This document shows positions 1 to 64,000 of a stretch of DNA of 64,000 nucleotides, piece by piece. The translations under genes were made by a program, and so were the position numbers. Below the pieces are notes generated by a model. It did no database searches, had not been told where the DNA came from, and worked only from the letters and a program-made list of their open reading frames with translations. Location of the stretch: positions 1 through 64,000 of the forward strand of contig JABXII010000016.1 in the NCBI GenBank assembly GCA_013373175.1. The letters are read 5' to 3'. Every line of letters begins with the position of its first letter. Positions within the stretch are counted from its first letter, which is position 1. The DNA is from Campylobacteraceae bacterium (GTDB lineage: Bacteria; Campylobacterota; Campylobacteria; Campylobacterales; Arcobacteraceae).

Positions 1-141
1 TGCTTCCATCACTGCTGGACTTGTAAAGTTCTCACTTGCTATCATCTCTAAGTGTGTTGTTTGTCTCTCTAATTCTGCTTCTACTAAATCAAAAATCTCT
101 TTATCTGCTTCTTCTAGTCTTGCTTCTGTTATGTAGCTCAT
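1..141 (-). CDS. glyA: Serine hydroxymethyltransferase, N-terminal fragment (cut by window start)
   Basis: Only the first 47 codons are present. The reading frame begins at the ATG complementary to 139-141, and an AAAGGA ribosome binding site stands just upstream. The peptide starts [17 protein letters not shown] and contains [12 protein letters not shown], the N-terminal signature of the PLP enzyme GlyA, which interconverts serine and glycine with tetrahydrofolate in the cytosol. It lies directly downstream of lysS on the same strand, the lysS-glyA order known from Campylobacter. The PLP lysine lies outside the window, so the enzyme's integrity cannot be judged. Confidence 0.93.
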
Positions 142-198
142 TCAAAGTCCTTTCAAATATCTTAATTTATCAAATTTGAAGAAAATAGTACCTTAGTA

Positions 199-1722
199 CT
201 AATTCTCTTCCTCATCATCTGCATGTAAATCAATTTCATGTTTGATTGGTTTCATTGCAGGGAATAATAATACATCTCTAATTGAGTGTTGATTTGTTAG
301 CATCATTACTAATCTATCAATACCAATACCTTGACCAGCACAAGGTGCCATACCATAAGATAATGCATTTACAAAATCTTCATCCATCTCGTGTGCTTCA
401 TCATCACCAGCATCTTTTGCTGCGATTTGACCTTCAAATCTTTGAAGTTGGTCTAATGGGTCATTAAGCTCAGAGAACGCATTTGCAATCTCTTTACCAG
501 CAATGAATAACTCAAATCTATCAGTTAAATGAGGTTTCTCATCACTTCTTCTTGCAAGTGGAGAAATTTCAACTGGATATTCTGTAATAAATGTTGGGTT
601 GATAAGTTTTTCTTCAACATACTCGTCAAATAACTCACCTTGTAATTGACCTAAGTTCATTGCTTCATTTACATCAAGATTTTTCTCTTTCATGAAAGCA
701 ATAATTTTATCTTTGTCTTCAGTAATATCAGCTGGAACACCACCAATAGTTGTAAGTGATTCAATTAATGGAACTTCAGAAAACTTATTAAAGTCAATTT
801 CAACATCTCCATATGGAAGAGTCATTGGTAAATCTAAGTGCTCAAATAGATACTCAAAATACTCTTTTGTAATATCAATTAAATCTTTATATGTTTTATA
901 TGCCCAATAAAATTCAATAGAAGTAAACTCAGGGTTATGAGTTGCATCCATTCCTTCATTTCTGAAGTTTCTGTTGATTTCAAATACTGCTTCAAATCCA
1001 CCAACAATAAGTCTTTTTAAATATAACTCTGGTGCAATTCTTAAATATCTATCTACACCTAAAGCATTGTGATGAGTAACAAATGGTTTTGCATTTGCTC
1101 CACCAGGAATTGGGTGCATCATTGGAGTTTCAACTTCTAAGAAACCTTTATCTTCAAAGAATCTTCTAGTTAATGAGATAACTTTAGATCTAATATGGAA
1201 AGTTTTTCTAACTTGAGAGTTCATAATTAAGTCTAAATATCTTTGTCTATATCTTAACTCTTTGTCTTGAATACCATGATATTTTTCTGGTAGTGGAGAA
1301 ATAGATTTTGTTAAAATTGTTAGTTCATGTACATGTAGTGATAGTTCACCTTTTCCAGTAACAAATGGATAACCTGTTACTTCGATAATATCCCCAACTT
1401 CAATATTCTTTTTAAAAGTATTATTATAGAAACCTTCAGGTAGATTATCTCTTGCTACATAAATTTGTAAAATTCCACTTTCATCTTCAATTTTAAGAAA
1501 AGATGCTTTCCCCATAAGTCTGAAGAATTTAATTCTTCCTGCAACTGTATAGTGTCTATTCTCATCTCTTTTATCTTCTTTTTGGAAAATATCTGTATTT
1601 ACATTTAAATATTTACTAATTGTTGTATTTCTTGAACTATTATTTGCATAAGGATTTACTCCTTGCTCTCTTAAAGTATTAGCTTTTTCTATTCTTTGTT
1701 GTATATATTTATTCTCAAACAA
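199..1722 (-). CDS. lysS: Lysyl-tRNA synthetase, class II
   Basis: The 507-residue protein charges tRNA-Lys with lysine. An N-terminal OB-fold anticodon-binding domain (about residues 55-150) is followed by the class II catalytic core. Class II motif 2 is visible as [19 protein letters not shown] near residue 257, and motif 3 as [12 protein letters not shown] near 475. The length is normal for bacterial LysS. The start is TTG at 1722, with an AAAGGA-type Shine-Dalgarno embedded in the last codons of the upstream cvpA gene. This suggests translational coupling. glyA follows 57 bases downstream, so cvpA-lysS-glyA is probably one transcript. Confidence 0.97.
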
Positions 1723-1724
1723 TA

Positions 1725-2447
1725 TTAATTTCCTTTTTCCGTATTAGTTGTATTTTCTTCTTTTGAAATTGAATTAACAATATTTTCTGTTGCTTCTTTT
1801 TTTGCTTTTTCAATCTCTTTGTTTACTGCTTCTTTTGTAGATTCAATTGTTTCATTAGTAGTAGTTTTTAACTCTTCAAAAGTCTTTTTTGCTTCTTCAG
1901 AAATATTTATTTTTTTACCATCTTCATTAGACATTTTTCCTTCTATTTTTTTAGTAAAGTCTGCTGGGTCAAGTTTAATAATAAAATCACCAGTTTTTAC
2001 AAGAAGGGGGAAAGTTATTGAATTAGAAACTTTTTCATCTAATAGACTTCTAAATGATTCAATTTGATAAACTGCATAAGTAATTACTGAAAATATAAAG
2101 AATATTTTTGCACTTCCAAATACAAATCCTAAAATTCTATCAAAAACTCCAAGTCCACTTGCAGAGAAAATGTTACTTACAATAATACCTGCAATGTATA
2201 GAATAATCCAAAAACCAATAAGACCTAAAATAAACCCAATAAGTTTTATTGTGGCACCATTTTCAAGTGCTAGAATAGGAGCAATCATACTTCCAATATC
2301 TTCAGAAAGTCTTGAAGCAATAAAAATACCACCTATAATTCCAACTAAACCAAAAACCTCTTTTATAAAGCCTTTCATAAGACCTTTAAGACCTAATAAA
2401 ACAGTAATACTTAAGATTATTATATCAAATGCAGTAAACTCTTGCAT
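1725..2447 (-). CDS. cvpA: CvpA family inner-membrane protein
   Basis: The 240-residue protein has four hydrophobic segments in roughly its first 150 residues (for example [19 protein letters not shown]), the arrangement of the CvpA/colicin V production family. A long, charged, probably helical C-terminal tail rich in Lys, Glu and Thr follows. The start chosen is the internal ATG at 2447 ([10 protein letters not shown]), because AAGGAT stands six bases upstream; the longer in-frame start at 2477 has no such site. The molecular role of CvpA proteins is poorly known; links to envelope homeostasis and purine operons are reported elsewhere. Here it heads the lysS-glyA operon and is divergent from ispG. 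Confidence 0.85.
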
Positions 2448-2546
2448 AAATATCCTTATATTTATAATATGGCGCAATTATATCTTAGTTTTTCTAAAAT
2501 AAAAGTTTAAGAGATATTAATCTTTTTTTGCTAGAATTCATTTATT

Positions 2547-3620
2547 ATGAACAATGTAAAAAGATATCCAACAAAAAAGATTTTCGTAGGTGATGTTGCT
2601 ATTGGGGGAGATGCTCCAATATCAGTTCAATCTATGACATATAGTAAGACTTCCGATGTGGAAGCAACCGTAGAACAAATTAGAGCATTGCACTTTGCAG
2701 GGGCAGACATCGTAAGAGTAGCCGTTCCTGATTTAAAAGCAGCAAATGCATTAAAAGCTATTAAAGAACAAACTTCTTTACCACTAGTTGCAGATATTCA
2801 TTTTAACTATAAATTAGCATTAATAGCAGCAGAAGTGGTAGACTGTATCAGACTTAATCCTGGAAATATAGGAGATAAAAAAAGGGTTACAGAGGTTGTA
2901 AAGGCTTGTCAACAAAGAAATCTTCCAATTAGAATTGGAGTAAACTGTGGTTCTTTAGAATCACAATTTGAAGACAAATATGGCCAAACAGCACGTGGTA
3001 TGGTAGAAAGTGCGGACTATAATATTAAGTATTTAGAGGATTTAGGTTTTGATGATATAAAAGTATCATTAAAAGCTAGTGATGTTCAAAGAACAGTTGA
3101 AGCATATAGAATGTTAAGGCCTATGAATAATTATCCTTTCCATTTAGGTGTAACAGAAGCTGGAACACAGTTTCACTCAACAATAAAATCTTCAATTGCA
3201 CTTGGAAGTTTACTTCTTGATGGTATTGGTGATACTTTAAGAGTATCAATGACAGGAGAGCTTGAAAAAGAGATTGAAGTAGGGCGAGCAATACTTAAAG
3301 ATGCAGGACTTGTACAAGAAGGCTTAAATATTATTTCATGTCCAACTTGTGGAAGAATTGAAGCTGATTTAGTAAGTGCAGTTGCTGAAGTTGAAGAGAA
3401 AACAAAGCATATTAAAACACCTTTAAATGTTTCAGTTATGGGATGTGTTGTTAATGCTTTAGGTGAAGCAAAAGCTGCTGATGTTGCAATTGCATATGGA
3501 AAAGGAGTTGGGCTTATCATCAAAAAAGGTGAAACAATAGCAAAACTTCCAACAGACCAATTATTAGATAGATTTTTAAAAGAAGTAGAATTTGAAGCAA
3601 AGAAAGAGGGTAACAATTAG
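2547..3620 (+). CDS. ispG: 4-hydroxy-3-methylbut-2-en-1-yl diphosphate synthase (MEP pathway)
   Basis: The 357-residue protein carries out the penultimate step of non-mevalonate isoprenoid synthesis, converting MEcPP to HMBPP with a [4Fe-4S] cluster. The N-terminal TIM barrel starts [17 protein letters not shown]. The cluster ligands are visible as SCPTCGR (Cys near residues 265 and 268) and [11 protein letters not shown] (Cys near 300). The length matches the compact bacterial form. It overlaps the dnaB start by one base (TAGTG), so the two are probably coupled. No strong Shine-Dalgarno precedes the ATG at 2547. Confidence 0.97.
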
Positions 3621-5059
3621 TGGATAGTGTATATAGTATAAATATTGAAAGAGCAGTTTTAAGTTCAGTTCTTTTTAATCCAGAGGAGTTAGAAGATATT
3701 TTAGGTGTTTTAAAACCTAAAGACTTCTATTTACCTGCCCATCAAAAAATCTATGAAGTTATGTCAAAACTTCATGATGAGGCAATGCCAATTGATGAAG
3801 AGTTTATTAAAAAAAGAGTTGACTCAAAAGATGTTGATGATTCAATATTACTTGAAATACTTTCTGCAAACCCAATTACAAATACTTTAGCCTATGTAAG
3901 AGAAATAAAAGATGGTTCTGTAAAAAGAGAGCTAGCAACACTTGCAACTACTATTAAGAAAGTTGCAATAGAAGATGAAGTAAGTGCAAATGAAGCTTTA
4001 GATACAGTTCAAGGTGAACTTTATAAAATCTCAACAGATAGTGCAACTTCAGAATTAAAAGAGATGGAAACTATTACTTCTGATACTCTTTCATATATAA
4101 AAAAGATGAAAGAGTTAGGAAATACTCACTTAACAGGTCAAACAACAGGGTTTTATGATTTAGATAAAAGAACAACTGGTTTTAATGAGGGTGACTTAGT
4201 AATTATTGCTGCAAGACCTGCAATGGGTAAAACAGCTCTTGTTTTAAATATGGCTTTAGCAAATGTTGAAGCTAATAAAGGGGTAATATTTTTCTCTTTA
4301 GAAATGCCAGCTGAACAACTTATGTTAAGGATGCTTGCTGCAAAAACTTCAATCCCTTTACAAAACCTAAGAAAAGGTGATATGGATGATAATCAATGGG
4401 CACAGTTAACAGGAGCCTTTGAAGATTTAAATCAGAAAAAACTTTTTGTTGATGATGGTGGTAGTATTAATATTAATCAACTAAGAGCAAGAGTTAGAAA
4501 ACTAGCTCAAAATGAAGATAACAAAATTTCACTGGTTGTAATCGATTATCTTCAACTTATGCAAGGAACTGGAAATAAAGATAGACACCAAGAGGTTTCT
4601 GATATTTCAAGGGGACTTAAAATGCTTGCAAGGGAGATGAAAATTCCTGTTGTTGCTCTTTCTCAGTTAAATAGGGGACTTGAAAATAGACCAGATAAAA
4701 GACCAATGCTTTCAGACCTTAGAGAATCTGGTGCTATTGAGCAAGATGCTGATATTATTATGTTTGTATATAGAGATGATGTATATAGAGAAAGAGATGA
4801 AGCTAGAAAAGAGAAAGAAGCAAAAGACAAAGGTGAAGAGTATAAATCTACATTTGTTAATAAACCAGTTGAAGAAGCTGAAATTATTATTGGTAAACAA
4901 AGAAATGGTCCAATTGGTACAGTTAAACTTGATTTCCAAAAACAATTAACTAGATTTATTGATAAAGAAAACTCTAATGATGCCCCTATTGAAGTGGTAT
5001 TTGAATCTATTTCTGATACAGAAAAAGAGGCTAATATTGAGGTTCCTAATATTTTATAA
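3620..5059 (+). CDS. dnaB: Replicative DNA helicase DnaB
   Basis: The 479-residue protein is the hexameric 5'-3' helicase that unwinds the replication fork. The N-terminal DnaB domain (about 1-110) begins with the usual NIERAVLSSVLF. The RecA-like C-terminal domain has Walker A as ARPAMGKTALVL (near residue 198) and Walker B as LVVIDYLQLM (near 305). SQLNRGLENRPDKRPMLSDL and QDADIIMFVYRDD are further family signatures. No intein interrupts the gene. The start is GTG at 3620, overlapping the ispG stop codon by one base. Confidence 0.97.
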   Translation: MDSVYSINIERAVLSSVLFNPEELEDILGVLKPKDFYLPAHQKIYEVMSKLHDEAMPIDEEFIKKRVDSKDVDDSILLEILSANPITNTLAYVREIKDGSVKRELATLATTIKKVAIEDEVSANEALDTVQGELYKISTDSATSELKEMETITSDTLSYIKKMKELGNTHLTGQTTGFYDLDKRTTGFNEGDLVIIAARPAMGKTALVLNMALANVEANKGVIFFSLEMPAEQLMLRMLAAKTSIPLQNLRKGDMDDNQWAQLTGAFEDLNQKKLFVDDGGSININQLRARVRKLAQNEDNKISLVVIDYLQLMQGTGNKDRHQEVSDISRGLKMLAREMKIPVVALSQLNRGLENRPDKRPMLSDLRESGAIEQDADIIMFVYRDDVYRERDEARKEKEAKDKGEEYKSTFVNKPVEEAEIIIGKQRNGPIGTVKLDFQKQLTRFIDKENSNDAPIEVVFESISDTEKEANIEVPNIL

Positions 5060-5126
5060 TATATAAAATTATTATTTTTTAAGAAAGTACTTGACATAAT
5101 TATAAATCTTATTTTAAGGATTGATT

Positions 5127-5516
5127 ATGAAAAAGGCTTTCTCCTTACTTGAACTTATATTTGCAATTGTAGTAATAGGAATTATTGCTTCTTTTGCAGT
5201 TCCTAAATATATTGATACTAGAGATAGTGCTCTTGCTACTACAATAAAAAGAGACTTAATTACTGTTATAACCTCAATTCAAAGTTATTATTTGATAAAC
5301 CAAGATATAGAAAAAATTTCAGATGCTGTTAGTGTTAATGAATCAAATTGGATTATAAAAGATAAAAGTATGCTTTTTAATGATAAGAAAGAAGAGTGTC
5401 TAAGCTTAGAACTAAAAGAGTCTAGTATAATTATTACAATTGATTCATCTAAAGGTAATGTTTGTAGAATATTAGACGAGATGGGTGTAAAAAGTGAAAC
5501 ATTTGACTTAATATAA
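5127..5516 (+). CDS. Type IV pilin-like / type II secretion pseudopilin
   Basis: The 129-residue protein begins with a prepilin-type leader, MKKA followed by FSLLELIFAIVVIGII. The predicted mature N-terminus is Phe, with Glu at mature position 5, as in pseudopilins processed by prepilin peptidase. The residue before the cut would be Ala instead of the more usual Gly, which prepilin peptidases tolerate to varying degrees. A single hydrophobic helix is followed by a small globular part with two cysteines (EECLS and NVCRI). The start was moved to ATG 5127 because AAGGA lies just upstream. It stands alone between dnaB and gmhB, without other secretion genes, so its machine is unknown. Confidence 0.8.
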   Translation: MKKAFSLLELIFAIVVIGIIASFAVPKYIDTRDSALATTIKRDLITVITSIQSYYLINQDIEKISDAVSVNESNWIIKDKSMLFNDKKEECLSLELKESSIIITIDSSKGNVCRILDEMGVKSETFDLI

Positions 5517-5524
5517 GGTTGCTA

Positions 5525-6049
5525 ATGACAAAAGCTGTTTTTTTGGATAGAGATGGAGTAGTAAATGTTGAAAAAAACTACTTATATAAAATAGAAGATT
5601 TTGAGTTTATAGAAGGGATATTTGAATCTTTAAAAAAAGTACAAGCCTTAGGCTATAAAATATTTATAATAACAAACCAATCTGGAATTGGTAGAGGATA
5701 TTATACAAAAAAAGATTTTGAAAAACTTACTTCATGGATGTTACAAGAGTTTAGAAATAATGAAATTGTAATATCGCAAGTAGAGTTTTGCCCCCATGGT
5801 CCTGCTGATAACTGTCTTTGTAGAAAACCTAAAACTGGCATGATTGATAAGATACTAGAAAAGCACAATATTGATTTAAAAAACTCGTGGTTAGTAGGTG
5901 ATAAATCTTCAGATATAAGATGTGCTCAAAATGCTGGAATATCTAATACAATTCAAGTACAATCAGGTCACAAGTTTGATAAAACTGCCTCAGAAGCAGA
6001 CTATATTTGTGAAAGTATTAAGGATATAGAAAAAATTATACAGACATAA
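5525..6049 (+). CDS. gmhB: D-glycero-D-manno-heptose 1,7-bisphosphate phosphatase (HAD, GmhB type)
   Basis: The 174-residue HAD-superfamily phosphatase removes the 7-phosphate of heptose bisphosphate during synthesis of ADP-heptose for the lipopolysaccharide inner core. Motif I is FLDRDGVVN, motif II is ITNQSGIGRG, and the late motif is VGDKSSDIRCAQNAG. The zinc loop typical of GmhB is present as CPHGPADNCLCRKPKTG (Cys-x-His and Cys-x-Cys). The start is ATG 5525, eight bases after AAGG; the upstream TTG is less likely. The partner kinase gene hldA lies at 9,999. Confidence 0.93.
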   Translation: MTKAVFLDRDGVVNVEKNYLYKIEDFEFIEGIFESLKKVQALGYKIFIITNQSGIGRGYYTKKDFEKLTSWMLQEFRNNEIVISQVEFCPHGPADNCLCRKPKTGMIDKILEKHNIDLKNSWLVGDKSSDIRCAQNAGISNTIQVQSGHKFDKTASEADYICESIKDIEKIIQT

Positions 6050-6103
6050 TAATTTTTTAGATAGAATAATTACACTTTGTAAAAAATATTGTTAGGATTT
6101 AAT

Positions 6104-6646
6104 ATGGTATTAACTCAAGAAGAGAAAAAAATAATAAATGATTCAATTAGAGATATTAAAGATTTCCCCAAAGAAGGGATTGTTTTTAAAGATATTACAA
6201 CACTATTAAATAATAAAGAAGCATACCAAACTTTAATGAATCATTTAGAACAAAGGTACAAATCTTATGATTTAGATTATGTTGCTGGAATTGATTCTAG
6301 AGGATTTATTTTTGGTGCAGCCTTAGCAGATAGATTAAAAGTTGGTTTTGTTCCAGTTAGAAAAAAAGGAAAACTTCCTAGTACTACAGTTTGTGAAAAG
6401 TATGAATTAGAGTACGGTTTTGATGAAGTAGAAATTCATCTTGATGCTTTTCCAAAGAAAAATGCAAGAGTTTTAATGATTGATGATTTAATAGCAACTG
6501 GTGGAACAGCAAATGCAGCTGCTAAACTTATTAAACATGTGGATGCTAATTTAGTAGAAGTATGTTTTTTATTAAACTTAACATTTTTAAAAGGTGCTAA
6601 AAAAGTAGAAGAACATGCACCTGTATATTCAATATTAGATATTTAA
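6104..6646 (+). CDS. apt: Adenine phosphoribosyltransferase
   Basis: The 180-residue enzyme salvages adenine to AMP with PRPP. It opens with the Apt-typical [19 protein letters not shown]. The PRPP-binding motif is [14 protein letters not shown], and [15 protein letters not shown] completes the family signature. ATG 6104 was preferred over the upstream TTG at 6089 because TTAGGA lies between them at normal spacing. It is followed ten bases later by trpB on the same strand. Confidence 0.95.
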
Positions 6647-6656
6647 AGAAGTAATT

Positions 6657-7874
6657 ATGAAAGAGAATAACATTTATATACCAAAGAAAAGTAAATTTGA
6701 TCCAGATGAAAATGGACATTTTGGAGAGTTTGGAGGAAGATATGTTCCTGAAACTTTAATGCCTATTTTAAAAGAGTTAGAAGAAGAATATAATAAATAT
6801 AGATTTGATAAAGAATTCTGGACAGAAGTTAATGCCTTACTTAAAGATTATGTAGGAAGAGAAAACCCTTTATACTTAGCAAAAAATGTTAGTGAAGAAA
6901 TAGGTGCAAAAGTATATTTAAAAAGAGAAGACTTAAATCATACTGGTGCACATAAAGTTAATAATGTAATTGCACAAGGACTTTTAGCTAAAAAATTAGG
7001 AAAAAACAAAGTTATTGCAGAAACAGGAGCAGGGCAACATGGTGTTGCTACAGCAACAATAGCAGCTCTTTTAGGTTTAGAGTGTACTGTTTTCATGGGT
7101 GCAAAAGATGTAGCTAGACAAGAGTTAAATGTATTTAGAATGAAACTTCTTGGTGCTAAAGTTATAGCAGTTGAGTCTGGAAGTAAAACACTTAAAGATG
7201 CAATGAATGATGCTATTAGATACTGGGTAACAAATGCAAGGGATACTTTCTATATTATCGGAACAGTTGCAGGACCACATCCTTATCCATTAATGGTTAG
7301 AGATTTCCAAGCAATTATTGGTTATGAGTCAAGAAAACAGATATTAGAAAAAGAGGGAAAACTTCCTGATTATGTATTAGCCTGTATCGGTGGTGGATCA
7401 AATGCAATTGGAATGTTCTCACACTTTTTAGAAGATAAAGAAGTAACTTGTGTGGGAATTGAAGCAGGTGGTTTAGGACTTGATACAGATAAACATGGTT
7501 GTTCCCTAGAAAAAGGAAAACCTGGAATTTTACATGGACAATGTTCATATCTTTTACAAGATGAAAATGGACAAGTTTTAGAAGCCCACTCTATTAGTGC
7601 AGGACTTGATTATCCAGGAATTGGACCAGAACACTCTTTCCATAAGGATAATAAATCAGTTCAATATGATTCAGTAACTGATGATGAAGCTATGGATGCT
7701 TTTGTTTGGTTAAGCAGGAAAGAGGGAATTATTCCAGCTTTTGAATCTGCACATGCAATAGCATATCTAAAAAAAGCAAAAGAGAAGTTCCAAGGTAAGA
7801 CTATTATTATAAGTCTTTCAGGTCGAGGTGATAAAGATATGGTGCAAGCCAAAGAAATTTTACACTTTGACTAA
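6657..7874 (+). CDS. trpB: Tryptophan synthase beta chain
   Basis: The 405-residue PLP enzyme joins indole and serine to give tryptophan. The PLP lysine sits in HTGAHKVNN (near residue 99), the phosphate-binding loop is [10 protein letters not shown], and [13 protein letters not shown] is a further TrpB signature. The N-terminal [15 protein letters not shown] is typical of the standard TrpB1 form that pairs with TrpA. No trpA or other trp gene lies in this window, so the subunit genes are separated. ATG 6657 starts ten bases after the apt stop codon, which suggests co-transcription. Confidence 0.97.
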
Positions 7875-7886
7875 CTAAGGCTAGGA

Positions 7887-8561
7887 ATGAAAGAATTTTT
7901 AAGAAATAACGCAGGAAAAATACTTTTTGTAGTAGTCCTTTTATTTATAAGTTTTTTAGGATATAGCCTTTATCAAGCCCCTGTAGAGGGAATTGAAAAT
8001 AGCTTTTTTTATCTTTTAAAAACTTATGGATATATAATTTTATTTGCTTGGAGTATTTTAGAAGGTGAGGCTGGTCTTATAATGGCTGGTCTTTTATCGC
8101 ATACAGGCGATATGAATATGTATATGGCAATTTTTATTGCAGGGCTTGGTGGCTTTGTTGGTGACCAAATTTATTTTTATACTGGAAGATTTAATAAATC
8201 TTATGTGCATAAAAAGTTTAAAGGTCAAAGAAGAAAATTTGCATTGGCACATATTTTATTACAAAAATATGGATGGCCAATTATTTTTGCACAAAGATAT
8301 ATGTATGGTATGAGAACAATTATTCCAATCTCTATTGGACTAACAAGATATAGTGCAAAGACTTTTGCCTTTATCAATCTTATTAGTGCTTGGTGTTGGG
8401 CATCTATTACTATTGTTCCTACTTGGTATTTTGGTGAAGAAATTTTAATTGTGTTAAAATGGTTAAAAGAACACTGGTATTATGCTTTACCATTCGCATT
8501 ATTAATGGGTGGAAGCATAGTTTACTATTTCCATGTAATGACAAAGAAAAAGGAGAAATAA
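7887..8561 (+). CDS. DedA family (SNARE-associated) membrane protein
   Basis: The 224-residue polytopic membrane protein carries DedA/VTT-domain features: the re-entrant segment around ILEGEAGLIMAG, the glycine-rich AGLGGFVGDQIYFYTGR, and the basic F.QRYMYGMRTIIPISIGLT stretch. DedA proteins are inner-membrane proteins linked to lipid carrier flipping and proton-motive-force homeostasis; the exact substrate here cannot be told. The gene is immediately followed by pepA, whose GTG start abuts its stop codon. Confidence 0.88.
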   Translation: MKEFLRNNAGKILFVVVLLFISFLGYSLYQAPVEGIENSFFYLLKTYGYIILFAWSILEGEAGLIMAGLLSHTGDMNMYMAIFIAGLGGFVGDQIYFYTGRFNKSYVHKKFKGQRRKFALAHILLQKYGWPIIFAQRYMYGMRTIIPISIGLTRYSAKTFAFINLISAWCWASITIVPTWYFGEEILIVLKWLKEHWYYALPFALLMGGSIVYYFHVMTKKKEK

Positions 8562-9968
8562 GTGAAATTAAATTTAATTGAAAAAAATATAAAAAAAGTA
8601 AATACTGATTTAGAAATTATAATTGTAGATTCTATTAAAAATTTAAAAGAAAAAGAGATTTTAGAAAATTTAGGTTTTGAAGCAAAAGATGAGGTGTCTG
8701 TTTTACTTCCAGAATCAAAAAAGATTTTTGTTGGATGTGAAGCTAATGATTATGATTCTTTAGCAATAGCAATAGCAACAGCTGTTAAAAAATTTAGTTC
8801 AACTAAATTTGTAAGTGCAAAAGTTAAAGTTGAAAAAGACAGTATTAAAGCTTTAGTAGAAGGTGCTGCTCTTGGTGCTTACAAATTTGATAAATATAAA
8901 TCTGAAAAGAAAAAAGACAAAGAAAAAGAATTAAACTTTTGTATAGAAAAAGTTTCAAAAGCTATTAAAAATAGTTTTGAAGAGTCTTTAGAAATTGCAA
9001 AAGCTGTAAATAAAACTAGAGATATGGTAAATACTACTCCAGATGATTTTTACCCAGATGTTATGGCAAAAGAAGCAAAAGATATTGCAAAAGAAGCAAA
9101 ATTAGAGTGTGTAGTCCATGGTGAAAAATATTTAGAAAAAAATGGAATGTTTGCAATGCTAAGTGTTGGTAGAGCATCTAGACATGAGTCTAAACTTATT
9201 CACTTATCATATAAGCCATCAAATGCTAAGAAAAAAATAGTATTAGTTGGTAAGGGATTAACTTATGATTCAGGTGGATTATCTTTAAAACCAGCAGACT
9301 TTATGACGACTATGAAATCAGATAAAAGTGGTGGTTGTGCAGTTCTTGGAATCATGAGTGTAATTTCAAAACTACAACTTCCTTTTGAAGTTCATGGTAT
9401 CGTTGGTGCTGTTGAAAATATGATTGGTGGAGATGCTTATAAGCCTGATGATGTATTAAAAGCTAAAAATGGAACTACTATTGAAGTTAAAAATACAGAT
9501 GCAGAAGGAAGACTTGTATTAGCTGATTGTTTATGTTACGCACAAGATGAAATTAAAGATATAGATTACCTTTTTGATTATGCAACATTAACTGGTGCTT
9601 GTGTAGTTGGAGTAGGAGAATATACTTCTGGTATCATGGGTAATAACAACGATTTAGCACAAGAAGTTGTAAATAATGCAAATAAAGCAGGTGAATATGC
9701 TACTGTTCTACACTTTAATAGATTTTTAAAGAAAACTATAAAATCTGAAGTTGCAGATATAAATAACATTGCAAGCACTAGATACGGGGGTTCTATTACA
9801 GCTGGAATTTTCTTAGAAAAATTCATCGCAAAAGAGAATAAAGACAAATGGGTACACCACGATATTGCTGGACCTGCATATGTCGAGAAAGCTTGGGGAT
9901 ATAATCCATTTGGCGGAAGTGGTACAGGGGTTAGAATGACTCTTGAGTTTTTAAAGAATATTAAATAA
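8562..9968 (+). CDS. pepA: Leucyl aminopeptidase, family M17
   Basis: The 468-residue cytosolic metallo-aminopeptidase removes N-terminal residues from peptides. The C-terminal catalytic domain carries the M17 metal-site motifs GKGLTYDSGGLSLKP (Lys and Asp ligands), KSDKSGG and NTDAEGRLVLADCL. The N-terminal macro-like domain (about 1-150) is more divergent. The length is as expected. The start is GTG at 8562, directly after the DedA stop codon and preceded by AAAGGAG, which indicates translational coupling. Confidence 0.95.
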   Translation: MKLNLIEKNIKKVNTDLEIIIVDSIKNLKEKEILENLGFEAKDEVSVLLPESKKIFVGCEANDYDSLAIAIATAVKKFSSTKFVSAKVKVEKDSIKALVEGAALGAYKFDKYKSEKKKDKEKELNFCIEKVSKAIKNSFEESLEIAKAVNKTRDMVNTTPDDFYPDVMAKEAKDIAKEAKLECVVHGEKYLEKNGMFAMLSVGRASRHESKLIHLSYKPSNAKKKIVLVGKGLTYDSGGLSLKPADFMTTMKSDKSGGCAVLGIMSVISKLQLPFEVHGIVGAVENMIGGDAYKPDDVLKAKNGTTIEVKNTDAEGRLVLADCLCYAQDEIKDIDYLFDYATLTGACVVGVGEYTSGIMGNNNDLAQEVVNNANKAGEYATVLHFNRFLKKTIKSEVADINNIASTRYGGSITAGIFLEKFIAKENKDKWVHHDIAGPAYVEKAWGYNPFGGSGTGVRMTLEFLKNIK

Positions 9969-9998
9969 TGTTATAGTATATTTTCAATAGGAGAAAAA

Positions 9999-10991
9999 AT
10001 GATAAATATTGAGAAAAAACCTAAAGTTTTAGTTATTGGTGACTTAATGATTGATTCATACCTTATGGGGTCTTGTGATAGAATAGCAACAGATGCTCCT
10101 ATTCCTGTTGTAGATATAACAAAAGAAGAATCAGTTTTAGGTGGTGCAGGTAATGTTATAAGAAACCTTGCTTCATTGGGTGCTAAAGTAAGTGTTATGT
10201 CAGTTGTGGGAAGTGATGATAATGCAAAACTTTTAAAACACCTTTTAGATGAAATTCAAACAAAATCTTTTTTGATTGAACAAAAAGGACGTAAAACATC
10301 TAAAAAAACTAGAATTGTAGCAGGTAATTCTCAAGTATTTAGATTTGACCATGAAAGTAAAAATAATATCTCTTTTGATAATGTAAAAAGTCTTTACTCT
10401 AAATTGGTTGAAAAAATAAATGCTTATGATGCAATTTTGTTAGCAGATTATGGAAAGGGCGTTTTAACTAAAGATTTCACTGAAAAAATCATTGCTTATG
10501 CAAATAAGAATAATGTTAAAACAATAGTTGATCCATATGGAAGTGACTATACAAAATATAAAGGTGCAACTTTAATTATTCCAAATAAAGAAGAAGCACA
10601 AACTGTAACAAATATAGAGATTTCTAATGATGATAGATTATTAGATGCTCTAAAAGCTATGAAAAAAGAGTTTGATACAGAATATGCAATTATAACTCTA
10701 GCAGAAGAGGGAATTGCAGTATTAAAAGATAACAAACTATCAGTTATGCCAACTGTTCCATTAGAAGTATTTGATGTAACAGGTTCTGGTGATACTGTAT
10801 TAGCCTCAATTGGGTTTTCACTAGGGTTAAATAACTCTATTTATGAATCAGTTGAATTTGCAAACTTAGCTACAGGTGTAGTATTAAGAAAAACAGGAAC
10901 TGCTACAGTTTCAATAGATGAAATTCAATCTGACCAGGTATATTTAGATAGAAAATTAATAGAAAAAAACTTAGCTTGTAAAGTTAAATAA
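9999..10991 (+). CDS. hldA: D-glycero-beta-D-manno-heptose 7-phosphate kinase (HldA type)
   Basis: The 330-residue PfkB/ribokinase-family kinase phosphorylates heptose 7-phosphate at C1 for ADP-heptose synthesis. The sugar-binding motif GGAGNVIRNLASLGA is near residue 48, and the catalytic and ATP motif FDVTGSGDTVLASIGFSLG is near 258. Only the kinase domain is present; the nucleotidyltransferase domain fused in bifunctional HldE is absent, so a separate adenylyltransferase would be needed. AGGAGAAAAA precedes the ATG. gmhB of the same pathway lies 4 kb upstream. Confidence 0.9.
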   Translation: MINIEKKPKVLVIGDLMIDSYLMGSCDRIATDAPIPVVDITKEESVLGGAGNVIRNLASLGAKVSVMSVVGSDDNAKLLKHLLDEIQTKSFLIEQKGRKTSKKTRIVAGNSQVFRFDHESKNNISFDNVKSLYSKLVEKINAYDAILLADYGKGVLTKDFTEKIIAYANKNNVKTIVDPYGSDYTKYKGATLIIPNKEEAQTVTNIEISNDDRLLDALKAMKKEFDTEYAIITLAEEGIAVLKDNKLSVMPTVPLEVFDVTGSGDTVLASIGFSLGLNNSIYESVEFANLATGVVLRKTGTATVSIDEIQSDQVYLDRKLIEKNLACKVK

Positions 10992-11009
10992 ACTATATAG
11001 GAAATTGAC

Positions 11010-11690
11010 ATGGAAAATAGTTATTCAGTATTATATGCAGAGGATGATGAGAACGTAAGAAAGAATTATGTTTTATATCTAGAGAAGTATTTCGATAAGA
11101 TTTATGAAGCAAGTGATGGATTAGAAGCACTTAACCTTTATAAGGATAAGAAGCCAAATATCTTACTTCTTGATATTACTATGCCACATTTAAATGGGTT
11201 AGAAGTGATTAAGAAAATTAGAGAAGTTGATCAAACTACACCAATTATTGTTTTAAGTGCCCACTCTCATAAAGAGTATCTTTTTGAGGCTATTAAATTA
11301 AATCTTGTGGATTATTTAATTAAGCCAATCAATAGAAATGAGTTTAAAGAAGTTATTGAAAACTCTTTTGAAAGATTAAAAAATGATACAGTAAATGATG
11401 AAGATAAAGTTGTAATTAACAACAAATGTTACTGGGATGCTAGATCTAGAATTCTATTCTTTAAAGAGAAAATTGTAGATTTAACTAAAAATGAGAGAAT
11501 CTTATTTGAACTATTATTAAATAAGAAAAATCAAATTGTAAAACCAGAAGAAATCTCTTCATATGTTTGGAATACAGAAAACAATGTAAATGATGCTAGT
11601 ATTAGAAACTTGGTTAAAAGATTAAGAAAAAAATTACCAGTAGATATTATTGATAGTATTTATGGTAGCGGTTATATTTTAAATTATTAA
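11010..11690 (+). CDS. Two-component response regulator, OmpR/PhoB type
   Basis: The 226-residue protein has an N-terminal receiver domain (about 1-120) and a C-terminal winged-helix DNA-binding domain (about 140-226). The receiver shows the acidic pocket LYAEDDENVR, the phosphorylation site LLLDITMPHLNG, and the conserved Thr/Ser and Lys positions as VLSAHS and LIKPINR. The winged-helix part includes KNERILFELLLNKKNQIV and ends GSGYILNY. No histidine kinase is adjacent, so its partner is unknown; the nearest kinase in the window (18,312-20,228) is not linked. It lies 18 bases after hldA. Confidence 0.93.
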   Translation: MENSYSVLYAEDDENVRKNYVLYLEKYFDKIYEASDGLEALNLYKDKKPNILLLDITMPHLNGLEVIKKIREVDQTTPIIVLSAHSHKEYLFEAIKLNLVDYLIKPINRNEFKEVIENSFERLKNDTVNDEDKVVINNKCYWDARSRILFFKEKIVDLTKNERILFELLLNKKNQIVKPEEISSYVWNTENNVNDASIRNLVKRLRKKLPVDIIDSIYGSGYILNY

Positions 11691-11752
11691 TTTGAAGATT
11701 AATCAAAATTAAAGTACTATTGCGTTTTTAAAATAGAAATAAAGGTTAATTA

Positions 11753-12856
11753 ATGGGATTAGGTGTAGGTATAGTAGGGCTTCCAAACGTAGGTAAATCA
11801 ACAACTTTCAATGCTTTAACAAAAGCACAAAATGCAGAGGCTCAAAATTATCCTTTCTGTACAATTGAACCAAATAAGGCAATTGTACCAGTACCAGATA
11901 AAAGATTAGACGAATTAGCAAAAATCGTTGACCCAAATAAAATCCAATACTCAACAATTGATTTTGTTGATATCGCTGGATTAGTTAGAGGCGCAAGTAA
12001 AGGTGAAGGTTTAGGAAACCAATTCTTATCAAATATTAGAGAAGTAGAAGTTATCTTACACATGGTTAGATGTTTTGATGATGGAAATATTACTCACGTA
12101 GAAGGTGATGTAAATCCTATTAGAGATATTGAAATTATTGAGACTGAACTTATTTATGCTGATATTACTCAGTGTGAAAAGAAAATTGAAAAACTGAAAA
12201 AACAATCAAAAGGTTCTAAAGAAGCAGCATCTATGTTAGTAGTAGCAGAAGCTTTATTAAAACACTTAGAAGATCTTCAACCTGTAAAAACTTTTGAAGA
12301 TATTGAAAATGATTTATTCCTTCAAATGGACAAAGAGTTAAGATTTTTATCAAATAAAGATGTGATCTATGGTGCAAACATGGATGAAGACTCTTTAATG
12401 GAAGGTACAAATGAGTATGTAGATGCTTTAAGAGCACATGCGCAAGAAGTAAATGCAGATGTTATCACTCTTTGTGCTAAGATTGAAGAAGAGCTTGTTG
12501 GAATGGATGATGATGAAGCAAAAGAGCTTTTAACTGATTTAGGTGTTGCTGAATCTGGTTTAGAACAAATTATTCATAAAGCATTTGATAAATTAGGATT
12601 ACAATCATACTTCACTGCTGGAAAAGTAGAAGTTAGAGCTTGGACTATAAGAAAAGGTACAAAAGCTCCTCAAGCAGCAGCTGTTATTCACAATGACTTT
12701 GAAAAAGGGTTTATTAAAGCAGAAGTTATCTCTTATGAAGATTTTGTATCTTTAGGTGGAGAAGCTAAATGTAAAGAGGCTGGAAAGCTAAGACTTGAAG
12801 GAAAAGATTACGTTGTTCAAGATGGTGACGTAATGCATTTCAGATTTAACACTTAA
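11753..12856 (+). CDS. ychF: Redox-regulated ATPase / Obg-family GTPase YchF
   Basis: The 367-residue protein belongs to the universally conserved YchF (OLA1) family, ribosome-associated P-loop NTPases that often prefer ATP. Visible features are the Walker A GLPNVGKSTTFNALT, the switch II DIAGLVRGASKGEGLGNQF, the coiled-coil insertion around residues 130-200, and the C-terminal TGS-like region ending QDGDVMHFRFNT. Length and order match the family. It is followed by an HDOD gene after a 50-base gap. Confidence 0.96.
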   Translation: MGLGVGIVGLPNVGKSTTFNALTKAQNAEAQNYPFCTIEPNKAIVPVPDKRLDELAKIVDPNKIQYSTIDFVDIAGLVRGASKGEGLGNQFLSNIREVEVILHMVRCFDDGNITHVEGDVNPIRDIEIIETELIYADITQCEKKIEKLKKQSKGSKEAASMLVVAEALLKHLEDLQPVKTFEDIENDLFLQMDKELRFLSNKDVIYGANMDEDSLMEGTNEYVDALRAHAQEVNADVITLCAKIEEELVGMDDDEAKELLTDLGVAESGLEQIIHKAFDKLGLQSYFTAGKVEVRAWTIRKGTKAPQAAAVIHNDFEKGFIKAEVISYEDFVSLGGEAKCKEAGKLRLEGKDYVVQDGDVMHFRFNT

Positions 12857-12906
12857 TTTGATATAATTTTGTTACATAAAATAACCTTTGGTTGCAGGAG
12901 AATAAA

Positions 12907-13725
12907 ATGACTGATACTATAATTGAAAAGATTGAAGCACTACCACCACTTCCTAAAACAGTTTTAGATATAGAAGAGTTCAGACAAAAAAATGAGAAAG
13001 AAGCTTTTGAATTATTACAAATTATTGAAAAAGATGCTTTAATAATATCTACACTATTAAAAGTTTCAAACTCAGCTATGTTTGGATTTAGAAGTAAAGT
13101 TGAAACTGCAAGCAAAGCTATTAATCTTTTAGGTATTAACTTTACAATTTCTATTGCAATTGGTGGTACAGTTCAAAATCTTTTAAAATCAAATTTATCA
13201 GCATATGGAATAAATAGTGATGATTTTATGCGAGCATCAAATCTATCAACTACACTAGCTTCAATTTGGTTAAATAAAGTATCTTTTGACTTAAAAGAAG
13301 AGTTAGTTCTACCTGCACTTTTACAAGAAGCTGGAAAGTTTGTTCTTGCTGATGTAATAGATAGTGAAGGTAAAACTGAAGAGTTTAAAGCTCTTATTTC
13401 TTCAGGTCATACAATTGCTCAAGCAGAAAGAGAAACTGTAGGAGTAACAACTTCTCAAATTACTGCAAAGATATTTAGACATTGGAAATTAAGTGAAAAT
13501 CTTATTTTAGTGATTGAAAATGTAGATGATATAGAAAAATGTGATCCTTCATATAAATCTAAATCTGAAATATTAGATGTTCTTAAAACAATTTGTAATG
13601 TAACTGACCCAATGAGTGTTGAAAATATTGAAAAAGGTATTGCAAAAGCAAATAGCTATGGTTTAGATATTAAAAGTTTAAAAGAAGCTATTGAAAAATT
13701 AGAAGATAGATTACTAGACGAGTAA
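12907..13725 (+). CDS. HDOD domain protein
   Basis: The 272-residue protein opens with LPPLPKTVLDIEEFRQKNEKE and has SALLKVSNSAMFG-like and AINLLGINFTISIAIGG stretches (seen as STLLKVSNSAMFGFRSK), the hallmarks of an HDOD domain. This is an HD-related fold without a full catalytic metal site, found in signalling and stress proteins. There is no receiver, GGDEF or EAL domain, so the role is open. ATG 12907 was chosen because CAGGAG precedes it; the TTG at 12892 only adds five codons. Confidence 0.85.
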   Translation: MTDTIIEKIEALPPLPKTVLDIEEFRQKNEKEAFELLQIIEKDALIISTLLKVSNSAMFGFRSKVETASKAINLLGINFTISIAIGGTVQNLLKSNLSAYGINSDDFMRASNLSTTLASIWLNKVSFDLKEELVLPALLQEAGKFVLADVIDSEGKTEEFKALISSGHTIAQAERETVGVTTSQITAKIFRHWKLSENLILVIENVDDIEKCDPSYKSKSEILDVLKTICNVTDPMSVENIEKGIAKANSYGLDIKSLKEAIEKLEDRLLDE

Positions 13726-13729
13726 TCTT

Positions 13730-14347
13730 CTATAAACCTTGAAGTAGAATATTCCATAAGTATTCTATTTCATCATCATTAAAAAGTATCAAACTCTTAT
13801 TAAAATACAACTCTTGCATTTTTTTCTTATCAAATTTTCTACTGTAACTACAATTACTATGAGTAGGTACAAAACTTCTAACAAGAGAAAAGTTTTTGGT
13901 AATTTTAGTTTCACATAAAAAGCATTCAAAATCTAAATGAAGTCTTCCCTCATAATCAAGTAGTTCAAGATAGTTATTACAAATAGCTCTTTTAGGGTTT
14001 TGCTTAGTCATTTCGTGTACAAGTTTATCTAAAAGGTTAAAATAAAAATCATCGATAGTTTCTACATCTTTTAAGTGGGGATTAAAAAGTTTTATAAACC
14101 TTTGCCAACAGTAAAGTTTTTCTGTATCAAAAATCCAAGGAAATCCAAGTTGAATTACATCTTTAAGTCTAGGAATTGTGCTTTTTACATTTGTTTCAAG
14201 CTCAAAATCTATTTTGTAGCCAATATTTATATTTGAGTGCCTTGCCCCATAAAATCTATAGCAAGTATAAACGTGACTTTCTGTTAATATGGTAACAATT
14301 AAGTCATCATCTCTGACTTTTTTAATATCTATTATATAGCCTTGCAT
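13730..14347 (-). CDS. recO: DNA repair protein RecO (short Campylobacterota form)
   Basis: The 205-residue protein begins MQGYIIDIKKVRDDDLIV, the OB-fold start typical of Campylobacterota RecO, which loads RecA onto SSB-coated DNA in the RecFOR pathway. A likely zinc site is visible as CFLCETKITKN together with the Cys of SNCSYSRKF. The annotated start is ATG 14347; the longer in-frame version adds 14 residues that do not fit the family. It is convergent with the HDOD gene. Sequence conservation in this family is low, so the call rests mainly on the N-terminus, the size and the cysteine pattern. Confidence 0.78.
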   Translation of the reverse strand: MQGYIIDIKKVRDDDLIVTILTESHVYTCYRFYGARHSNINIGYKIDFELETNVKSTIPRLKDVIQLGFPWIFDTEKLYCWQRFIKLFNPHLKDVETIDDFYFNLLDKLVHEMTKQNPKRAICNNYLELLDYEGRLHLDFECFLCETKITKNFSLVRSFVPTHSNCSYSRKFDKKKMQELYFNKSLILFNDDEIEYLWNILLQGL

Positions 14348-14461
14348 TCTCTTCTTTTTATTAAAATTGAAAAAAATTATATCAAACATAAAATAGATAT
14401 TTGCTTCAAATAATTATTATGTTAAAATATTTGAAATTTTTTGAATTATAAAGGGACATTG

Positions 14462-14773
14462 ATGGATTTTAATAATGTAAGTATTGCAAAAGAAGCAAAT
14501 ATCTTATTTGATGGAAACATTACTAGTAGAAGTATTACATTTGAAGATGGAAGTAAAAAGACATTAGGAATTATGTTACCTGGTGAATATGAATTAAATA
14601 CAGTAAATAAAGCAACTATTGATATTAACTCTGGGGTTTTAGAGGTTATGTTACCAGCAGAAGATTGGGTTGAATATGTAGCACCTGCAACTATTAAGAT
14701 TGCACAAAACTCAAAATATAAATTAAAAGTTACATCTTTAGTAGATTATTGTTGTTCTTTTGAAAGAGTTTAA
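14462..14773 (+). CDS. ppnP: Pyrimidine/purine nucleoside phosphorylase, PpnP (DUF1255)
   Basis: The 103-residue single-domain cupin opens MDFNNVSIAKEANILFDGNI and contains SRSITFEDGSKKTLGIMLPGEY and EVMLPAEDWVEYVAP, all characteristic of the YaiE/PpnP family. Members split diverse nucleosides to base and ribose 1-phosphate. The start is ATG 14462, after AAGGGACATTG; the longer TTG start at 14441 is unlikely. Convergent with the next gene; an 11-base stem (14772-14782 with 14796-14806) lies between them but lacks a clean T tract. Confidence 0.9.
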   Translation: MDFNNVSIAKEANILFDGNITSRSITFEDGSKKTLGIMLPGEYELNTVNKATIDINSGVLEVMLPAEDWVEYVAPATIKIAQNSKYKLKVTSLVDYCCSFERV

Positions 14774-14789
14774 GTAGAAAAGAAAAGGT

Positions 14790-15146
14790 TTAATCCTTTT
14801 CTACTTCTTCATCCCAAAGGATAGAAACTCCATACTCATAGTCAGGTACTATATATTTAAAGTATTCTCCTGTGCCGCTTCTTCCATGAAGCCTAATTAC
14901 TGCCTGCTCATCTTGAAGTAGTTTCTTCATCTCATACTCAGAAAAAGAACGTTTATTCCATCTTAAAAATGCATTTGAATATACTCTAAATCGACAAGTT
15001 GAATCAGCAGTAAAAACATATTGTTCACTCTCGTCATACTCTTTTTTAGCATTCTCACAAGAGTAAAGTTTAATGTTTTTACCTTTTACATTTATTTTCT
15101 TTGATAAAACACTACCTTCACAATAAGGACACTTACCAAGTATCAT
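14790..15146 (-). CDS. Small zinc-ribbon protein resembling a topoisomerase I C-terminal repeat
   Basis: The 118-residue protein starts MILGKCPYCEGSVL and has a further Cys in LYSCENAKK and in DSTCRFRVYS, a four-cysteine ribbon. The second half (FRVYSNAFLRWNKRSFSE, then EMKKLLQDEQAV and EYGVSILWDEE) resembles the zinc-ribbon and toprim-associated repeat found at the C-terminus of type IA topoisomerases. No catalytic topoisomerase domain is present and the gene is complete with its own start codon. This is a stand-alone nucleic-acid-binding candidate; the function is not known. Confidence 0.6.
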   Translation of the reverse strand: MILGKCPYCEGSVLSKKINVKGKNIKLYSCENAKKEYDESEQYVFTADSTCRFRVYSNAFLRWNKRSFSEYEMKKLLQDEQAVIRLHGRSGTGEYFKYIVPDYEYGVSILWDEEVEKD

Positions 15147-15217
15147 TAAAAACCTTTTTTTATTTGTATCTTAACAAAAATTTTTAAATGGATATAAATA
15201 CTTGACAAAATGCAATA

Positions 15218-16939
15218 TTAATCTCTAAAGACAGAAAGAATTAACTCTTTTAATTCACTTTTCATTTCATCATTCATTAATTTCTGGTTTGTATAGATAT
15301 AAAAAGGTACAGTATTTCTCATTGATTGTTTTAATCTTTTTCTCAAAGTTGAAATTTCATCAAGGTTTATTATATTTTCTCCATCATATAAAGAAAACTC
15401 TTTTCCTATCCCTATTTTAAAAGAAACAGTTTGATATGTAAAAAATAACTCTTCTTCTTTTTCTTCCCATTTTTTTATAAATAAATCAAGTGAGTTTTGT
15501 AGTTTAGATAGTTTTTTAGGAGTTATATATCCAAAACTTTCTCTAAATTGGTATCTTTCAACAGTTGAAAAGCCTAAAACTTTATAAAATTCATTTAGGT
15601 TTTTCCATGGACTTCTAAAGAATCTTTTTCCAAATAAAACTTCTTCAAAACAGTATTTATATTTTTTTTCTATATGAGACAAGGATTCTTTATTTTTTAG
15701 TGAAAAATACTCTTTTTTAAATAAAGAGATTAACCAGTTTTCATCTAATACAGAAATAATATCAAGCCTTTTATCACTATCTTTTTCTTTTTGAAAATTC
15801 CAAAGCATAGAAATCGAGTCAAAAGGAGTTTCTTCTTCATCTTTTTTATCAAAACCTTTTGACGATAAGTATTGAACTACATTTTCAAGTAAGGCATCTG
15901 TTTTTGCAATACCATGATTATAAATAACCTTTTTATATAGATTAAATCTCATCTCAAGCATATGTTCTATATCAATTAAGCCCATATCAAAAAAGCTTAA
16001 AATATATGAACCATTTTCTTTTACTAAAACTGCTTGTTTCGTAATTCTAATGTGGTCTAAAGGACCTGTTATATAACCACTTGCAAGCATGTCTCTATTT
16101 ATATAATCAAGTCTATCAGCATCAACAGTTGAATCAATTATTTTATGAACTGTAGAAAAATCAAAACCTTTATAAACCTTGTCTTCTAAGATATATAAAC
16201 ACAAAGTTTTAATAAGTTTTAGTAACTCTTTTTCTTCATTGTCTTTAATAAAATCAAAAATCTCAAACTCAAATAAAAGTTTTACAAGCTCTTTTCCTAT
16301 TGCCTCATGAAGAACTAATTTAGAGTTTTTTGTAATATCTTCATACAAAGTAATAAACTCTAACTCTTTTTCTTCAAGTTCAGCTTTTTTCATTAAGTTA
16401 AAGTATATTTTTTTTAGTGCATATTCAACTTGATGTGAAAAAGGTAAATGTCCTACATCATGCATAAGACCTGCTATTCTAATTGTTTGTAAAAGTATAG
16501 TATAAACAGCTCTATCTTTTTTGTTTTTTGTAGGAATAGTAAATTCATATAAAGCTTTATTGTCAAAATAGCTTAAATCATCAAGATTGATATTTAATTT
16601 TTGTTCTTTTACAATTGCTTTTATAACTTTCTTTAAGTCTTTTAAAAATTGATTTTTTGTCTCTTTATCCGCATTAAGTAAAGAGTTCTTAAAAATAAAT
16701 GAACTTAAATGCATTGTTCCTAATGAGTGAATAAACCTTCTAGTAGTAATTGAAGGGTATGAAAAATAGGCTAGAGCATTTTGTGTAATAAACTGTAGCC
16801 TATTTAAAATCTTTGTTTGTAGAATCTTATCTTCTAATTTTGTGTATGGTATATGATTATATATTGTATCATTAACTAATCTATTTTGTATTTTGATTCC
16901 TTTCAAATATTCTTTCAGTAAATTCTGCAAATTTACCAC
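15218..16939 (-). CDS. HD-domain phosphohydrolase (SAMHD1/dGTPase-like)
   Basis: The 573-residue protein has the HD metal-site motifs TRRFIHSLGTMHLS, GLMHDVGHLPFSH and DADRLDYINRDMLASG in the order seen in dNTP triphosphohydrolases and SAMHD1-like proteins. The substrate is not provable from sequence. The C-terminal 200 residues are not recognised. The start is uncertain: the GTG at 16939 overlaps the upstream phoH-like gene by 59 bases, while a TTG twelve codons in (LKGIKIQNRLVND) would shorten the overlap. Either way the two genes are translationally linked. Confidence 0.82.
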   Translation of the reverse strand: MVNLQNLLKEYLKGIKIQNRLVNDTIYNHIPYTKLEDKILQTKILNRLQFITQNALAYFSYPSITTRRFIHSLGTMHLSSFIFKNSLLNADKETKNQFLKDLKKVIKAIVKEQKLNINLDDLSYFDNKALYEFTIPTKNKKDRAVYTILLQTIRIAGLMHDVGHLPFSHQVEYALKKIYFNLMKKAELEEKELEFITLYEDITKNSKLVLHEAIGKELVKLLFEFEIFDFIKDNEEKELLKLIKTLCLYILEDKVYKGFDFSTVHKIIDSTVDADRLDYINRDMLASGYITGPLDHIRITKQAVLVKENGSYILSFFDMGLIDIEHMLEMRFNLYKKVIYNHGIAKTDALLENVVQYLSSKGFDKKDEEETPFDSISMLWNFQKEKDSDKRLDIISVLDENWLISLFKKEYFSLKNKESLSHIEKKYKYCFEEVLFGKRFFRSPWKNLNEFYKVLGFSTVERYQFRESFGYITPKKLSKLQNSLDLFIKKWEEKEEELFFTYQTVSFKIGIGKEFSLYDGENIINLDEISTLRKRLKQSMRNTVPFYIYTNQKLMNDEMKSELKELILSVFRD

Positions 16940-18263
16940 GTACTGCTTTTTCTAACTCTATTGCAAACATATTTATTTCATCATGTTCATTTCTAGTTTG
17001 CTTTAAAAGTGTTGTAAGACCGTTATTATATTTATTTAAATATAAATTATCGATTTGTCTGTTTGAACCAATAACTATTGCCATGCAAGATTCATCTAAT
17101 CTACTTAATATTAATTGTGTTGTTTTTTCAGAAGAGTTTTGCCATTCATCCATGATAACAATTGCACTAGAAAGTGTTCTTCCTCTTGCTTCTCCTGGCC
17201 AAAGTGTTTCAATACAATATTTAGATGTAAGCTCAGATATTTTTGATTCTATTGATTCTTTATTCTCTTTACTTTCACTTTTTTTTAGATGTTTTTTTGC
17301 AATAAACTCTAAAGTATCTTGTAATGCCATATTATAAATTCTAAACTTTTCATCATTTCCAGCTAAATAACCTATATCAGCACCTTTATCCAGTGATTCA
17401 ATAGAGTTTCTAACATAAACAATTTTATCGTAATGTCCTAAATCAATTAGTCTCATAGCACTAACCATTGACATAAGAGTTTTACCTGAACCTGCTTTTG
17501 CATCGATTACTAATAACTCAAACATATCTGAAAGAATTGCTTTCATAAATAGTTTTTGTTTTAAATTTACAGGTTTTACTTGTAAAGATTTAAAATCAGC
17601 TTCTGTTAAAAGGTTTATTCTCTCATTTATAATGATTCCATGACAAGAATTGCCATCTTCACTTTCAAAGATATAAGAGAAGTTTTCTTTTGAATACTCT
17701 TCATCATACTCTTTTATCTCTGCTTGGTCTAGTGAATTAAAAAGTGATGAGTCAACCTTTATGGTTTTCATAAATTTAAAATCAGGAACTGTAGATTTAT
17801 CATCGTGTAGTGTTTCTGATTTAATACCTTTAAACAAGGCAAAAGTTCTTGCGTAGACATCAAGTGATAAAAAGATAGTTTGACTTCCTTTATAGTAGTC
17901 TTGTGCAATAGCTGCAACTTCTATAATTCTTTTATCATTACTCTCACTTAAATGAGTTTGTTCTATTTCAGATTCATATTTATCTTTTGAGATTATATGT
18001 AAAGTAAGTTCATCGTTGAAAAGTTTTACAACTTTGAAACCTAATTTGTAATCAACTTCCTTGATTTTCATTTTTGCTAAAAGTCTTGCAAACTCTCTAG
18101 AATAAAATCCAAGTTCATTAGTAAGCTTCTTTTTATCCTCAAGCTCTAATAGTACAGTTTCAGGGACTACAATAGTATTTGTACTATTGTCAGATATTCT
18201 ACTTAAGTTTTGGACATTTTGCAAAATAATATTTGTGTCTAATACATATACTTTATCTTTCAT
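16881..18263 (-). CDS. PIN-domain / PhoH-like ATPase fusion
   Basis: The 460-residue protein joins an N-terminal PIN nuclease domain (KVYVLDTNIILQN, acidic residues continuing to about residue 150) to a PhoH-type RecA-like ATPase (Walker A as DAKAGSGKTLMSM near residue 255, Walker B region as AIVIMDEWQNSS near 365). Such PIN-PhoH proteins are reported as sequence-specific RNA helicase/nucleases in some bacteria. No antitoxin gene stands next to it. It reads into the HD phosphohydrolase gene with a long overlap, which suggests a shared role in nucleotide or RNA metabolism. Confidence 0.88.
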   Translation of the reverse strand: MKDKVYVLDTNIILQNVQNLSRISDNSTNTIVVPETVLLELEDKKKLTNELGFYSREFARLLAKMKIKEVDYKLGFKVVKLFNDELTLHIISKDKYESEIEQTHLSESNDKRIIEVAAIAQDYYKGSQTIFLSLDVYARTFALFKGIKSETLHDDKSTVPDFKFMKTIKVDSSLFNSLDQAEIKEYDEEYSKENFSYIFESEDGNSCHGIIINERINLLTEADFKSLQVKPVNLKQKLFMKAILSDMFELLVIDAKAGSGKTLMSMVSAMRLIDLGHYDKIVYVRNSIESLDKGADIGYLAGNDEKFRIYNMALQDTLEFIAKKHLKKSESKENKESIESKISELTSKYCIETLWPGEARGRTLSSAIVIMDEWQNSSEKTTQLILSRLDESCMAIVIGSNRQIDNLYLNKYNNGLTTLLKQTRNEHDEINMFAIELEKAVRGKFAEFTERIFERNQNTK

Positions 18264-18311
18264 AAGATAATTATAGCATTTAAAAGTTGCAAGTTAATGA
18301 CAGCTTGTATA

Positions 18312-20228
18312 TTAATTATCTCTTGGAAGTTTTATTGTAAAGCAAGCACCTATATAATCAATATTATTATAAGTAAACTCTTTATTTTCTAAAAGAATCT
18401 CACCTTGCATATTTTTTCTAATAATCTCTTGACTCATATAAAGCCCAATACCAGTTCCCTGAGATTTGTGTTTAGTTGTAAAATATGGTTCAAATACTCT
18501 AGGCAAAATATCTTCTGGTACTCCACCTGCATTATCTTTTATAGAGATATCTATTGAATTAGCACTTTTATTTAAATTGATGAAAATAACCTTTTCCTCA
18601 CCTAAATCTTTTTTTACTAATTCATCCCTTGCATTATTTAATATATTGATTATTACTTGAATAAACTCATTTTCTAAATTTTTAATTTGTGCATCAGTAC
18701 TATTTCTAATAATTTTAATATTTTTATTGTGAAACTGCACATAAACAAGAGCTAAAGCTTTGTCTAAGGCATCTTGAATAGAAAAAACTTCTTTTTTCTT
18801 ATCTGTTTTAAAGAAGTTTCTAAAATCATCAATAGTTTTAGAAAGAAATTGAGCGGAGTTATTTATTCCATCAAGACTTTCAATTAAGAAGTTATCATCT
18901 AGAATATCCATCTCTTTTTGTAACTTCAATCCTGTTGCAGTTGTAGATATAGTTGAAAGTGGTTGTCTCCATTGGTGAGCAATATTTCCAATCATCTCTC
19001 CCATTGCTGCCATTTTTGATTGTTGTGCTAAGATATTTTGTTGTTTAGTATTTTCTATTAGGTGCTCTCTAATATCTCTTTTATATCTTCTAAACTTCTT
19101 TTGCAATATTTTTGAAAAGTACATTGAACTTAGTAATAGTATTATTAATAAGAATACAGATATTTCAAGGGTACTTTTTAAACTCTTTTGGTATTCGCTT
19201 TCTATTTCTTCTTTTTTGTTTTTTATAGCTTTTTTTAAATCATCTTCGTAAAAGCCAGTACCAATAATCCATCGCCAATCTTGTAAACCTCTAATAAAAC
19301 TAATCTTTTTTATTGACTCTGCTCCATCTGGTTTTACAAATTGCGTATATTCATAAAAGCCAGAACCCCTTTTAGCTATTTTAAGTAGGTCTTTTGCTAC
19401 TTTATTTACTTCTTTAGTATCATTGTTTGTAATAGCATCTTTTCCAATATACTCTTTTTTTATGTGACTTAAATATATAGAATCATAGTTAACTACAAAA
19501 AAATAACCGTTTTTATCAAAATGTAGGGCCTTTATATGTTTTAAAATCTTTTCTTTTACTGCTTTTTCATACTCTTCAAGATATTCTCCAGTTCCTATAA
19601 ACCAATCAAAGGGTTTGAAGTTTTTAACATATCCTAATTTTTCTCTCATGATATCTGGCTGGTTTGGATTATACCAGTACCAAGAATAAAAAGTTGACTC
19701 TTTTTTAGATAAAAGTTCTTTCATCTCTTGGATAATAAAAGTTCCCTTTGAGTCTTTATGGTTTATAAAGTTAGTTCCTTCTAACTCTTCATTATAAGGT
19801 AAAAGAAGATTTTTACCTGATTTTTCATATATAAAATAGTATCCTCGTCCTTCATTAAAACGAACATCTCTTAGGGCATCAATTATAAGTTTTTTTATTA
19901 GTTGGGGATTCTTATCTTTATTTCTTTTATAGATTGATTGAGCAACTGAGTGTGCATTATCAACTGCACTTTTAATTGAGTGTTCTAGCTCTTTTTTTGT
20001 ATAAGTTCTTTCTTTTTGAATAAAATTATAAATAGAATCAACTCTTGTTTTGATTTGATTTTTATTTTTTTGAATGTATTCTTGTGTGATTTTATTCTTT
20101 TCTTTTTCAAAAGTATTATTTTTGTCAATAAATTGATAGATAATAATAAATAAAGATAAAATAATAATAAAAAAAGAAGGTGTATATTTAATTATTTTTA
20201 AAAATTGTTTTTCATTTTCGAATATCAT
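18312..20228 (-). CDS. Double-Cache sensor histidine kinase
   Basis: The 638-residue membrane kinase has an N-terminal transmembrane helix (residues about 15-32), a long extracytoplasmic part with two related Cache units (each with a GYYFIYEKSGK or GYFFVVNYDS core and a closing FDWFIGTGEYLEE or WRWIIGTGFYEDD), a second helix near 355-373, and a kinase core. The phosphoacceptor is in NIAHQWRQPL, the N box in INILNNARDEL, and ATP-lid motifs in DNAGGVPEDILPRVFEPYFT and GTGIGLY. It presumably senses a small organic ligand. No response regulator is adjacent, so it is an orphan. Confidence 0.92.
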   Translation of the reverse strand: MIFENEKQFLKIIKYTPSFFIIILSLFIIIYQFIDKNNTFEKEKNKITQEYIQKNKNQIKTRVDSIYNFIQKERTYTKKELEHSIKSAVDNAHSVAQSIYKRNKDKNPQLIKKLIIDALRDVRFNEGRGYYFIYEKSGKNLLLPYNEELEGTNFINHKDSKGTFIIQEMKELLSKKESTFYSWYWYNPNQPDIMREKLGYVKNFKPFDWFIGTGEYLEEYEKAVKEKILKHIKALHFDKNGYFFVVNYDSIYLSHIKKEYIGKDAITNNDTKEVNKVAKDLLKIAKRGSGFYEYTQFVKPDGAESIKKISFIRGLQDWRWIIGTGFYEDDLKKAIKNKKEEIESEYQKSLKSTLEISVFLLIILLLSSMYFSKILQKKFRRYKRDIREHLIENTKQQNILAQQSKMAAMGEMIGNIAHQWRQPLSTISTTATGLKLQKEMDILDDNFLIESLDGINNSAQFLSKTIDDFRNFFKTDKKKEVFSIQDALDKALALVYVQFHNKNIKIIRNSTDAQIKNLENEFIQVIINILNNARDELVKKDLGEEKVIFINLNKSANSIDISIKDNAGGVPEDILPRVFEPYFTTKHKSQGTGIGLYMSQEIIRKNMQGEILLENKEFTYNNIDYIGACFTIKLPRDN

Positions 20229-20310
20229 CTTTTATAACCTAGTGATTGTTACAAATTATAACTACTATGTAGTTAAACTTTGATATACTTTTATCAAGAA
20301 ATGGAGAAAA

Positions 20311-21240
20311 ATGAAAAAAAACTTTAGTAAAAAATCATTATCAGAAATTTATACTTACTTTAATAATAAAAAAAATGAAAAAATAATAAAAGTCATAGTT
20401 TTGAATCCAGACATAAGTTCAAATGCTTATGCAGGAGAAAAAATAGTTATAGAAAATGAAGAGTTTATTTATAGGTCTTATAAATCATGGGTTGATTTGG
20501 CTCAAACTTTTTATTTTAAGATGTTAACTCCAAAACTAATAGATGAAAATTTTGTAGAGTTAAGCTTTTTAAAACTTGAAGATAGAACTTTTCATTCAAG
20601 TAAGGAAGTAGAAGAAAAGTATGGAGCTGACTCTTTATTTTCAAAGATAAATAAAAATGAAGAACCAGAGTTTTTTCATAGTTTTTTACAAGCTCTAAAA
20701 AACTCTAAAATAAATAAGAGAAAAAGAGTTTTAAATCTTGGTGTTAACAATGCTGAAGAGTTCGAGTTAATAAGAGATTCTTTTAATAAAGAGTTTAGTG
20801 ATATTGAATTTGTTGGTATTGATTATTGTCTTTCTGCTATTGAAACTGCAAAAAAGAAGTTTCAAAACAATAAAAATGTAAAATTTTACGCCCATGACAT
20901 AAATACTCTAGATGAGTTAAATCTAGGAAAATTTGATATGATAATTTCAATTGGAACACTACAAAGTTCTAATTTGGATTTCAATGCAATTTTTATGCAT
21001 ATTGTACAAAACTATCTTGAAAAAACAGGAGCTTTAATTTTAGGTTTTCCAAATTGTAGATGGTTAGGTGGGGAAGTGATTTATGGAGCAAAAGCTCCAA
21101 ACTATAGTTTTAGTGAGCAGTCGTTACTTTATAAAGATGCATTTTTTTGCAAAAAATATTTGCAACAAAAGAAATTTAGAGTAACACTTACAGGTAAATA
21201 TTATACGATACTGACTGCTACTTCAATAAGAGCGAAATAG
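20311..21240 (+). CDS. Class I SAM-dependent methyltransferase
   Basis: The 309-residue protein has a Rossmann-like methyltransferase core: motif I-like RVLNLGVNNAEEFEL (near residue 142), an acidic motif II as EFVGIDYCLSAIETAKKKF, and FDMIISIGTLQSS as motif IV-like. The first 130 residues form a separate, unrecognised part. No substrate can be named. The gene stands alone, divergent from the histidine kinase, with GGAG before the ATG. Confidence 0.78.
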   Translation: MKKNFSKKSLSEIYTYFNNKKNEKIIKVIVLNPDISSNAYAGEKIVIENEEFIYRSYKSWVDLAQTFYFKMLTPKLIDENFVELSFLKLEDRTFHSSKEVEEKYGADSLFSKINKNEEPEFFHSFLQALKNSKINKRKRVLNLGVNNAEEFELIRDSFNKEFSDIEFVGIDYCLSAIETAKKKFQNNKNVKFYAHDINTLDELNLGKFDMIISIGTLQSSNLDFNAIFMHIVQNYLEKTGALILGFPNCRWLGGEVIYGAKAPNYSFSEQSLLYKDAFFCKKYLQQKKFRVTLTGKYYTILTATSIRAK

Positions 21241-21253
21241 TATAAAGTTTTTA

Positions 21254-21284
21254 TGTAAAGTTTTGTTTACACAGACTTTACACA
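21254..21284. promoter_or_regulatory. Inverted and direct repeats upstream of dsbB
   Basis: TGTAAA at 21254 and TTTACA at 21266 form an inverted repeat with a six-base spacer, and TTTACACA occurs at 21266 and again at 21277, one helical turn apart. The set lies 44-74 bases before the dsbB start, a good place for a regulator of this redox operon. No known operator is recognised; this is a candidate only. Confidence 0.35.
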
Positions 21285-21327
21285 AGAAAACTATAAAATA
21301 CAGAAAAAATATAGGATTTTAAAGAAA

Positions 21328-21744
21328 ATGAATAGAGTAAATTCAAGTCTTGTTCTTTTAATGTTTGTTATAGCTTCAATGGCTACATTAGGCTCACTAT
21401 TTTTTAGTGAGATTATGGAGTTTGTTCCTTGTAGCATGTGTTGGTATCAAAGAATTTTTATGTATCCATTGGTTTTAATATTTTTAGTTAATCTTTTATA
21501 TCCAGATGATAAACTATTTAAATATGCAGCTCCATTAGTTCTTGTAGGTTTAGGGTTTGCTCTTTATCATAACTTACTAATGTGGGAAATCATTCCAGAA
21601 AGTGCAGTACCTTGTAAACAAGGTGTTCCTTGTTCAACTGAATATTTTGAATACTTTGGATTTATTAATATTCCATTTTTATCATTACTAGCTTATGGAA
21701 CAATTGCAGTATTACTATTAAGTTTACAAAAAAATAGAGCATAA
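21328..21744 (+). CDS. dsbB: Disulfide bond formation protein DsbB-like
   Basis: The 138-residue inner-membrane protein has four hydrophobic segments and the two redox cysteine pairs of DsbB: CSMCWYQR in the first periplasmic loop and CKQGVPC in the second. DsbB reoxidises periplasmic DsbA and passes electrons to quinones. The short length matches the DsbB/BdbC type. It is followed 15 bases later by a TlpA-like lipoprotein, so both act in periplasmic thiol chemistry. Confidence 0.92.
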   Translation: MNRVNSSLVLLMFVIASMATLGSLFFSEIMEFVPCSMCWYQRIFMYPLVLIFLVNLLYPDDKLFKYAAPLVLVGLGFALYHNLLMWEIIPESAVPCKQGVPCSTEYFEYFGFINIPFLSLLAYGTIAVLLLSLQKNRA

Positions 21745-21759
21745 AGGAGAAATTTGTAG

Positions 21760-22317
21760 ATGAAGAGACTATCTTTAATATTTTTATCAGTATTTGCCGT
21801 ATTGGTTTTTGCAGGGTGTGATTCAAATGATGAAGCAGTGAAAGTTATAGAAGATAATACAAGTTTTGAAGAACTAAAAAAACAAAGTAATAAAACATAT
21901 AAATTAAAAACTACAGACGGAAAAACAATTACTCTAAAAGTAGAAAATGATGTATTAACATCTGAACAGTTAAAAGGAAAATATGTATTACTTAACTTTT
22001 GGGCAACTTGGTGTCCACCATGTATTAAAGAAATGCCTGTATTTAATAAGTTATATGAGAAGTATCAAGACAAATTTGAGTTAATAGGAATTTTATTTGA
22101 AAAAGATAAAGACCTTGAAGAGTTAGCTTTATTTATGGAAGAACATAATATTAAATTTCCAGTTGTTACAGGAGAAGAAAACTTTAGAATGGCAAAAGCT
22201 TTTGATGATGTAAATAAGATTCCAGAATCTTTTCTTTATGGAAAAGATGGAAGATTTTTAAAGAAATATATAGGTGAAGTTGGAGAAAAGGACTTAGAAA
22301 GCTATCTTAGTAAATAG
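21760..22317 (+). CDS. TlpA/ResA-like thioredoxin-fold lipoprotein
   Basis: The 185-residue protein has a lipoprotein signal (VLVFAGCDSND, lipobox Ala-Gly-Cys near residue 20) and a thioredoxin fold with the active site FWATWCPPCIKEMP and the cis-proline region KIPESFLYG. It is therefore an anchored periplasmic thiol:disulfide oxidoreductase of the TlpA/ResA type, which often reduce apocytochromes or other thiols. Its place behind dsbB supports a role in periplasmic redox balance. The specific client is not known. Confidence 0.9.
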   Translation: MKRLSLIFLSVFAVLVFAGCDSNDEAVKVIEDNTSFEELKKQSNKTYKLKTTDGKTITLKVENDVLTSEQLKGKYVLLNFWATWCPPCIKEMPVFNKLYEKYQDKFELIGILFEKDKDLEELALFMEEHNIKFPVVTGEENFRMAKAFDDVNKIPESFLYGKDGRFLKKYIGEVGEKDLESYLSK

Positions 22318-22378
22318 TTTATGAAGTTTATTTTAGTATACTAATAATTATTTTTTTACACTTAAAGGACAGTATACT

Positions 22379-23587
22379 ATGAGTGACTTCTTAAGCCTTA
22401 TAAAAGAATCAAACTACAATTTATTAGAAATTTATAAACAAGCTCCCAATGAGACTTTAATAGTAGTTGCAGTGCTATTAGCTTTAATAGCACTTGCATA
22501 CTTTTTTATTAACCACACCATAAAAAAATCAATTGTTTTAAAAGAGTTAGCAAAAGTTGATGAGATAAATACATTTGATGAACTAAATGCAAAGCTTGTA
22601 CTTTTTGCAAATGAAGTACCCAAAAGAGGTGAAGCTGTTGCAAAAGCACTAGATGAAAATAAAGATAAAATATTATTTAAGTCATTAAAAATACTATCAG
22701 CTTTTTCTATCAAAGATAAAATCAAAAAATATCAAACTATTAGTAAAAGATTTAAACAATTATCAAATAGTACTGCTAAATACAATAATGATAAATTAAC
22801 TTCTTTTTTTAAAAACAAGTCTTTACAACTATTAAGTAATCACTTAGCAAAAGATATAGATGATTATTGTTCAACAATACATTTTTGTGAAGCTGAGGTA
22901 GAAAATGTAAATGCGATTGTGCAATATGCAAATAAACAAAACTCTCCTTGGCAAATCTTAGATGTTTTATTTAAGAATTTAAATAGTTTCTCTTTCTCTT
23001 ATAACTTAGAACTTTTCAAGTTTACTGAAAAACTTGATAAGAAAAACTCAAAACAAGTATATGATTATTGTATAGAAAAAGTTAATGATCTTTTTACAAA
23101 TGGTAAAAGTGAAGTATCTGTTAATATTTTAGAGTACCTTTATGAAAAGCAAGAGAAAGAAAAAGTATATGAATATATTAAAACTTTAACTAAAGCTTCT
23201 TATTTACAATATTTATATAAAGTTTTATTTGATAATAAAGATGATTTACATTTAGACTTAGCATTTATTGCAAATCCTACACAAATAGAAAATGAGTATA
23301 AAGAGTATATTGATAATTCTTTAACAACAAATTGGAGAGATAAAGAGCATATTGAGTTTGTTTCAAAGTCCCCTGGAGTTTTAGATGTTTTAGGGCATAC
23401 AGAGTTTAGAAGTTTAATTGAAAGAGTTGATAGAATTAAAACTGATATAGAAAATAATAAAAAGATAGAAGAGGCCTTAACTATTGCAAAAAGAGCAGAA
23501 TCTATTGCAATAGAAGCAAAATCTTTTAATCAAAATGGTTCTAAAAAGAAAAAAGAGAAACCAGTAGTTCAGCCAAAGGTTGATTAG
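22379..23587 (+). CDS. Hypothetical membrane-anchored helical protein
   Basis: The 402-residue protein has one transmembrane helix near residues 26-45 (ETLIVVAVLLALIALAYFF). The rest is soluble and mostly helical, ending in a Lys-rich tail after EEALTIAKRAESIAIEAKS. I recognise no domain. The sequence AGTATACT stands directly before the ATG and again 36 bases upstream. It is followed nine bases later by another small one-helix protein, so the two may form an inner-membrane complex. Confidence 0.75.
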   Translation: MSDFLSLIKESNYNLLEIYKQAPNETLIVVAVLLALIALAYFFINHTIKKSIVLKELAKVDEINTFDELNAKLVLFANEVPKRGEAVAKALDENKDKILFKSLKILSAFSIKDKIKKYQTISKRFKQLSNSTAKYNNDKLTSFFKNKSLQLLSNHLAKDIDDYCSTIHFCEAEVENVNAIVQYANKQNSPWQILDVLFKNLNSFSFSYNLELFKFTEKLDKKNSKQVYDYCIEKVNDLFTNGKSEVSVNILEYLYEKQEKEKVYEYIKTLTKASYLQYLYKVLFDNKDDLHLDLAFIANPTQIENEYKEYIDNSLTTNWRDKEHIEFVSKSPGVLDVLGHTEFRSLIERVDRIKTDIENNKKIEEALTIAKRAESIAIEAKSFNQNGSKKKKEKPVVQPKVD

Positions 23588-23595
23588 GAGTTTTT

Positions 23596-23889
23596 TTGGA
23601 AGTTTTACTTGTTATTATAGGTTTATCTCTTATTGCATTTTTAGTATTTTATTTTGGTAATAATACAAAACAAAAAGAGTATCGTTCAAGTGCTTTAAAA
23701 AAAGAAGAACTGATACAAAAATATGAAGATGAAATGAAAGCTATAATTGAAGAGTATAAAGATGACCCTGATACTTTAACTATAAAAAAGATTGAGTACT
23801 TAAAAAAAGCAAGTAATAAAATTCACAATAATATATTTTTTAGTGATAGTGAAGCAAAAGCCTTAGTTCAAAGACTTGCTTCTTTATAG
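23596..23889 (+). CDS. Small one-helix membrane protein, hypothetical
   Basis: The 97-residue protein starts at TTG 23596, seven bases after TAGGAG. It has an N-terminal hydrophobic helix (EVLLVIIGLSLIAFLVFYF) and a charged helical tail. No family is recognised. Spacing to the preceding 402-residue gene is only eight bases, which suggests one operon. It converges on the rubrerythrin gene with almost no spacer. Confidence 0.7.
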   Translation: MEVLLVIIGLSLIAFLVFYFGNNTKQKEYRSSALKKEELIQKYEDEMKAIIEEYKDDPDTLTIKKIEYLKKASNKIHNNIFFSDSEAKALVQRLASL

Positions 23890-23890
23890 T

Positions 23891-24358
23891 TTAAAACTCA
23901 GCGCTAGCTACCCAGTTATCTGGTTCTTCCAAAAATAAAACAATCTCTTCTAAGACTTTTTTGTGTTTTGTCTCTTCATGGGCAATCTCAATGAAGATTT
24001 GTCTTTCTTGTTCATCTTCAATATCTTTAGATTTTTCTATATAAAAGTTATGTGAGTTTTCTTCTCTTTTAATTGCATCTTTGTAGTAGTTAATTTGTTT
24101 TTCATCAAAGTTTACATTATCTTTTTCATTAGCAAGGGTTTTAAAGATTGTTTGAGTATCAGTAATTAGATTTAGATTATCAACATCTAGCTTCTCTTTT
24201 TTCATCATACTTCTAAAGACATTGTAGTGTTTAACTTCTTCTTCTGCAAGCATAGTGAAGATTCTTTTTAATCCAGCATTTGGTGACATTTCAGCCATTT
24301 CTCTGTAATAAGCTTCACCTTCTTTTTCTACCTTCATTGCATACTCATAGACATTCAT
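23891..24358 (-). CDS. Rubrerythrin / ferritin-like diiron protein
   Basis: The 155-residue four-helix protein has paired iron-ligand motifs: EKEGEAYYREMAE and EEEVKHYNVF in the first half, REENSHNFYIEK and AHEETKHKKVLEE in the second. This is the pattern of the rubrerythrin domain, used in peroxide reduction or iron handling. It lacks the C-terminal rubredoxin domain of classical rubrerythrin. The start is ATG 24358, preceded by AAAGGAG. A palindrome lies over the promoter just upstream (24376-24392). Confidence 0.9.
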   Translation of the reverse strand: MNVYEYAMKVEKEGEAYYREMAEMSPNAGLKRIFTMLAEEEVKHYNVFRSMMKKEKLDVDNLNLITDTQTIFKTLANEKDNVNFDEKQINYYKDAIKREENSHNFYIEKSKDIEDEQERQIFIEIAHEETKHKKVLEEIVLFLEEPDNWVASAEF

Positions 24359-24375
24359 CTTCTTCTCCTTTATGC

Positions 24376-24392
24376 GTAACAACTAGTGTTAC
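24376..24392 (-). promoter_or_regulatory. Palindrome at the rubrerythrin promoter
   Basis: GTAACA and TGTTAC form six-base arms around a five-base centre. The palindrome sits between a -10-like TATAGT (complement of 24391-24396) and the ribosome binding site of the rubrerythrin gene, where a repressor would block transcription. The sequence does not match the Fur or PerR boxes I know. Confidence 0.4.
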
Positions 24393-24436
24393 TATAATAT
24401 CTAACAAAGAAAATAATGTCAATGAAATATAAGCTT

Positions 24437-25186
24437 TTAATTATAAGGTTGACTAATAGGTGGAAAACTCTCAAAAGATTTTTTTATTGCACTATGAATT
24501 GATGCTTTATACTTAGAAGCTTGTGATGGTGCTGCAAATTGAATGAAGTCTTCAGACCACTCAATTGTTTTTTCTCTTTTATAAACAAAAGCAACATTTT
24601 TGCTTAGTTCATCTTTACATCTTCTATAAATAGTTTGGGCATAGTTGTTAATATAAATAAACTCTTTTGGATTTATTTTTTCTCCCCAAGCAAAGAATAC
24701 AAACTTTCCTTTTGGAATAATATTTTTGCAATCTAAATACATAATATCTCTATCAAACTCTGTATTTTGTTGTGAGTAGTAAATCTCTAAGTCTTGGTCA
24801 AACTTCATAAGTAAAGAAGAAGCGTCTATATTTTTTTCCATTAAGTTAAATAGGTTTACTATTTCTACAAGTTTACCTTCAAATTGATTGCCTATGGCAT
24901 GTTTAAATAGTGTGATGTAATCTTCACATTTTAACTCTACCATTTCGTCATATTGGTCAAAATCTTGGTCTAATAAATATTTATTAGAATCATATCCAAC
25001 TGGTGTAACAAGTGGACTATAAAGAATAATTGTTCCAACTATATTTTTCTTTTTGTCTTTGTTTGTTTTAATTAATTGTTTAAGCTGCTTAGCATCAATT
25101 TGTTCATCTTCTTTGTTAAAATATAAGTAACTAGAAGTTAAAAACACTTCTTCATATTTAGTTTCTAATGTTCCAAAATATTGCAT
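24437..25186 (-). CDS. Hypothetical protein
   Basis: The 249-residue soluble protein starts at ATG 25186 after AAGGAT. It contains short segments such as FVFFAWGEKINPKEF and IVGTIILYSPLVTPVGYD, but I do not recognise the family. There is no signal peptide, membrane helix or cysteine cluster. Its coding character (codon use, ribosome binding site, length) supports a real gene. It stands alone, upstream of and divergent from an aminotransferase. Confidence 0.7.
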   Translation of the reverse strand: MQYFGTLETKYEEVFLTSSYLYFNKEDEQIDAKQLKQLIKTNKDKKKNIVGTIILYSPLVTPVGYDSNKYLLDQDFDQYDEMVELKCEDYITLFKHAIGNQFEGKLVEIVNLFNLMEKNIDASSLLMKFDQDLEIYYSQQNTEFDRDIMYLDCKNIIPKGKFVFFAWGEKINPKEFIYINNYAQTIYRRCKDELSKNVAFVYKREKTIEWSEDFIQFAAPSQASKYKASIHSAIKKSFESFPPISQPYN

Positions 25187-25367
25187 AAAAATCCTTGTAT
25201 TAGTGATGAAATAGTATCAAAAGTAAGCACAGAGTTTGTTAAAATAACAATAATCTTAAATAAGACTAAAATACTCCTATTTGTTTTTGCGTGTGATTTT
25301 TGGTTAAGAGTAGTTTGATAAGATTTCAATACATTAAAAAATTTTGATGTAAACTACACAGCCAAAT

Positions 25368-25423
25368 TTAATGAGAGTTAGCATTATATTATTCTTCTCC
25401 TTCGCTAATGCTGCTCTCATTAA
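25368..25423. repeat. Long interrupted hairpin with a TTCTCCTT loop
   Basis: In the 296-base gap 25187-25482, TTAATGAGAG (25368-25377) pairs perfectly with CTCTCATTAA (25414-25423), and AGCATTA (25380-25386) pairs with TAATGCT (25406-25412). The 19-base loop is pyrimidine-rich and holds TTCTCCTT, complementary to Shine-Dalgarno sequences. There is no T tract, so it is not a standard terminator. It could be part of a small RNA on the plus strand; evidence is limited to structure. Confidence 0.5.
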
Positions 25424-25450
25424 TATATTAAAAATCCAACCTTTTTATAG

Positions 25451-25456
25451 TATAAT
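25451..25456 (+). promoter_or_regulatory. Promoter -10 of the aminotransferase gene
   Basis: A perfect TATAAT preceded by a T-rich stretch lies 27 bases before the aminotransferase ATG. No clear -35 is seen, as is usual for this phylum. Confidence 0.55.
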
Positions 25457-25482
25457 CCATTTTTTAATTATTAGGATAACTT

Positions 25483-26598
25483 ATGAGATATGAAAATATG
25501 AACTCTTTTATTGTTATGGATATTGTAAGAGATGCTTTAAAATATGAAGATACTATACATTTTGAAATAGGGCAACCTGATTTAAATCCAAACCCAAAGG
25601 TAAAAGAAGCATTAAAACAAGCAGTTGATAATAATAGATTTTCATATACTGAAAGTTTAGGACTAAAAAGTTTACGTGATAAAATAGTAACTCACTATAA
25701 AAAAGAGTATAGTGTAGATATTGATTCCTCTCAAGTATTACTAACTCCTGGTACTTCAGGAGCTTTTTTAGTAGCATATACTTTAACATTGAAACAAAAT
25801 GGAAAACTAGGACTTAGTGATCCTTCTTACCCTTGTTATAAGAACTTTGCAAATATGCTTGATATTGAACCTATTTTTATGAATATTGATAAATCATGTG
25901 ATTATGAGTTAAAAGTTGAACATTTAGAAAAACAGAACTTAGATGCTCTTCAAATCTCTTCTCCTTCTAATCCAACTGGAAATATTTATGGGGATAAAAA
26001 TTTAAAAGAGTTAATTGAATATTGTGATAAAAATAGTATCTCTTTTATCTCTGATGAGTTATATCATGGCTTAGTTTATGAAAAGAGTTCTTCTACTGCT
26101 TTGCAGTTTAGTGAAAATGTTTTTGTAATTAATGGCTTTTCTAAATATTATTGTATGCCAGGACTTAGACTTGGTTGGATTATAGTTCCCAAAAATCTAG
26201 TAAGAGAAGCTGAGATTATAGCTCAAAATATTTTTATCTCTGCTCCAACTCTTTCTCAATATGCAGCATTAGAAGCTTTTGATTATGAGTATTTAGAAAA
26301 TATTAAAAACACTTTTAAACAAAGACGTGATTATTTGTATAAAGAATTAAATGATATTTTTACTGTTGATGCAAAGCCTGATGGAGCTTTTTATCTTTGG
26401 GTAGATGTTTCTAAATATACAGATGATAGTTTTGCTTTTGCAAAAGAGTTATTAGAAAATATTCATATTGCTACAACACCTGGAAAAGATTTTGGTACTA
26501 ATAAAACCAATAGATATCTAAGATTTGCCTATACAAGAGATATAGAGCATATGAAAGAAGGAATTAAAAGATTAAAAGAGTATTTACAAAGTAGATAA
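25483..26598 (+). CDS. Class I/II PLP-dependent aminotransferase
   Basis: The 371-residue cytosolic enzyme shows the fold type I signatures: FEIGQPDLNPNP near the N-terminus, ISSPSNPTGNIY, FISDELYHGLVY (Asp and Tyr contacting PLP), and the PLP lysine in NGFSKYYCMPGLRLGW. The C-terminal Arg that binds the substrate carboxylate is in NRYLRFAYTRD. The aspartate/alanine/aromatic aminotransferase family fits; the substrate cannot be fixed. The 3' end overlaps the convergent HAD gene by 15 bases. Confidence 0.9.
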   Translation: MRYENMNSFIVMDIVRDALKYEDTIHFEIGQPDLNPNPKVKEALKQAVDNNRFSYTESLGLKSLRDKIVTHYKKEYSVDIDSSQVLLTPGTSGAFLVAYTLTLKQNGKLGLSDPSYPCYKNFANMLDIEPIFMNIDKSCDYELKVEHLEKQNLDALQISSPSNPTGNIYGDKNLKELIEYCDKNSISFISDELYHGLVYEKSSSTALQFSENVFVINGFSKYYCMPGLRLGWIIVPKNLVREAEIIAQNIFISAPTLSQYAALEAFDYEYLENIKNTFKQRRDYLYKELNDIFTVDAKPDGAFYLWVDVSKYTDDSFAFAKELLENIHIATTPGKDFGTNKTNRYLRFAYTRDIEHMKEGIKRLKEYLQSR

Positions 26599-27234
26599 AA
26601 GCTCTTTTAATTCATCAAGTTTCTTAATATGATAGTTTGCTTTTGAAAAGTCATGGCTTTTTGTAAACTCATTATAAACTATAGCACACTCAATGCCAGA
26701 ATTATATGCTGAAGTAAGACCTCTTTGTGAATCTTCAACTACTATAGTTTCTTCTTTACTTGCATTAAATTTTTTAAGACCTGCAAGGTATGGATCAGGG
26801 TGAGGTTTTGCTTTTGCATACTCTTCAACACAAAGGGTAAAGTCCATAAAATCAACTATTCCTCTACCTTTGTGAATTAAATCAAAATCAACTCTTCTAG
26901 AAGTAGTAATAATAGCCATTTTATAGTTCTGTGATAATTCTTCTAATAGTGGTCTTACACCTTTGATTTCAATATCTTTAGTTGTAAGAAACTCTTGATA
27001 GAACTCATCTCTTTTTTCTCTTTGCTTATCAACAATTTCTTTTGGAATACCTTGTTCAAATGCAATTTCCCAAGCTGTTCCACCCCTTGCCATGATTTCT
27101 AAGTAAGTATCTAGTTCAAGGGTTAGATTTAACTCTTTTAATGCTTTGACATTAGCTTCGTAGTACCATTTTTCTGTTTCTACTAAAACCCCATCATTAT
27201 CAAAAAGAATATATTTCTTTTTATTTGTCATCAT
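26584..27234 (-). CDS. HAD-superfamily hydrolase (beta-phosphoglucomutase/phosphatase-like)
   Basis: The roughly 216-residue protein has HAD motif I as ILFDNDGVLVETE, motif II as MAIITTSRR, the Lys in KPHPDPYLAG and motif IV as VVEDSQRGLTSAYNSGI. The alpha-helical cap between motifs I and II marks subfamily I, which holds sugar-phosphate phosphatases and phosphoglucomutases. The start was set near ATG 27234 (MMTNKKKY), which overlaps the upstream gene by 14 bases; ATG 27231 is equally possible. The substrate is unknown. Confidence 0.87.
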   Translation of the reverse strand: MMTNKKKYILFDNDGVLVETEKWYYEANVKALKELNLTLELDTYLEIMARGGTAWEIAFEQGIPKEIVDKQREKRDEFYQEFLTTKDIEIKGVRPLLEELSQNYKMAIITTSRRVDFDLIHKGRGIVDFMDFTLCVEEYAKAKPHPDPYLAGLKKFNASKEETIVVEDSQRGLTSAYNSGIECAIVYNEFTKSHDFSKANYHIKKLDELKELLSTL

Positions 27235-27628
27235 ACTTTTCAAACTCTTCATCATAAAAGCATCCAAGTTGACAGTGCGTAACTTTTATATCTGAGTTAT
27301 TAATTGTTGAACCAACTTTTCTTAAGCTAGCACCTCTATCCCTTGCAGTATACCATGCAACTTCACATTCAACTTTTTTATTTTGAGCAAAGTTTCTTGA
27401 AAGTTTGTCATATATATTATCATCAAGTTCAGAAAAAGATATTTTCCCAAATACTCCTAATTCACAGTTCGTAATTTTTATATTCATTGACTTTGTAACT
27501 TGTGCCATATCTTTAGGTTTCATACCTATTAACCTTGCAACTTTAAATGCTTTTAGACAGGATAATTTGCCTTCTTCATCAAGATTTGTTAATAGTAATT
27601 CTTTTTGAATATTATCAAGTTTTTTCAT
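27221..27628 (-). CDS. Hypothetical protein with an internal duplication
   Basis: The 135-residue protein consists largely of two related units of about 36 residues (26-61 and 90-125). Both follow the pattern A-R-x-x-G, later V, then IKITNCELGVFG in the first and IKVTHCQLGCFY in the second. Each unit has one Cys at the same place, so metal or cofactor binding is possible. The units look helix-turn-helix-like at their starts, but I cannot assign a family. The gene overlaps the HAD phosphatase start by 14 bases. Confidence 0.7.
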   Translation of the reverse strand: MKKLDNIQKELLLTNLDEEGKLSCLKAFKVARLIGMKPKDMAQVTKSMNIKITNCELGVFGKISFSELDDNIYDKLSRNFAQNKKVECEVAWYTARDRGASLRKVGSTINNSDIKVTHCQLGCFYDEEFEKYDDK

Positions 27629-27727
27629 TAATTTATATTGCCTTAAAATTTTTTGAAATTATATAATTATATCATAACATACGTGTAGCAAATGTGATAC
27701 TTTTGTACAATTTATAAAATATTTACT

Positions 27728-27821
27728 AAAAAAAAAGTAGAGCAAGGAGAAAGCTCTACTTTTTAAGGAGATTGTTTGTTCGCAAAAATGCTATGAGTAG
27801 GTTCGCGGCTACTCATTGCTT
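27728..27821 (-). ncRNA. Candidate trans-acting small RNA with two CUCC motifs
   Basis: On the minus strand, a perfect -10 TATAAT (complement of 27828-27833) is followed about seven bases later by an 8-bp stem, ATGAGTAG with CTACTCAT (27793-27816). A single-stranded linker with AATCTCCTTAA comes next. A perfect 12-bp terminator stem follows (AAAAAGTAGAGC with its complement, 27732-27764), whose loop holds TTTCTCCTT, and then nine U residues. Both CUCC segments could pair with Shine-Dalgarno sites. The piece lies after the stop of the Mla-RND-LOG operon, so it could also be a processed 3' end of that mRNA. No open reading frame of note lies inside. Confidence 0.6.
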
Positions 27822-27827
27822 AATAAA

Positions 27828-27833
27828 ATTATA
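27828..27833 (-). promoter_or_regulatory. Promoter -10 of the small RNA candidate
   Basis: The complement reads TATAAT, flanked by A/T-rich sequence, 33-38 bases after the LOG gene stop codon and immediately before the first hairpin of the small RNA candidate. Confidence 0.5.
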
Positions 27834-27865
27834 ATAGTTAAGTATTAATGAGCAGTAACAAAAAA

Positions 27866-28450
27866 TTAATGATTCGTTAACGCTTTTAAAATCTCCCATT
27901 TACTCTTTGGTGCTTCATAGTTTATAAAACCTTTATATATCTCCTGTATATCGTCACTTACAATAATTGAATCCAAATGTTCTTTTAGCATAAAACCTTC
28001 ATTTACAGCATTTTGTAAAAAAGCTAATAAATTATCATAATATCCATTTACGTTAAAAAAAGCACAAGGTTTAGTGCTATATCCAACTTGAATTGAAGTT
28101 AATATTTCTGAAATCTCTTCTAAAGTACCAAAACCACCAGGATAAGCAATGAAAGCATCTGCTAATTCTTCCATCTTTATTTTTCTTTCTCTCATGCTAT
28201 TTACTTTGAAGATGTTTGAAAGTTTTTCGTTTTCTAACTCTTTTTTTGCAAGGTCATGGGTTATTACTCCATATACAGGAATACTCTTTTTTAAAGCATA
28301 GTTTGAAATAACTCCCATAAGCCCAGATTCACTTCCACCATAAACTATTGAACAGTTTTCTTTAGCTAGGTAATCAACCATCTTTAAAGCTGTTATTCTG
28401 TAGATCTCATTTTTACCAAAGTTTGAACCACAATATATTGCAATATTCAT
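27866..28450 (-). CDS. LOG family nucleoside 5'-monophosphate phosphoribohydrolase
   Basis: The 194-residue protein opens NIAIYCGSNFGKNEIY and has the LOG motifs SMRERKIKM and PGGFGTLEEISEI (catalytic Arg and Glu). LOG enzymes split the base from nucleoside 5'-monophosphates; plant members make cytokinins, and bacterial substrates are less clear. It directly abuts the RND transporter gene (no spacer), so it belongs to the mlaA-mlaC-RND transcript, although no mechanistic tie is evident. Confidence 0.88.
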   Translation of the reverse strand: MNIAIYCGSNFGKNEIYRITALKMVDYLAKENCSIVYGGSESGLMGVISNYALKKSIPVYGVITHDLAKKELENEKLSNIFKVNSMRERKIKMEELADAFIAYPGGFGTLEEISEILTSIQVGYSTKPCAFFNVNGYYDNLLAFLQNAVNEGFMLKEHLDSIIVSDDIQEIYKGFINYEAPKSKWEILKALTNH

Positions 28451-30943
28451 TTATTCAAGACTTTTAATTTTTTTATTACCATAAGGTTTAAAAAGAATTA
28501 ATAGTTTTGGAAGTAAAAGTAGGGCAGAACTTAAAATAGTTGCCATTACAATAACTGTTAATAGTCCAAAATAAATAGTTGGAATAAGGTTTGAAAGTAC
28601 TAAAATAGAAAAACCAACAATTACTACTAAAGAAGTATAAGTCATAGCATAACCGATACTTTCATGACTTCTTTTCATAGCTTCCATATAATTATGGTCT
28701 TTTTTATACTCTTCATGGAATCTATGTATGTAGTGAATTGTATCATCTACCCCAATCCCAATTGAAATAGCAGCAATAGTAATTGTCATAATATCTAAAG
28801 GAATAGTAAGCCATCCCATAATTCCAAATATAATAGAGATAGGAACAATATTTGCTAGTATTGCAATTGTCGCTATTTTAAATGATTTAAATAAAATTAA
28901 AAACATTATAAATAAAATGACAACAACAAACCCTAAAGTTTTGATTTGTGAGTCAAATAGTGATTGCAACATATTATTATATAAAACCATTAAATTTGAT
29001 AATCTAAACTCAACACTTGAACTGTTGATAACAGCAGGAAGTTCATTGTTTATTCTTTTTAATAGTTCATCTCTTCTTAACTTTGGATTTGAATCAACGA
29101 TTCTTGTTGTAATTCTTGCTTGATTGTGTTCAATATTTATATACGGACTTAAAATTATTTTTTTATACTCTAGGGGAAGTTTTTTATAAAGTAATGCAAG
29201 AGTAAAACTATCTAACTCTTTTCCTTCATTTAAAGTTTTTCCTACTTTTAAAAGAGTAGCCAAAGATTGTACTTTTCCTATTTCATCAATGCCTTCTAAA
29301 TAGTTGTGTACTCTGAGAATTATATTTAGTTTATCCCTTGTAAACCAGTATTGTTCGTCATTTTTATCAACGGCAAATTCATCTTCAAAAGAGTCAAAGC
29401 CAGAGTCATCGGTTGTTTCTTTAGCTTTTTCTTTTTCTTCATCCTTGAAAGTAATTACAACATCTAAAGGAGTAGTTCCTCCTAGTTTTTCATCAATTAC
29501 TTTCATCCCTTTGTATATTTGTGTTGATTCTTTAAAATAGTTAATAAAACTATTTTCAACTATAAGTTTAGAAGCACCTGTAAGAGAAAAAATCACGACT
29601 AAAATACTTGCTAATATAATTTTCTTACCATGGTTTTCAACAAGATACTTAGATAAAGTAATTATATTTAACTTGAAGTTAGACTCTTTTGGACTTTTAA
29701 CTTTTTTTAGTAGTATTAGAATTGATGGAAAAACTATAAATGAAATGATTAATGAGATAGCAATACCTGTACTCATCATCCAACCTAGATTTTTAACTGG
29801 TTGAATGCCAGATAAAACTAATGAACCAAAACCTGCAATAGTTGTAATAATCGCAAAGAATGAAGGGTTTAGTTTTGATAAAATAGTATTTATTACTAAC
29901 TTATATTGTGAAGAGTTAGGATAAATAGAATTAAGCTCTCTATATCTTACTATCAAGTGTAAAACAATAGATATTGTAATAATTAATTGTAAGGCAATAA
30001 AGTTTGAAGAAATAACTGTTACTTCCCAAGCAAAAAAGCCTAAGGCTCCAGTTGTTGAAACTACTGAAAGAATACAAATTAATAAGGGTAGAGTTATCCA
30101 AATCATTTGTCTAAAGATAATCCATAAAATAAGAATTAAAAGTAAAACCAAAGTTGAGCCATAGATAACTAAATCATTTTTTACAAAAGTGATAATATCA
30201 TCGGCAATCATATTAACTCCACCTAAAAATAGGGAAGCATTATCTTTATACTTTGCAATAGTAGTTCTTATCTCTTTTATTGTTTGGCTATTTTCTTCTC
30301 TTTGTTTATCTCTAAAGATTTTAAACTCTGCTTGAATTTTATTTAACTGTTCTTCTTCTTTTTGAGATAGAGCATTTTCTCTTTTTTTATCTAATAGTTT
30401 TTTTCTTTTGTCAATAAATTCAAAATATTTTTTATTTTCTTTAAGATTTAAAACAAGTGCAGTTGTTTTAAAATCAGAACTAACTAATGCATTTTTATAT
30501 AATTCAGAAGTTAAAAACTCTTCTTTTACAAGTTTTTTATCTGGATTGCTATTTTGTAAAGTTCTTATATTATCAACAAGTTTTGTTAACTTTTGAACAG
30601 GCGATTGAAGTAAAGGAACATTTAAAATAGAAGTAACTGAGGCAATACTCTCTATTTGTGTTAATTCCTCTGATAATTTTTTTATCTCTTCTAATGTTTC
30701 ATCATTTAGCAAATCTTTTTTGGGAGAATAAGTAACTAATAGAAAATCAGGATTATAATATAGTTTAGAAACTTTTCTAGCAAATTGTAAGTCTTTGTCA
30801 TCATCAAGTAGCAGTGTTTCTGATGAAGCATCTATTTCTAACTTCGTAGAGTAATATCCTAAGAATATTACTCCTAATAAAAGAATAAAAACTGTTTTAA
30901 ATGGGTGTTTAATAACAGTTAAATCAAAAAACTTTTTAGTCAT
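28451..30943 (-). CDS. RND/MMPL-family lipid exporter of an Mla-type operon
   Basis: The 830-residue membrane protein has the RND layout: a first helix (FILLLGVIFLGYYSTK), a large periplasmic loop (about 35-240), a helix bundle, a second helix-loop unit, and helix 10-like GVDDTIHYIHRFHEEYK. A charged insert rich in Glu and Asp lies near residues 490-525. Relatives include HpnN and MMPL transporters for hopanoids and lipids. It lies five bases after an mlaC gene that follows mlaA, in the order also found as Cj1371-Cj1373 in Campylobacter jejuni from memory. I infer that it replaces the MlaFEDB ABC transporter in phospholipid trafficking. Confidence 0.88.
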   Translation of the reverse strand: MTKKFFDLTVIKHPFKTVFILLLGVIFLGYYSTKLEIDASSETLLLDDDKDLQFARKVSKLYYNPDFLLVTYSPKKDLLNDETLEEIKKLSEELTQIESIASVTSILNVPLLQSPVQKLTKLVDNIRTLQNSNPDKKLVKEEFLTSELYKNALVSSDFKTTALVLNLKENKKYFEFIDKRKKLLDKKRENALSQKEEEQLNKIQAEFKIFRDKQREENSQTIKEIRTTIAKYKDNASLFLGGVNMIADDIITFVKNDLVIYGSTLVLLLILILWIIFRQMIWITLPLLICILSVVSTTGALGFFAWEVTVISSNFIALQLIITISIVLHLIVRYRELNSIYPNSSQYKLVINTILSKLNPSFFAIITTIAGFGSLVLSGIQPVKNLGWMMSTGIAISLIISFIVFPSILILLKKVKSPKESNFKLNIITLSKYLVENHGKKIILASILVVIFSLTGASKLIVENSFINYFKESTQIYKGMKVIDEKLGGTTPLDVVITFKDEEKEKAKETTDDSGFDSFEDEFAVDKNDEQYWFTRDKLNIILRVHNYLEGIDEIGKVQSLATLLKVGKTLNEGKELDSFTLALLYKKLPLEYKKIILSPYINIEHNQARITTRIVDSNPKLRRDELLKRINNELPAVINSSSVEFRLSNLMVLYNNMLQSLFDSQIKTLGFVVVILFIMFLILFKSFKIATIAILANIVPISIIFGIMGWLTIPLDIMTITIAAISIGIGVDDTIHYIHRFHEEYKKDHNYMEAMKRSHESIGYAMTYTSLVVIVGFSILVLSNLIPTIYFGLLTVIVMATILSSALLLLPKLLILFKPYGNKKIKSLE

Positions 30944-30948
30944 CTTAT

Positions 30949-31521
30949 CTATTTTTTACTATTTAAGTTTTTAAATAATTCATCAAAAGATTTATCTTTT
31001 AAAAATCCTGCAAATTGTTGTCTGTAAGTTTGGATAATACTTACTCCAAGTAGCTTGATATCATAAATTTTCCAGTCATCTTTTGCTTGTTGATAGAATT
31101 TATAGTTGATATCAAAATTCTCTTTTTCTCCTATAAGTACAGTGTTAAGTACAACTCTATTTTTCTTTGGTTCTTGTGTTCCAAGAAACTTAATCTTTTG
31201 ATTTGTATATAAATCAAGTTTATGAAGATAAGATTTTTTTAGAACTTTAGTAAATAAAGTTGTAAACTCTTTTTGCTTTTCATCTGAAAGAGTATTCCAC
31301 TCTTTCCCTAATGATAATCTTGACATTAAAGTATAATCAAAAATAGGGTCCATTATAGAGACTATTTTTTCACTTTTATCTTCTTGTTTTATTTGATCAT
31401 TTTTTAAAATTGATAATACTTCATTAACTTTTTTAACCATAAATGGTTCTATTTCTTCTTTTGTTACTGCAAATAGTAATGTTGTAGAAATTAGAAATAG
31501 TAGAAAATATTTTTTTAACAT
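30949..31521 (-). CDS. mlaC: MlaC-like periplasmic phospholipid-binding protein (Ttg2D family)
   Basis: The 190-residue protein has a signal peptide (LLFLISTTLLFAVTKEE) and the MlaC fold signatures IMDPIFDYTLMSRLSLGKEW, LSDEKQKEFTTLFTKVLKKS and DDWKIYDIKLLGVSIIQTYR. MlaC carries phospholipids across the periplasm between outer-membrane MlaA and an inner-membrane transporter. Here it stands between mlaA and an RND transporter, which supports that route. Length is normal. Confidence 0.92.
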   Translation of the reverse strand: MLKKYFLLFLISTTLLFAVTKEEIEPFMVKKVNEVLSILKNDQIKQEDKSEKIVSIMDPIFDYTLMSRLSLGKEWNTLSDEKQKEFTTLFTKVLKKSYLHKLDLYTNQKIKFLGTQEPKKNRVVLNTVLIGEKENFDINYKFYQQAKDDWKIYDIKLLGVSIIQTYRQQFAGFLKDKSFDELFKNLNSKK

Positions 31522-31524
31522 TGT

Positions 31525-32256
31525 TTATTCCTTAATCTCTTTTTCTCTTCTTTGATTGTATGCATTTTTTAATAATGAATACAAGTCAATAGCATCTCTT
31601 GTAAATGCTTCATATCTTCCTTGGTTTAAAGAGATATTATTTACAATATTTAGTGTTTGAATTCCTATAGTCTTTTCTGTTCTATTTGGTATTTTATAAT
31701 CTAATGAACCTGCATCAGTTAATGGAGAGATATAACCATCTGCCACTAAGCCAAAAGTATCTCTTATATTTGATGGTCCTAAAAATGGTAATACTAGGTG
31801 AAAACCTTCTCCTGCACCATAAAATCCAAGAGTTTGACCAAAGTCTTCTTTTCTTTCTTTTAGATTCATTTTTGTAGCAGGATCCATTAATCCAGCTATT
31901 CCAATAGTAGAGTTAATAGCAAATCTTCCTAACTCTTCAAAGGCATGATCAAATTTTAATTGAAGAATATTGTTTACAAATCTAATTGGAAATTTAATAT
32001 TATCAATAAAGTTTGAAATACCAGTTCTAGCAACTTCAGGAACAACTTTTGCATAACCATCTGCTGTTGGTTCTAATACGTTCAAATAAATATAATGATT
32101 AAAAGATGTCATTGCACGGTTATAGCCTTCAAGTGGATCGAAGCTTTCTTTAGGAGTAGTAAATTCACTAAACTCACTATTTAAATCATCTTTTTCTAGT
32201 TCTTGCGCAAAACTAATGCTAACAATCATTAAAAAAAGAACAATAAACTTTTTCAT
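31525..32256 (-). CDS. mlaA: MlaA/VacJ family outer-membrane lipid asymmetry protein
   Basis: The 243-residue protein shows the MlaA core: FDPLEGYNRAMTSFNHYIY, then GISNFIDNIKFPIRFVNNIL, NSTIGIAGLMDPATKM, EDFGQTLGFYGAGEGFHLV and LPFLGPSNIRDTFGLVAD. MlaA removes misplaced phospholipids from the outer leaflet. The signal peptide ends SISFAQELEKDD with no cysteine, so it appears to be processed by signal peptidase I and not to be a lipoprotein as in E. coli. It is the first gene of the mlaA-mlaC-RND-LOG operon. Confidence 0.92.
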   Translation of the reverse strand: MKKFIVLFLMIVSISFAQELEKDDLNSEFSEFTTPKESFDPLEGYNRAMTSFNHYIYLNVLEPTADGYAKVVPEVARTGISNFIDNIKFPIRFVNNILQLKFDHAFEELGRFAINSTIGIAGLMDPATKMNLKERKEDFGQTLGFYGAGEGFHLVLPFLGPSNIRDTFGLVADGYISPLTDAGSLDYKIPNRTEKTIGIQTLNIVNNISLNQGRYEAFTRDAIDLYSLLKNAYNQRREKEIKE

Positions 32257-32325
32257 TTTAACTTTTCCTTGTGTGTGTGTAAAGAAAGATAGAATAGCTA
32301 AAAATATTATAAAAAAAGCTTAATA

Positions 32326-33171
32326 TCAAAAATAATTATTAAGTACTCTTATAGCTTGTAACGGATCTACTTGGACACCATGTATTCTAAAGGAGAAATG
32401 TAAATGTGGGCCAGTAACTCTACCTGTGCTACCACTTAAACCAAGAATATCTCCTTTTTTTATAAGGTCACCTTCTTTATAATACATTTTACTTAAATGG
32501 TAATACCCAGAGTAGATACCATTTCCATGGTCTATTACAATAGAATTTCCTGCATAAAATCTATTTTTTGCAATAACTACTTTTCCATCATTACTTGCTT
32601 TTATTTTAGTACCTACAGAAGCTCTATAATCTGTTCCACTATGATAAGATTTAAGTGTTCCATTATAAACTCTTTTTTTACCAAAATCACTAGTAATTTT
32701 AGTTTCAAGGGGATAAATAAATTTCTCTTTAATGTATAGTTTGGAAGTGGTTGTTTCATAGATTTTCATTGCTTCTTCATACTCTTTTGAAACACGTTGT
32801 TTATCTTTTTCATTTAATACAACTTTTGAACTATCTACGTTTATAACTTCACTTTTATAATTCCCATCAATAACTTCAATAGGAATACCTTTAAAAACTT
32901 TTTTTTCATTCTCAATATATGAAATGATGATTTTATATTTTTTTAGTTCTTTATAATATGAGATTGGAATTAGAGCATAATAACTATCTTTTTCTTTTGA
33001 AAAAGCAAAAAAATTGATGTTATGTTTATCTAATGTTAATTTTGGCTCTTTGATATTTTTTTTAACAATTTTAAGAAAAATAGTATTTGCATTTTCTATT
33101 TTTTTTGAAGAAATTTCAATGGCAAATATTAATTGATTAATAATAAATAAAAGTATAAATATTTTTTTCAT
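32326..33171 (-). CDS. M23-family peptidase (LytM-type, periplasmic)
   Basis: The 281-residue protein has a signal peptide (KKIFILLFIINQLIFAIEI), a middle beta-rich part, and a C-terminal LytM domain. Zinc ligands are visible in SYHSGTDYRASVG (His, Asp) and GPHLHFSFRIHG (HxH), with GNSIVIDHGNGIYSGYYHL between. Such enzymes cut peptidoglycan cross-links; in Campylobacterota, relatives set cell shape. All expected catalytic residues are present, so it should be active. No neighbouring divisome gene indicates which role. Confidence 0.92.
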   Translation of the reverse strand: MKKIFILLFIINQLIFAIEISSKKIENANTIFLKIVKKNIKEPKLTLDKHNINFFAFSKEKDSYYALIPISYYKELKKYKIIISYIENEKKVFKGIPIEVIDGNYKSEVINVDSSKVVLNEKDKQRVSKEYEEAMKIYETTTSKLYIKEKFIYPLETKITSDFGKKRVYNGTLKSYHSGTDYRASVGTKIKASNDGKVVIAKNRFYAGNSIVIDHGNGIYSGYYHLSKMYYKEGDLIKKGDILGLSGSTGRVTGPHLHFSFRIHGVQVDPLQAIRVLNNYF

Positions 33172-33231
33172 GAAATAATCTTATCGAAAAAATATTATTA
33201 CTATCTTATAAAGCTATTATCTCAAAAAGGG

Positions 33232-33237
33232 TATACT
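33232..33237 (+). promoter_or_regulatory. Promoter -10 of yebC
   Basis: GGGTATACTACGC holds TATACT, 30 bases upstream of the yebC ATG. No -35 is evident. Confidence 0.45.
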
Positions 33238-33266
33238 ACGCAAAAATTAAAGTTTATGGAGTTTTT

Positions 33267-33974
33267 ATGGGTAGAGCCTTTGAATATCGAAAAGCAGCAA
33301 AAATGAAAAGATGGGGAAATATGTCAAGAGTTTTCCCAAAACTAGCAAAAGCAATCGAAATTGCAGCAAAAGCTGGTGGTGGTGATCCTGAAATGAACCC
33401 AGTTTTAAGAACAGCTATTCTTAATGCAAAATCACAAAACTTACCAAAAGCAAATATTGAAGCAGCTATTAAAAGAGCTACAGGAAAAGATGCAAAAAAC
33501 TATACTGATGTTAATTTTGAAGGTAAAGGACCTCACGGGGTACTTGTATTTGTAGAATGTGCAACTGATAATAACACAAGAACAGTAGCAAATGTAAAAA
33601 TGCACTTTAATAAAAATGGTGGTCAAGTTGTTCCAACTGGTTCTTTAGAGTTTATGTTTGATAGAAAAGCTATCTTTGAGTTTGATAAACCAGATATGGA
33701 TTTAGAAGAGTTAGAGTTAGAACTTATTGATGCAGGATTAGAAGAGCTTGAAGAAGAAGATGGTTTATGTATTGCACTTGCAAACTATACTGACTTTGGA
33801 AATATGAATACAAAATTTGAAGAGCTTGGAATTGAGCTTAAAAAAGCTGAGTTAAAAAGAATTTCAAATAATCCACAAGAGTTTACAGAAGAACAACAAG
33901 AAGAGATTGGAAAGTTATTAGAAAAACTTGAAGATGATGATGATGTTCAAGCTGTATTTACTAATATGGAATAA
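33267..33974 (+). CDS. yebC: YebC/PmpR family DNA-binding regulatory protein
   Basis: The 235-residue protein has the family signatures [52 protein letters not shown] and [16 protein letters not shown]. YebC proteins bind DNA or the ribosome; recent work links them to relief of translational stalling. The N-terminal GRAFEYRKA is the epsilon-type start. It ends in a bidirectional hairpin shared with the M48 protease gene. Confidence 0.95.
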
Positions 33975-34005
33975 AAAATAACATAGTTTAACTATGTTAT
34001 TTTTT
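33973..34005. terminator. Bidirectional intrinsic terminator between yebC and the M48 protease gene
   Basis: A perfect 14-bp stem, AAAAAATAACATAG with its complement, with a five-base loop. The A and T runs at its ends give a U tract in both directions. It overlaps both stop codons. Confidence 0.85.
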
Positions 34006-34752
34006 CTTTTCTATATTTTTTATTATATTTTTAATTTTTGCAATTCTAGTTTCTGAACTAGGGTGAGTAGAAAGAAATTCTATACTCTCTTTTTTGCCTT
34101 CATTCATATTTTCCCAAAACTTTACAGCTTCATTTAAATCATATCCTGCTTTAGCCATAAGATAAATTCCTATTTCATCAGCTTCATTTTCTTGCATTCT
34201 TCCATAAGGCATTAAAACTCCATATTGAGAACCTAAACCATAAGCTATATTAAATGATTTTGTATATTCTGGTGCCTGAGTTGATATTGCAATATTTCCT
34301 AAGATTTGAATACCTTGTGAAACCATATTTGTGCTTATTCTTTCTGCTCCATGTCTTGCAAGAGCATGTGCTATTTCATGGGAAATAACAGTTGCAAGTT
34401 GGTCATCATTTTTGGCTACTTTTAATATACCAGTATAAACAACAACTTTTCCCCCTGGCAAACAAAAGGCATTTTTAGCTTTATTCTCAATTAGATTAAA
34501 TTCCCAATCATAGTTTTTATTTGCAACTTTTGCTATTCTTTTACCAATCTCTTTTACTCTTTTTGAATCCTTAGTATTTTCAATAACTTTTGATTCTTTT
34601 AAAGTTTTTTCATAACTTTGCTCACCTAAAGCTAACTCTTTTTCATCAGAGATTAATATCATTTGGCTTCTATTTGTATATGGTGTTTTACTTGTACAAC
34701 CAACAATTAATAGTACTAAAAAAAATACTGAAACTATTTGTTTGATTTTCAC
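33997..34752 (-). CDS. M48-family metalloprotease lipoprotein (LoiP/BepA-like)
   Basis: The 251-residue protein has a lipoprotein signal (VFFLVLLIVGCTSK) and the zinc motif SHEIAHALARHGAE with a downstream Glu in NEADEIGIYLMAKAGYD. TFFSTHPSSETRI-like text near the end (FLSTHPSSETRIAKI) is typical of M48B outer-membrane quality-control proteases. The start is GTG 34752, preceded by AAAGGAGACAAA; the longer in-frame ATG at 34782 would hide the signal peptide. It converges on yebC. Confidence 0.92.
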   Translation of the reverse strand: MKIKQIVSVFFLVLLIVGCTSKTPYTNRSQMILISDEKELALGEQSYEKTLKESKVIENTKDSKRVKEIGKRIAKVANKNYDWEFNLIENKAKNAFCLPGGKVVVYTGILKVAKNDDQLATVISHEIAHALARHGAERISTNMVSQGIQILGNIAISTQAPEYTKSFNIAYGLGSQYGVLMPYGRMQENEADEIGIYLMAKAGYDLNEAVKFWENMNEGKKESIEFLSTHPSSETRIAKIKNIIKNIEKKK

Positions 34753-34845
34753 TTTGTCTCCTTTTATTTCTAATTTTATCAAAAAGAAAATTATTTTAAG
34801 AAAATTAGTGTAGAATTATTTTTTTATTTAGGAGATATATATTAA

Positions 34846-35736
34846 ATGAATCATACAAAAGGAAACATTTTAGGTCTTATAACAATTCTTTCCTGGTCAT
34901 CTCTTGCTTTATTTACAGTTTATTCAGGAAAAATTCCTGCTTTTTTATTATTAACAATCTCATTTTCAGTAGCTTCTATTATTGGCTTATTAATGTTATT
35001 AAAACAAAGAAGAAGATTAAGAGAGTTATTAAATGTACCATTAAAAGCTTATATTGTTGGGGTAGTAGGACTATTTGGATACCATTTTTTCTATTTTTTA
35101 GCCATAAAAAATGCACCCGCAGTAGAAGCAAATTTGATTAACTATTTATGGCCTTTATTAATTGTAGTTTTTTCTGCACTTTTACCAAATGAAAAGTTAA
35201 AATGGTTTCATATAGTAGGTACAATATTAGCATTAGCAGGTGCATTTTTATTAGTATTAAAAGATGGAAGCTTAGAGTTTGATGCAAAATATACTTTGGG
35301 TTATAGTTTTGCTTTAGTTGCAGCTCTTCTTTGGTCTTCTTACTCTGTTATTTCAAAAACATTAACTCATGTGCCAACTTTTGCAGTTACTGGATTTTGT
35401 ATTTTAACAGCTATTTTTTCTTTTACTTCACATTTAATATTTGAACAAATGTATTTGCCAACTTTTGTTGAGTTTATTTCTGCAATTATGTTAGGACTTG
35501 GACCAGTTGGTGGAGCTTTTTATTTATGGGATTTTGCTCTAAAAAATGGAGACATAAAAGTTTTAGGTTCCCTTGCTTATTTAGCACCATTGTTGTCAAC
35601 TTTATTATTAGTGGTAGTTGGAATTTCAAATATGACAACAACAGTTGCAATAGCTTGTGTCTTAATTATATTAGGTTCAATAATTAGTTCAAAACAGTAT
35701 CTGCGACTTATTAAAAACTATATTTTTAAATCTTGA
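34846..35736 (+). CDS. EamA/DMT-superfamily transporter
   Basis: The 296-residue protein has ten hydrophobic segments arranged as two EamA repeats (for example IVGVVGLFGYHFFYFLAIKN and ALVAALLWSSYSVISKTLTH). Members export amino acids and related metabolites; the substrate here is unknown. AGGAGATATATATTA precedes the ATG. The stop codon overlaps the end of the convergent thioesterase gene by 11 bases. Confidence 0.9.
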   Translation: MNHTKGNILGLITILSWSSLALFTVYSGKIPAFLLLTISFSVASIIGLLMLLKQRRRLRELLNVPLKAYIVGVVGLFGYHFFYFLAIKNAPAVEANLINYLWPLLIVVFSALLPNEKLKWFHIVGTILALAGAFLLVLKDGSLEFDAKYTLGYSFALVAALLWSSYSVISKTLTHVPTFAVTGFCILTAIFSFTSHLIFEQMYLPTFVEFISAIMLGLGPVGGAFYLWDFALKNGDIKVLGSLAYLAPLLSTLLLVVVGISNMTTTVAIACVLIILGSIISSKQYLRLIKNYIFKS

Positions 35737-36169
35737 TTACATAAATACCTTCAAAATCAACGCATACTTTTTCATCTTCGATAATTTGAGACTTGATTCT
35801 TAAAGAAGCACTTCCTTTTGAGTCAAGTTTCTCTTTTACTCTTTTTATTTCTTCTTCATTAGGCATAGTTGTTTCACAATATAAGTTTTTAGTTACAGGT
35901 GCTCTATATGAGGTATCACTTTTAATTACCGCAATCATTGTATCTTTGAAGTTTAATTGTTCTTCAATTACTAAATAACAAGCACTCCAAGCTGAAATTG
36001 TTACAAGAGTACTTAAACTTCCTGCAAAACCTGTTTGTTTATCATTTATATTGGGTTCAATAGGTGCTGTTGTAATTAATTTATCTTCTTTAATCTCTTC
36101 TGGACTTATTTGCATGTATTTAGTTAATGGAATCTGTTTATGAAGTTTTTCTTTTAATTTTTTTAACAA
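35726..36169 (-). CDS. YiiD_C-type hotdog thioesterase
   Basis: The 147-residue protein has IPLTKYMQI, then PIEPNINDKQTGFAGSLSTL, ISAWSACYLVIEE and TSYRAPVTKNLYCE. This matches the putative thioesterase domain found at the C-terminus of YiiD and as stand-alone proteins with a hotdog fold. The acyl substrate is not known. The start at 36169 is ATG following AAAGGATTGA. Confidence 0.82.
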   Translation of the reverse strand: MLKKLKEKLHKQIPLTKYMQISPEEIKEDKLITTAPIEPNINDKQTGFAGSLSTLVTISAWSACYLVIEEQLNFKDTMIAVIKSDTSYRAPVTKNLYCETTMPNEEEIKRVKEKLDSKGSASLRIKSQIIEDEKVCVDFEGIYVIKI

Positions 36170-36260
36170 TTCAATCCTTTCTATATAAATAAAATTTATT
36201 AAAATAATATATTATCTTGATTATTTAAGTCAAAAATAAAAATATATTTTAAATATTGTA

Positions 36261-36277
36261 TGTACAATAATTGTACA
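36261..36277. promoter_or_regulatory. TGTACAAT palindrome upstream of acnB
   Basis: TGTACAAT and ATTGTACA are perfect 8-base arms around one central A. A second half-site (TGTAC) follows five bases later, and another (TTGTACA) lies nearer the promoter. Spacing suggests an operator for a dimeric regulator; no known binding motif of this phylum is matched with confidence. Confidence 0.5.
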
Positions 36278-36469
36278 CCAATGTACCTTAAATAAGCATA
36301 GATTCTTAAATTAAAGCTTTTTTACTTAAAACAGAGTAATAATTGTTGTATGAATAAACATAAAAATAGCTATTTAATGCTTTTTTTATTACTTTTTGTA
36401 ACTTTTTTTTTAAGAATAAAAAATTGTCGAATGCTTAACAGAAATTGTACATTAAAGAAAATAAACATT

Positions 36470-36487
36470 ATGCTATACTAGTGCTAC
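36470..36487 (+). promoter_or_regulatory. acnB promoter core
   Basis: ATGCTATACTAGTGCTAC holds TATACT with the extended TGC in front. It differs at a single base from the core of the hydA1 promoter at 44361-44378, although the genes are unrelated. Confidence 0.6.
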
Positions 36488-36507
36488 AAATTTATTAGGA
36501 GATCTAT

Positions 36508-39084
36508 ATGAGTTTATTAGCTACTTATAAAGCGCATACTGAAGAAAGATTAAATGAAGGTGGATTACCACCGTTAGCATTAACTGCTGAAGAAACTGCA
36601 GAATTAGTTGAATTATTAAAAGCTAATCCAGTAGAAGAAGCAGAGTATTGCTTAGAATTATTTAAAAACAAAATTAACCCAGGTGTTGATGATGCTGCAT
36701 ACGTAAAAGCTGCATTTTTAAATGATATTGTACAAGGGAATGTTGCATGTTCTGTTATTTCTAAGACTGAAGCTGTTGAAATCTTAGGAAAAATGATGGG
36801 TGGATTCAATGTAACTCCGTTAATTGAAGCACTTAAAGTTGATGAAGTAGCTGATATCGCTGCAACACAATTAAAAAATACTATCTTAGTATATGATGCA
36901 TTCAATGATGTAAAAGATTTAATGGATGCTGGAAATGCTAAAGCTAAAGAAGTTATTGAGTCATGGGCAAACGCTGAGTGGTTCACTAATAAACCAGCAT
37001 TAGAAGAAGAAATCAAATTAACTGTTTACAAAATTCCAGGTGAAACTAATACAGATGATTTATCTCCTGCAACTGTTGCATTTACAAGACCTGATATTCC
37101 ATTACACGCAACTGCGATGTTACAATCAAGAATGGAAAAACCATTAGAAACAATGGAAGAGTTAAGACAAAAAGGTAACCCATTAGCATACGTTGGTGAT
37201 GTTGTTGGTACTGGTTCTTCTAGAAAATCAGGTATCAACTCAGTTCAATGGCACATGGGTAGAGATATTCCAGGTGTTCCAAATAAAAGAACTGGTGGTG
37301 TTGTAATTGGTTCTATTATTGCTCCAATTTTCTTCAATACTGCAGAAGATTCAGGATGTTTACCAATTGAAGCTCCAGTTGATGAATTAGAAACTGGTGA
37401 TGAAATTATTGTTAAGCCTTACGCTGGGCAAATCACTAAAAATGGTGAAGTAGTTTCTGAATTTAAATTAGCTCCAAATACAATGACTGACGAAATGAGA
37501 GCAGGGGGAAGAATTCCTTTAATTATTGGTAAAGGTTTAACTGCAAAAGCTAGAGAAGCATTAGGATTAGGTGCATCTGATATGTTCTTAGCTCCTGAGC
37601 AACCAGCTGATTCTGGAAAAGGTTTCTCTCAAGCACAAAAAATGGTAGGTAGAGCTTGTGGTCTTGATGGTGTTAGACCAGGTATGTATGTTGAACCAAT
37701 TGCAACTACTGTTGGATCTCAAGATACAACTGGACCAATGACAAGAGATGAGATTAAAGAACTTGCAGCATTATCATTTGGTGCTGATATGGTTATGCAA
37801 TCATTTTGTCACACAGCTGCTTACCCAAAACCAGCAGATATTAAATTAAGACATACTTTACCAGACTTCATCAATTCAAGAGGTGGGGTAACACTTAAGC
37901 CAGGTGATGGAATTATTCACTCTTGGTTAAATAGACTTTGTTTACCAGATACAGTAGGAACTGGTGGAGATTCACATACAAGATTCCCTATTGGTATTTC
38001 ATTCCCAGCTGGTTCAGGTCTTATTGCATTTGCAGGTGTTACAGGTATGATGCCTTTAACTATGCCAGAATCTGTTCTTGTAAGATTTAAAGGTGAAATG
38101 CAACCAGGAATCACTTTAAGAGATTTAGTTAATGCTATTCCATACCAAGCTATTCAAGATGGATTATTAACTGTTCCTAAGAAAAACAAAAAGAATGTTT
38201 TTGCTGGTACAATTATTGAAATTCAAGGTTTACCAAATCTAAAAGTTGAGCAAGCATTCGAATTATCAGATGCAGCAGCAGAGAGATCAGCAGCAGCTTG
38301 TTCTGTACAATTAGATAAAGAACCAATTATTGAATACTTATCTTCAAACATTGCTTTAATTGAAAAAATGATTGAAGAAGGTTATGAAGATGCAAGAACT
38401 CTTCAAAGAAGAGCTGATAAAATGAAAGAGTGGATTGCAAACCCTGAGTTAATTCAACCAGATGCAGATGCAGAGTATAAAGAGATTATTGAAATCGATT
38501 TAAATACTATTACTGAACCAATCTTAGCTTGTCCAAACGATCCAGATGATGTTGATACTTTAACAAATATCTTAGCTGATGAAAATAGAATCCACAAAAT
38601 TGACGAAGTATTCGTTGGTTCTTGTATGACTAATATTGGATTATTCAGAGCACTTGGAGAAGTTCTTAAAGGTGAGGGTGCTGTTCCTACTAAATTATGG
38701 GTTGCTCCTCCAACAAAAATGGATGAAGCTCAATTAACTGAAGAAGGATACTACGCTACATTTGCAGCAGCAGGTGCAAGACTTGAAATTCCTGGTTGTT
38801 CTTTATGTATGGGTAACCAAGCTTCTGTTACTGAAGGTGCAGCAGTATTCTCAACTTCTACAAGAAACTTTGATAATAGACTTGGAAAAGGTTCGCAAGT
38901 TTACTTAGGATCAGCAGAAGTTGCAGCAGTTACAGCACTTCTAGGAAGATTACCATCTAAAGAAGAGTATATGGAAATCGTACCTAAGAAAATTACTGAA
39001 CAAAACAAAGATGGAGTTTATAAATACTTAAACTTCAACCAAGTATCTAAAGAGCATTTAACTACATTAGTTACTTCTAGATAA
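36508..39084 (+). CDS. acnB: Aconitate hydratase B
   Basis: The 858-residue enzyme isomerises citrate and isocitrate in the TCA cycle, or in the reverse direction in organisms with the reductive cycle. It has the AcnB layout: an N-terminal helical HEAT-like domain, the swivelling domain near 170-370 ([16 protein letters not shown]), and the catalytic domains with [18 protein letters not shown], the iron-sulfur ligands VGSCMTNIG (Cys near 706) and GCSLCMGNQ (Cys near 764 and 767). AcnB is also known to bind mRNA when its cluster is lost. A strong terminator follows. Confidence 0.97.
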
Positions 39085-39093
39085 TCTTACATT

Positions 39094-39124
39094 AAGACAA
39101 AAAGGTTTTAGCCTTTTTGTCTTT
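39094..39124 (+). terminator. Intrinsic terminator of acnB
   Basis: AAGACAAAAAGG (39094-39105) pairs with CCTTTTTGTCTT (39112-39123) around a six-base loop. The T content after the stem is modest. Confidence 0.8.
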
Positions 39125-39235
39125 AATTAAAACTACTTAATCCATAAATATTTCTTTTAAAATTTTATATTTCTTAATATTATTTACTGTAATATACTTA
39201 TCTACATGATTAAAAAAATACATAAAGGATAAAAA

Positions 39236-39415
39236 TTGAGTTTACAAGTAAATGGAATTTTAGGATTTATTTTATTATTTTTAGACATTATAGCAATAAT
39301 TAAAATAGTAAATAGTGGTGCTACAACAGTAAGAAAAGCAATATGGATTTTAATAATTTTATTCTTACCTTTTATAGGTTTAATTGCTTGGTATTTCCTT
39401 GGACCAAGAGGATAA
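39236..39415 (+). CDS. 59-residue membrane protein with a PLDc_N-type domain
   Basis: A small gene starts at TTG 39236, six bases after AAAGGAT, and ends TAA 39413-39415. The peptide starts MSLQVNGILGFILLF and ends PFIGLIAWYFLGPRG. It has two transmembrane helices, the second with the (L)P-x-x-G-x-x-x-W/Y-x-x-x-G pattern of the phospholipase D-nuclease N-terminal (PLDc_N) domain found in cardiolipin synthases and as small stand-alone proteins. No catalytic part follows. A clear terminator stands at its end. Confidence 0.78.
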   Translation: MSLQVNGILGFILLFLDIIAIIKIVNSGATTVRKAIWILIILFLPFIGLIAWYFLGPRG

Positions 39416-39417
39416 CG

Positions 39418-39446
39418 AAAAGAAGATATTTTATATCTTCTTTTTT
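39418..39446. terminator. Intrinsic terminator, probably bidirectional
   Basis: GAAGATAT pairs with ATATCTTC around a three-base loop, with flanking AAAA and TTTTTT runs. It separates the small PLDc_N gene from the convergent TVP38 gene. Confidence 0.8.
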
Positions 39447-39452
39447 ACTTAC

Positions 39453-40151
39453 TTACTTATTTCTTTTTCTTTTTCTATAATCAAAATAAATAAAAATAGC
39501 ATATATTAAAATTCCTATAGCACTTATATAAGTTAAGCCCTCTTTTAAGTCACTAATATTACTTGAAAAGAATGTAATTGCTACAGCTAAGGGTGTTATT
39601 CCAATAATAGTTGCAAAGATAAATTTTAAATAATTCATCCTTAAGGCACCTGCAATTAAACTAACTCCATCATTTGATAAAAATGGAGATATTCTAAAAA
39701 TGACTACACTAAGAAAACCATAATTATTTATCCAAAAATCTAATTTATCAAAACTTTTTTTACTGATATACTTTTTTAATGCATTTTCACTAAATGCATT
39801 TCCTATAACGTAAGCTAAGGTAGAAGCTAAGAATACTCCAATTAAACTAATTAAAATAGAAGGGATGAATCCATATACTAAAGCAGCGATAATCATAGGT
39901 AACCAAGAAGGGAATACTACTAAAAACAATTGAAAAATCATCACTAAAATCAAAATAATTGCACCCCAAATACCATATGATTTTATTTGGCTTGAGATTT
40001 CTTCTTTATTTCCTGACATGAAAACTTCCCATAGTTCATTTACATTGTTTTTAAAACTGTCATTTACAAAATATAAAACTATCATTATTAGTATGAAGAT
40101 AAAACTTGTAATTATTGGAATGTATTTTATATATTTTTCACTAATACTCAT
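39453..40151 (-). CDS. TVP38/TMEM64-family (VTT domain) membrane protein
   Basis: The 232-residue polytopic protein has the VTT-domain core: VVFPSWLPMIIAALVYGF, LIGVFLASTLAYVIGNAFS, and FRISPFLSNDGVSLIAGALR. It is related to the DedA protein at 7,887 but belongs to the TVP38 branch. These proteins are thought to move lipids between bilayer leaflets; no substrate is known here. The start overlaps the stop of the EEP gene by four bases (ATGA), so the two are co-translated. Confidence 0.87.
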   Translation of the reverse strand: MSISEKYIKYIPIITSFIFILIMIVLYFVNDSFKNNVNELWEVFMSGNKEEISSQIKSYGIWGAIILILVMIFQLFLVVFPSWLPMIIAALVYGFIPSILISLIGVFLASTLAYVIGNAFSENALKKYISKKSFDKLDFWINNYGFLSVVIFRISPFLSNDGVSLIAGALRMNYLKFIFATIIGITPLAVAITFFSSNISDLKEGLTYISAIGILIYAIFIYFDYRKRKRNK

Positions 40152-41146
40152 TTAATATTTTCTCCTTCATTTTCAAATGAACATAATTCTAAACTTGTTA
40201 AGATAGCAAAATGATCAGAACCATAGTAAGGTAGTCTTTCAATCTTATTTACTTTGAAGTGTTTGCTATGAAATAAATGATCTAATGGCCATCTAAAAAA
40301 CCAATATTTGGCATTATAAGTACTATAAATACCTCTTCCAACTCTTGGGTCTAAAAGCTTACTGATTTTTTTGAAGGTCTTAGTGGATTTTGACCAAGCA
40401 ACGTCATTTAAATCTCCTGTTACAATAGTTGGTAACTCTTTTTCCTTTAAACTTTTTGCTAATATTATTAACTCAATGTCTCTATTAGTAGATTTCTCAT
40501 TTTCCGTAGGACTTGGAGGTTTAGGGTGTAAAAAATGTGCTTTTATTCTTTGTTTAGAAGGTAAATGTATTTCTGAGTGTATAGATGGCACTTCATCTTC
40601 AACCAAATATTTTATTTCTGCACATTCTATTTTAAATTTAGAATAAAGGTGCATTCCATAAAGATTTTCTAAAGGACACTTTACATTATATTTATATTTT
40701 GACTCAATTTTATTTAATTTCTCTTCCCACCATTTGTTAGTTTCTAAGGTGATAATAATATCCGGGTCATATTTATTTATTAGTTCAATAAATTTTTCTG
40801 TATTTTTATTGTGCATTAAAACATTTGCTGTAAGGATGTCGATTGAATTATTTTTTTCTTTTGTATTTTCAACTTCTTTGGGATAAAAAATAGTATAGGG
40901 AAGAATATACATTATTTGATATAGTAAAACAACAGTTGTGCCAACAATTAAAAACAGTGAAAATAACTTTGATAAATCTAGAAAAATAATTTCAACACTT
41001 AATACTATAAATGAAGAAACAATAAGAATTAGTCTAGGAAACTCCCAAAATCTGATAGTCCAGTGTCTATGATTTAGAAGAGGAAGTAGGCTTGTAATCA
41101 ATAAAAAAAGTAAAATAAAAAGAAATAGTATCTGTATATTATTCAA
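40148..41146 (-). CDS. Membrane-anchored endonuclease/exonuclease/phosphatase-fold protein
   Basis: The 332-residue protein has three hydrophobic helices in its first 95 residues, then an EEP hydrolase domain: DILTANVLMHN, PDIIITLETNKWWEEK (catalytic Glu), VTGDLNDVAW (Asp, Asn), and YGSDHFAIL (Asp-His). It resembles VanJ-like and related membrane phosphatases of lipid carriers, though a nuclease role is not excluded. The active site faces the periplasm or cytosol depending on topology, which I cannot decide. It shares an operon with the TVP38-type gene. Confidence 0.85.
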   Translation of the reverse strand: MNNIQILFLFILLFLLITSLLPLLNHRHWTIRFWEFPRLILIVSSFIVLSVEIIFLDLSKLFSLFLIVGTTVVLLYQIMYILPYTIFYPKEVENTKEKNNSIDILTANVLMHNKNTEKFIELINKYDPDIIITLETNKWWEEKLNKIESKYKYNVKCPLENLYGMHLYSKFKIECAEIKYLVEDEVPSIHSEIHLPSKQRIKAHFLHPKPPSPTENEKSTNRDIELIILAKSLKEKELPTIVTGDLNDVAWSKSTKTFKKISKLLDPRVGRGIYSTYNAKYWFFRWPLDHLFHSKHFKVNKIERLPYYGSDHFAILTSLELCSFENEGENIK

Positions 41147-41260
41147 AAGTAACCTTTATTTAATAAAAATTTTTTAAAATATTAGCATAAATATATATAA
41201 TTTTTATTATCAATATTTATTATTTCAAGGAATACAATTTTAAATGTAATGAAATAGTCT

Positions 41261-41274
41261 TATGAAAAATCATT
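41261..41274. promoter_or_regulatory. Operator candidate A, upstream of tetR
   Basis: ATGA-AAAA-TCAT (41262-41273) has the same four-base arms and four-base spacer as the hydA sites. It ends 16 bases before a -10-like TATAGT (41291-41296), so a bound protein would cover the -35 region. This suggests autoregulation of the adjacent TetR gene. Confidence 0.55.
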
Positions 41275-41327
41275 CACTATTAATTAGAAATATAGTATTA
41301 TTAAAAAAATAATTCTAAGGATTTATC

Positions 41328-41921
41328 ATATCAACTACAAAAGAGACTAAAAAGAACAATATTATTGAAAATTCATTAAAACTTTTTTCTCAAAAAGGTT
41401 TTTATAATACGACAATTCCTGATATTGCAAGAGCTATGAAAATGAGTGTTGGTAATATGTATAACTACTTTTCTTCAAAAGAAGAATTAGCAAAATATGC
41501 AATTAAGTATTCTACTAATATTCTAGCTAAAGATTTAAGAGAAATTAATCAAATGGAAGCCTCTTCTAGGGATAAAATTTTTTTATTTACAAGAAAATAT
41601 TTAGAAAATGTTCAAAAATCACCAGAAGTAATTGAGTATTTTTTAAGGGTTTATTTATCAAATAGAGAAGTTTTTAACAATGATTGTGAAGGTTTTTTAT
41701 GTGTAAGTGAATTTGTAACTGAAGTAATGATTTTACTTGACGAAGGAGCTGCAAAAGAAGAGTTTAGGCAACAAGACTTTTTCCCGGCTTTTGCAATGAT
41801 TATGGGTGCATTAGGTGGTTTTGCTTTTCTTTCTGGAGAAAAAGTTTTAGAAAAAGATATTTCAACTTATTCTGATGATGTTGCTGAAAATATCTATAGA
41901 GCTTTAAAAAGTGACGATTAA
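41328..41921 (+). CDS. TetR-family transcriptional regulator with apparent ATA start codon
   Basis: Read from 41328 the protein has 197 residues and a complete TetR HTH: KNNIIENSLKLFSQKGFYNT, then TIPDIARAMKMSVGNMYNYF and SSKEELAKYAI. The ligand domain follows. The frame has no ATG, GTG or TTG between its stop at 41316 and the ATG at 41436, which lies inside the HTH and has no ribosome binding site. AAGGA (41317-41321) is six bases before ATA 41328, so this is the position of a start codon. It stands directly before the hydrogenase genes, and matching operator candidates lie before hydA1 and hydA2. I infer a hydrogenase regulator. A sequencing error (ATG to ATA) cannot be excluded. Confidence 0.8.
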   Translation: MSTTKETKKNNIIENSLKLFSQKGFYNTTIPDIARAMKMSVGNMYNYFSSKEELAKYAIKYSTNILAKDLREINQMEASSRDKIFLFTRKYLENVQKSPEVIEYFLRVYLSNREVFNNDCEGFLCVSEFVTEVMILLDEGAAKEEFRQQDFFPAFAMIMGALGGFAFLSGEKVLEKDISTYSDDVAENIYRALKSDD

Positions 41922-41932
41922 TAAAATTAATT

Positions 41933-41968
41933 AAATAGAGATACTTTAAAGAGTTATCTCTATTTTTT
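41933..41968 (+). terminator. Intrinsic terminator between tetR and the cytosolic hydrogenase genes
   Basis: AAATAGAGATA (41933-41943) pairs perfectly with TATCTCTATTT (41955-41965), followed by T residues to 41968. Only 18 bases separate it from the small-subunit ATG, too few for a new promoter, so the hydrogenase genes must be reached by read-through or from a promoter inside tetR. Confidence 0.8.
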
Positions 41969-41986
41969 GAAAGCAGTTTTTTGGTA

Positions 41987-42886
41987 ATGATTAATACAAA
42001 TAAAAAACCAAAAATAGTTTGGCTACAAGCTATAACATGTAATGGCAATACTCATTCACTTTTAAGTGCAAATGCAAATAGGTTAAAACTATTTTTAGAT
42101 AGTTTTGATTTAGTTTATCACCCTTCATTAACTACTGATACTTTACTAGATGACTTACTTAAAGAAGATAAAGAGATTGACTTTTTACTTGTTGAAGGTG
42201 CAATTACTTCAAATAAAGAGTTTTATCAAATATCTGACCAAACTATAAGTGAAGTCTTAAAAAAGCTTGTTTTAAAATCAAAATATTTAATAGCTGTTGG
42301 TTCTTGTGCTTCTTATGGGGGAGTACACAAAAAATTTGAACAAAATAGTGATATTTGGGGTTTAAAAGAGGCTTTAGAAAAAGAAGACACTTCTTCTTTA
42401 TTTCATCCAATAGTTAATCTTACAGGTTGTCCTGTTCATCCTGAGTGGATATTTCAAACTCTATTTTCACTAAAAGAGTATCAACAAATTGCTTTAGATG
42501 AAATGGGAAGACCTAAAGAAATCTATTCTTATTTAGCACACCATGGTTGTACAAGAAATGAATATTTTGAGTGGAAGGTTGAAGCAAAATCTTTTGGACT
42601 AAAAGAAGGGTGTCTTTTTTATGAACAAGGTTGCCGTGGTCCTATGACTCACTCAAATTGCAATAAAATACTTTGGAATGATGTAAACACAAAGACACGA
42701 GCTGGTATGCCATGTATTGGTTGTACAGAGTTTGATTTTCCTAGAAATAATATGCTTGAAACAAAAAAGAATATAGGAATACCTGATGAAGTGCCTTTAG
42801 GTGTTACTAAAAGAGCATATCTGTCTTTAGCTGGTGTTGCAAAGACTTTTAAAATAGATAGATTAAATGAAAAGATTATTAAATGA
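41987..42886 (+). CDS. hupS: [NiFe]-hydrogenase small subunit, cytosolic group 2-like
   Basis: The 299-residue protein has no Tat signal and begins near the WLQ motif (KIVWLQAITCNGNTHSLL), as in group 2 uptake and sensory hydrogenases. Proximal-cluster ligands: Cys18, then Asn21 where a second Cys is usual, Cys in VGSCASYGG and Cys in LTGCPVHP. Distal-cluster ligands: HHGCTRNE and GCLFYEQGCRGP. Medial: SNCNKI and MPCIGCTEFDF. An Asn at that place also occurs in cyanobacterial HupS as far as I recall. The subgroup (2b, 2d or other) is not settled. It overlaps the large-subunit gene by four bases. Confidence 0.9.
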   Translation: MINTNKKPKIVWLQAITCNGNTHSLLSANANRLKLFLDSFDLVYHPSLTTDTLLDDLLKEDKEIDFLLVEGAITSNKEFYQISDQTISEVLKKLVLKSKYLIAVGSCASYGGVHKKFEQNSDIWGLKEALEKEDTSSLFHPIVNLTGCPVHPEWIFQTLFSLKEYQQIALDEMGRPKEIYSYLAHHGCTRNEYFEWKVEAKSFGLKEGCLFYEQGCRGPMTHSNCNKILWNDVNTKTRAGMPCIGCTEFDFPRNNMLETKKNIGIPDEVPLGVTKRAYLSLAGVAKTFKIDRLNEKIIK

Positions 42887-44238
42887 AAACTGTAGATATA
42901 GTAGAAAGAATAGAAGGTGAAGCTAAGCTTGTTTGTCAGTGGGAAAAAGAAAAGATATCAGATGTAAAAATACAGTTTTTAAACTTTAGAGGTTTTGAGT
43001 TCATCTTAAAAGATAAACCTGCTTTAGATGCACTTGTTTACACTCCAAGAATTTGTGGTATTTGCGGACAAGCTCATTTAAAAGCTACAGTAGAATCATT
43101 AGAAAATATTTATAAAAATCATAATGAAAAACTAACTTTAACAAATAAAGCAAAACTACTTAGAGAGATTGGATTAAATATTGAAATTATAGATTCACAT
43201 ATAAAATGGTTTTATATGTTTATTATGCCAGATGTCGTTAAGTTTTCAAATAATAGTTTAGATGAATATTCTGCTTTAAAAGGAAAAAAATGGCTAGAAG
43301 CTTCAAATATTGCAAGTGAAACTATTAAATCCTTAGCCATTATTGGAGGGCAGTGGCCACATACTTCTTATATGATTCCAGGTGGAGTAGTTTCAGACCC
43401 TACCTTATTAGATTTAGCAACAATGCAAAACTATATGGACCAAGCAATTAGATTTTATGAAAATAGTTTAGTAGGCAATGATTTAGATACTTATCTTAAC
43501 TTTAATAAAAGTGAAGACTTATATAAAGTAAAAGGGGATTTAAAAGATTTTATAACAATTTCTTTTGAAAATGAATTTGAAAAAATTGGAAAATCATATG
43601 ATAGACATTTGGTATTAGGAGATTCTCTTTCATTTGAAAAAGGAAAGATAAGCAAAAAATTAACTAAAAATATTGATTATGAAAATATAGAAGAATTTAC
43701 GATGAATAGTTTTGATATTGATAAATCAAAAGTATCAAAGGAAGCATATACTTGGTCAAAAACTGCACTGTATGCAAATAACTTTTATGAAACAGGACCT
43801 CTTTCAAGAGCAGTTGTACAAGATAGAAGTTTTGTAAGTGATATTCATAAACATTATAGTGACTCAATGTTCACAAGAGTATTGGCAAGAATGGATGAAT
43901 TAGGCTTCTTACTTTTTAAAACAAAAGAGTTAATAAAACAAATTGATATAAATGAAGAGTCTTTTATAAAACCACAAGTTTCCCTTAAAGATTTTAGATA
44001 TGGAATTGGCCAAGCTTCTGTGGAGGCTTGCAGAGGTTCTTTGTATCATGATGTTGAAATTGAAAATGGTATTATTAGAAAATATGATGTTATAACACCT
44101 ACTGTATGGAATTTAGGACCTGGGATTGATAATAAACTTTCAATTTCACAAAAAGCAATAGTAGGAACAGACTCTTTAGAAAAAGCAAAATTGATTCTAA
44201 GAAGTTTTGATGTTTGTTCTGTTTGTACAACCCACTAA
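42883..44238 (+). CDS. hupL: [NiFe]-hydrogenase large subunit, cytosolic group 2-like, without C-terminal extension
   Basis: The 451-residue protein holds the nickel-iron site. The first pair of ligands is in RICGICGQAHLKA near residue 57, the second in SFDVCSVCTTH at the very end. The motif reads D-V-C where D-P-C is usual. The chain stops at the His, so there is no peptide for a maturation endopeptidase to remove; HoxC/HupV-type sensor subunits share this trait, and so may some other group 2 enzymes. No HupT/HoxJ-like kinase is encoded nearby. A sensory or cytosolic uptake role are both possible. Confidence 0.9.
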   Translation: MKTVDIVERIEGEAKLVCQWEKEKISDVKIQFLNFRGFEFILKDKPALDALVYTPRICGICGQAHLKATVESLENIYKNHNEKLTLTNKAKLLREIGLNIEIIDSHIKWFYMFIMPDVVKFSNNSLDEYSALKGKKWLEASNIASETIKSLAIIGGQWPHTSYMIPGGVVSDPTLLDLATMQNYMDQAIRFYENSLVGNDLDTYLNFNKSEDLYKVKGDLKDFITISFENEFEKIGKSYDRHLVLGDSLSFEKGKISKKLTKNIDYENIEEFTMNSFDIDKSKVSKEAYTWSKTALYANNFYETGPLSRAVVQDRSFVSDIHKHYSDSMFTRVLARMDELGFLLFKTKELIKQIDINEESFIKPQVSLKDFRYGIGQASVEACRGSLYHDVEIENGIIRKYDVITPTVWNLGPGIDNKLSISQKAIVGTDSLEKAKLILRSFDVCSVCTTH

Positions 44239-44339
44239 TTTTTGTTTCACTTTGAAACACTTTAATAAAAAATAAAAAAAACTTTAACCTCTATTTTACT
44301 TATGTATTTTTAGAACCAATATTTCTCAATTACCGATAT

Positions 44340-44355
44340 AAATGAACGTTCATTT
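44340..44355. promoter_or_regulatory. Operator candidate B, at the hydA1 promoter
   Basis: AAATGAACGTTCATTT is a perfect 16-base palindrome. It ends nine bases before the -10 TATACT (44365-44370), so it overlaps the -35 region. The core ATGA-N4-TCAT is shared with sites A, C, D and E. Confidence 0.75.
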
Positions 44356-44360
44356 TATCG

Positions 44361-44378
44361 ATGCTATACTAATGCTAC
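44361..44378 (+). promoter_or_regulatory. hydA1 operon promoter core
   Basis: ATGCTATACTAATGCTAC holds TATACT with an extended TGC. It matches the acnB promoter core (36470-36487) at 17 of 18 positions. Confidence 0.6.
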
Positions 44379-44449
44379 CATTTTAACAAAAAATGTCATT
44401 TTTGATAATTTTAAATTAAGTAATAAATAGTTAATTTTACAATGATAAT

Positions 44450-44465
44450 AAATGAATATTCATTT
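44450..44465. promoter_or_regulatory. Operator candidate C, in the hydA1 leader
   Basis: AAATGAATATTCATTT is a perfect 16-base palindrome. Its centre is 110 bases after that of site B and its end is 21 bases before the hydA1 start codon, nearly the same distance as site E before hydA2. A protein here could act as a transcription roadblock. Confidence 0.7.
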
Positions 44466-44486
44466 AAAAGCTTAAAGGAGAAGGGG

Positions 44487-45725
44487 ATGATTGATTCTCA
44501 AGAGATGGTAAAAAAAGTTTTTACCCAGAATTCCGCTAGAATTGACACGAATAAAGGTGATGCTTATTATAATTCGCTTTTTGAAAAAGCAAAAAGTAGA
44601 TTAGCTGCATTAAGAAAGCAACCTGCACTTAAAGATATCGATTTAATGGAGGTTGTAGAAAGTGAAGGTGTAAATAGAAGAGACTTTATGAAGTGGGCAA
44701 GTGCAACAACTGCAACACTTATGTTACCTCCTATGTTTACTCCTTTAGTTGCTGAAGCAACAGAACTTATGAATAGAGTTCCTGTTGTTTGGATTGAGTT
44801 ACAAGACTGTGCTGGTAACTCAGAAGCTATTTTAAGGTCAGCTACTCCAACTGTAGATGATTTACTTTTTGATGTACTATCTTTAGAGTATCATCATACA
44901 TTACAAGCTGCTTCAGGTCATCAAGCTGAACATCAGTTAGAAGATGCAATTCATACTTTTAAAGGGAAATATTTACTATTTGTTGAAGGTGCAATTCCAA
45001 AAGCAATGAATGGACAATATGGAACAATTGGTCCTGGTGGTGAAACATTTGAAGATAATCTTAAAAGATTATCAAAAGATGCTGCTGCTGTAGTTGCTGT
45101 TGGTACATGTGCTACATTTGGTGGTATTCCAGCTGCTGCTCCAAATCCAACAGGTGCCGTTGGTGTTATGGATATTGTAAAAGGTAAGCCAATTATTAAT
45201 ATCCCTGCCTGTCCAGCAAACCCAGCTAATATGGTTGGTGTAGTTTTACATTATGTATTAACAGGTCAAATTCCTGAGTTAGACTCATTATTAAGACCTA
45301 AATTTGCATTTGGGTATAGAATTCATGATAACTGTGAAAGAAGAGCACACTTTGATGCAGGTGAGTATGTAGAAGAGTGGGGTGATGATGGAGCTAAAAA
45401 TAACTGGTGTCTATACAAAATGGGTTGTAAAGGACCAATGACATTTAACAATTGTTCTATTATTAGATATAACGAAGGTGCAAACTGGCCTATTGGTGTT
45501 GGTCGTGGTTGTATTGGTTGTTCTGAACCAGATTTCTGGGATAAATATGCATATGAAAGACCAATGGCAGATGCAAATATTAAAGCTCCTACTGGTGGAG
45601 TAGAAAAAACTGTAGATGAGTTCGGTCTAGGGCTATTAACAGCTACATCAATTGGTATTGGTGTACATGCCGTAGCAAGTGCAGTTGCAGGAAAAAGAAC
45701 AGTTCATAGTGAAGATGAGGAATAA
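44487..45725 (+). CDS. hydA1: [NiFe]-hydrogenase small subunit HydA, variant proximal cluster (module 1)
   Basis: The 412-residue precursor has a Tat signal (NRRDFMKWASATTATLMLPP near residue 63) behind an unusually long leader, and a C-terminal membrane helix (about 385-405). Proximal ligands: Cys108 then Asn111 in ELQDCAGNSEAILR, where CxxC is expected, Cys in VGTCATFGG and in NIPACPANP. Distal: HDNCERR and WCLYKMGCKGP. Medial: FNNCSIIR and RGCIGCSEPDFWD. Start ATG 44487 has AAAGGAG in front; the longer reading from 44442 would put operator C inside the gene. It should be exported with HydB1 and oxidise H2 at the periplasmic face. Confidence 0.93.
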   Translation: MIDSQEMVKKVFTQNSARIDTNKGDAYYNSLFEKAKSRLAALRKQPALKDIDLMEVVESEGVNRRDFMKWASATTATLMLPPMFTPLVAEATELMNRVPVVWIELQDCAGNSEAILRSATPTVDDLLFDVLSLEYHHTLQAASGHQAEHQLEDAIHTFKGKYLLFVEGAIPKAMNGQYGTIGPGGETFEDNLKRLSKDAAAVVAVGTCATFGGIPAAAPNPTGAVGVMDIVKGKPIINIPACPANPANMVGVVLHYVLTGQIPELDSLLRPKFAFGYRIHDNCERRAHFDAGEYVEEWGDDGAKNNWCLYKMGCKGPMTFNNCSIIRYNEGANWPIGVGRGCIGCSEPDFWDKYAYERPMADANIKAPTGGVEKTVDEFGLGLLTATSIGIGVHAVASAVAGKRTVHSEDEE

Positions 45726-45728
45726 CAA

Positions 45729-47465
45729 ATGAGTAAACACGTAGTAATAGATCCAATAACAAGAATTGAAGGACATCTTAGAATTGAAGCTGTAATTGAT
45801 GATAATAATGTTATTCAAGAAGCTTATAGTTCATCAACGATGTTCAGAGGTATTGAAGAAATTCTAAAAGGTAGAGACCCAAGAGACTGTGGTCTTTTAG
45901 CTATGAGAATTTGTGGTGTATGTACTGGAACTCACTATCAAAGAAGTATTGAAGCTGTTGAGCATGCGTTTAATGTAACTATTCCAAAAAATGCAAGAAT
46001 AGTTAGAAATCTTATGCAAGGTGGATTATATATTCATGACCATATTGTTCACTTCTATCACTTACATGCTTTAGACTGGGTAGATATTACAAAAGCCTTA
46101 GAAGCAGATCCAAAGAAAACTGTAGAAGAAGCACAAAAATGGGCTAAACTTTCAGGTCAAAGAGCTTGGAATGCAAGTGAAGATAACTATGCAGCAGTTC
46201 AAGAAAGAGTTACTAAGTATGTAAAACAAGGAAGACTTGGTATTTTTGGAAATGCATACTGGGGAAGTAAAGCTTATAAATTAACTCCTGAGCAAAACTT
46301 AATTGGTCTTTCTCACTATTTAGATGCTTTAGACTTACAAAGAGAAGTAGCAAAAGCACAAGCAATTTTTGGTGGTAAAAACCCACACCCACAATCAATT
46401 GTAGTTGGTGGAGTAACTTGTGTTCAAGATATCAAAAACCCAGTAAGAGTTGCTGAGTTTAAAGATATTATTCAAAAAGCTCTTAAGTTTGCAAAAGAAG
46501 CATATTTACCAGATGTTTATATGGCTGGAACAATGTATGCAGATGAGGCACTTGAAGGTGTTGGTGCTGGTATTGGTAACTTTATGTCTTATGGTGATTT
46601 TAACTTAGATGATTTACCGTTTTATAAGTCATCAAAGCTATTCCCATCTGGTATTGTTATGAATAAAGACTTATCAAAAGTATATGACTTAGACCAAACT
46701 AAAATTACAGAAGATGTAACTCATGCTTGGTATGAGGGAACTACAAATAAACACCCATATGATGGTGTGACTGACCCTAAATATACTGGATTTAGAGAGA
46801 AAAAAGATGGTATCGCTTATTTAGATACTGACAATAAATATTCTTGGATTAAGTCACCATTATATGATGATGAAAGAATGGAAGTTGGTCCATTAGCAAG
46901 AATGGTTGTAGGAGTGGCACGTGGTGATAAAAAAATCACTGAGCATGTAACTAAATTCTTAAAAAATGGAAATCTTCCAACAAAAGTTCTTTTCTCAACA
47001 GTAGGAAGAACAGCAGCACGTGCTATTGAAACTGAGCTAATGTGTGAAGAAGTTATCAAATGGTGTGATGAGTTAGCAGTAAATGTTGCAAGTGGTGATT
47101 TATCTACTTGGACTGAATTTGATTTTGATAAAGTAGCAAAAGATGCTCAAGGATTTGGTATGGCTGAAGCACCAAGAGGTAGTTTAGGTCACTGGGTTAA
47201 AATCAAAGATGGAAAAGTAGTAAATTATCAAGCAGTTGTTCCTTCAACTTGGAATGCTGCACCAAAAGATTATAAAGGAAGATTAGGAGCATATGAAGCT
47301 TCACTAGTTGGAACTAAAGTTGTTAATCCTGATGAGCCTTTAGAAATTATTAGAACAGTACATAGTTTTGACCCTTGTATCGCTTGTGCAGTTCATATTG
47401 TAGATACAAATGGAAAAGAATTGGCAGTTTATAAAGTAGATCCTGTAGGAGGATGCCGTGCCTAA
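45729..47465 (+). CDS. hydB1: [NiFe]-hydrogenase large subunit HydB (module 1)
   Basis: The 578-residue subunit carries the nickel-iron centre. L1 is RICGVCTGTHYQRSIEAVE (near residue 60) and L2 is SFDPCIACAVH, followed by a 23-residue C-terminal peptide (IVDTNGKELAVYKVDP and on) that a HydD-type endopeptidase would remove after His. The protein opens VIDPITRIEGHLRIE, as in periplasmic group 1 uptake enzymes. It starts four bases after hydA1 and its 3' end overlaps hydC1 by eight bases. Confidence 0.97.
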   Translation: MSKHVVIDPITRIEGHLRIEAVIDDNNVIQEAYSSSTMFRGIEEILKGRDPRDCGLLAMRICGVCTGTHYQRSIEAVEHAFNVTIPKNARIVRNLMQGGLYIHDHIVHFYHLHALDWVDITKALEADPKKTVEEAQKWAKLSGQRAWNASEDNYAAVQERVTKYVKQGRLGIFGNAYWGSKAYKLTPEQNLIGLSHYLDALDLQREVAKAQAIFGGKNPHPQSIVVGGVTCVQDIKNPVRVAEFKDIIQKALKFAKEAYLPDVYMAGTMYADEALEGVGAGIGNFMSYGDFNLDDLPFYKSSKLFPSGIVMNKDLSKVYDLDQTKITEDVTHAWYEGTTNKHPYDGVTDPKYTGFREKKDGIAYLDTDNKYSWIKSPLYDDERMEVGPLARMVVGVARGDKKITEHVTKFLKNGNLPTKVLFSTVGRTAARAIETELMCEEVIKWCDELAVNVASGDLSTWTEFDFDKVAKDAQGFGMAEAPRGSLGHWVKIKDGKVVNYQAVVPSTWNAAPKDYKGRLGAYEASLVGTKVVNPDEPLEIIRTVHSFDPCIACAVHIVDTNGKELAVYKVDPVGGCRA

Positions 47466-48189
47466 AATGAAGCGGGTTGAAAGAATGACCCCAATCATGC
47501 GAATCATTCACTGGACGAATGCTATTTGTATGATTGTTGCGGTTGCAACCGGGCTATATATCGGATATCCATACTATCAAACATTAATTGCTGACCCAGC
47601 AGTTGATAAATATGTGATGGCATGGAATAGATGGGGACATTTCATTGCTGCAATTATTTTTGATGTTACAGCAATTTTAATTGGGTATTTATATCTTTTC
47701 TCAAGGTTTGAAAAACCATATAGAAAGATTTTACCTACAAAGAAAAACTTTATTGAGTTTTGTGAAGTGTTCTTTAACTTAATGACATTTAATAGAAGAA
47801 AAAAATTTGATACAGAACATAGTGATTCTTATAACATTATGTTCTTTACACTTTTTCATATTCTATTAGTGTTTATGTTATTAACTGGTCTTCAAATGTA
47901 TGTACATGGCTTAGCATCTGGGCATAGTTCTATTGGAGCTTGGTGGCCTTGGATGCTGCACTTTGCTACTGATTGGACTTTAGATGTATTTGGTGGAAAT
48001 ATGGGAGTTAGAATTGCTCATCACACAGCTATGTATTTAATTATTATGTGGGTTATGTGTCATATTTATTATCAAGTATGGAGAACAATTTTCTGGAGAG
48101 AAGGTGATATCAATATTGTATTTGGTGGAACAAAATTTGTTAATAAAAATATTGTTGATCCGAAAAAGAAAGTAGAAAAAAAAGCCTAA
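47458..48189 (+). CDS. hydC1: Hydrogenase cytochrome b subunit HydC (module 1)
   Basis: The 243-residue di-haem cytochrome b anchors the hydrogenase and passes electrons to quinone. It has four main helices and haem-ligand His candidates in IIHWTNAICM, RWGHFIAAIIF and HHTAMYLIIMWVMCHIYYQ. The start is GTG 47458, preceded by GGAGGA inside the end of hydB1. A terminator-like hairpin lies 22 bases after the stop. Confidence 0.93.
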   Translation: MPKMKRVERMTPIMRIIHWTNAICMIVAVATGLYIGYPYYQTLIADPAVDKYVMAWNRWGHFIAAIIFDVTAILIGYLYLFSRFEKPYRKILPTKKNFIEFCEVFFNLMTFNRRKKFDTEHSDSYNIMFFTLFHILLVFMLLTGLQMYVHGLASGHSSIGAWWPWMLHFATDWTLDVFGGNMGVRIAHHTAMYLIIMWVMCHIYYQVWRTIFWREGDINIVFGGTKFVNKNIVDPKKKVEKKA

Positions 48190-48210
48190 TTTAGTTTTAT
48201 TTTTACTTCA

Positions 48211-48244
48211 AGGGGCTATGGCTACAATGTCATAGCCTTTTTTT
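48211..48244 (+). terminator. Terminator-like hairpin between hydC1 and hydD1
   Basis: GGCTATG (48214-48220) pairs with CATAGCC (48231-48237), followed by seven T residues. It lies inside the hydABCDE module, so it may lower expression of the maturation genes relative to the structural genes. Confidence 0.75.
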
Positions 48245-48308
48245 ATGAGAATTTATTACAGTTAATAGTTTTAATTGTCATAAGTTTTTTAATTTAATAG
48301 GGATTTTT

Positions 48309-48884
48309 ATGAGAAATATTGTAATTGGGGTTGGTAATGTATTGTTTAAAGATGAAGGAGTAGGGATTTATGCTTCTAAGTTTTTACAACAAAATTATAA
48401 GTTTGATGATAGTTTAGAAATAATTGACGGGGGAACTTTAGGGTTTAAATTAATGACATATTTCCAAGAGTATGATAATGTTATTATTTTAGACACTATT
48501 TCAACGGAGGATGAAGCAGGTTCTATTTATAGACTTCCTTCTGATGTTTTACTAGGAATGGGACAATATAGAAAAACAGCCCATGAAGTTGAGATTGTAG
48601 AGATGCTTGAAATTTGTTCTGTTTTAGATAAACATGCAATAGTTACTATTTTAGGTATTATTCCTGAAGATATTGAAGCAGTTGAAATAGGTTTAACTTC
48701 AACGTTAGAAGAGAAGTTTGATGGCTATATTTCACAAGCATTACAAGAGATTGAGAGTATTGGTGTAACAATAGAAAAAGTTGATAATAAAGACTTAAAA
48801 ACAATCGCGCAAGAGTTGATTGGAAGTTACAATGGTGAACATTTAACAAGAATTCCTAATGAGGAAGATACTACATGGAATTAA
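48309..48884 (+). CDS. hydD1: Hydrogenase maturation endopeptidase HydD (module 1)
   Basis: The 191-residue protein is an M52-family (HyaD/HybD) protease. Nickel-binding positions are visible as GNVLFKDEGVG (Glu), IDGGTLGFKL (Asp) and TAHEVEIVEML (His). It would trim the C-terminal peptide of HydB1. The gene overlaps hydE1 by ten bases. Confidence 0.93.
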   Translation: MRNIVIGVGNVLFKDEGVGIYASKFLQQNYKFDDSLEIIDGGTLGFKLMTYFQEYDNVIILDTISTEDEAGSIYRLPSDVLLGMGQYRKTAHEVEIVEMLEICSVLDKHAIVTILGIIPEDIEAVEIGLTSTLEEKFDGYISQALQEIESIGVTIEKVDNKDLKTIAQELIGSYNGEHLTRIPNEEDTTWN

Positions 48885-50410
48885 TTTATAAAATAGATTT
48901 TAATACAACAAACTTTTATTTTAAGCATATTATAGATGATTTAATCCAAGAAACTAAAATTAAAGCTACATGTAAAATGTATAGAGGTTTTATTCTTTTA
49001 GTTTGTGAGGATGAAGCTGAAATGATTGAAGATTTCTTCAAAGTACTAGAACAAAAGCTTCCTTTATCTATTTTTATTTCAAATGCACAAGTTATAGAAA
49101 ACTTTGATTTTGATGCCTTTACTGAGTTAAAAGAGCAAGACGTAAAACTAAATCTTTCTTTACTAACAAATGATGAAATTAACAAAACTATAAATGAAAA
49201 TAACATTGACTTTACAAATGATATTGAAAAAATAAAATCAGGTGGAGTATCAAGATTTGAAACTCATAATGGATTAAAAGACCTATTCTTACCTTCAACA
49301 AAATTAAGAGAAGAGTTTGAAGCAAAAGGTTATGAAGTAAAACTTTTAATTACAAATGTAAGTAATATCTCAAACTTAGTTGATATTTCACAAAAAGATT
49401 TACAACTTTTATGTTCAATAGAAAGACCTCTTGTAAAATTAAAATTTAAACTTTTACAAAATGCTAAAGGAGAGTTTTCAAATACTAGATTTATCTATGC
49501 AAAGATTGCAGATGATAAAGAGACTTTACTTTTTACACAAGCACTAAAAGAAAATGGAATTGATTATTTACTTTATGTAAATGATGAAGTTTACCAAGAT
49601 GGTTTAAAAGTTACCTATAATGAAGAGCAAAATATAATCATACACGGTGATAAAGGTCTTTTCCCTAAATATGATTATGATTTAAAAAGAAGAGTTAACT
49701 CTAGTGAAGACTACTTTGAAGAGTATGGCTCAATTTATAAAGCATGTATTGCACAATTTAATAAAAGATTAGTACCTACAATTGGAGCTTATTTTTCATA
49801 TACAAGTTGTGAATCAGCTATTAAAATAAATAGTGTAGAACATGGTGAAAAATGCATAGTAGAAGTTCCAAATGTACTTAATAATATTGATAAATGTTTT
49901 GAAGATATTAAAAGTATAGATGAAAATACAAGTAGATTAATAGATAACTATACAAAAAAATTTCCTAAATATTTTGAAAAAGAGTTTGTAGATACAGATG
50001 CTGATGGGTTTGAAGCTATTTTGAATTTACTTGCATACTGTTTAGGGATGAAAGATTATAAACAGTTTGAAGATACAGCTTTAATGTATGCAGGGAAAAG
50101 TGGACTTCAAATAGATATGAAAATTATGCAAATAGATGGTAAAAACTATTTAGACTATAGAAGAATTATTCAAAGTACTTTAAGCTACAAGATGGCAGAT
50201 GTAGAAAATACTTTATTAGCATACTCTTTTTATGAGTCATTATGTGATTTTATTTCTGATAATGTAACTGAAATCCAAAGTGATTTTAATGCAAAAGATA
50301 TTATTCTTTGTGGAGATATGTTTGCAAACTCAATTCTACTTTCAAAATTAAATAAAAAACTAAATACAATTAACACTCTTATTCCAAAAGAATACCCACT
50401 AGATTACTAA
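48875..50410 (+). CDS. hydE1: Hydrogenase accessory protein HydE (module 1), HypF-like
   Basis: The 511-residue protein stands where hydE lies in Helicobacter and Wolinella; HydE is required for hydrogenase activity in H. pylori. I see likeness to HypF: an acylphosphatase-sized N-terminal part, a YrdC-like stretch with LLCSIERPLVKLKFK, and a Kae1-like end (VENTLLAYSFYESLCDFIS, then IILCGDMFANSILLSKL). The chain stops at KEYPLDY, at the point where HypF goes on to its NDGGIS motif. No zinc-finger cysteines are visible. This looks like a degenerate HypF relative with altered or lost catalysis. Confidence 0.78.
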   Translation: MELIYKIDFNTTNFYFKHIIDDLIQETKIKATCKMYRGFILLVCEDEAEMIEDFFKVLEQKLPLSIFISNAQVIENFDFDAFTELKEQDVKLNLSLLTNDEINKTINENNIDFTNDIEKIKSGGVSRFETHNGLKDLFLPSTKLREEFEAKGYEVKLLITNVSNISNLVDISQKDLQLLCSIERPLVKLKFKLLQNAKGEFSNTRFIYAKIADDKETLLFTQALKENGIDYLLYVNDEVYQDGLKVTYNEEQNIIIHGDKGLFPKYDYDLKRRVNSSEDYFEEYGSIYKACIAQFNKRLVPTIGAYFSYTSCESAIKINSVEHGEKCIVEVPNVLNNIDKCFEDIKSIDENTSRLIDNYTKKFPKYFEKEFVDTDADGFEAILNLLAYCLGMKDYKQFEDTALMYAGKSGLQIDMKIMQIDGKNYLDYRRIIQSTLSYKMADVENTLLAYSFYESLCDFISDNVTEIQSDFNAKDIILCGDMFANSILLSKLNKKLNTINTLIPKEYPLDY

Positions 50411-50419
50411 AAAATTTAC

Positions 50420-50458
50420 AATAAATTGGCTCAAAGTTACAAAATGAGCCAATTTATT
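50420..50458. repeat. Perfect 13-bp hairpin between hydE1 and hydA2
   Basis: AATAAATTGGCTC pairs with GAGCCAATTTATT around a 13-base loop. The plus strand is followed by A residues, not T, so as a terminator of the forward operon it is not standard; a role in mRNA stability is possible. Confidence 0.6.
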
Positions 50459-50463
50459 AAAAA

Positions 50464-50477
50464 AATGAACAATCATT
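50464..50477. promoter_or_regulatory. Operator candidate D, upstream of hydA2
   Basis: ATGA-ACAA-TCAT (core 50465-50476) within AATGAACAATCATT. It lies about 40 bases before a -10-like TATAGT (50515-50520). The spacer is not symmetric but the arms are exact. Confidence 0.6.
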
Positions 50478-50542
50478 CACTTTTTTTGATTATGGTCAAG
50501 AAACTTTAACCTTTTATAGTATAGAATTTTATAAAATATAAA

Positions 50543-50556
50543 AATGAATATTCATT
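50543..50556. promoter_or_regulatory. Operator candidate E, in the hydA2 leader
   Basis: AATGAATATTCATT is a perfect palindrome with the same core as site C. It ends 20 bases before the preferred hydA2 start codon, the same geometry as site C at hydA1. Confidence 0.7.
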
Positions 50557-50576
50557 CATTGAATAAAGGATGGATT

Positions 50577-51737
50577 TTGCAAGAGCAAAGACTATACGAA
50601 AAATTAACTAAAAGATTAAGTGATTTAGAAAAACTTCCTAGACTTAGAGAAGAGAAGTCTATTGAAAGTCACTTAGAGGAAAAAGGTGTTTCTAGAAGAG
50701 ATTTTATGAAATGGGCTAGTGCGATTACTGCTATGTTAGCTCTTCCTGGAACTTTTACTCCACTTGTTGCAAAGGCTGCAAAATTAAGTGATAGGTTACC
50801 TATTATCTGGTTACACATGGCTGAGTGTACTGGATGTAGTGAATCACTTTTAAGAACTGATGCACCTACAATTGACTCATTAATTTTTGATTATATTTCA
50901 TTAGAGTATCACGAAACATTAATGGCAGCAGCAGGTTGGCAGGCTGAGAACAATTTAGAACATGCAATTGAAACTTATAAGGGACAATATATTTTAATGG
51001 TAGAAGGTGGAATTCCTTCAGGAAATAGTGCTCACTATTTAACTATTGGTGGACATGGGCATACAGGGGAATATTCTGCTAAAAAAGCATCTAAAAATGC
51101 TGCTGCAATTTTTGCTATTGGTACATGTTCTTCTTATGGTGGTGTTCAAGCAGCAATTCCAAATCCAACAGGAGCAGTTGCACTCTCTAAAATTACTGAT
51201 AAACCAGTTATTAATGTTCCAGGTTGTCCACCAAGTGAAAAAAATATTGTAGGAACTTTATTACATTATATTCTTTATGGAACACTTCCTGCACTTGATG
51301 CATACAATAGACCAAAATGGGCTTATGCAAATAGAGTACATGACTTATGTGAAAGAAGAGGTCACTTTGATGCAGGTGAATTTGTAGAAGAGTTTGGAGA
51401 TGAAGGTGCTAAGAAAGGTTACTGTTTATATAAAGTAGGTTGTAAAGGACCTTATACTTTTAATAACTGTTCTAAAAATAAGTTTAATTCTCATATGTCT
51501 TGGCCTATTCAAGCAGGTCATGGTTGTATAGGATGTTCTGAACCTGATTTTTGGGATACTATGGGACCATTTGAAGAACCAGTTGCAAATAGATTATATA
51601 GCACAGTATTTAAAGGTCTAGGTGCAGATGCAACAGCAGATAAAATTGGTGTTGGATTATTAACAGTAACAGGTATCGGTATTGCAGCACATGCAGCTAT
51701 TTCTAAATTTAAAAATCCAAAAGATGGTGAGGAGTAA
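50577..51737 (+). CDS. hydA2: [NiFe]-hydrogenase small subunit HydA, canonical (module 2)
   Basis: The 386-residue precursor has the Tat motif SRRDFMKWASAITAMLALPG near residue 39 and a C-terminal membrane helix. Unlike HydA1 it has the full proximal set: Cys84 and Cys87 in MAECTGCSESLLR, Cys in IGTCSSYGG and in VPGCPPSEKN. Distal (HDLCERR, YCLYKVGCKGP) and medial (FNNCSKN, HGCIGCSEPDFWD) ligands are complete. The start TTG 50577 has AAAGGA six bases upstream; ATG 50544 lies inside operator E and has no ribosome binding site. It resembles the single HydA of Campylobacter and Helicobacter. Confidence 0.92.
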   Translation: MQEQRLYEKLTKRLSDLEKLPRLREEKSIESHLEEKGVSRRDFMKWASAITAMLALPGTFTPLVAKAAKLSDRLPIIWLHMAECTGCSESLLRTDAPTIDSLIFDYISLEYHETLMAAAGWQAENNLEHAIETYKGQYILMVEGGIPSGNSAHYLTIGGHGHTGEYSAKKASKNAAAIFAIGTCSSYGGVQAAIPNPTGAVALSKITDKPVINVPGCPPSEKNIVGTLLHYILYGTLPALDAYNRPKWAYANRVHDLCERRGHFDAGEFVEEFGDEGAKKGYCLYKVGCKGPYTFNNCSKNKFNSHMSWPIQAGHGCIGCSEPDFWDTMGPFEEPVANRLYSTVFKGLGADATADKIGVGLLTVTGIGIAAHAAISKFKNPKDGEE

Positions 51738-51740
51738 ATT

Positions 51741-53471
51741 ATGGCAAATAAAAGAGTAGTAGTAGACCCAATTACAAGAATTGAAGGACACTTAAGAATT
51801 GAGGTTGAAGTTGATGAAAACAATGTTATTCAAAATGCTTATTCTACATCAACACTTTGGAGAGGTTTAGAAACTATTGTTAAAAATAGAGACCCTAGAG
51901 ATGCAGGTTTCTTAATGCAAAGAATTTGTGGAGTTTGTACTTTTTCTCATTATAGAGCTGGAATTGAAGCAGTTGAAGATGCCCTTGGTATTGTTCCTCC
52001 TTTAAATGCAAAATTAACTAGGTCTTTAATGAATATGGCTTTATTTATGCATGACCATGTTGTTCACTTCTATCATTTACATGGACTTGATTGGGTTGAT
52101 GTTGTTTCAGCACTTGATGCAGACCCTGCTAAAGCTTCTAAAGAGGCATTTAAATATGCAGAACTTCCAATTGCAACTGGTGAAAATGACCTTAAAAAAG
52201 TTAAAAGAAGAGTAAAAGAGTTTGTTGATAAAGGACAATTAGGGCCTTTTGCAAATGCTTATTGGGGACATAAAACTTATAGATTAACTCCTGAGCAAAA
52301 CTTAATTTTATTATCTCACTATTTAAAAGCTTTAGAAGTACAAAGAGACTTAGCAAAACTTATGGCTATGTTTGGTGGTAAACAACCACACCCTCAAAGT
52401 TTAACTGTTGGTGGTGTAACTTGTGTAATGGACTTAATGGACCCAAGTAGAATGGGTGAGTATTTAACTTTATTTAAAGTTGGTTCAGAATTTATCGAAA
52501 ATGCCTACCAAGCTGATGTTATTATGGCAGCAAAAATGTATAAAGATGAAGCATCTGTAACAGAACAAGCTGGTGTTATGAACTTTATGTCTCATCAAGA
52601 GATGCAATTAAATAGAACAGAGTTTTTATTTGATACTGGTATTATTGAAAATGGAGATTTATCAAAGGTATTTGATATCAATGAGGATTTAATCACTGAA
52701 GAAGCAACTCACTCTTGGTATGCTGATAATGAAGCTTTACATCCATATAATGGTAAAACAAACCCTAATTATACTGGATTTAAAGATATGGATACAGTAG
52801 GTCCTGATGGAAAAATGATTCACTCTAAAGTAATCGATGAAAATGGTAAATACTCTTGGATTAAATCACCAAGATATGATGGTAAACCAATGGAAGTTGG
52901 TCCACTAGCTTGTATTTTAATTTCTTATGCAAAAGGAAATGAAAAAATTGTTCCACTTGTAGATGACTTTTTAGCTAAAACAGGACTTCCAAAAGCAGCA
53001 TTATTTACAACTTTAGGAAGAACAGCAGCTAGAATGATTCAAGTAAGAGCAATCGCTAAACATGGATTAGAGGCATTTAATACATTAATTGAGAATTTAA
53101 AAGTTGACCAAGACACTTACACTTCTTATAAAATTGACAAAAATAAAGAGTATAGAGGAAGATTTATAGGTGATGTTCCAAGAGGTATGCTTTCTCACTG
53201 GATTAGAATTAAAAATGGAGTTGTAGAAAACTATCAAGCAGTTGTTCCTTCAACTTGGAATGCAGGACCAATTGATTCATTAGGACAAATAGGACCTTAT
53301 GAAGCAAATTTAGTGGGACTAAAAGTTCAAGACTTAACTCAACCTTTAGAGATTATTAGAGTTATTCACTCTTTTGACCCTTGTATTGCTTGTGCAGTTC
53401 ATGTAATGGATAAAAAAGGTAATGATTTAGGTACATACAAGGTAGATCCAATTTATGGACTATCTTGTTAA
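51741..53471 (+). CDS. hydB2: [NiFe]-hydrogenase large subunit HydB (module 2)
   Basis: The 576-residue subunit has L1 as RICGVCTFSHYRAGIEAVE and L2 as SFDPCIACAVH, followed by a C-terminal peptide (VMDKKGNDLGTYKVDP and on) to be removed by HydD. It is a clear paralogue of HydB1, with the same opening (DPITRIEGHLRIEVEV) and length but many differences in the middle. It follows hydA2 by three bases and hydC2 comes nine bases later. Confidence 0.97.
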   Translation: MANKRVVVDPITRIEGHLRIEVEVDENNVIQNAYSTSTLWRGLETIVKNRDPRDAGFLMQRICGVCTFSHYRAGIEAVEDALGIVPPLNAKLTRSLMNMALFMHDHVVHFYHLHGLDWVDVVSALDADPAKASKEAFKYAELPIATGENDLKKVKRRVKEFVDKGQLGPFANAYWGHKTYRLTPEQNLILLSHYLKALEVQRDLAKLMAMFGGKQPHPQSLTVGGVTCVMDLMDPSRMGEYLTLFKVGSEFIENAYQADVIMAAKMYKDEASVTEQAGVMNFMSHQEMQLNRTEFLFDTGIIENGDLSKVFDINEDLITEEATHSWYADNEALHPYNGKTNPNYTGFKDMDTVGPDGKMIHSKVIDENGKYSWIKSPRYDGKPMEVGPLACILISYAKGNEKIVPLVDDFLAKTGLPKAALFTTLGRTAARMIQVRAIAKHGLEAFNTLIENLKVDQDTYTSYKIDKNKEYRGRFIGDVPRGMLSHWIRIKNGVVENYQAVVPSTWNAGPIDSLGQIGPYEANLVGLKVQDLTQPLEIIRVIHSFDPCIACAVHVMDKKGNDLGTYKVDPIYGLSC

Positions 53472-53480
53472 GGAGCAGTC

Positions 53481-54146
53481 ATGATTAAAAAACATTATGA
53501 GTTTTCATTTTGGGTTAGAATCACTCACTGGGTAAGAGCTATAGCTATTGTAGTTCTTACTTTTACTGGGTTTTATCTTGCAGTTCCTTTTATAGCTCCT
53601 GCACTTAATCAAGGAGAGCCAAACAACTATTTATATGCTTTAATGAGATCATGGCATATTATTTTTGGATTTCTTTTAATTGCAGTTACAATTGGAAAGT
53701 TTTATTTATTTATTTTTGATAAACAAAGTCAAATTGAAAGAGTTTCTTTTTGGGATTTTATTAATCCAAAAGTATGGGTAAAACAAATTAAATATTATCT
53801 ATTAATTGGAAAACATGCCAGATTAAAAGGTGTATATAATCCTTTACAGTTTGTTGCATATTTAGGTGTTTATATCACACTTATCGTAATATGTATTACA
53901 GGTTTAGTTTTACATATGCATGTTTATCATGAAGGTTTAGGCGGATTTTTATATGAGTTTTTAAGACCTTTAGAAGTTATGATGGGTTCCCTTGCAATGG
54001 TTAGAGAAATTCATCATATAGCTATGTGGTTTTTTATTGTATTTTTACCAATTCATATTTATCTTGCTATATTTAACTCTGTTTATGGAAAAAGTGGAGC
54101 AATGGATTCTATTGTTTCTGGATATAAATGGGAAGAAGAACATTAA
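53481..54146 (+). CDS. hydC2: Hydrogenase cytochrome b subunit HydC (module 2)
   Basis: The 221-residue cytochrome b has haem-ligand candidates in RITHWVRAIAIVV, MRSWHIIFGFLL and REIHHIAMWFFIVFLPIHIY, with four membrane helices. AAGGAGCAGTC precedes the ATG. It anchors HydA2-HydB2 and delivers electrons to the quinone pool. The stop codon overlaps the hydD2 start codon (TAATG). Confidence 0.93.
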   Translation: MIKKHYEFSFWVRITHWVRAIAIVVLTFTGFYLAVPFIAPALNQGEPNNYLYALMRSWHIIFGFLLIAVTIGKFYLFIFDKQSQIERVSFWDFINPKVWVKQIKYYLLIGKHARLKGVYNPLQFVAYLGVYITLIVICITGLVLHMHVYHEGLGGFLYEFLRPLEVMMGSLAMVREIHHIAMWFFIVFLPIHIYLAIFNSVYGKSGAMDSIVSGYKWEEEH

Positions 54147-54706
54147 TGAATGTATTAATATTAGGAATAGGGAACATATTGTTTCAAGATGAAGGAATAG
54201 GAGCTCATTTTATTCATTATTTAGATGAAAAATATGAATTTGAAGCTAAAGATTCTACTGTTAGCATTGTAGATGGTGGAACTTTAGCTCAAAGACTTAT
54301 TCCTCTTATAGTAAAGTATGATGAGCTTATTGTAGTTGACTGTATTGATGCAAATGATTCAATGCCTGGTGATGTTTATTTTTTTGACTATCACAAAGCC
54401 CCTTCAAATATCAATTGGCAAGGAAGTGCCCATGAAGTAGAGATGCTTCAAACACTAAATATGATTGATATGAATAAAGATTTACCCAAAACAAATGTAT
54501 TAGGAGTTATTCCCAAAAGAGTAGCTGATGATACTACCTTTGAGTTAAGTAAAGAGATAATTAGTGCCGTCAAGCTAATGGAGGAAGTGGTAGTTAAATA
54601 TCTTAATAAATTAGATATTAAAACTAAAATAAAAAATGAAACAACAATAGAACATATTGCTCAAGTTTCTTTTAAAAGAGATATTATAAATGGTCCTAAA
54701 ATTTAA
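54146..54706 (+). CDS. hydD2: Hydrogenase maturation endopeptidase HydD (module 2)
   Basis: The 186-residue M52 protease has GNILFQDEGIG, VDGGTLAQRL and SAHEVEMLQTL, the three ligand-bearing motifs. The start is ATG 54146 in the TAATG overlap with hydC2; an upstream in-frame start would add six residues that do not match the family. It presumably processes HydB2 specifically. It overlaps hydE2 by 17 bases. Confidence 0.92.
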   Translation: MNVLILGIGNILFQDEGIGAHFIHYLDEKYEFEAKDSTVSIVDGGTLAQRLIPLIVKYDELIVVDCIDANDSMPGDVYFFDYHKAPSNINWQGSAHEVEMLQTLNMIDMNKDLPKTNVLGVIPKRVADDTTFELSKEIISAVKLMEEVVVKYLNKLDIKTKIKNETTIEHIAQVSFKRDIINGPKI

Positions 54707-56318
54707 GTTCAAATATAAAGCTTCAACTAAAACCTATGTAAATATTTTACATTCGTTTATAGAAAACTATGAATGTGAATATAAAATCTTACAGGATTTA
54801 GATCATATTTATTTATTAGTTGAAGCTAAAGAAGAAACTTTAGAGGATTTGTCAAATAACTTATCTAATTTTTTACCAATGTCAATCTACTATGAAGGAC
54901 TTGAAGTTGACGTTGTAAAAACTATGCCAAAGCTTGAAAGTGTAAAAGCTGAAGCTCAAAGCTTCAACTCTTTTTGTCCTAGTTGTTTACAAGCGGTAGA
55001 AGATGAAAAAAGTGTAAACTATTATAATGCCTTTAAATTTTGTAAAGCTTGTAAGACATTTGAAGATGGAATATTTTTATTAGATAAAAAAGAAGTAACT
55101 TCTTCAAAAGAACTTTTTGAAAACTTAGCTTCTTTTATAAATGAGAATAAAAGAATAAAGATAAAAACAATAAGTAGTACTTTTGTTTTTCAAAAGCTTC
55201 ACTCTTTAGATGAAAGTAAAACGATTTTGTGTACAAATCTAAAAAACATTTCATCTTTAGTTGTTGAAGAAAAACAATCAATAGTTGCACTAGCTAGTAT
55301 TGAAAAACCACTTATTACTTTTAAAGTAAATGAAATCTATAAGATGAAAGAAAAAGTTTCAAAAGAGTTTATAGATATAAGAGTTGCGAATGATTTAACT
55401 CTTTACTTACTTTCTAAAGAGCTTGAAAAGTATAAAATAGATTTTTTGCAAATAGAAGATGAAAACTCTTCTTATGATTATTTTTTAGATGTAAAAACTG
55501 ATGATATAGTAAATATAGATGTTCCTAAAATAATGTATTGTGAAAATAGAAAGTTTATTCTTTCTTCCAACTGCTATTCTAAAAATCTTGATGTTGTTTA
55601 TAATAGATTTGAAGAAAAAAATAAAGCTCAATTTATGACTGTCTTATCTGAAAATATGCTTTTTGATAAAGCTATTTTAAACTTTTATATTTCAAATAAA
55701 TATGATGATAGATTTACCTTTTATTCTGAAGAGTTAAATGGTTTTGTAGATACTTCAAAAAAAATTACCCTTCCTAAAAACATGAATGAACTATATAAAC
55801 AAATAAGTGAATCTAAAAGTGGAGATAGACTTTTAGAAAACTATAAACAGAAGTTCCCTAAAGAGTATGAAAATTCTTTATTATTTGATTTTACTTTAAT
55901 TAAGACAAACTCATTTTTATCATATTTCAAAGTGGCAAAAGCAATTTTAGGTTTTGAAAATAGTATATTGTCAAATGCACTAAATTGTCATTTAGAAAAA
56001 GGCCCTAGAGTTGATTTTAAAATTATTGAAAATGAAAAACTTTTTTTACGTGAGTTTGATTATGTTTCGATGTTTAAATCAGCTATGAGTTTTAAACTTG
56101 CAGGAATTGATGAAGTAACTTTATCCTTAGGTTTTATCGATAGTTTAGCAAGTTTTATAGCAAGTGAAGTTGATAAGATAAATGACCTTTATAAAGTTGA
56201 GGGTATAAGTTTATGTGGTGATATGTTTACATATGATATATTTACTAAATTAGTTTTAAAAAATATTACAAATAACTATAAGATTTATTTTAACAGGGAG
56301 TTTGTAATAGATAAATAA
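54690..56318 (+). CDS. hydE2: Hydrogenase accessory protein HydE (module 2), HypF-like with zinc ribbon
   Basis: The 542-residue protein is the paralogue of HydE1. It shows the same layout and in addition a ribbon with paired cysteines, CPSCLQAVEDEKS and FCKACKTFEDG (near residues 92-128), at the place of the HypF zinc fingers. The YrdC-like stretch has ALASIEKPLITFKVNE and the Kae1-like end has DEVTLSLGFIDSLASFIAS and ISLCGDMFTYDIF. As in HydE1 the terminal DGG motif of HypF is missing. The role is inferred from position and from work on hydE in H. pylori. Confidence 0.78.
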   Translation: MVLKFKFKYKASTKTYVNILHSFIENYECEYKILQDLDHIYLLVEAKEETLEDLSNNLSNFLPMSIYYEGLEVDVVKTMPKLESVKAEAQSFNSFCPSCLQAVEDEKSVNYYNAFKFCKACKTFEDGIFLLDKKEVTSSKELFENLASFINENKRIKIKTISSTFVFQKLHSLDESKTILCTNLKNISSLVVEEKQSIVALASIEKPLITFKVNEIYKMKEKVSKEFIDIRVANDLTLYLLSKELEKYKIDFLQIEDENSSYDYFLDVKTDDIVNIDVPKIMYCENRKFILSSNCYSKNLDVVYNRFEEKNKAQFMTVLSENMLFDKAILNFYISNKYDDRFTFYSEELNGFVDTSKKITLPKNMNELYKQISESKSGDRLLENYKQKFPKEYENSLLFDFTLIKTNSFLSYFKVAKAILGFENSILSNALNCHLEKGPRVDFKIIENEKLFLREFDYVSMFKSAMSFKLAGIDEVTLSLGFIDSLASFIASEVDKINDLYKVEGISLCGDMFTYDIFTKLVLKNITNNYKIYFNREFVIDK

Positions 56319-56346
56319 AATTTAAATACAAAATTTTGGGATTAAA

Positions 56347-58242
56347 ATGTATAAAAAAATATATTTACTTTTTAGTGAAAATAGTAAAAATAGTCAAGAT
56401 GAAATAAATAAATATCTCAAGGAAAAGTATAAACTCAAAGCAACTGCTAGAAATTATGATAAAAAAATAAAAGAGAAAGATGCTCTTTATCTTCTTGATT
56501 TAAATGACAAGGAAATCAAAGAATTTTTTAAAGAGCATATTGAAGACGATATAAATGTAGCTTTTTTACCCAATGATGATGCAAATAATTGTATGTCAAA
56601 TTATGGTATTTCAACTAAGTTAGAAGAAGCTATTGATGATGCTTTAAATGATAAATTATTAGCAAAAATAGATTTACTTAAGTGCAATGATGAAATTATT
56701 CTAAATAAAATAGAAATAGGTGAAATGCATGGTATAAGTAACTTCAATCTAAATACAAAATTTCAAAAAATAAAAACTTTTTTTAAAAACCTAGTTAATA
56801 TAAAATTCAAATCATATAAGTTTACAACTGCCGAAGATTATAGTTTTGAAACAGTTGCTTCAGGTATCATAATTTTAGAACATTCATTAAACAGTACTAA
56901 CACTGCTTTAAAGGATAAATTATCTATTCAAGATGGGAAATTAAATACTTTAATACTATCTCCTGGGTCTCTTATAGCTTATTTCTTTTATTTAATTCTA
57001 ATATTTTTTTATGAAAAAATCTCAATAGTATCTCGTCCTAAAAGTTTAGGATTTATTAAAAGTAAGTCTTTAAAAATTCAATCAAAAGAATCTATGGATT
57101 ATATTGCTGATGATATTGTGGTAAAAGATGTAAAAACTATTGAAGTTTCTGTTTTAAAAGATACTTTTAATTTGCACTTAGGAAGCAAACTAGAAGAGTA
57201 TATAAAAGATGATGATAAAGATAAAGAGGAAGAAGAGTTAGTAGATGTAGATAACTTACCAAAAGAAGAGCTTAGTGAGGTTTTATTAAAAAAGAAATTG
57301 CCATTTTTTAAGAAAGCTTCAGAAGAGGATTTCAAAGATTTAAATTTAACTCTTAGAAAAAACTCAGAGATTACATTTATTTTTTCTACACTGATGATTT
57401 TAAGTAGTTTATTATCTACTACTGGATTATTTGCCAATTCTTCTCCTGTTATTATTGGTGCAATGATTTTAGCTCCTTTAATGGCTCCTTTAATTTCATT
57501 AGCAATGGGAGTAATAAGAGCTAATAGCTTATTGATTATTCAAAGTACTAAAACTTTAACTTTTGGAGTTTTCTTAGCTTTATTTGTATCTTCAATTTTC
57601 ACTTGCTTTATGCCTTTAGATGAAATAACTTATGAAATGGAAAGTAGATTACATCCTAATTTATTAGATTTATTTGTGGCAATTTTTTCTGGAATAGCAG
57701 GAGCTTATGCCAACTCAAAAGAAGACGTAATTAAATCCTTAGCAGGTGTAGCAATAGCTGTTGCTTTAGTACCTCCTTTAAGTGTTACAGGTATTGGTAT
57801 TGGTTTAATGGACTTAGATATTATTTATGGAGCATTTTTACTTTTTCTTACTAACTTAGTAGGAATGACACTTAGTGCCTCTTTAACTTTTATTATTATG
57901 GGTTATGCCCCAATCAAAAAAGCTAAAAAAGGTTTAATCTATACATTTTTACTATTAGTTTTAATTAGTGTACCTTTAGCAAATACTTTTGGAAAAATGG
58001 TTGAAAAAAATGACTTATCAAATAAAATAAAAGAGATTAAAAAAGTAAATATAAATGATAAAGCTATAGTCTTAAAGCTTCTAGATTTAGAAGATAGAAA
58101 AGAGTATGTTTACGTGAGAATGGAGCTTATAAGTAACAGTTATACTAGTACTTTAGAGTATAAAGAAATAAGAAAAAGAATAGAAAAAGAATTAGAGCGA
58201 AAAATACTTTTAGAAGTGTCTTCAAAATTAATAGTTAATTAA
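56347..58242 (+). CDS. DUF389 (TIGR00341-type) membrane protein with a kinase-like N-terminal domain
   Basis: The 631-residue protein joins a soluble part (about 1-280) resembling diacylglycerol-kinase/NAD-kinase-type folds (VAFLPNDDANNCMSNYG, then EIGEMHGISNF and SLGFIKSKSLKIQSKES) to a DUF389 membrane domain from about residue 340 (LSTTGLFANSSPVIIGAMIL, APLMAPLISLAMGVIRANS, VAIAVALVPPLSVTGIGIG). An acidic linker lies between. The N-terminal assignment is tentative. It stands between hydE2 and hypF on the same strand with short gaps, so it is probably co-transcribed, but a role in hydrogen metabolism is not shown. Confidence 0.75.
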   Translation: MYKKIYLLFSENSKNSQDEINKYLKEKYKLKATARNYDKKIKEKDALYLLDLNDKEIKEFFKEHIEDDINVAFLPNDDANNCMSNYGISTKLEEAIDDALNDKLLAKIDLLKCNDEIILNKIEIGEMHGISNFNLNTKFQKIKTFFKNLVNIKFKSYKFTTAEDYSFETVASGIIILEHSLNSTNTALKDKLSIQDGKLNTLILSPGSLIAYFFYLILIFFYEKISIVSRPKSLGFIKSKSLKIQSKESMDYIADDIVVKDVKTIEVSVLKDTFNLHLGSKLEEYIKDDDKDKEEEELVDVDNLPKEELSEVLLKKKLPFFKKASEEDFKDLNLTLRKNSEITFIFSTLMILSSLLSTTGLFANSSPVIIGAMILAPLMAPLISLAMGVIRANSLLIIQSTKTLTFGVFLALFVSSIFTCFMPLDEITYEMESRLHPNLLDLFVAIFSGIAGAYANSKEDVIKSLAGVAIAVALVPPLSVTGIGIGLMDLDIIYGAFLLFLTNLVGMTLSASLTFIIMGYAPIKKAKKGLIYTFLLLVLISVPLANTFGKMVEKNDLSNKIKEIKKVNINDKAIVLKLLDLEDRKEYVYVRMELISNSYTSTLEYKEIRKRIEKELERKILLEVSSKLIVN

Positions 58243-58251
58243 AGTGTGTTA

Positions 58252-60480
58252 ATGATAAGTAAAAAAATAAAAATAAAAGGAACGGTTCAAGGAGTAGGGT
58301 TTAGACCTTTTGTTTTTAATTTAGCCTCAAAATACTCTATCAATGGTTGGGTAAATAATGATGAAAAGGGAGTAAATATACTTCTTTGTTCATCAAAAGA
58401 AAATATCGAAAATTTTATTAAAGAGTTAAAACAAAACCCACCGCCTTTGTCTAAAATAGACTCAATAGAAATAGAAGATTTAAATTCTACTAATAAATAT
58501 ACAAACTTTGAAATTAAAAAAAGTGAAACAAGTAATAATAAATCTACAATAATAAGTCCAGATATGGCAGTTTGTCAAGATTGTATTGATGATATAAATG
58601 ATAAATCAAATTTTAGAGCAAATTATGCTTTAACAAATTGTACTAACTGTGGACCACGATACTCTATAATAAAAACAGTTCCTTATGACAGAGAAAATAC
58701 TTCAATGAAAGATTTTATACTTTGTGAAGAGTGTAAAAAAGAGTATGAAGACCCAACAAATAGAAGATACCATGCTCAACCTGTTGCTTGTGAAAAATGT
58801 GGACCGCAAGTTAAACTTTTTGATAAAAACAAAAAAGAAATCTCTTTCTCTTTTGATGCTATAAAAGAAGTAGCAAGTTTAATTAACAGTGGAAAAATAG
58901 TAGCTATAAAAGGTCTAGGAGGTTTTCATTTAGTTTGTGATGCAACAAATGAAGAAGCAGTAAATAATTTAAGACAAAGAAAACAAAGACCTTCAAAACC
59001 CTTTGCTGTAATGTTTGAAAAATTAGAGCAAATAAAAGAATATACCTTATTGACAGATAAAGAGGAAGAGTTTTTATCTTCAAAAGAAAAACCCATTGTT
59101 TTAGTAAAAAAATCTCTCAAAAGTAATCTATGCAAAAGTGTAGCTCCTAATATCGATAGATTAGGTTGTTTTATTGCTTATACTCCTTTACATCATATAC
59201 TTTTTAGGTATTTAGATAACCCAATAGTTGCCACAAGTGCAAATTTAAAAGATGAACCAATCATCAGATTTAAAAATGAAATCTTAGGAAAGTTAGGACA
59301 TGTAGTTGATTATGTTTTAGATTTTAATAGAGATATTGTAAATGCTTGTGATGATTCTGTTATTCAAGTAGTAAATGATGAGATTAGTAAACTAAGAAAT
59401 GCAAGGGGTTATGCTCCAACTGCATTAAAACTAGAAAAAAAAGTTGATAAAAAAATATTAGCTTTAGGGGCTAATCAAAAATCAACTATTGCCTTAGCCT
59501 TTGAAGATAATCTTATTTTATCTCCGCATATTGGAGATTTAAATTCAATTGAATCAATGGAGTATTTTACAAGAACAATTGATACTTTTAAACGATTTTA
59601 TGATTTTGAAGCAGATATTATAGTTTGTGATAAACACCCAAATTACGAAAGTACAAAGTTTGCAAAGAGTTTAAACAAAGAGCTCATTTTTGTACAACAC
59701 CATTATGCACATATTTTATCAACAATGGCAGAGTACAAATTAAAAGAAAAGGTTCTTGGTTTTGCTTTTGATGGAACTGGTTATGGAGATGATGGAAATA
59801 TTTGGGGTGGAGAAGTTTTTGTTTGCGATAATAAGACTTATGAACGAACTTATCATTTAAAATATTTCAAACTCTTAGGTGGTGAAAAAGCAGTTAAAGA
59901 ACCTAAAAGAGTTGCTTTGTCTTTACTTTTTGAACAGTTTAGTTTAGAAGAGGTTTTATCTTTAGAAACTAGTGTTGTAAAGCAGTTTACTGTGGCTGAA
60001 ATAAAAATGCTACATCTGGCATGGAAAAAAGGTTTAAATGCTCCTCTTACAAGCTCTATGGGAAGAGTGTTTGATGCAGTTGCTTCTTTAGCCAATCTTG
60101 TACATACTCAGAGTTTCGAAGGTGAAACTGGATTATTAATTGAACAAAATTATGATAAGAAGATAATAGAGAGTTTTGATTTTAAGCTTAATGATAATGA
60201 AATTGATTTATCTCCTATGATAAAACAAATATTAGAAGAAAAAGATATAAAAATTATTTGTTCTAAATTTTTAAATGCTATAGTAAAAATAATTTTAATA
60301 ATTGCTCACGATTATGATAATTTACCAGTAGTATTTAGTGGTGGCGTTTTCCAGAATAAAACTCTATTAGAATTAGTATCTAAGACTTTAACGAATAAAC
60401 AAAAAAGATATTACTACTCAAAAGATATTCCTTTAAATGATGGGGGTATTTCTGCTGGACAAATCTACTATTTAGCGTAA
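58252..60480 (+). CDS. hypF: Carbamoyltransferase HypF
   Basis: The 742-residue protein makes the cyanide ligands of the hydrogenase iron by activating carbamoyl phosphate. Domains in order: acylphosphatase (TVQGVGFRPFVFNLA), two zinc fingers (CQDCIDDIN, NCTNCGPRYS, CEECKKEYED, CEKCGPQ), YrdC-like (GGFHLVCDATNEEAV, RQRPSKPFAVMFE) and Kae1-like carbamoyltransferase (VQHHYAHILSTMAE, FAFDGTGYGDDGNIWGGE, FSGGVFQNKTLL, NDGGISAGQIYYLA). All parts look intact. HypA-E are not in this window. The start is ATG 58252, seven codons shy of no clear ribosome site; GTG 58246 is an alternative. Confidence 0.96.
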   Translation: MISKKIKIKGTVQGVGFRPFVFNLASKYSINGWVNNDEKGVNILLCSSKENIENFIKELKQNPPPLSKIDSIEIEDLNSTNKYTNFEIKKSETSNNKSTIISPDMAVCQDCIDDINDKSNFRANYALTNCTNCGPRYSIIKTVPYDRENTSMKDFILCEECKKEYEDPTNRRYHAQPVACEKCGPQVKLFDKNKKEISFSFDAIKEVASLINSGKIVAIKGLGGFHLVCDATNEEAVNNLRQRKQRPSKPFAVMFEKLEQIKEYTLLTDKEEEFLSSKEKPIVLVKKSLKSNLCKSVAPNIDRLGCFIAYTPLHHILFRYLDNPIVATSANLKDEPIIRFKNEILGKLGHVVDYVLDFNRDIVNACDDSVIQVVNDEISKLRNARGYAPTALKLEKKVDKKILALGANQKSTIALAFEDNLILSPHIGDLNSIESMEYFTRTIDTFKRFYDFEADIIVCDKHPNYESTKFAKSLNKELIFVQHHYAHILSTMAEYKLKEKVLGFAFDGTGYGDDGNIWGGEVFVCDNKTYERTYHLKYFKLLGGEKAVKEPKRVALSLLFEQFSLEEVLSLETSVVKQFTVAEIKMLHLAWKKGLNAPLTSSMGRVFDAVASLANLVHTQSFEGETGLLIEQNYDKKIIESFDFKLNDNEIDLSPMIKQILEEKDIKIICSKFLNAIVKIILIIAHDYDNLPVVFSGGVFQNKTLLELVSKTLTNKQKRYYYSKDIPLNDGGISAGQIYYLA

Positions 60481-60549
60481 TTACTCATATTATAATAATG
60501 TACAAAGAAATATTATTTTAAAATAGATAACTTTAAAAAAAGGAACAAA

Positions 60550-62169
60550 ATGAAAAGTTTGTCTATTATATTAGGGATTATTATTTCAATTTTCATATTT
60601 ACAGGCTGTGCTGCTAATATGAATAATATTAATAATATTTCAAAAAAAGAGGAATACTCTAAATTAAATGAAATAACAATGATTGGGTATAAAAAAGGAA
60701 CCCAGATTACGTATCGTAGAAGTACACTTGCTCAATGTAAAGTTGATTATAAATTAGTTAGTGACAAAGTACTAAGGTTCGCTTTTTTACAAGAAAAGTT
60801 TATGATGAGAGATATTGATATTAAATATATAACTAATAATAGTGAACCAATATCAAGAGTTTTGATAGTTAGACCTGCTTTGTATAATTGTGTTAGTAAA
60901 TTAGTTGATGTTGAAGTAACTCTTTATGATATAGAAAAAGTTTCTCAAAAATGGAAAAATCAAGAAAAGAAAGATAGTATAAAAGATTTAACAGAACTAA
61001 AAGATAGCAATATTATTTATAGAAAAGTTCTTACTCTTAAACAAGCTGATATTATGAAAAAAGACAGTGATGTTCTTGCAGAATCTATAATTAAAGCCTT
61101 ATCAAATGTAATTGAACTTCCAAAAGTAAAAAAAGATCTTGAAGCTGTACAAAAAGAACAAGCTATTAAATATACTAATTGTTATAATGCCCCTTCTTCT
61201 GATTTTGGATTATGGCAAAAAAACAATAGAACTTTATGTATTGGAAGTGTTGGATTACAAAAAGCAAAACGAATAAGTTCTAAATCAAACTCTTCTATAT
61301 TAAATGTAAATACAGGACAACAATATTATAAAATAAACAATACTACTTGCAAAGATATGGTTTTAACATATGCAAGAGGTACAAAAGAAGATAAAGAAGT
61401 AAGTTTAAAAAACTCATATAAAAATCAAATTTTAAAATATTATGATAATAAATGTAAAGTTGAAAAAATAGATGAGGTTAATTTTATTTCTTGTGAAAAA
61501 GATAAAACAAAAGAGTATTATCTTGAAAATAGTAAAATCTATGAAGACAGAATTTATGATAAAAATTTAGTTCAAATGGATGAAATGTGTTTTGATAAAC
61601 TTAAAGAAACATATACTTTAAAAAAAGATACTCAAGCGTGGCAAACTATTTATGGTTCTAATAATTTAGGATGGGATACTTTTGGAGTGAATAGTTTTAC
61701 TAAAACTAAGTATGATATGAGTGGATATGATATAAATGGTTGGAGTAAAGAAGGAATAAACAAATATACTAATACAAGATATGATAAAAATGGTTTTACA
61801 AAAGATGGGGATAATAAATATGGAGTTGATAAAGATGGGTGGAGTTCTGTACTTAACAAATTTGTATCTGTAAAATCAGTAAATAGTAATAGCAATAATC
61901 CTAGTTTTAAAGTAAGAGATTTTGAATCAACTTCTAAAAATGAGATTTACAATAGATCTAACTATGACAAGGTTTATCTAAGAAAAGAAAATAATGGCAT
62001 GAGACTTATAGGAGAAAAAGTAATTAAAAATAATGGTAAAAAAGTAAAGATTAAAAAATATATCTTTGAGAGCAATGAAAAGGATTATCCTATTTTTAAT
62101 TTAAAAAACCCTAAAGGGCCTATATATAAATCTATAAAATTAGAAAAAGTAGTAGAAGAAAAAATTTAA
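60550..62169 (+). CDS. Lipoprotein with GYD/NG-type short repeats
   Basis: The 539-residue protein has a lipoprotein signal (IISIFIFTGCAANM, Cys near residue 19). Its middle contains scattered Cys. From about residue 370 to 435 there are short tandem repeats with the pattern YD-x-x-G-(Y/F)-x-x-x-G-x-N-K-Y (YDMSGYDINGWSKEG, then YDKNGFTKDGDNKYG). I recognise similar repeats in surface proteins but no function. It stands alone after hypF with AAAGGAAC before the ATG. Confidence 0.72.
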   Translation: MKSLSIILGIIISIFIFTGCAANMNNINNISKKEEYSKLNEITMIGYKKGTQITYRRSTLAQCKVDYKLVSDKVLRFAFLQEKFMMRDIDIKYITNNSEPISRVLIVRPALYNCVSKLVDVEVTLYDIEKVSQKWKNQEKKDSIKDLTELKDSNIIYRKVLTLKQADIMKKDSDVLAESIIKALSNVIELPKVKKDLEAVQKEQAIKYTNCYNAPSSDFGLWQKNNRTLCIGSVGLQKAKRISSKSNSSILNVNTGQQYYKINNTTCKDMVLTYARGTKEDKEVSLKNSYKNQILKYYDNKCKVEKIDEVNFISCEKDKTKEYYLENSKIYEDRIYDKNLVQMDEMCFDKLKETYTLKKDTQAWQTIYGSNNLGWDTFGVNSFTKTKYDMSGYDINGWSKEGINKYTNTRYDKNGFTKDGDNKYGVDKDGWSSVLNKFVSVKSVNSNSNNPSFKVRDFESTSKNEIYNRSNYDKVYLRKENNGMRLIGEKVIKNNGKKVKIKKYIFESNEKDYPIFNLKNPKGPIYKSIKLEKVVEEKI

Positions 62170-62178
62170 CTAAAAGAA

Positions 62179-62215
62179 TTTAAACCTAATTATATTTATA
62201 TATATTAGGTTTAAA
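62179..62215. terminator. Palindromic hairpin after the lipoprotein gene
   Basis: TTTAAACCTAAT pairs with ATTAGGTTTAAA (12 of 12) around a 13-base AT loop. There is no clean T tract, so it is a possible terminator only. Confidence 0.5.
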
Positions 62216-62347
62216 TCAAAGTATTATTAGTTTTTTTAAACTATTAACTTATAAAAATTTCAAAAAGTTTCAATAAATTGCACAAAAGTCACAAGTTTAT
62301 TTAAATTAGTTTTTGATAGAATCTTTGCTTTGATTAAGGAGATACTA

Positions 62348-63694
62348 TTGATTAGTTCAAGATTTAGTAAACTAGGATTTATTTTAGCTGCTGTTGGTTC
62401 TGCAGTTGGTTTAGGGAATATTTGGAAATTCCCATATGTAACAGGTGAGTATGGTGGTGGGGCTTTTGTTCTTGTATATTTAATTACAGCACTTTTTATT
62501 GGTGTATTTGTTCTTATTTCTGAGTTAGTAATTGGTAAACTTGGAAGAAGTGATGCTGTAACTATGTTTGAAACTTTAGCAACAAAGCATAAAAACTTAT
62601 GGAAATATGCAGGGTTTATTGTAATTGTTCCATTAATTATTCTTTCTTATTACTCAGTTGTAATAGGTTGGATTTTCCACTATATAGCAATATCTGTTCA
62701 AGGATTACCTGAAACAGTTGAACAATCTAAAGAAATTTTTATGTCTTTATTGACAACTGATATTCAAACTCAACTTATGTATCACACTGTTGTATTTGTA
62801 TTAGTAACTGCAATTATTTTAAGAGGTATTAAAGATGGTATTGAAAAAATCAATAAGATTTTAATGCCATTATTAGGTATTATTTTAGCAATTTTACTTG
62901 TTTACTCAATCAATGTTGATAGTTTTTCTCAAGCATTTACTTTTATGTTTAACCCTGATTTTTCAAAGTTATCATCTGAAGCAGTTGTTGTTGCAATTGG
63001 ACAAGCATTTTATACTCTATCTTTAGGTATGGGTATTATTCTTACATATGCAGCTTCATTACCAAAGGATAGTAATGTTGTTAAATCTTCAATTCTAATC
63101 TCAATCATTGATACTTTAGTCGCAATCGTTGCAGGTCTTATTATCTTTACTTTATTATTTGATAAAGGTGCTGAGTCAACAAAAGGTGCTGGATTAGTAT
63201 TTATCTCATTACCATCAGTATTCTATGAGTTTGGTTCAATTGGTTCATTCTTAGCATTATTATTCTTTATTGCTATTGCTTTTGCAGGTGTTACTTCTGC
63301 TATTTCAATGTTAGAACCAACGGTTGAGTATTTTGAAAATAGATTTAAATATTCAAGAATGAAAGCAGCAGTTATTTGTAGTATCTTCTTTTATGTATTA
63401 GGTATTGCTGCATTATTCTCAAATATTGAAGGATATTCAGAGGTTCTAAAAATTGGAGAAAAAGGTCTATTTGATTGGTTAGATTTTGTTTGTTCTACAA
63501 TTTTAGTTCCAATTGGTGGAATTTTAGTTGTTGTTTTCATTGGACACTTTATGGATAAAGAAGACGTTGAAAATGAACTTGTTCCTTTAATGGGAGAATT
63601 TTTAACTAAAGTATGGTTCTTTATGGTTAGATTTGTTATTCCTATTGCTTTAATTATTGTTATCTTAAATGAGACAGGAATTTTTAAATTCTAA
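62348..63694 (+). CDS. Na+-dependent neurotransmitter symporter (NSS) family transporter
   Basis: The roughly 448-residue membrane protein has the NSS signature GFILAAVGSAVGLGNIWKFP (near residue 9), GGGAFVLVYLITALFIGV, and GQAFYTLSLGMGIILTYA in helix 6. About eleven to twelve helices are visible. Bacterial members such as LeuT and MhsT take up amino acids with sodium. The start is TTG 62348, six bases after AAGGAG; the TTG at 62330 would add six residues and place that site inside the gene. The substrate is unknown. A strong terminator follows. Confidence 0.92.
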   Translation: MISSRFSKLGFILAAVGSAVGLGNIWKFPYVTGEYGGGAFVLVYLITALFIGVFVLISELVIGKLGRSDAVTMFETLATKHKNLWKYAGFIVIVPLIILSYYSVVIGWIFHYIAISVQGLPETVEQSKEIFMSLLTTDIQTQLMYHTVVFVLVTAIILRGIKDGIEKINKILMPLLGIILAILLVYSINVDSFSQAFTFMFNPDFSKLSSEAVVVAIGQAFYTLSLGMGIILTYAASLPKDSNVVKSSILISIIDTLVAIVAGLIIFTLLFDKGAESTKGAGLVFISLPSVFYEFGSIGSFLALLFFIAIAFAGVTSAISMLEPTVEYFENRFKYSRMKAAVICSIFFYVLGIAALFSNIEGYSEVLKIGEKGLFDWLDFVCSTILVPIGGILVVVFIGHFMDKEDVENELVPLMGEFLTKVWFFMVRFVIPIALIIVILNETGIFKF

Positions 63695-63721
63695 TCTAAA
63701 AGAATGTACAATAACAAAAAT

Positions 63722-63753
63722 AAAAAGCAGAGGCTTAGGTCTCTGCTTTTTTT
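63722..63753 (+). terminator. Intrinsic terminator of the NSS transporter gene
   Basis: AAAAAGCAGAG pairs perfectly with CTCTGCTTTTT around an eight-base loop, followed by further T residues. Confidence 0.92.
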
Positions 63754-63774
63754 ATAAGTAAAGTAGGAAATAAA

Positions 63775-64000
63775 ATGATAAAAACAACAAATGAAATCTC
63801 AAAAGAAGATGGATACTCAAGATATAACTTTTTTGAAATTCATCCAGATTTAGAAGCAATTATTCACAAAGATTATCAAAAATATGGAACTAAAGAGTTT
63901 GATAGAAAAGAGTATTGTGAAAATATGTATAAACAAAATTTTTATGATAAGTATGATGAAACAGTTTATAAAGAGGTTTATGACAAGTATATAAACAATG
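63775..64000 (+). CDS. Unidentified gene, N-terminal part (cut by window end)
   Basis: An open frame begins ATG 63775 and runs without a stop to the window edge. TAGGAAATAAA precedes the ATG. The 75 visible residues (MIKTTNEISKEDGYSRYNFF and on) are rich in Tyr, Lys and Glu, with no signal peptide. I do not recognise the family. The coding pattern and spacing after a terminator support a real gene. Confidence 0.6.
   Translation, partial: MIKTTNEISKEDGYSRYNFFEIHPDLEAIIHKDYQKYGTKEFDRKEYCENMYKQNFYDKYDETVYKEVYDKYINN

Follow-up and report, generated by a model that had tools for sequence, protein, structure and literature searches.

In the window, by which we mean the whole stretch of 64,000 nucleotides that was analysed, a TetR-family regulator gene precedes a set of [NiFe]-hydrogenase genes, and its reading frame offers no usual start codon where the protein should begin. 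We were interested which codon starts this gene, and whether the answer is peculiar to it. In the following, ATG, GTG and TTG are called canonical starts, and AUH stands for AUA, AUU or AUC.

The reading frame at position 41,328

The features at the head of the gene are:

41317 to 41321, plus strand: Shine-Dalgarno (SD) motif AAGGA, read in the sequence and present in 25 of 25 AUH orthologues
41328 to 41330, plus strand: ATA, putative start codon of the TetR-family gene, with no canonical start upstream and ATA or ATT in orthologues
41328 to 41921, plus strand: predicted coding sequence of the TetR-family regulator, 197 amino acids plus stop (Pfam TetR_N, AlphaFold2 model, orthologues)

Direct reading of the sequence gave the in-frame order GGA TTT ATC ATA TCA ACT ACA after the stop codon TAA at 41316-41318. 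The original prediction, which had proposed ATA 41328 as the start, was right in its local description: no ATG, GTG or TTG occurs in the TetR frame from that stop to ATG 41436 (codon 37, the first canonical codon), and AAGGA ends six bases (41322-41327) ahead of the ATA. A second in-frame AUH codon, ATC 41325, lies merely 3 nt past AAGGA. Pfam TetR_N matched residues 12-56 of the ATA-started product with 54 bits (cut-off 24), and an AlphaFold2 model built from 15 orthologues (mean pLDDT 84.1) places helices at residues 4-23, 30-36 and 41-47. When the product was started at 41436, the Pfam match was gone and the first two of these modelled helices (4-23 and 30-36) were lost, as expected from the earlier claim that such a start costs most of the helix-turn-helix.

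Translation from an internal ATG, at 41436 or later, would yield a protein without a DNA-binding domain, either as the sole product or as a second isoform. The invariance of M37, M39 and M44 in the orthologue alignment speaks for such a product, but TetR_N is lost with it, no well-spaced SD was found in the sequence ahead of 41436, and the upstream codons are conserved to codon 2. In the 39 codons of open frame 5′ of 41436, the differences from the sister species genome G015 fall on codon positions 1, 2 and 3 in the numbers 1, 2 and 5, so that by this comparison the stretch evolves like coding sequence, and we regard an internal start as very improbable.

An RNA structure hiding the ATA was not indicated, the fold of 41270-41400 being no better than shuffles (z +0.73). 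Re-initiation after an upstream ORF was also considered, as ATG 41262 opens a 16-codon ORF that ends 15 nt 5′ of the ATA; this candidate was dropped because the ORF is seen in L006, altered in L019 and absent or unlike in the remaining relatives, and because it overlaps the presumed operator and -35 region.

The regulator start in related genomes

The regulator is present as a single copy in its own genome, where four further matches are weak paralogues, and matches at E<=1e-40 were found in 67 of 104 Arcobacteraceae genomes. Removal of identical copies left 111 distinct loci with sufficient upstream sequence, 51 of them at an identity of at least 70%. These 51 close orthologues start with ATT (19), ATA (6), TTG (17), ATG (5) or GTG (4), and the 25 AUH loci are free of canonical codons from the upstream stop to codon 15. 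The comparison of this codon among relatives, which had been suggested as a check, thus found ATA or ATT behind AAGGA at a spacing of 6 nt in 24 of the 25 and of 7 nt in one, and the SD-to-AUH spacing is also the commonest spacing from SD to TTG, GTG or ATG in the canonical-start orthologues. Codon 2 encodes Ser (TCT, TCA or TCG) in 24 of the 25, while codon -1 varies freely. In 14 of them TAA lies at codon -2, so that little other choice of start is left there. In L132, the ATT lies one codon further downstream, with the spacing to AAGGA still 6. All 17 distinct sequences from Aliarcobacter (g11) are AUH-started, and single-contig genomes and named isolates are represented, among them Poseidonibacter ostreae (L040) and Arcobacter caeni (L049). 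The features of a conserved AUH start were therefore found in the regulator, namely the absence of a canonical codon for the full-length protein, an SD at ordinary spacing and retention across species. From this comparison, with the identical ATA in G015, the full-length N-terminus translated from ATA 41328 is strongly supported as the true one.

The possibility of an ATG that mutated in this genome alone or was miscalled, which had been left open before, is already refuted by the relatives, since the same codon stands in the sister species and ATA or ATT in 25 of the 51 orthologues from independent assemblies and isolates, even though ATA is one base from ATG and TTG, GTG or ATG occupies the equivalent place in the other 26.

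In a regulator tree, from which the first six residues were omitted and the broken frame of L052 was left out, the window and G015 fall within a Halarcobacter group of TTG, GTG and ATG sequences, and the remaining AUH sequences fall within a second group together with Aliarcobacter and Poseidonibacter. The start state has thus changed at least twice, through mutation or recombination. A canonical start was assigned at 59 of the 60 loci of lower identity, and in the one left uncalled a TTG is present. A weak start is hence not universal, as 26 of the 51 close orthologues are canonical (5 with ATG). In L052 (Malaciobacter halophilus, 2985-3569) an in-frame TAA follows after about 20 codons, and the regulator may be broken in that assembly. 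Three contigs with the Campylobacterota operon carry the labels Sulfurihydrogenibium (L058), Helicobacter pylori (L065) and Thermoplasmata archaeon (L105); these are probably mislabelled or contaminated assemblies.

The hydrogenase genes behind the regulator

The genes and elements adjoining the regulator are:

41262 to 41274, plus strand: candidate operator half-palindrome ATGAAAAATCATT, a lead only, with one mismatch to ATGAANNTTCATT
41933 to 41966, plus strand: A+T-rich hairpin, terminator-like but weak (fold z -1.96 in the window)
41981 to 42886, plus strand: [NiFe]-hydrogenase small-subunit-like gene without TAT signal (Pfam Oxidored_q6, NiFe_hyd_SSU_C)
42883 to 44238, plus strand: [NiFe]-hydrogenase large-subunit-like gene (Pfam NiFeSe_Hases)
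44442 to 45725, plus strand: hydA, exported [NiFe]-hydrogenase small subunit (TIGR00391 with 454 bits, cut-off 179.5; Pfam)
45729 to 47465, plus strand: hydB, [NiFe]-hydrogenase large subunit (Pfam NiFeSe_Hases, 717 bits)

The regulator resembles the TetR/AcrR family in its TetR_N domain and its all-helical modelled fold. It differs in that none of the curated NCBIfam equivalogs matched at its cut-off, and in its link to hydrogenase genes: a small-subunit-like homologue adjoins it in 107 of the 110 loci that have 300 nt or more of downstream sequence (exceptions L073, L112 and L114). The large-subunit-like product of 42883-44238, which we take to be HupUV-like, ends in ...CSVCTTH without a C-terminal extension; in H2-sensing hydrogenases the large subunit stops at the last cysteine-histidine motif and has no extension. 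In the available text of literature on Campylobacterota respiration and on an Arcobacter genome, hydrogenases are named and no TetR-type hydrogenase regulator is mentioned.

In 47 of 50 close loci (window excluded), the small-subunit gene begins before the regulator gene has ended, which may couple the translation of the two. Instead of an overlap, the window, L006 and L007 have a spacer with a hairpin, whose fold z is -3.56 in L006 and -2.52 in L007; in the window, the terminator scan did not list it. Weak translation of the regulator at the head of the operon would keep it below the abundant enzyme, and perhaps a coupled small subunit likewise.

At the place of the half-palindrome, some relatives (e.g. 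L008, L009 and L012) have the full palindrome ATGAATATTCAT 5′ of the regulator. Exact copies of ATGAANNTTCATT occur in the window at 44342-44354 (5′ of hydA), 44452-44464 (hydA start region) and 50544-50556 (start of a second hydA-like gene), the last two within coding sequence. As an operator, the motif is no more than a candidate: in 228 kb there are 7 copies of ATGAANNTTCAT, of which three are at hydrogenase genes, and two of these three lie in coding starts and may reflect protein constraint.

AUH starts across the family and their initiation

To regard the ATA as one repressor's peculiarity, as the original prediction did, proved too narrow, since ftsK, tatD, uvrB and a permease gene start alike across the Arcobacteraceae. 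A codon-position comparison of 208 orthologous ORFs of contig C34 of the own genome (G000) with G015 gave two convincing AUH candidates, this regulator and a 282-aa protein at C34:211766, which starts with ATC in G000 and with ATT in G009 and G015, all three Halarcobacter genomes, whereas relatives further away use GTG or ATG. The latter, which lies outside the window, is an uncharacterised membrane-like protein with a G-rich leader (L206, L207). Codon usage, scanned over about 1.2 Mb (1039 predicted genes), pointed to ftsK, uvrB and genes for a TatD-type DNase, an AEC-type permease and an amidase-like protein, all named from their motifs. The extent of alignment to G015 by itself was uninformative as a background, since species so closely related also share their upstream DNA. 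MltG-like matches of the codon-usage scan were rejected on reading, as a normal ATG follows, and a histogram of the codons at 5 to 7 nt past the SD gave few additional AUH cases, several of them an ATT directly before ATG. The amidase-like gene has an ATT at AAGGA+8 and another ORF an ATT at AAGGA+6 (G015 C8:118604, minus strand; G000 C3:152465 region).

Start codons were read for four of these genes in the best 30 of 60, 59, 49 and 59 matching genomes (ftsK, tatD, AEC-type permease and uvrB, respectively; 61 searched per gene). Under a strict rule, no canonical codon was allowed from the upstream stop through codon 10:

ftsK: ATA 24, ATT 3, ATC 3; AUH in 30 of 30, 27 under the strict rule
tatD: ATA 24, ATT 5, ATG 1; AUH in 29 of 30, 26 under the strict rule
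AEC-type permease: ATC 18, ATA 8, ATT 2, ATG 2; AUH in 28 of 30, 26 under the strict rule
uvrB: ATC 16, ATA 5, ATG 8, GTG 1; AUH in 21 of 30, 20 under the strict rule

The strict total of 99 in 120 is an ascertained rate and not one for a sample of all genes, as the four genes were chosen for a missing canonical start in G000 or G015. Nine of the 108 AUH calls have a canonical codon without SD, either at codon 9 or further upstream in the same frame as the AUH codon, and could start there instead. Third-base conservation at the start exceeds that of interior Ile codons in part; for the AEC-type permease, five of nine interior columns were as low or lower. AUH starts appear to make up about 1% of the genes in Arcobacteraceae, and the genome background comprised ATG 161, TTG 22 and GTG 8 of 191 starts, by a start rule that favours ATG.

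The restriction to the family was checked for uvrB. Outside Arcobacteraceae, in the same order, it has a canonical start at or near the equivalent codon in 37 of the 37 genomes matched (39 searched), as illustrated by ATC GCA AAG TTT in L280 versus ATG GCG AAA TTT in L384 from another family. Within Arcobacteraceae, an SD precedes all 21 AUH starts of uvrB and none of its 8 ATG starts, and in L264, L265, L266, L270 and L275 a TATAAT lies 5-7 nt 5′ of the ATG, so that the message is apparently leaderless in these five. Leaderless messages require AUG, and SD with AUH and leaderless AUG may therefore both serve weak initiation in uvrB.

With regard to the initiation machinery, the anticodon arm of the initiator tRNA (GGGCTCATAACCC, normal CAU anticodon) is standard, with 4 matching sites in the own genome. 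infC starts with TTG in 19 of 19 Arcobacteraceae including the own genome (30 loci read; e.g. L144). A non-canonical infC start, as in IF3 regulation of the infC or sigR type, was thus not found, nor was an AUU-IF3 loop like that of E. coli. Column 78 of the IF3 alignment is V in 19 of 19 Arcobacteraceae and E or D in 11 of 11 others, a difference that is a correlation only; E. coli IF3 presumably has Q there.

These observations bear on the question whether AUH starts are real but merely tolerated, through relaxed start-codon fidelity from an altered IF3 or abundant initiator tRNA and with no selection for low expression. The family-specific V in IF3 is compatible with this, as are the 2-4 matches of the initiator anticodon arm in most Halarcobacter genomes versus about one in most other families (G000-G024, G061-G076). 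Relaxed fidelity is nevertheless unlikely, though it deserves the most weight among the alternatives, as only about one gene in a hundred is affected, TTG and GTG usage is ordinary, the same genes stay AUH across genera, and the AUH of uvrB and ftsK is always accompanied by an SD. A special initiator tRNA or modified CAU anticodon might read AUH as well as AUG, giving full-strength starts as in mitochondria. The use of three different AUH codons would suit this, but ATG still predominates and the anticodon arm is standard at the DNA level, where a modification is invisible, and we consider it improbable.

We therefore favour selected weak initiation, in which the SD AAGGA would put ATA 41328 into the ribosomal P site, the initiator tRNA with its CAU anticodon would read AUA with a third-base mismatch, and weak initiation would keep the regulator scarce. 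The family appears to retain ftsK, tatD, uvrB, the AEC-type permease and the regulator on AUH with well-placed SDs, and ATA 41328 is probably both the start of the regulator and one case of a family-wide AUH set selected for low, probably IF3-sensitive translation; that initiation occurs at AUH codons, is weak and involves IF3 is what we infer. AUG starts are in general under purifying selection (PMC5622118), so that the persistence of AUH over long times needs an explanation, of which low output is the simplest. A broader reading is slightly favoured over its negation: an "AUH regulon" of about 1% of genes with gene-specific AUA, AUC or AUU held across genera, whose output would follow the availability of IF3 or initiator tRNA, and in which uvrB without an SD would turn to leaderless AUG.

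Single-gene precedents exist in infC, pcnB, ccpN and sigR. In the available text of PMC13009471, ccpN (AUA; a metabolic repressor) and cvfC1 (AUU) of Staphylococcus aureus have conserved starts with strong SDs, and reporter output was about 10% of that from AUG in poor medium, rising for ccpN to as much as 30% in rich medium. By analogy, the value in poor medium fits the idea of a low regulator level and makes it plausible that the AUA start keeps it low. The conserved AUA or AUU with a strong SD is common to both cases, whereas S. aureus belongs to another phylum and has extended SDs and few such genes, and in the Arcobacteraceae the set extends over the family and comprises ftsK, uvrB and tatD among others. 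In Streptomyces, sigR has a GTC start with a good RBS, which is IF3-repressed, conserved in 32 of 34 species and was misplaced by annotation, as far as the text of PMC5472188 was available. It is likewise a regulator gene with a conserved non-canonical start and a good RBS, but differs in being a single gene with GTC instead of AUH, and in that a role of IF3 has been shown for it and would be inferred in Arcobacteraceae. An AUU start limits translation of infC and pcnB in E. coli (as cited in the available parts of PMC13009471 and PMC5472188), in contrast to the TTG of infC in Arcobacteraceae. In the literature searched, with subscription papers mostly outside its reach, no report was found of a family-wide conserved AUH set or of AUH starts in Arcobacter. 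Starts in the A. butzleri genome were curated manually, and the terms ATA and AUA are absent from the main text as available (PMC2147049); a C. jejuni pipeline for translation initiation sites permits ATG, GTG and TTG alone, according to its accessible text (PMC11955535). As start callers are usually restricted to these three codons, AUH genes are likely truncated or displaced in annotation, and annotation from a canonical start would strip the present regulator of its entire DNA-binding domain.

Any cultured Arcobacteraceae species should accordingly show FtsK, UvrB and TatD with N-terminal peptides that correspond to the AUH starts. Control of protein levels by IF3 and initiator tRNA has until now been studied on single genes, and AUH on housekeeping genes of one family offers a natural test of it. 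The single unusual start thus becomes one instance of a trait conserved in the family, which, as judged from sequence comparison, points to a common means of holding some proteins at low levels.

Follow-up and report, generated by a model that had tools for sequence, protein, structure and literature searches.

A clade of membrane-anchored [NiFe] hydrogenases, largely from Campylobacterota, with asparagine in place of the second proximal-cluster cysteine

Results

Three consecutive [NiFe] hydrogenases

The window analysed here is a stretch of 64,000 nucleotides in which three [NiFe] hydrogenases follow one another, i.e. a group 2-like pair (41981-44238), HydA1B1C1 (44442-48189) and HydA2B2C2 (50544-54146). 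The genes and residues of interest are:

41981..44238, + strand: third [NiFe] pair, group 2-like, small subunit with CNGN (ORFs; best PDB match HucS)
44442..45725, + strand: HydA1, Asn-type [NiFe] hydrogenase small subunit with Tat signal and C-terminal anchor (ORF, TIGR00391, PF01058, PF14720, tree position)
44808..44810, + strand: Cys123 of HydA1, first proximal ligand, kept (direct reading and alignment)
44817..44819, + strand: Asn126 codon AAC of HydA1, slot of the second proximal-cluster Cys (direct reading and alignment)
45108..45110, + strand: Cys223 of HydA1, third proximal ligand, kept (direct reading and alignment)
45210..45212, + strand: Cys257 of HydA1, fourth proximal ligand, kept (direct reading and alignment)
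45216..45218, + strand: Ala259 of HydA1, replacing a Pro invariant in the Cys-type small subunits examined (alignment)
45729..47465, + strand: HydB1, large subunit with RICGVCTGTH and SFDPCIACAVH, C-terminal extension present (ORF, profile search, alignment)
47458..48189, + strand: HydC1, cytochrome b561-type membrane subunit (PF01292; TIGR02125 below cut-off)
48309..48884, + strand: HydD1, hydrogenase maturation protease (PF01750 HycI)
48875..50410, + strand: HydE1-like protein with HypF-C subdomain (PF22521)
50544..51737, + strand: HydA2, canonical CTGC small subunit of the group 1b clade (ORF, motif, trees)
51741..54146, + strand: HydB2 and HydC2 of the canonical enzyme (ORFs, profile search)

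The second proximal-cluster Cys is absent from two of the three hydrogenases, HydA1 and the group 2-like enzyme. The small subunit of the latter starts with TTG, and its large subunit ends in CSVCTTH without a C-terminal extension. Dozens of loci keep this pair directly before HydA1. It also occurs on plasmids, in Sulfurimonas paralvinellae (L124) and in Sulfurovum mangrovi (L128), and a gene annotated as a TetR-family regulator precedes it. Two HydE-like proteins of ~510-540 aa, one per hydrogenase operon, are encoded at 48875-50410 and 54690-56318; the first has the HypF-C subdomain, while the second has no Pfam match. A 631-aa membrane protein (56347-58242) lies between hydE2 and a hypF-like gene (58246-60480), and in L124 and L128 hypF is preceded by a hypothetical protein of 641 aa, similar in size.

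HydA1 has Asn at the second proximal position

HydA1 is 427 aa long in the ORF list, exceeds the TIGR00391 cut-off by 454 bits in the profile search and matches PF01058 and PF14720; the TAT_signal match is weak, just below cut-off, and the RRDFMKW motif is present. TIGR00391, Tat signal, C-terminal anchor, large-subunit L1/L2 Cys and cytochrome b are all those of a group 1 membrane-bound [NiFe] hydrogenase, and the Tat motif, anchor and cytochrome b partner support the prediction of an earlier note on this DNA that the enzyme is membrane-bound and Tat-exported. The NiFe ligands of the HydB1-type large subunit are conserved in the alignment of relatives, which argues that the enzyme has not decayed. 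The His residues of HydC1 are conserved in 77 relatives.

Bases 44805-44822 read gac tgt gct ggt aac tca, i.e. D122 C123 A124 G125 N126 S127 of HydA1. In the alignment, the column of Asn126 holds Cys in groups 1a, 1b, 1c, 1d and 1e and Asn in HucS, and the earlier note was thus right that Asn replaces the second proximal-cluster Cys. It was also right that the other ligands are kept: in the alignment of 198 sequences, HydA1 retains 11 of 12 cluster ligands, with C123, C223 and C257 at the proximal, H295, C298, C323 and C329 at the distal, and C338, the Pro of NWP, C357 and C360 at the medial cluster. No additional conserved Cys column is present in the HydA1 clade in this alignment, and there is therefore no obvious replacement Cys. 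On this ground we reject a replacement Cys elsewhere in HydA1, which the note had named as a finding that would refute its reading.

The paralogue HydA2 reads E-C-T-G-C at 50823-50837. The note had described the AAC codon as three changes away from a simple error; this holds against the TGT of HydA2, from which it differs in three bases, while only two bases separate it from TGC. Nothing speaks for a sequencing error or a decaying gene as the explanation of the codon. The same residue is present in >90 sequences, both AAC and AAT were found at this slot among other genomes in the motif search, and the large-subunit motifs are intact. Both Asn codons being in use, the Asn of HydA1 is not a sequencing error; conservation rules out error and pseudogene alike, and we give this explanation practically no weight. 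Asn126 of HydA1 is real and conserved, and the Asn-site enzyme is probably functional.

The Asn type is widespread

In 80 relatives taken from titled genome records, the matching ORFs have [QS]DCAGN[ST]EA almost without exception. The record titles name Arcobacter, Aliarcobacter, Poseidonibacter, Sulfurimonas, Sulfurovum, Sulfuricurvum and Nitratifractor as well as one MAG filed as Thiotrichales (L031). Small subunits of the HydA1 type with DCAGN number at least 90 and come from Arcobacteraceae, Sulfurimonas, Sulfurovum, Sulfuricurvum and relatives. The spread of CxGN, which the note had proposed to gauge by an alignment, is clade-wide and far beyond chance, with CAGN in 91 ORFs of the first-collected loci and in 30/30 Sulfurimonas-genus loci; in the Sulfurimonas-like genus, CPANP accompanies CAGN in all 30 Asn-type loci. 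These relatives, together with earlier literature on the substitution, dispose of the idea that the motif is unique to HydA1.

Among 298 genomes of the phylum, DC[AST]GN[ST]E was found in 56 (26 of 58 genera) and ECTGC in 231; because the searches demanded exact matches, these genome counts are minimum values. The Sulfurimonas-like genus was sampled with 120 genomes; with types assigned from identity and ORF length, the Asn type was counted in 40, the Cys type in 29 and both in six. On the strength of these sequences, the Asn change is the mark of a whole enzyme family in sulphur- and hydrogen-oxidising marine bacteria.

The note had suggested a division of labour between HydA1 and HydA2, for example by O2 level or H2 affinity. 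For the organism of the window, this would fit with the adjacent tandem conserved in part of the Arcobacteraceae (L006, L010, L014, L021, L022) and with the 11 genomes that have both motifs, eight of which come from this family. On the other hand, 45 of the 56 Asn-motif genomes lack the canonical ECTGC motif, and the Asn enzyme thus works alone in most. Division of labour with a sister is, therefore, not a general rule, and even for the organism of the window we consider it rather unlikely.

Several relatives differ in architecture. In L032 (841-3297), a pyridine-nucleotide/FAD oxidoreductase and a BFD-like [2Fe-2S] domain are fused to an Asn-type (CTGN/CSGN) small subunit, with a large subunit of its own encoded after it, in what appears to be a soluble NAD(P)-linked hydrogenase; such fusions are also present in L037, L058 and L066 and in some 35-40 ORFs of ~800-820 aa in the Sulfurimonas-like genus. 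Arcobacter sp. LC1 (L061, 9965-14900) encodes an anchored HydA1 with CAGN, an anchorless copy with CAGE, and then one HydB and one HydC. A small subunit with Asn (DCDGN) is encoded on a Sulfobacillus acidophilus plasmid (L125, 4821-6098), far outside Campylobacterota. Separately, matches to molybdopterin oxidoreductases with a single in-frame TGA in three genomes (G325, G345, G398) suggest selenocysteine formate dehydrogenases.

The Asn change is ancient and accompanied by a second-sphere change

Trees were built with FastTree (198 sequences) and with IQ-TREE (45 sequences, trait columns removed). The HydA1/CAGN sequences form their own clade (support 100/99), which the soluble fusion proteins (CTGN/CSGN) join. 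All Asn-type group 1 sequences, including the Sulfobacillus enzyme (CDGN), form one clade with moderate support (85/73). Sister to the Asn clade, with a joint support of 99/97, is a 1b-like clade to which HydA2 and the phylum's other ECTGC sequences belong; we take it to be group 1b, the usual group of Campylobacterota HydABC. HydA1 and HydA2 are in separate deep clades and thus diverged long ago; both trees rule out a recent duplication with neofunctionalisation. By contrast to the specialised copy beside a canonical sister that the note had in mind, the change is ancient and clade-wide. The tree requires two changes at the Cys/Asn site, in group 2 and in the HydA1 clade.

HydA1 lacks the four-Cys proximal site (CTGC) of group 1b and branches beside the sampled 1b clade rather than within it. 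It also lacks the supernumerary proximal Cys pair of group 1d (CTCC and WGC) and has Asn where group 1h has Asp (CDGD in HofK). It shares the Asn at the second proximal position with group 2a and fits neither the clade of that group nor its missing Tat signal.

Ala259 of HydA1 lies two residues beyond the last proximal Cys, at a position that is Pro in 44/44 Cys-type and in 0/154 Asn/Glu-type sequences of the alignment. This position has Ala in HucS as well; in HofK, whose ligand slot holds Asp, it has Val. Judging from known hydrogenase structures, residue 259 presumably lies near the Asn126 slot. The covariation suggests a proximal pocket adapted to a non-Cys fourth ligand. The tree contains two phylogenetically independent contrasts (p 0.5), with HofK outside the tree; two are too few for significance, and we reject the covariation as statistical proof.

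Discussion

The type of substitution is already known, and the precedents disagree on its consequences. Nostoc HupS has a Cys-to-Asn change at proximal position 2, and in the A. macleodii hydrogenase the C81N variant is still active, while ligand variants have lowered activity and poorer processing (PMC4070099). Group 1f enzymes have Asn or Asp for one proximal Cys, and HupS of mesophilic Methylacidiphilum has Asn (PMC5364354). Cyanobacterial HupS is reported as O2-sensitive, with three Cys and Asn holding a [4Fe-4S] cluster (PMC6616624). Huc, the group 2a enzyme that the note had cited for a [3Fe-4S] at this site, indeed has three [3Fe-4S] clusters and is O2-insensitive (PMC10017518), and its HucS PDB chain reads CSGN with Asn at the same slot as HydA1 Asn126. 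Thus, Asn alone predicts neither cluster type nor O2 tolerance, and the change does not serve as the pointer to O2 tolerance that the note had made of it. The groups 1d and 1h named there are weak guides to HydA1 because their changes differ, i.e. an extra Cys (CTCC) in 1d and an Asp (CDGD; HofK, PDB 5AA5) in 1h.

At one extreme, the substitution could be near neutral, with Asn supporting an ordinary [4Fe-4S] cluster, behaving like Cys and being a mere marker of the clade. The clade looks fully functional, one of its members tolerates Glu (L061), A. macleodii C81N is active (PMC4070099) and Nostoc HupS is reported with a [4Fe-4S] cluster (PMC6616624). However, Asn is nearly invariant over ~95 sequences and residue 259 is switched, both of which speak for selection on a specific environment, and ligand variants are less active and are processed worse (PMC4070099); we regard neutrality as improbable.

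At the other extreme, the Asn site would make the clade O2-tolerant through a Huc-like [3Fe-4S] cluster of high potential, the Asn type serving oxic and the Cys-type 1b enzyme anoxic conditions. The residue is that of O2-insensitive Huc (PMC10017518). Moreover, among the 120 Sulfurimonas-like genomes, those with an aa3/caa3-type oxidase more often have the Asn type (10/17 vs 30/103, Fisher p 0.025, a value that ignores shared ancestry and multiple tests), while the Cys type has no such association (p 0.55). U_Sulfurimonas pluma lives in O2-saturated plumes with a hydrogenase as its most expressed catabolic gene, and is said to encode only the oxygen-sensitive type, group 1b (PMC10066037). Genome G306 (1.6 Mb, 99% complete; published S. 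pluma size 1.77 Mb) has a caa3-like oxidase, a strong match just below the family cut-off, and an additional superoxide reductase; the genome search found no Fe/Mn superoxide dismutase and no NapA over cut-off. In its reduced size, oxidase, SOD, NapA and superoxide reductase, G306 matches the published S. pluma profile and may be that organism, although its size is not the published one and some of these traits are common to other genomes of the genus. G300 (82% complete) is similar. The single hydrogenase small subunit of G306 reads CAGN (L165), i.e. it carries only the Asn type. Against this stand HupS, O2-sensitive with the same Asn (PMC6616624), the limits of the oxidase association just given, and the narrow gas channels of Huc, which help to shield its active site from O2 (PMC10017518), so that its cluster may not be the cause of its O2 insensitivity. 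We consider O2 tolerance of the clade possible and, on balance, unlikely. Still more speculatively, the Asn clade could have evolved O2 tolerance independently, as a respiratory hydrogenase that is now listed under “oxygen-sensitive group 1b”; this would explain how Campylobacterota such as plume-dwelling S. pluma burn H2 in O2-saturated water.

Our favored reading, with a probability of about 0.72, is that HydA1B1C1 takes up H2 in the periplasm as a membrane-anchored [NiFe] hydrogenase, that it belongs to an old clade found mainly in Campylobacterota and sister to group 1b, and that three Cys and Asn126 make up its proximal site. In this enzyme, H2 would be cleaved at the normal NiFe site of HydB1, and electrons would run through the proximal, then the medial and then the distal cluster to the haem b of HydC1 and on to the quinone pool. 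The proximal cluster would be held by Cys123, Cys223 and Cys257 with Asn126 in the fourth slot. The gene, its substitution, the kept ligands, the clade and the change at residue 259 are direct observations. As for cluster type, potential and bias, we infer one of two states: a [4Fe-4S] whose fourth iron is weakly capped by Asn126 through O or N, which is slightly the likelier form of the enzyme as made, or a [3Fe-4S]. Both forms would shift the proximal potential, probably upward, favoring H2 oxidation, and more strongly so with a [3Fe-4S]. Against this reading, Huc and HupS, the nearest precedents, disagree on cluster type, the correlation at residue 259 has no more than two independent contrasts in the tree with HofK outside it, and Asn126 is perhaps a bystander with water or hydroxide as the actual ligand.

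Group membership is the usual basis for predicting the O2 sensitivity of hydrogenases. A large clade from ecologically important H2 oxidisers appears to be filed as group 1b despite a different proximal site; if this site changes O2 tolerance or H2 affinity, conclusions on where these bacteria use H2 change as well. The locus also offers a natural group 1 system for probing a non-Cys fourth ligand, in which the gene cluster itself supplies a canonical paralogue. In the literature searched (most subscription journals were outside the search), no earlier description of the Asn-type Campylobacterota clade was found, nor any spectroscopy or structure of its members; what appears to be new here is the clade itself, its second-sphere signature, and a genome with the S. 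pluma profile (G306) that has the Asn type as its sole hydrogenase, an enzyme which the S. pluma paper calls oxygen-sensitive group 1b.

Among the nearest known systems is group 1b (HydABC of Wolinella, Helicobacter and Campylobacter; HydA2), with which HydA1 shares the small-large-cytochrome b operon, Tat export, TIGR00391 and a sister-clade position. However, group 1b small subunits have ECTGC and CPP, whereas the HydA1 clade has DCAGN and CPA, and the L1 motif is CTGTH in the HydA1-clade enzyme and CTYSH in group 1b. Published Sulfurimonas hydrogenases have been called 1b (PMC10066037). Huc of M. smegmatis (group 2a; PDB 7UUR/7UTD) shares the proximal Asn and the Ala at the residue-259 position, but belongs to the group 2 clade, while HydA1 has group 1 medial and distal ligands, a Tat signal, an anchor and a cytochrome b. 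Cyanobacterial HupSL, also group 2a, shares the Asn at proximal position 2 (PMC6616624, PMC4070099) and, unlike HydA1, has no signal peptide, has Gln for the distal His and is O2-sensitive (PMC6616624). Group 1f and the HupS of mesophilic Methylacidiphilum are, by published description only, group 1 enzymes with Asn (or Asp) like HydA1 (PMC5364354). Finally, HofK of group 1h (PDB 5AA5) resembles HydA1 in having a non-Cys residue at the same slot and a non-Pro residue after the last proximal Cys, but differs in that the residue is Asp (CDGD), not Asn, and in belonging to another group.
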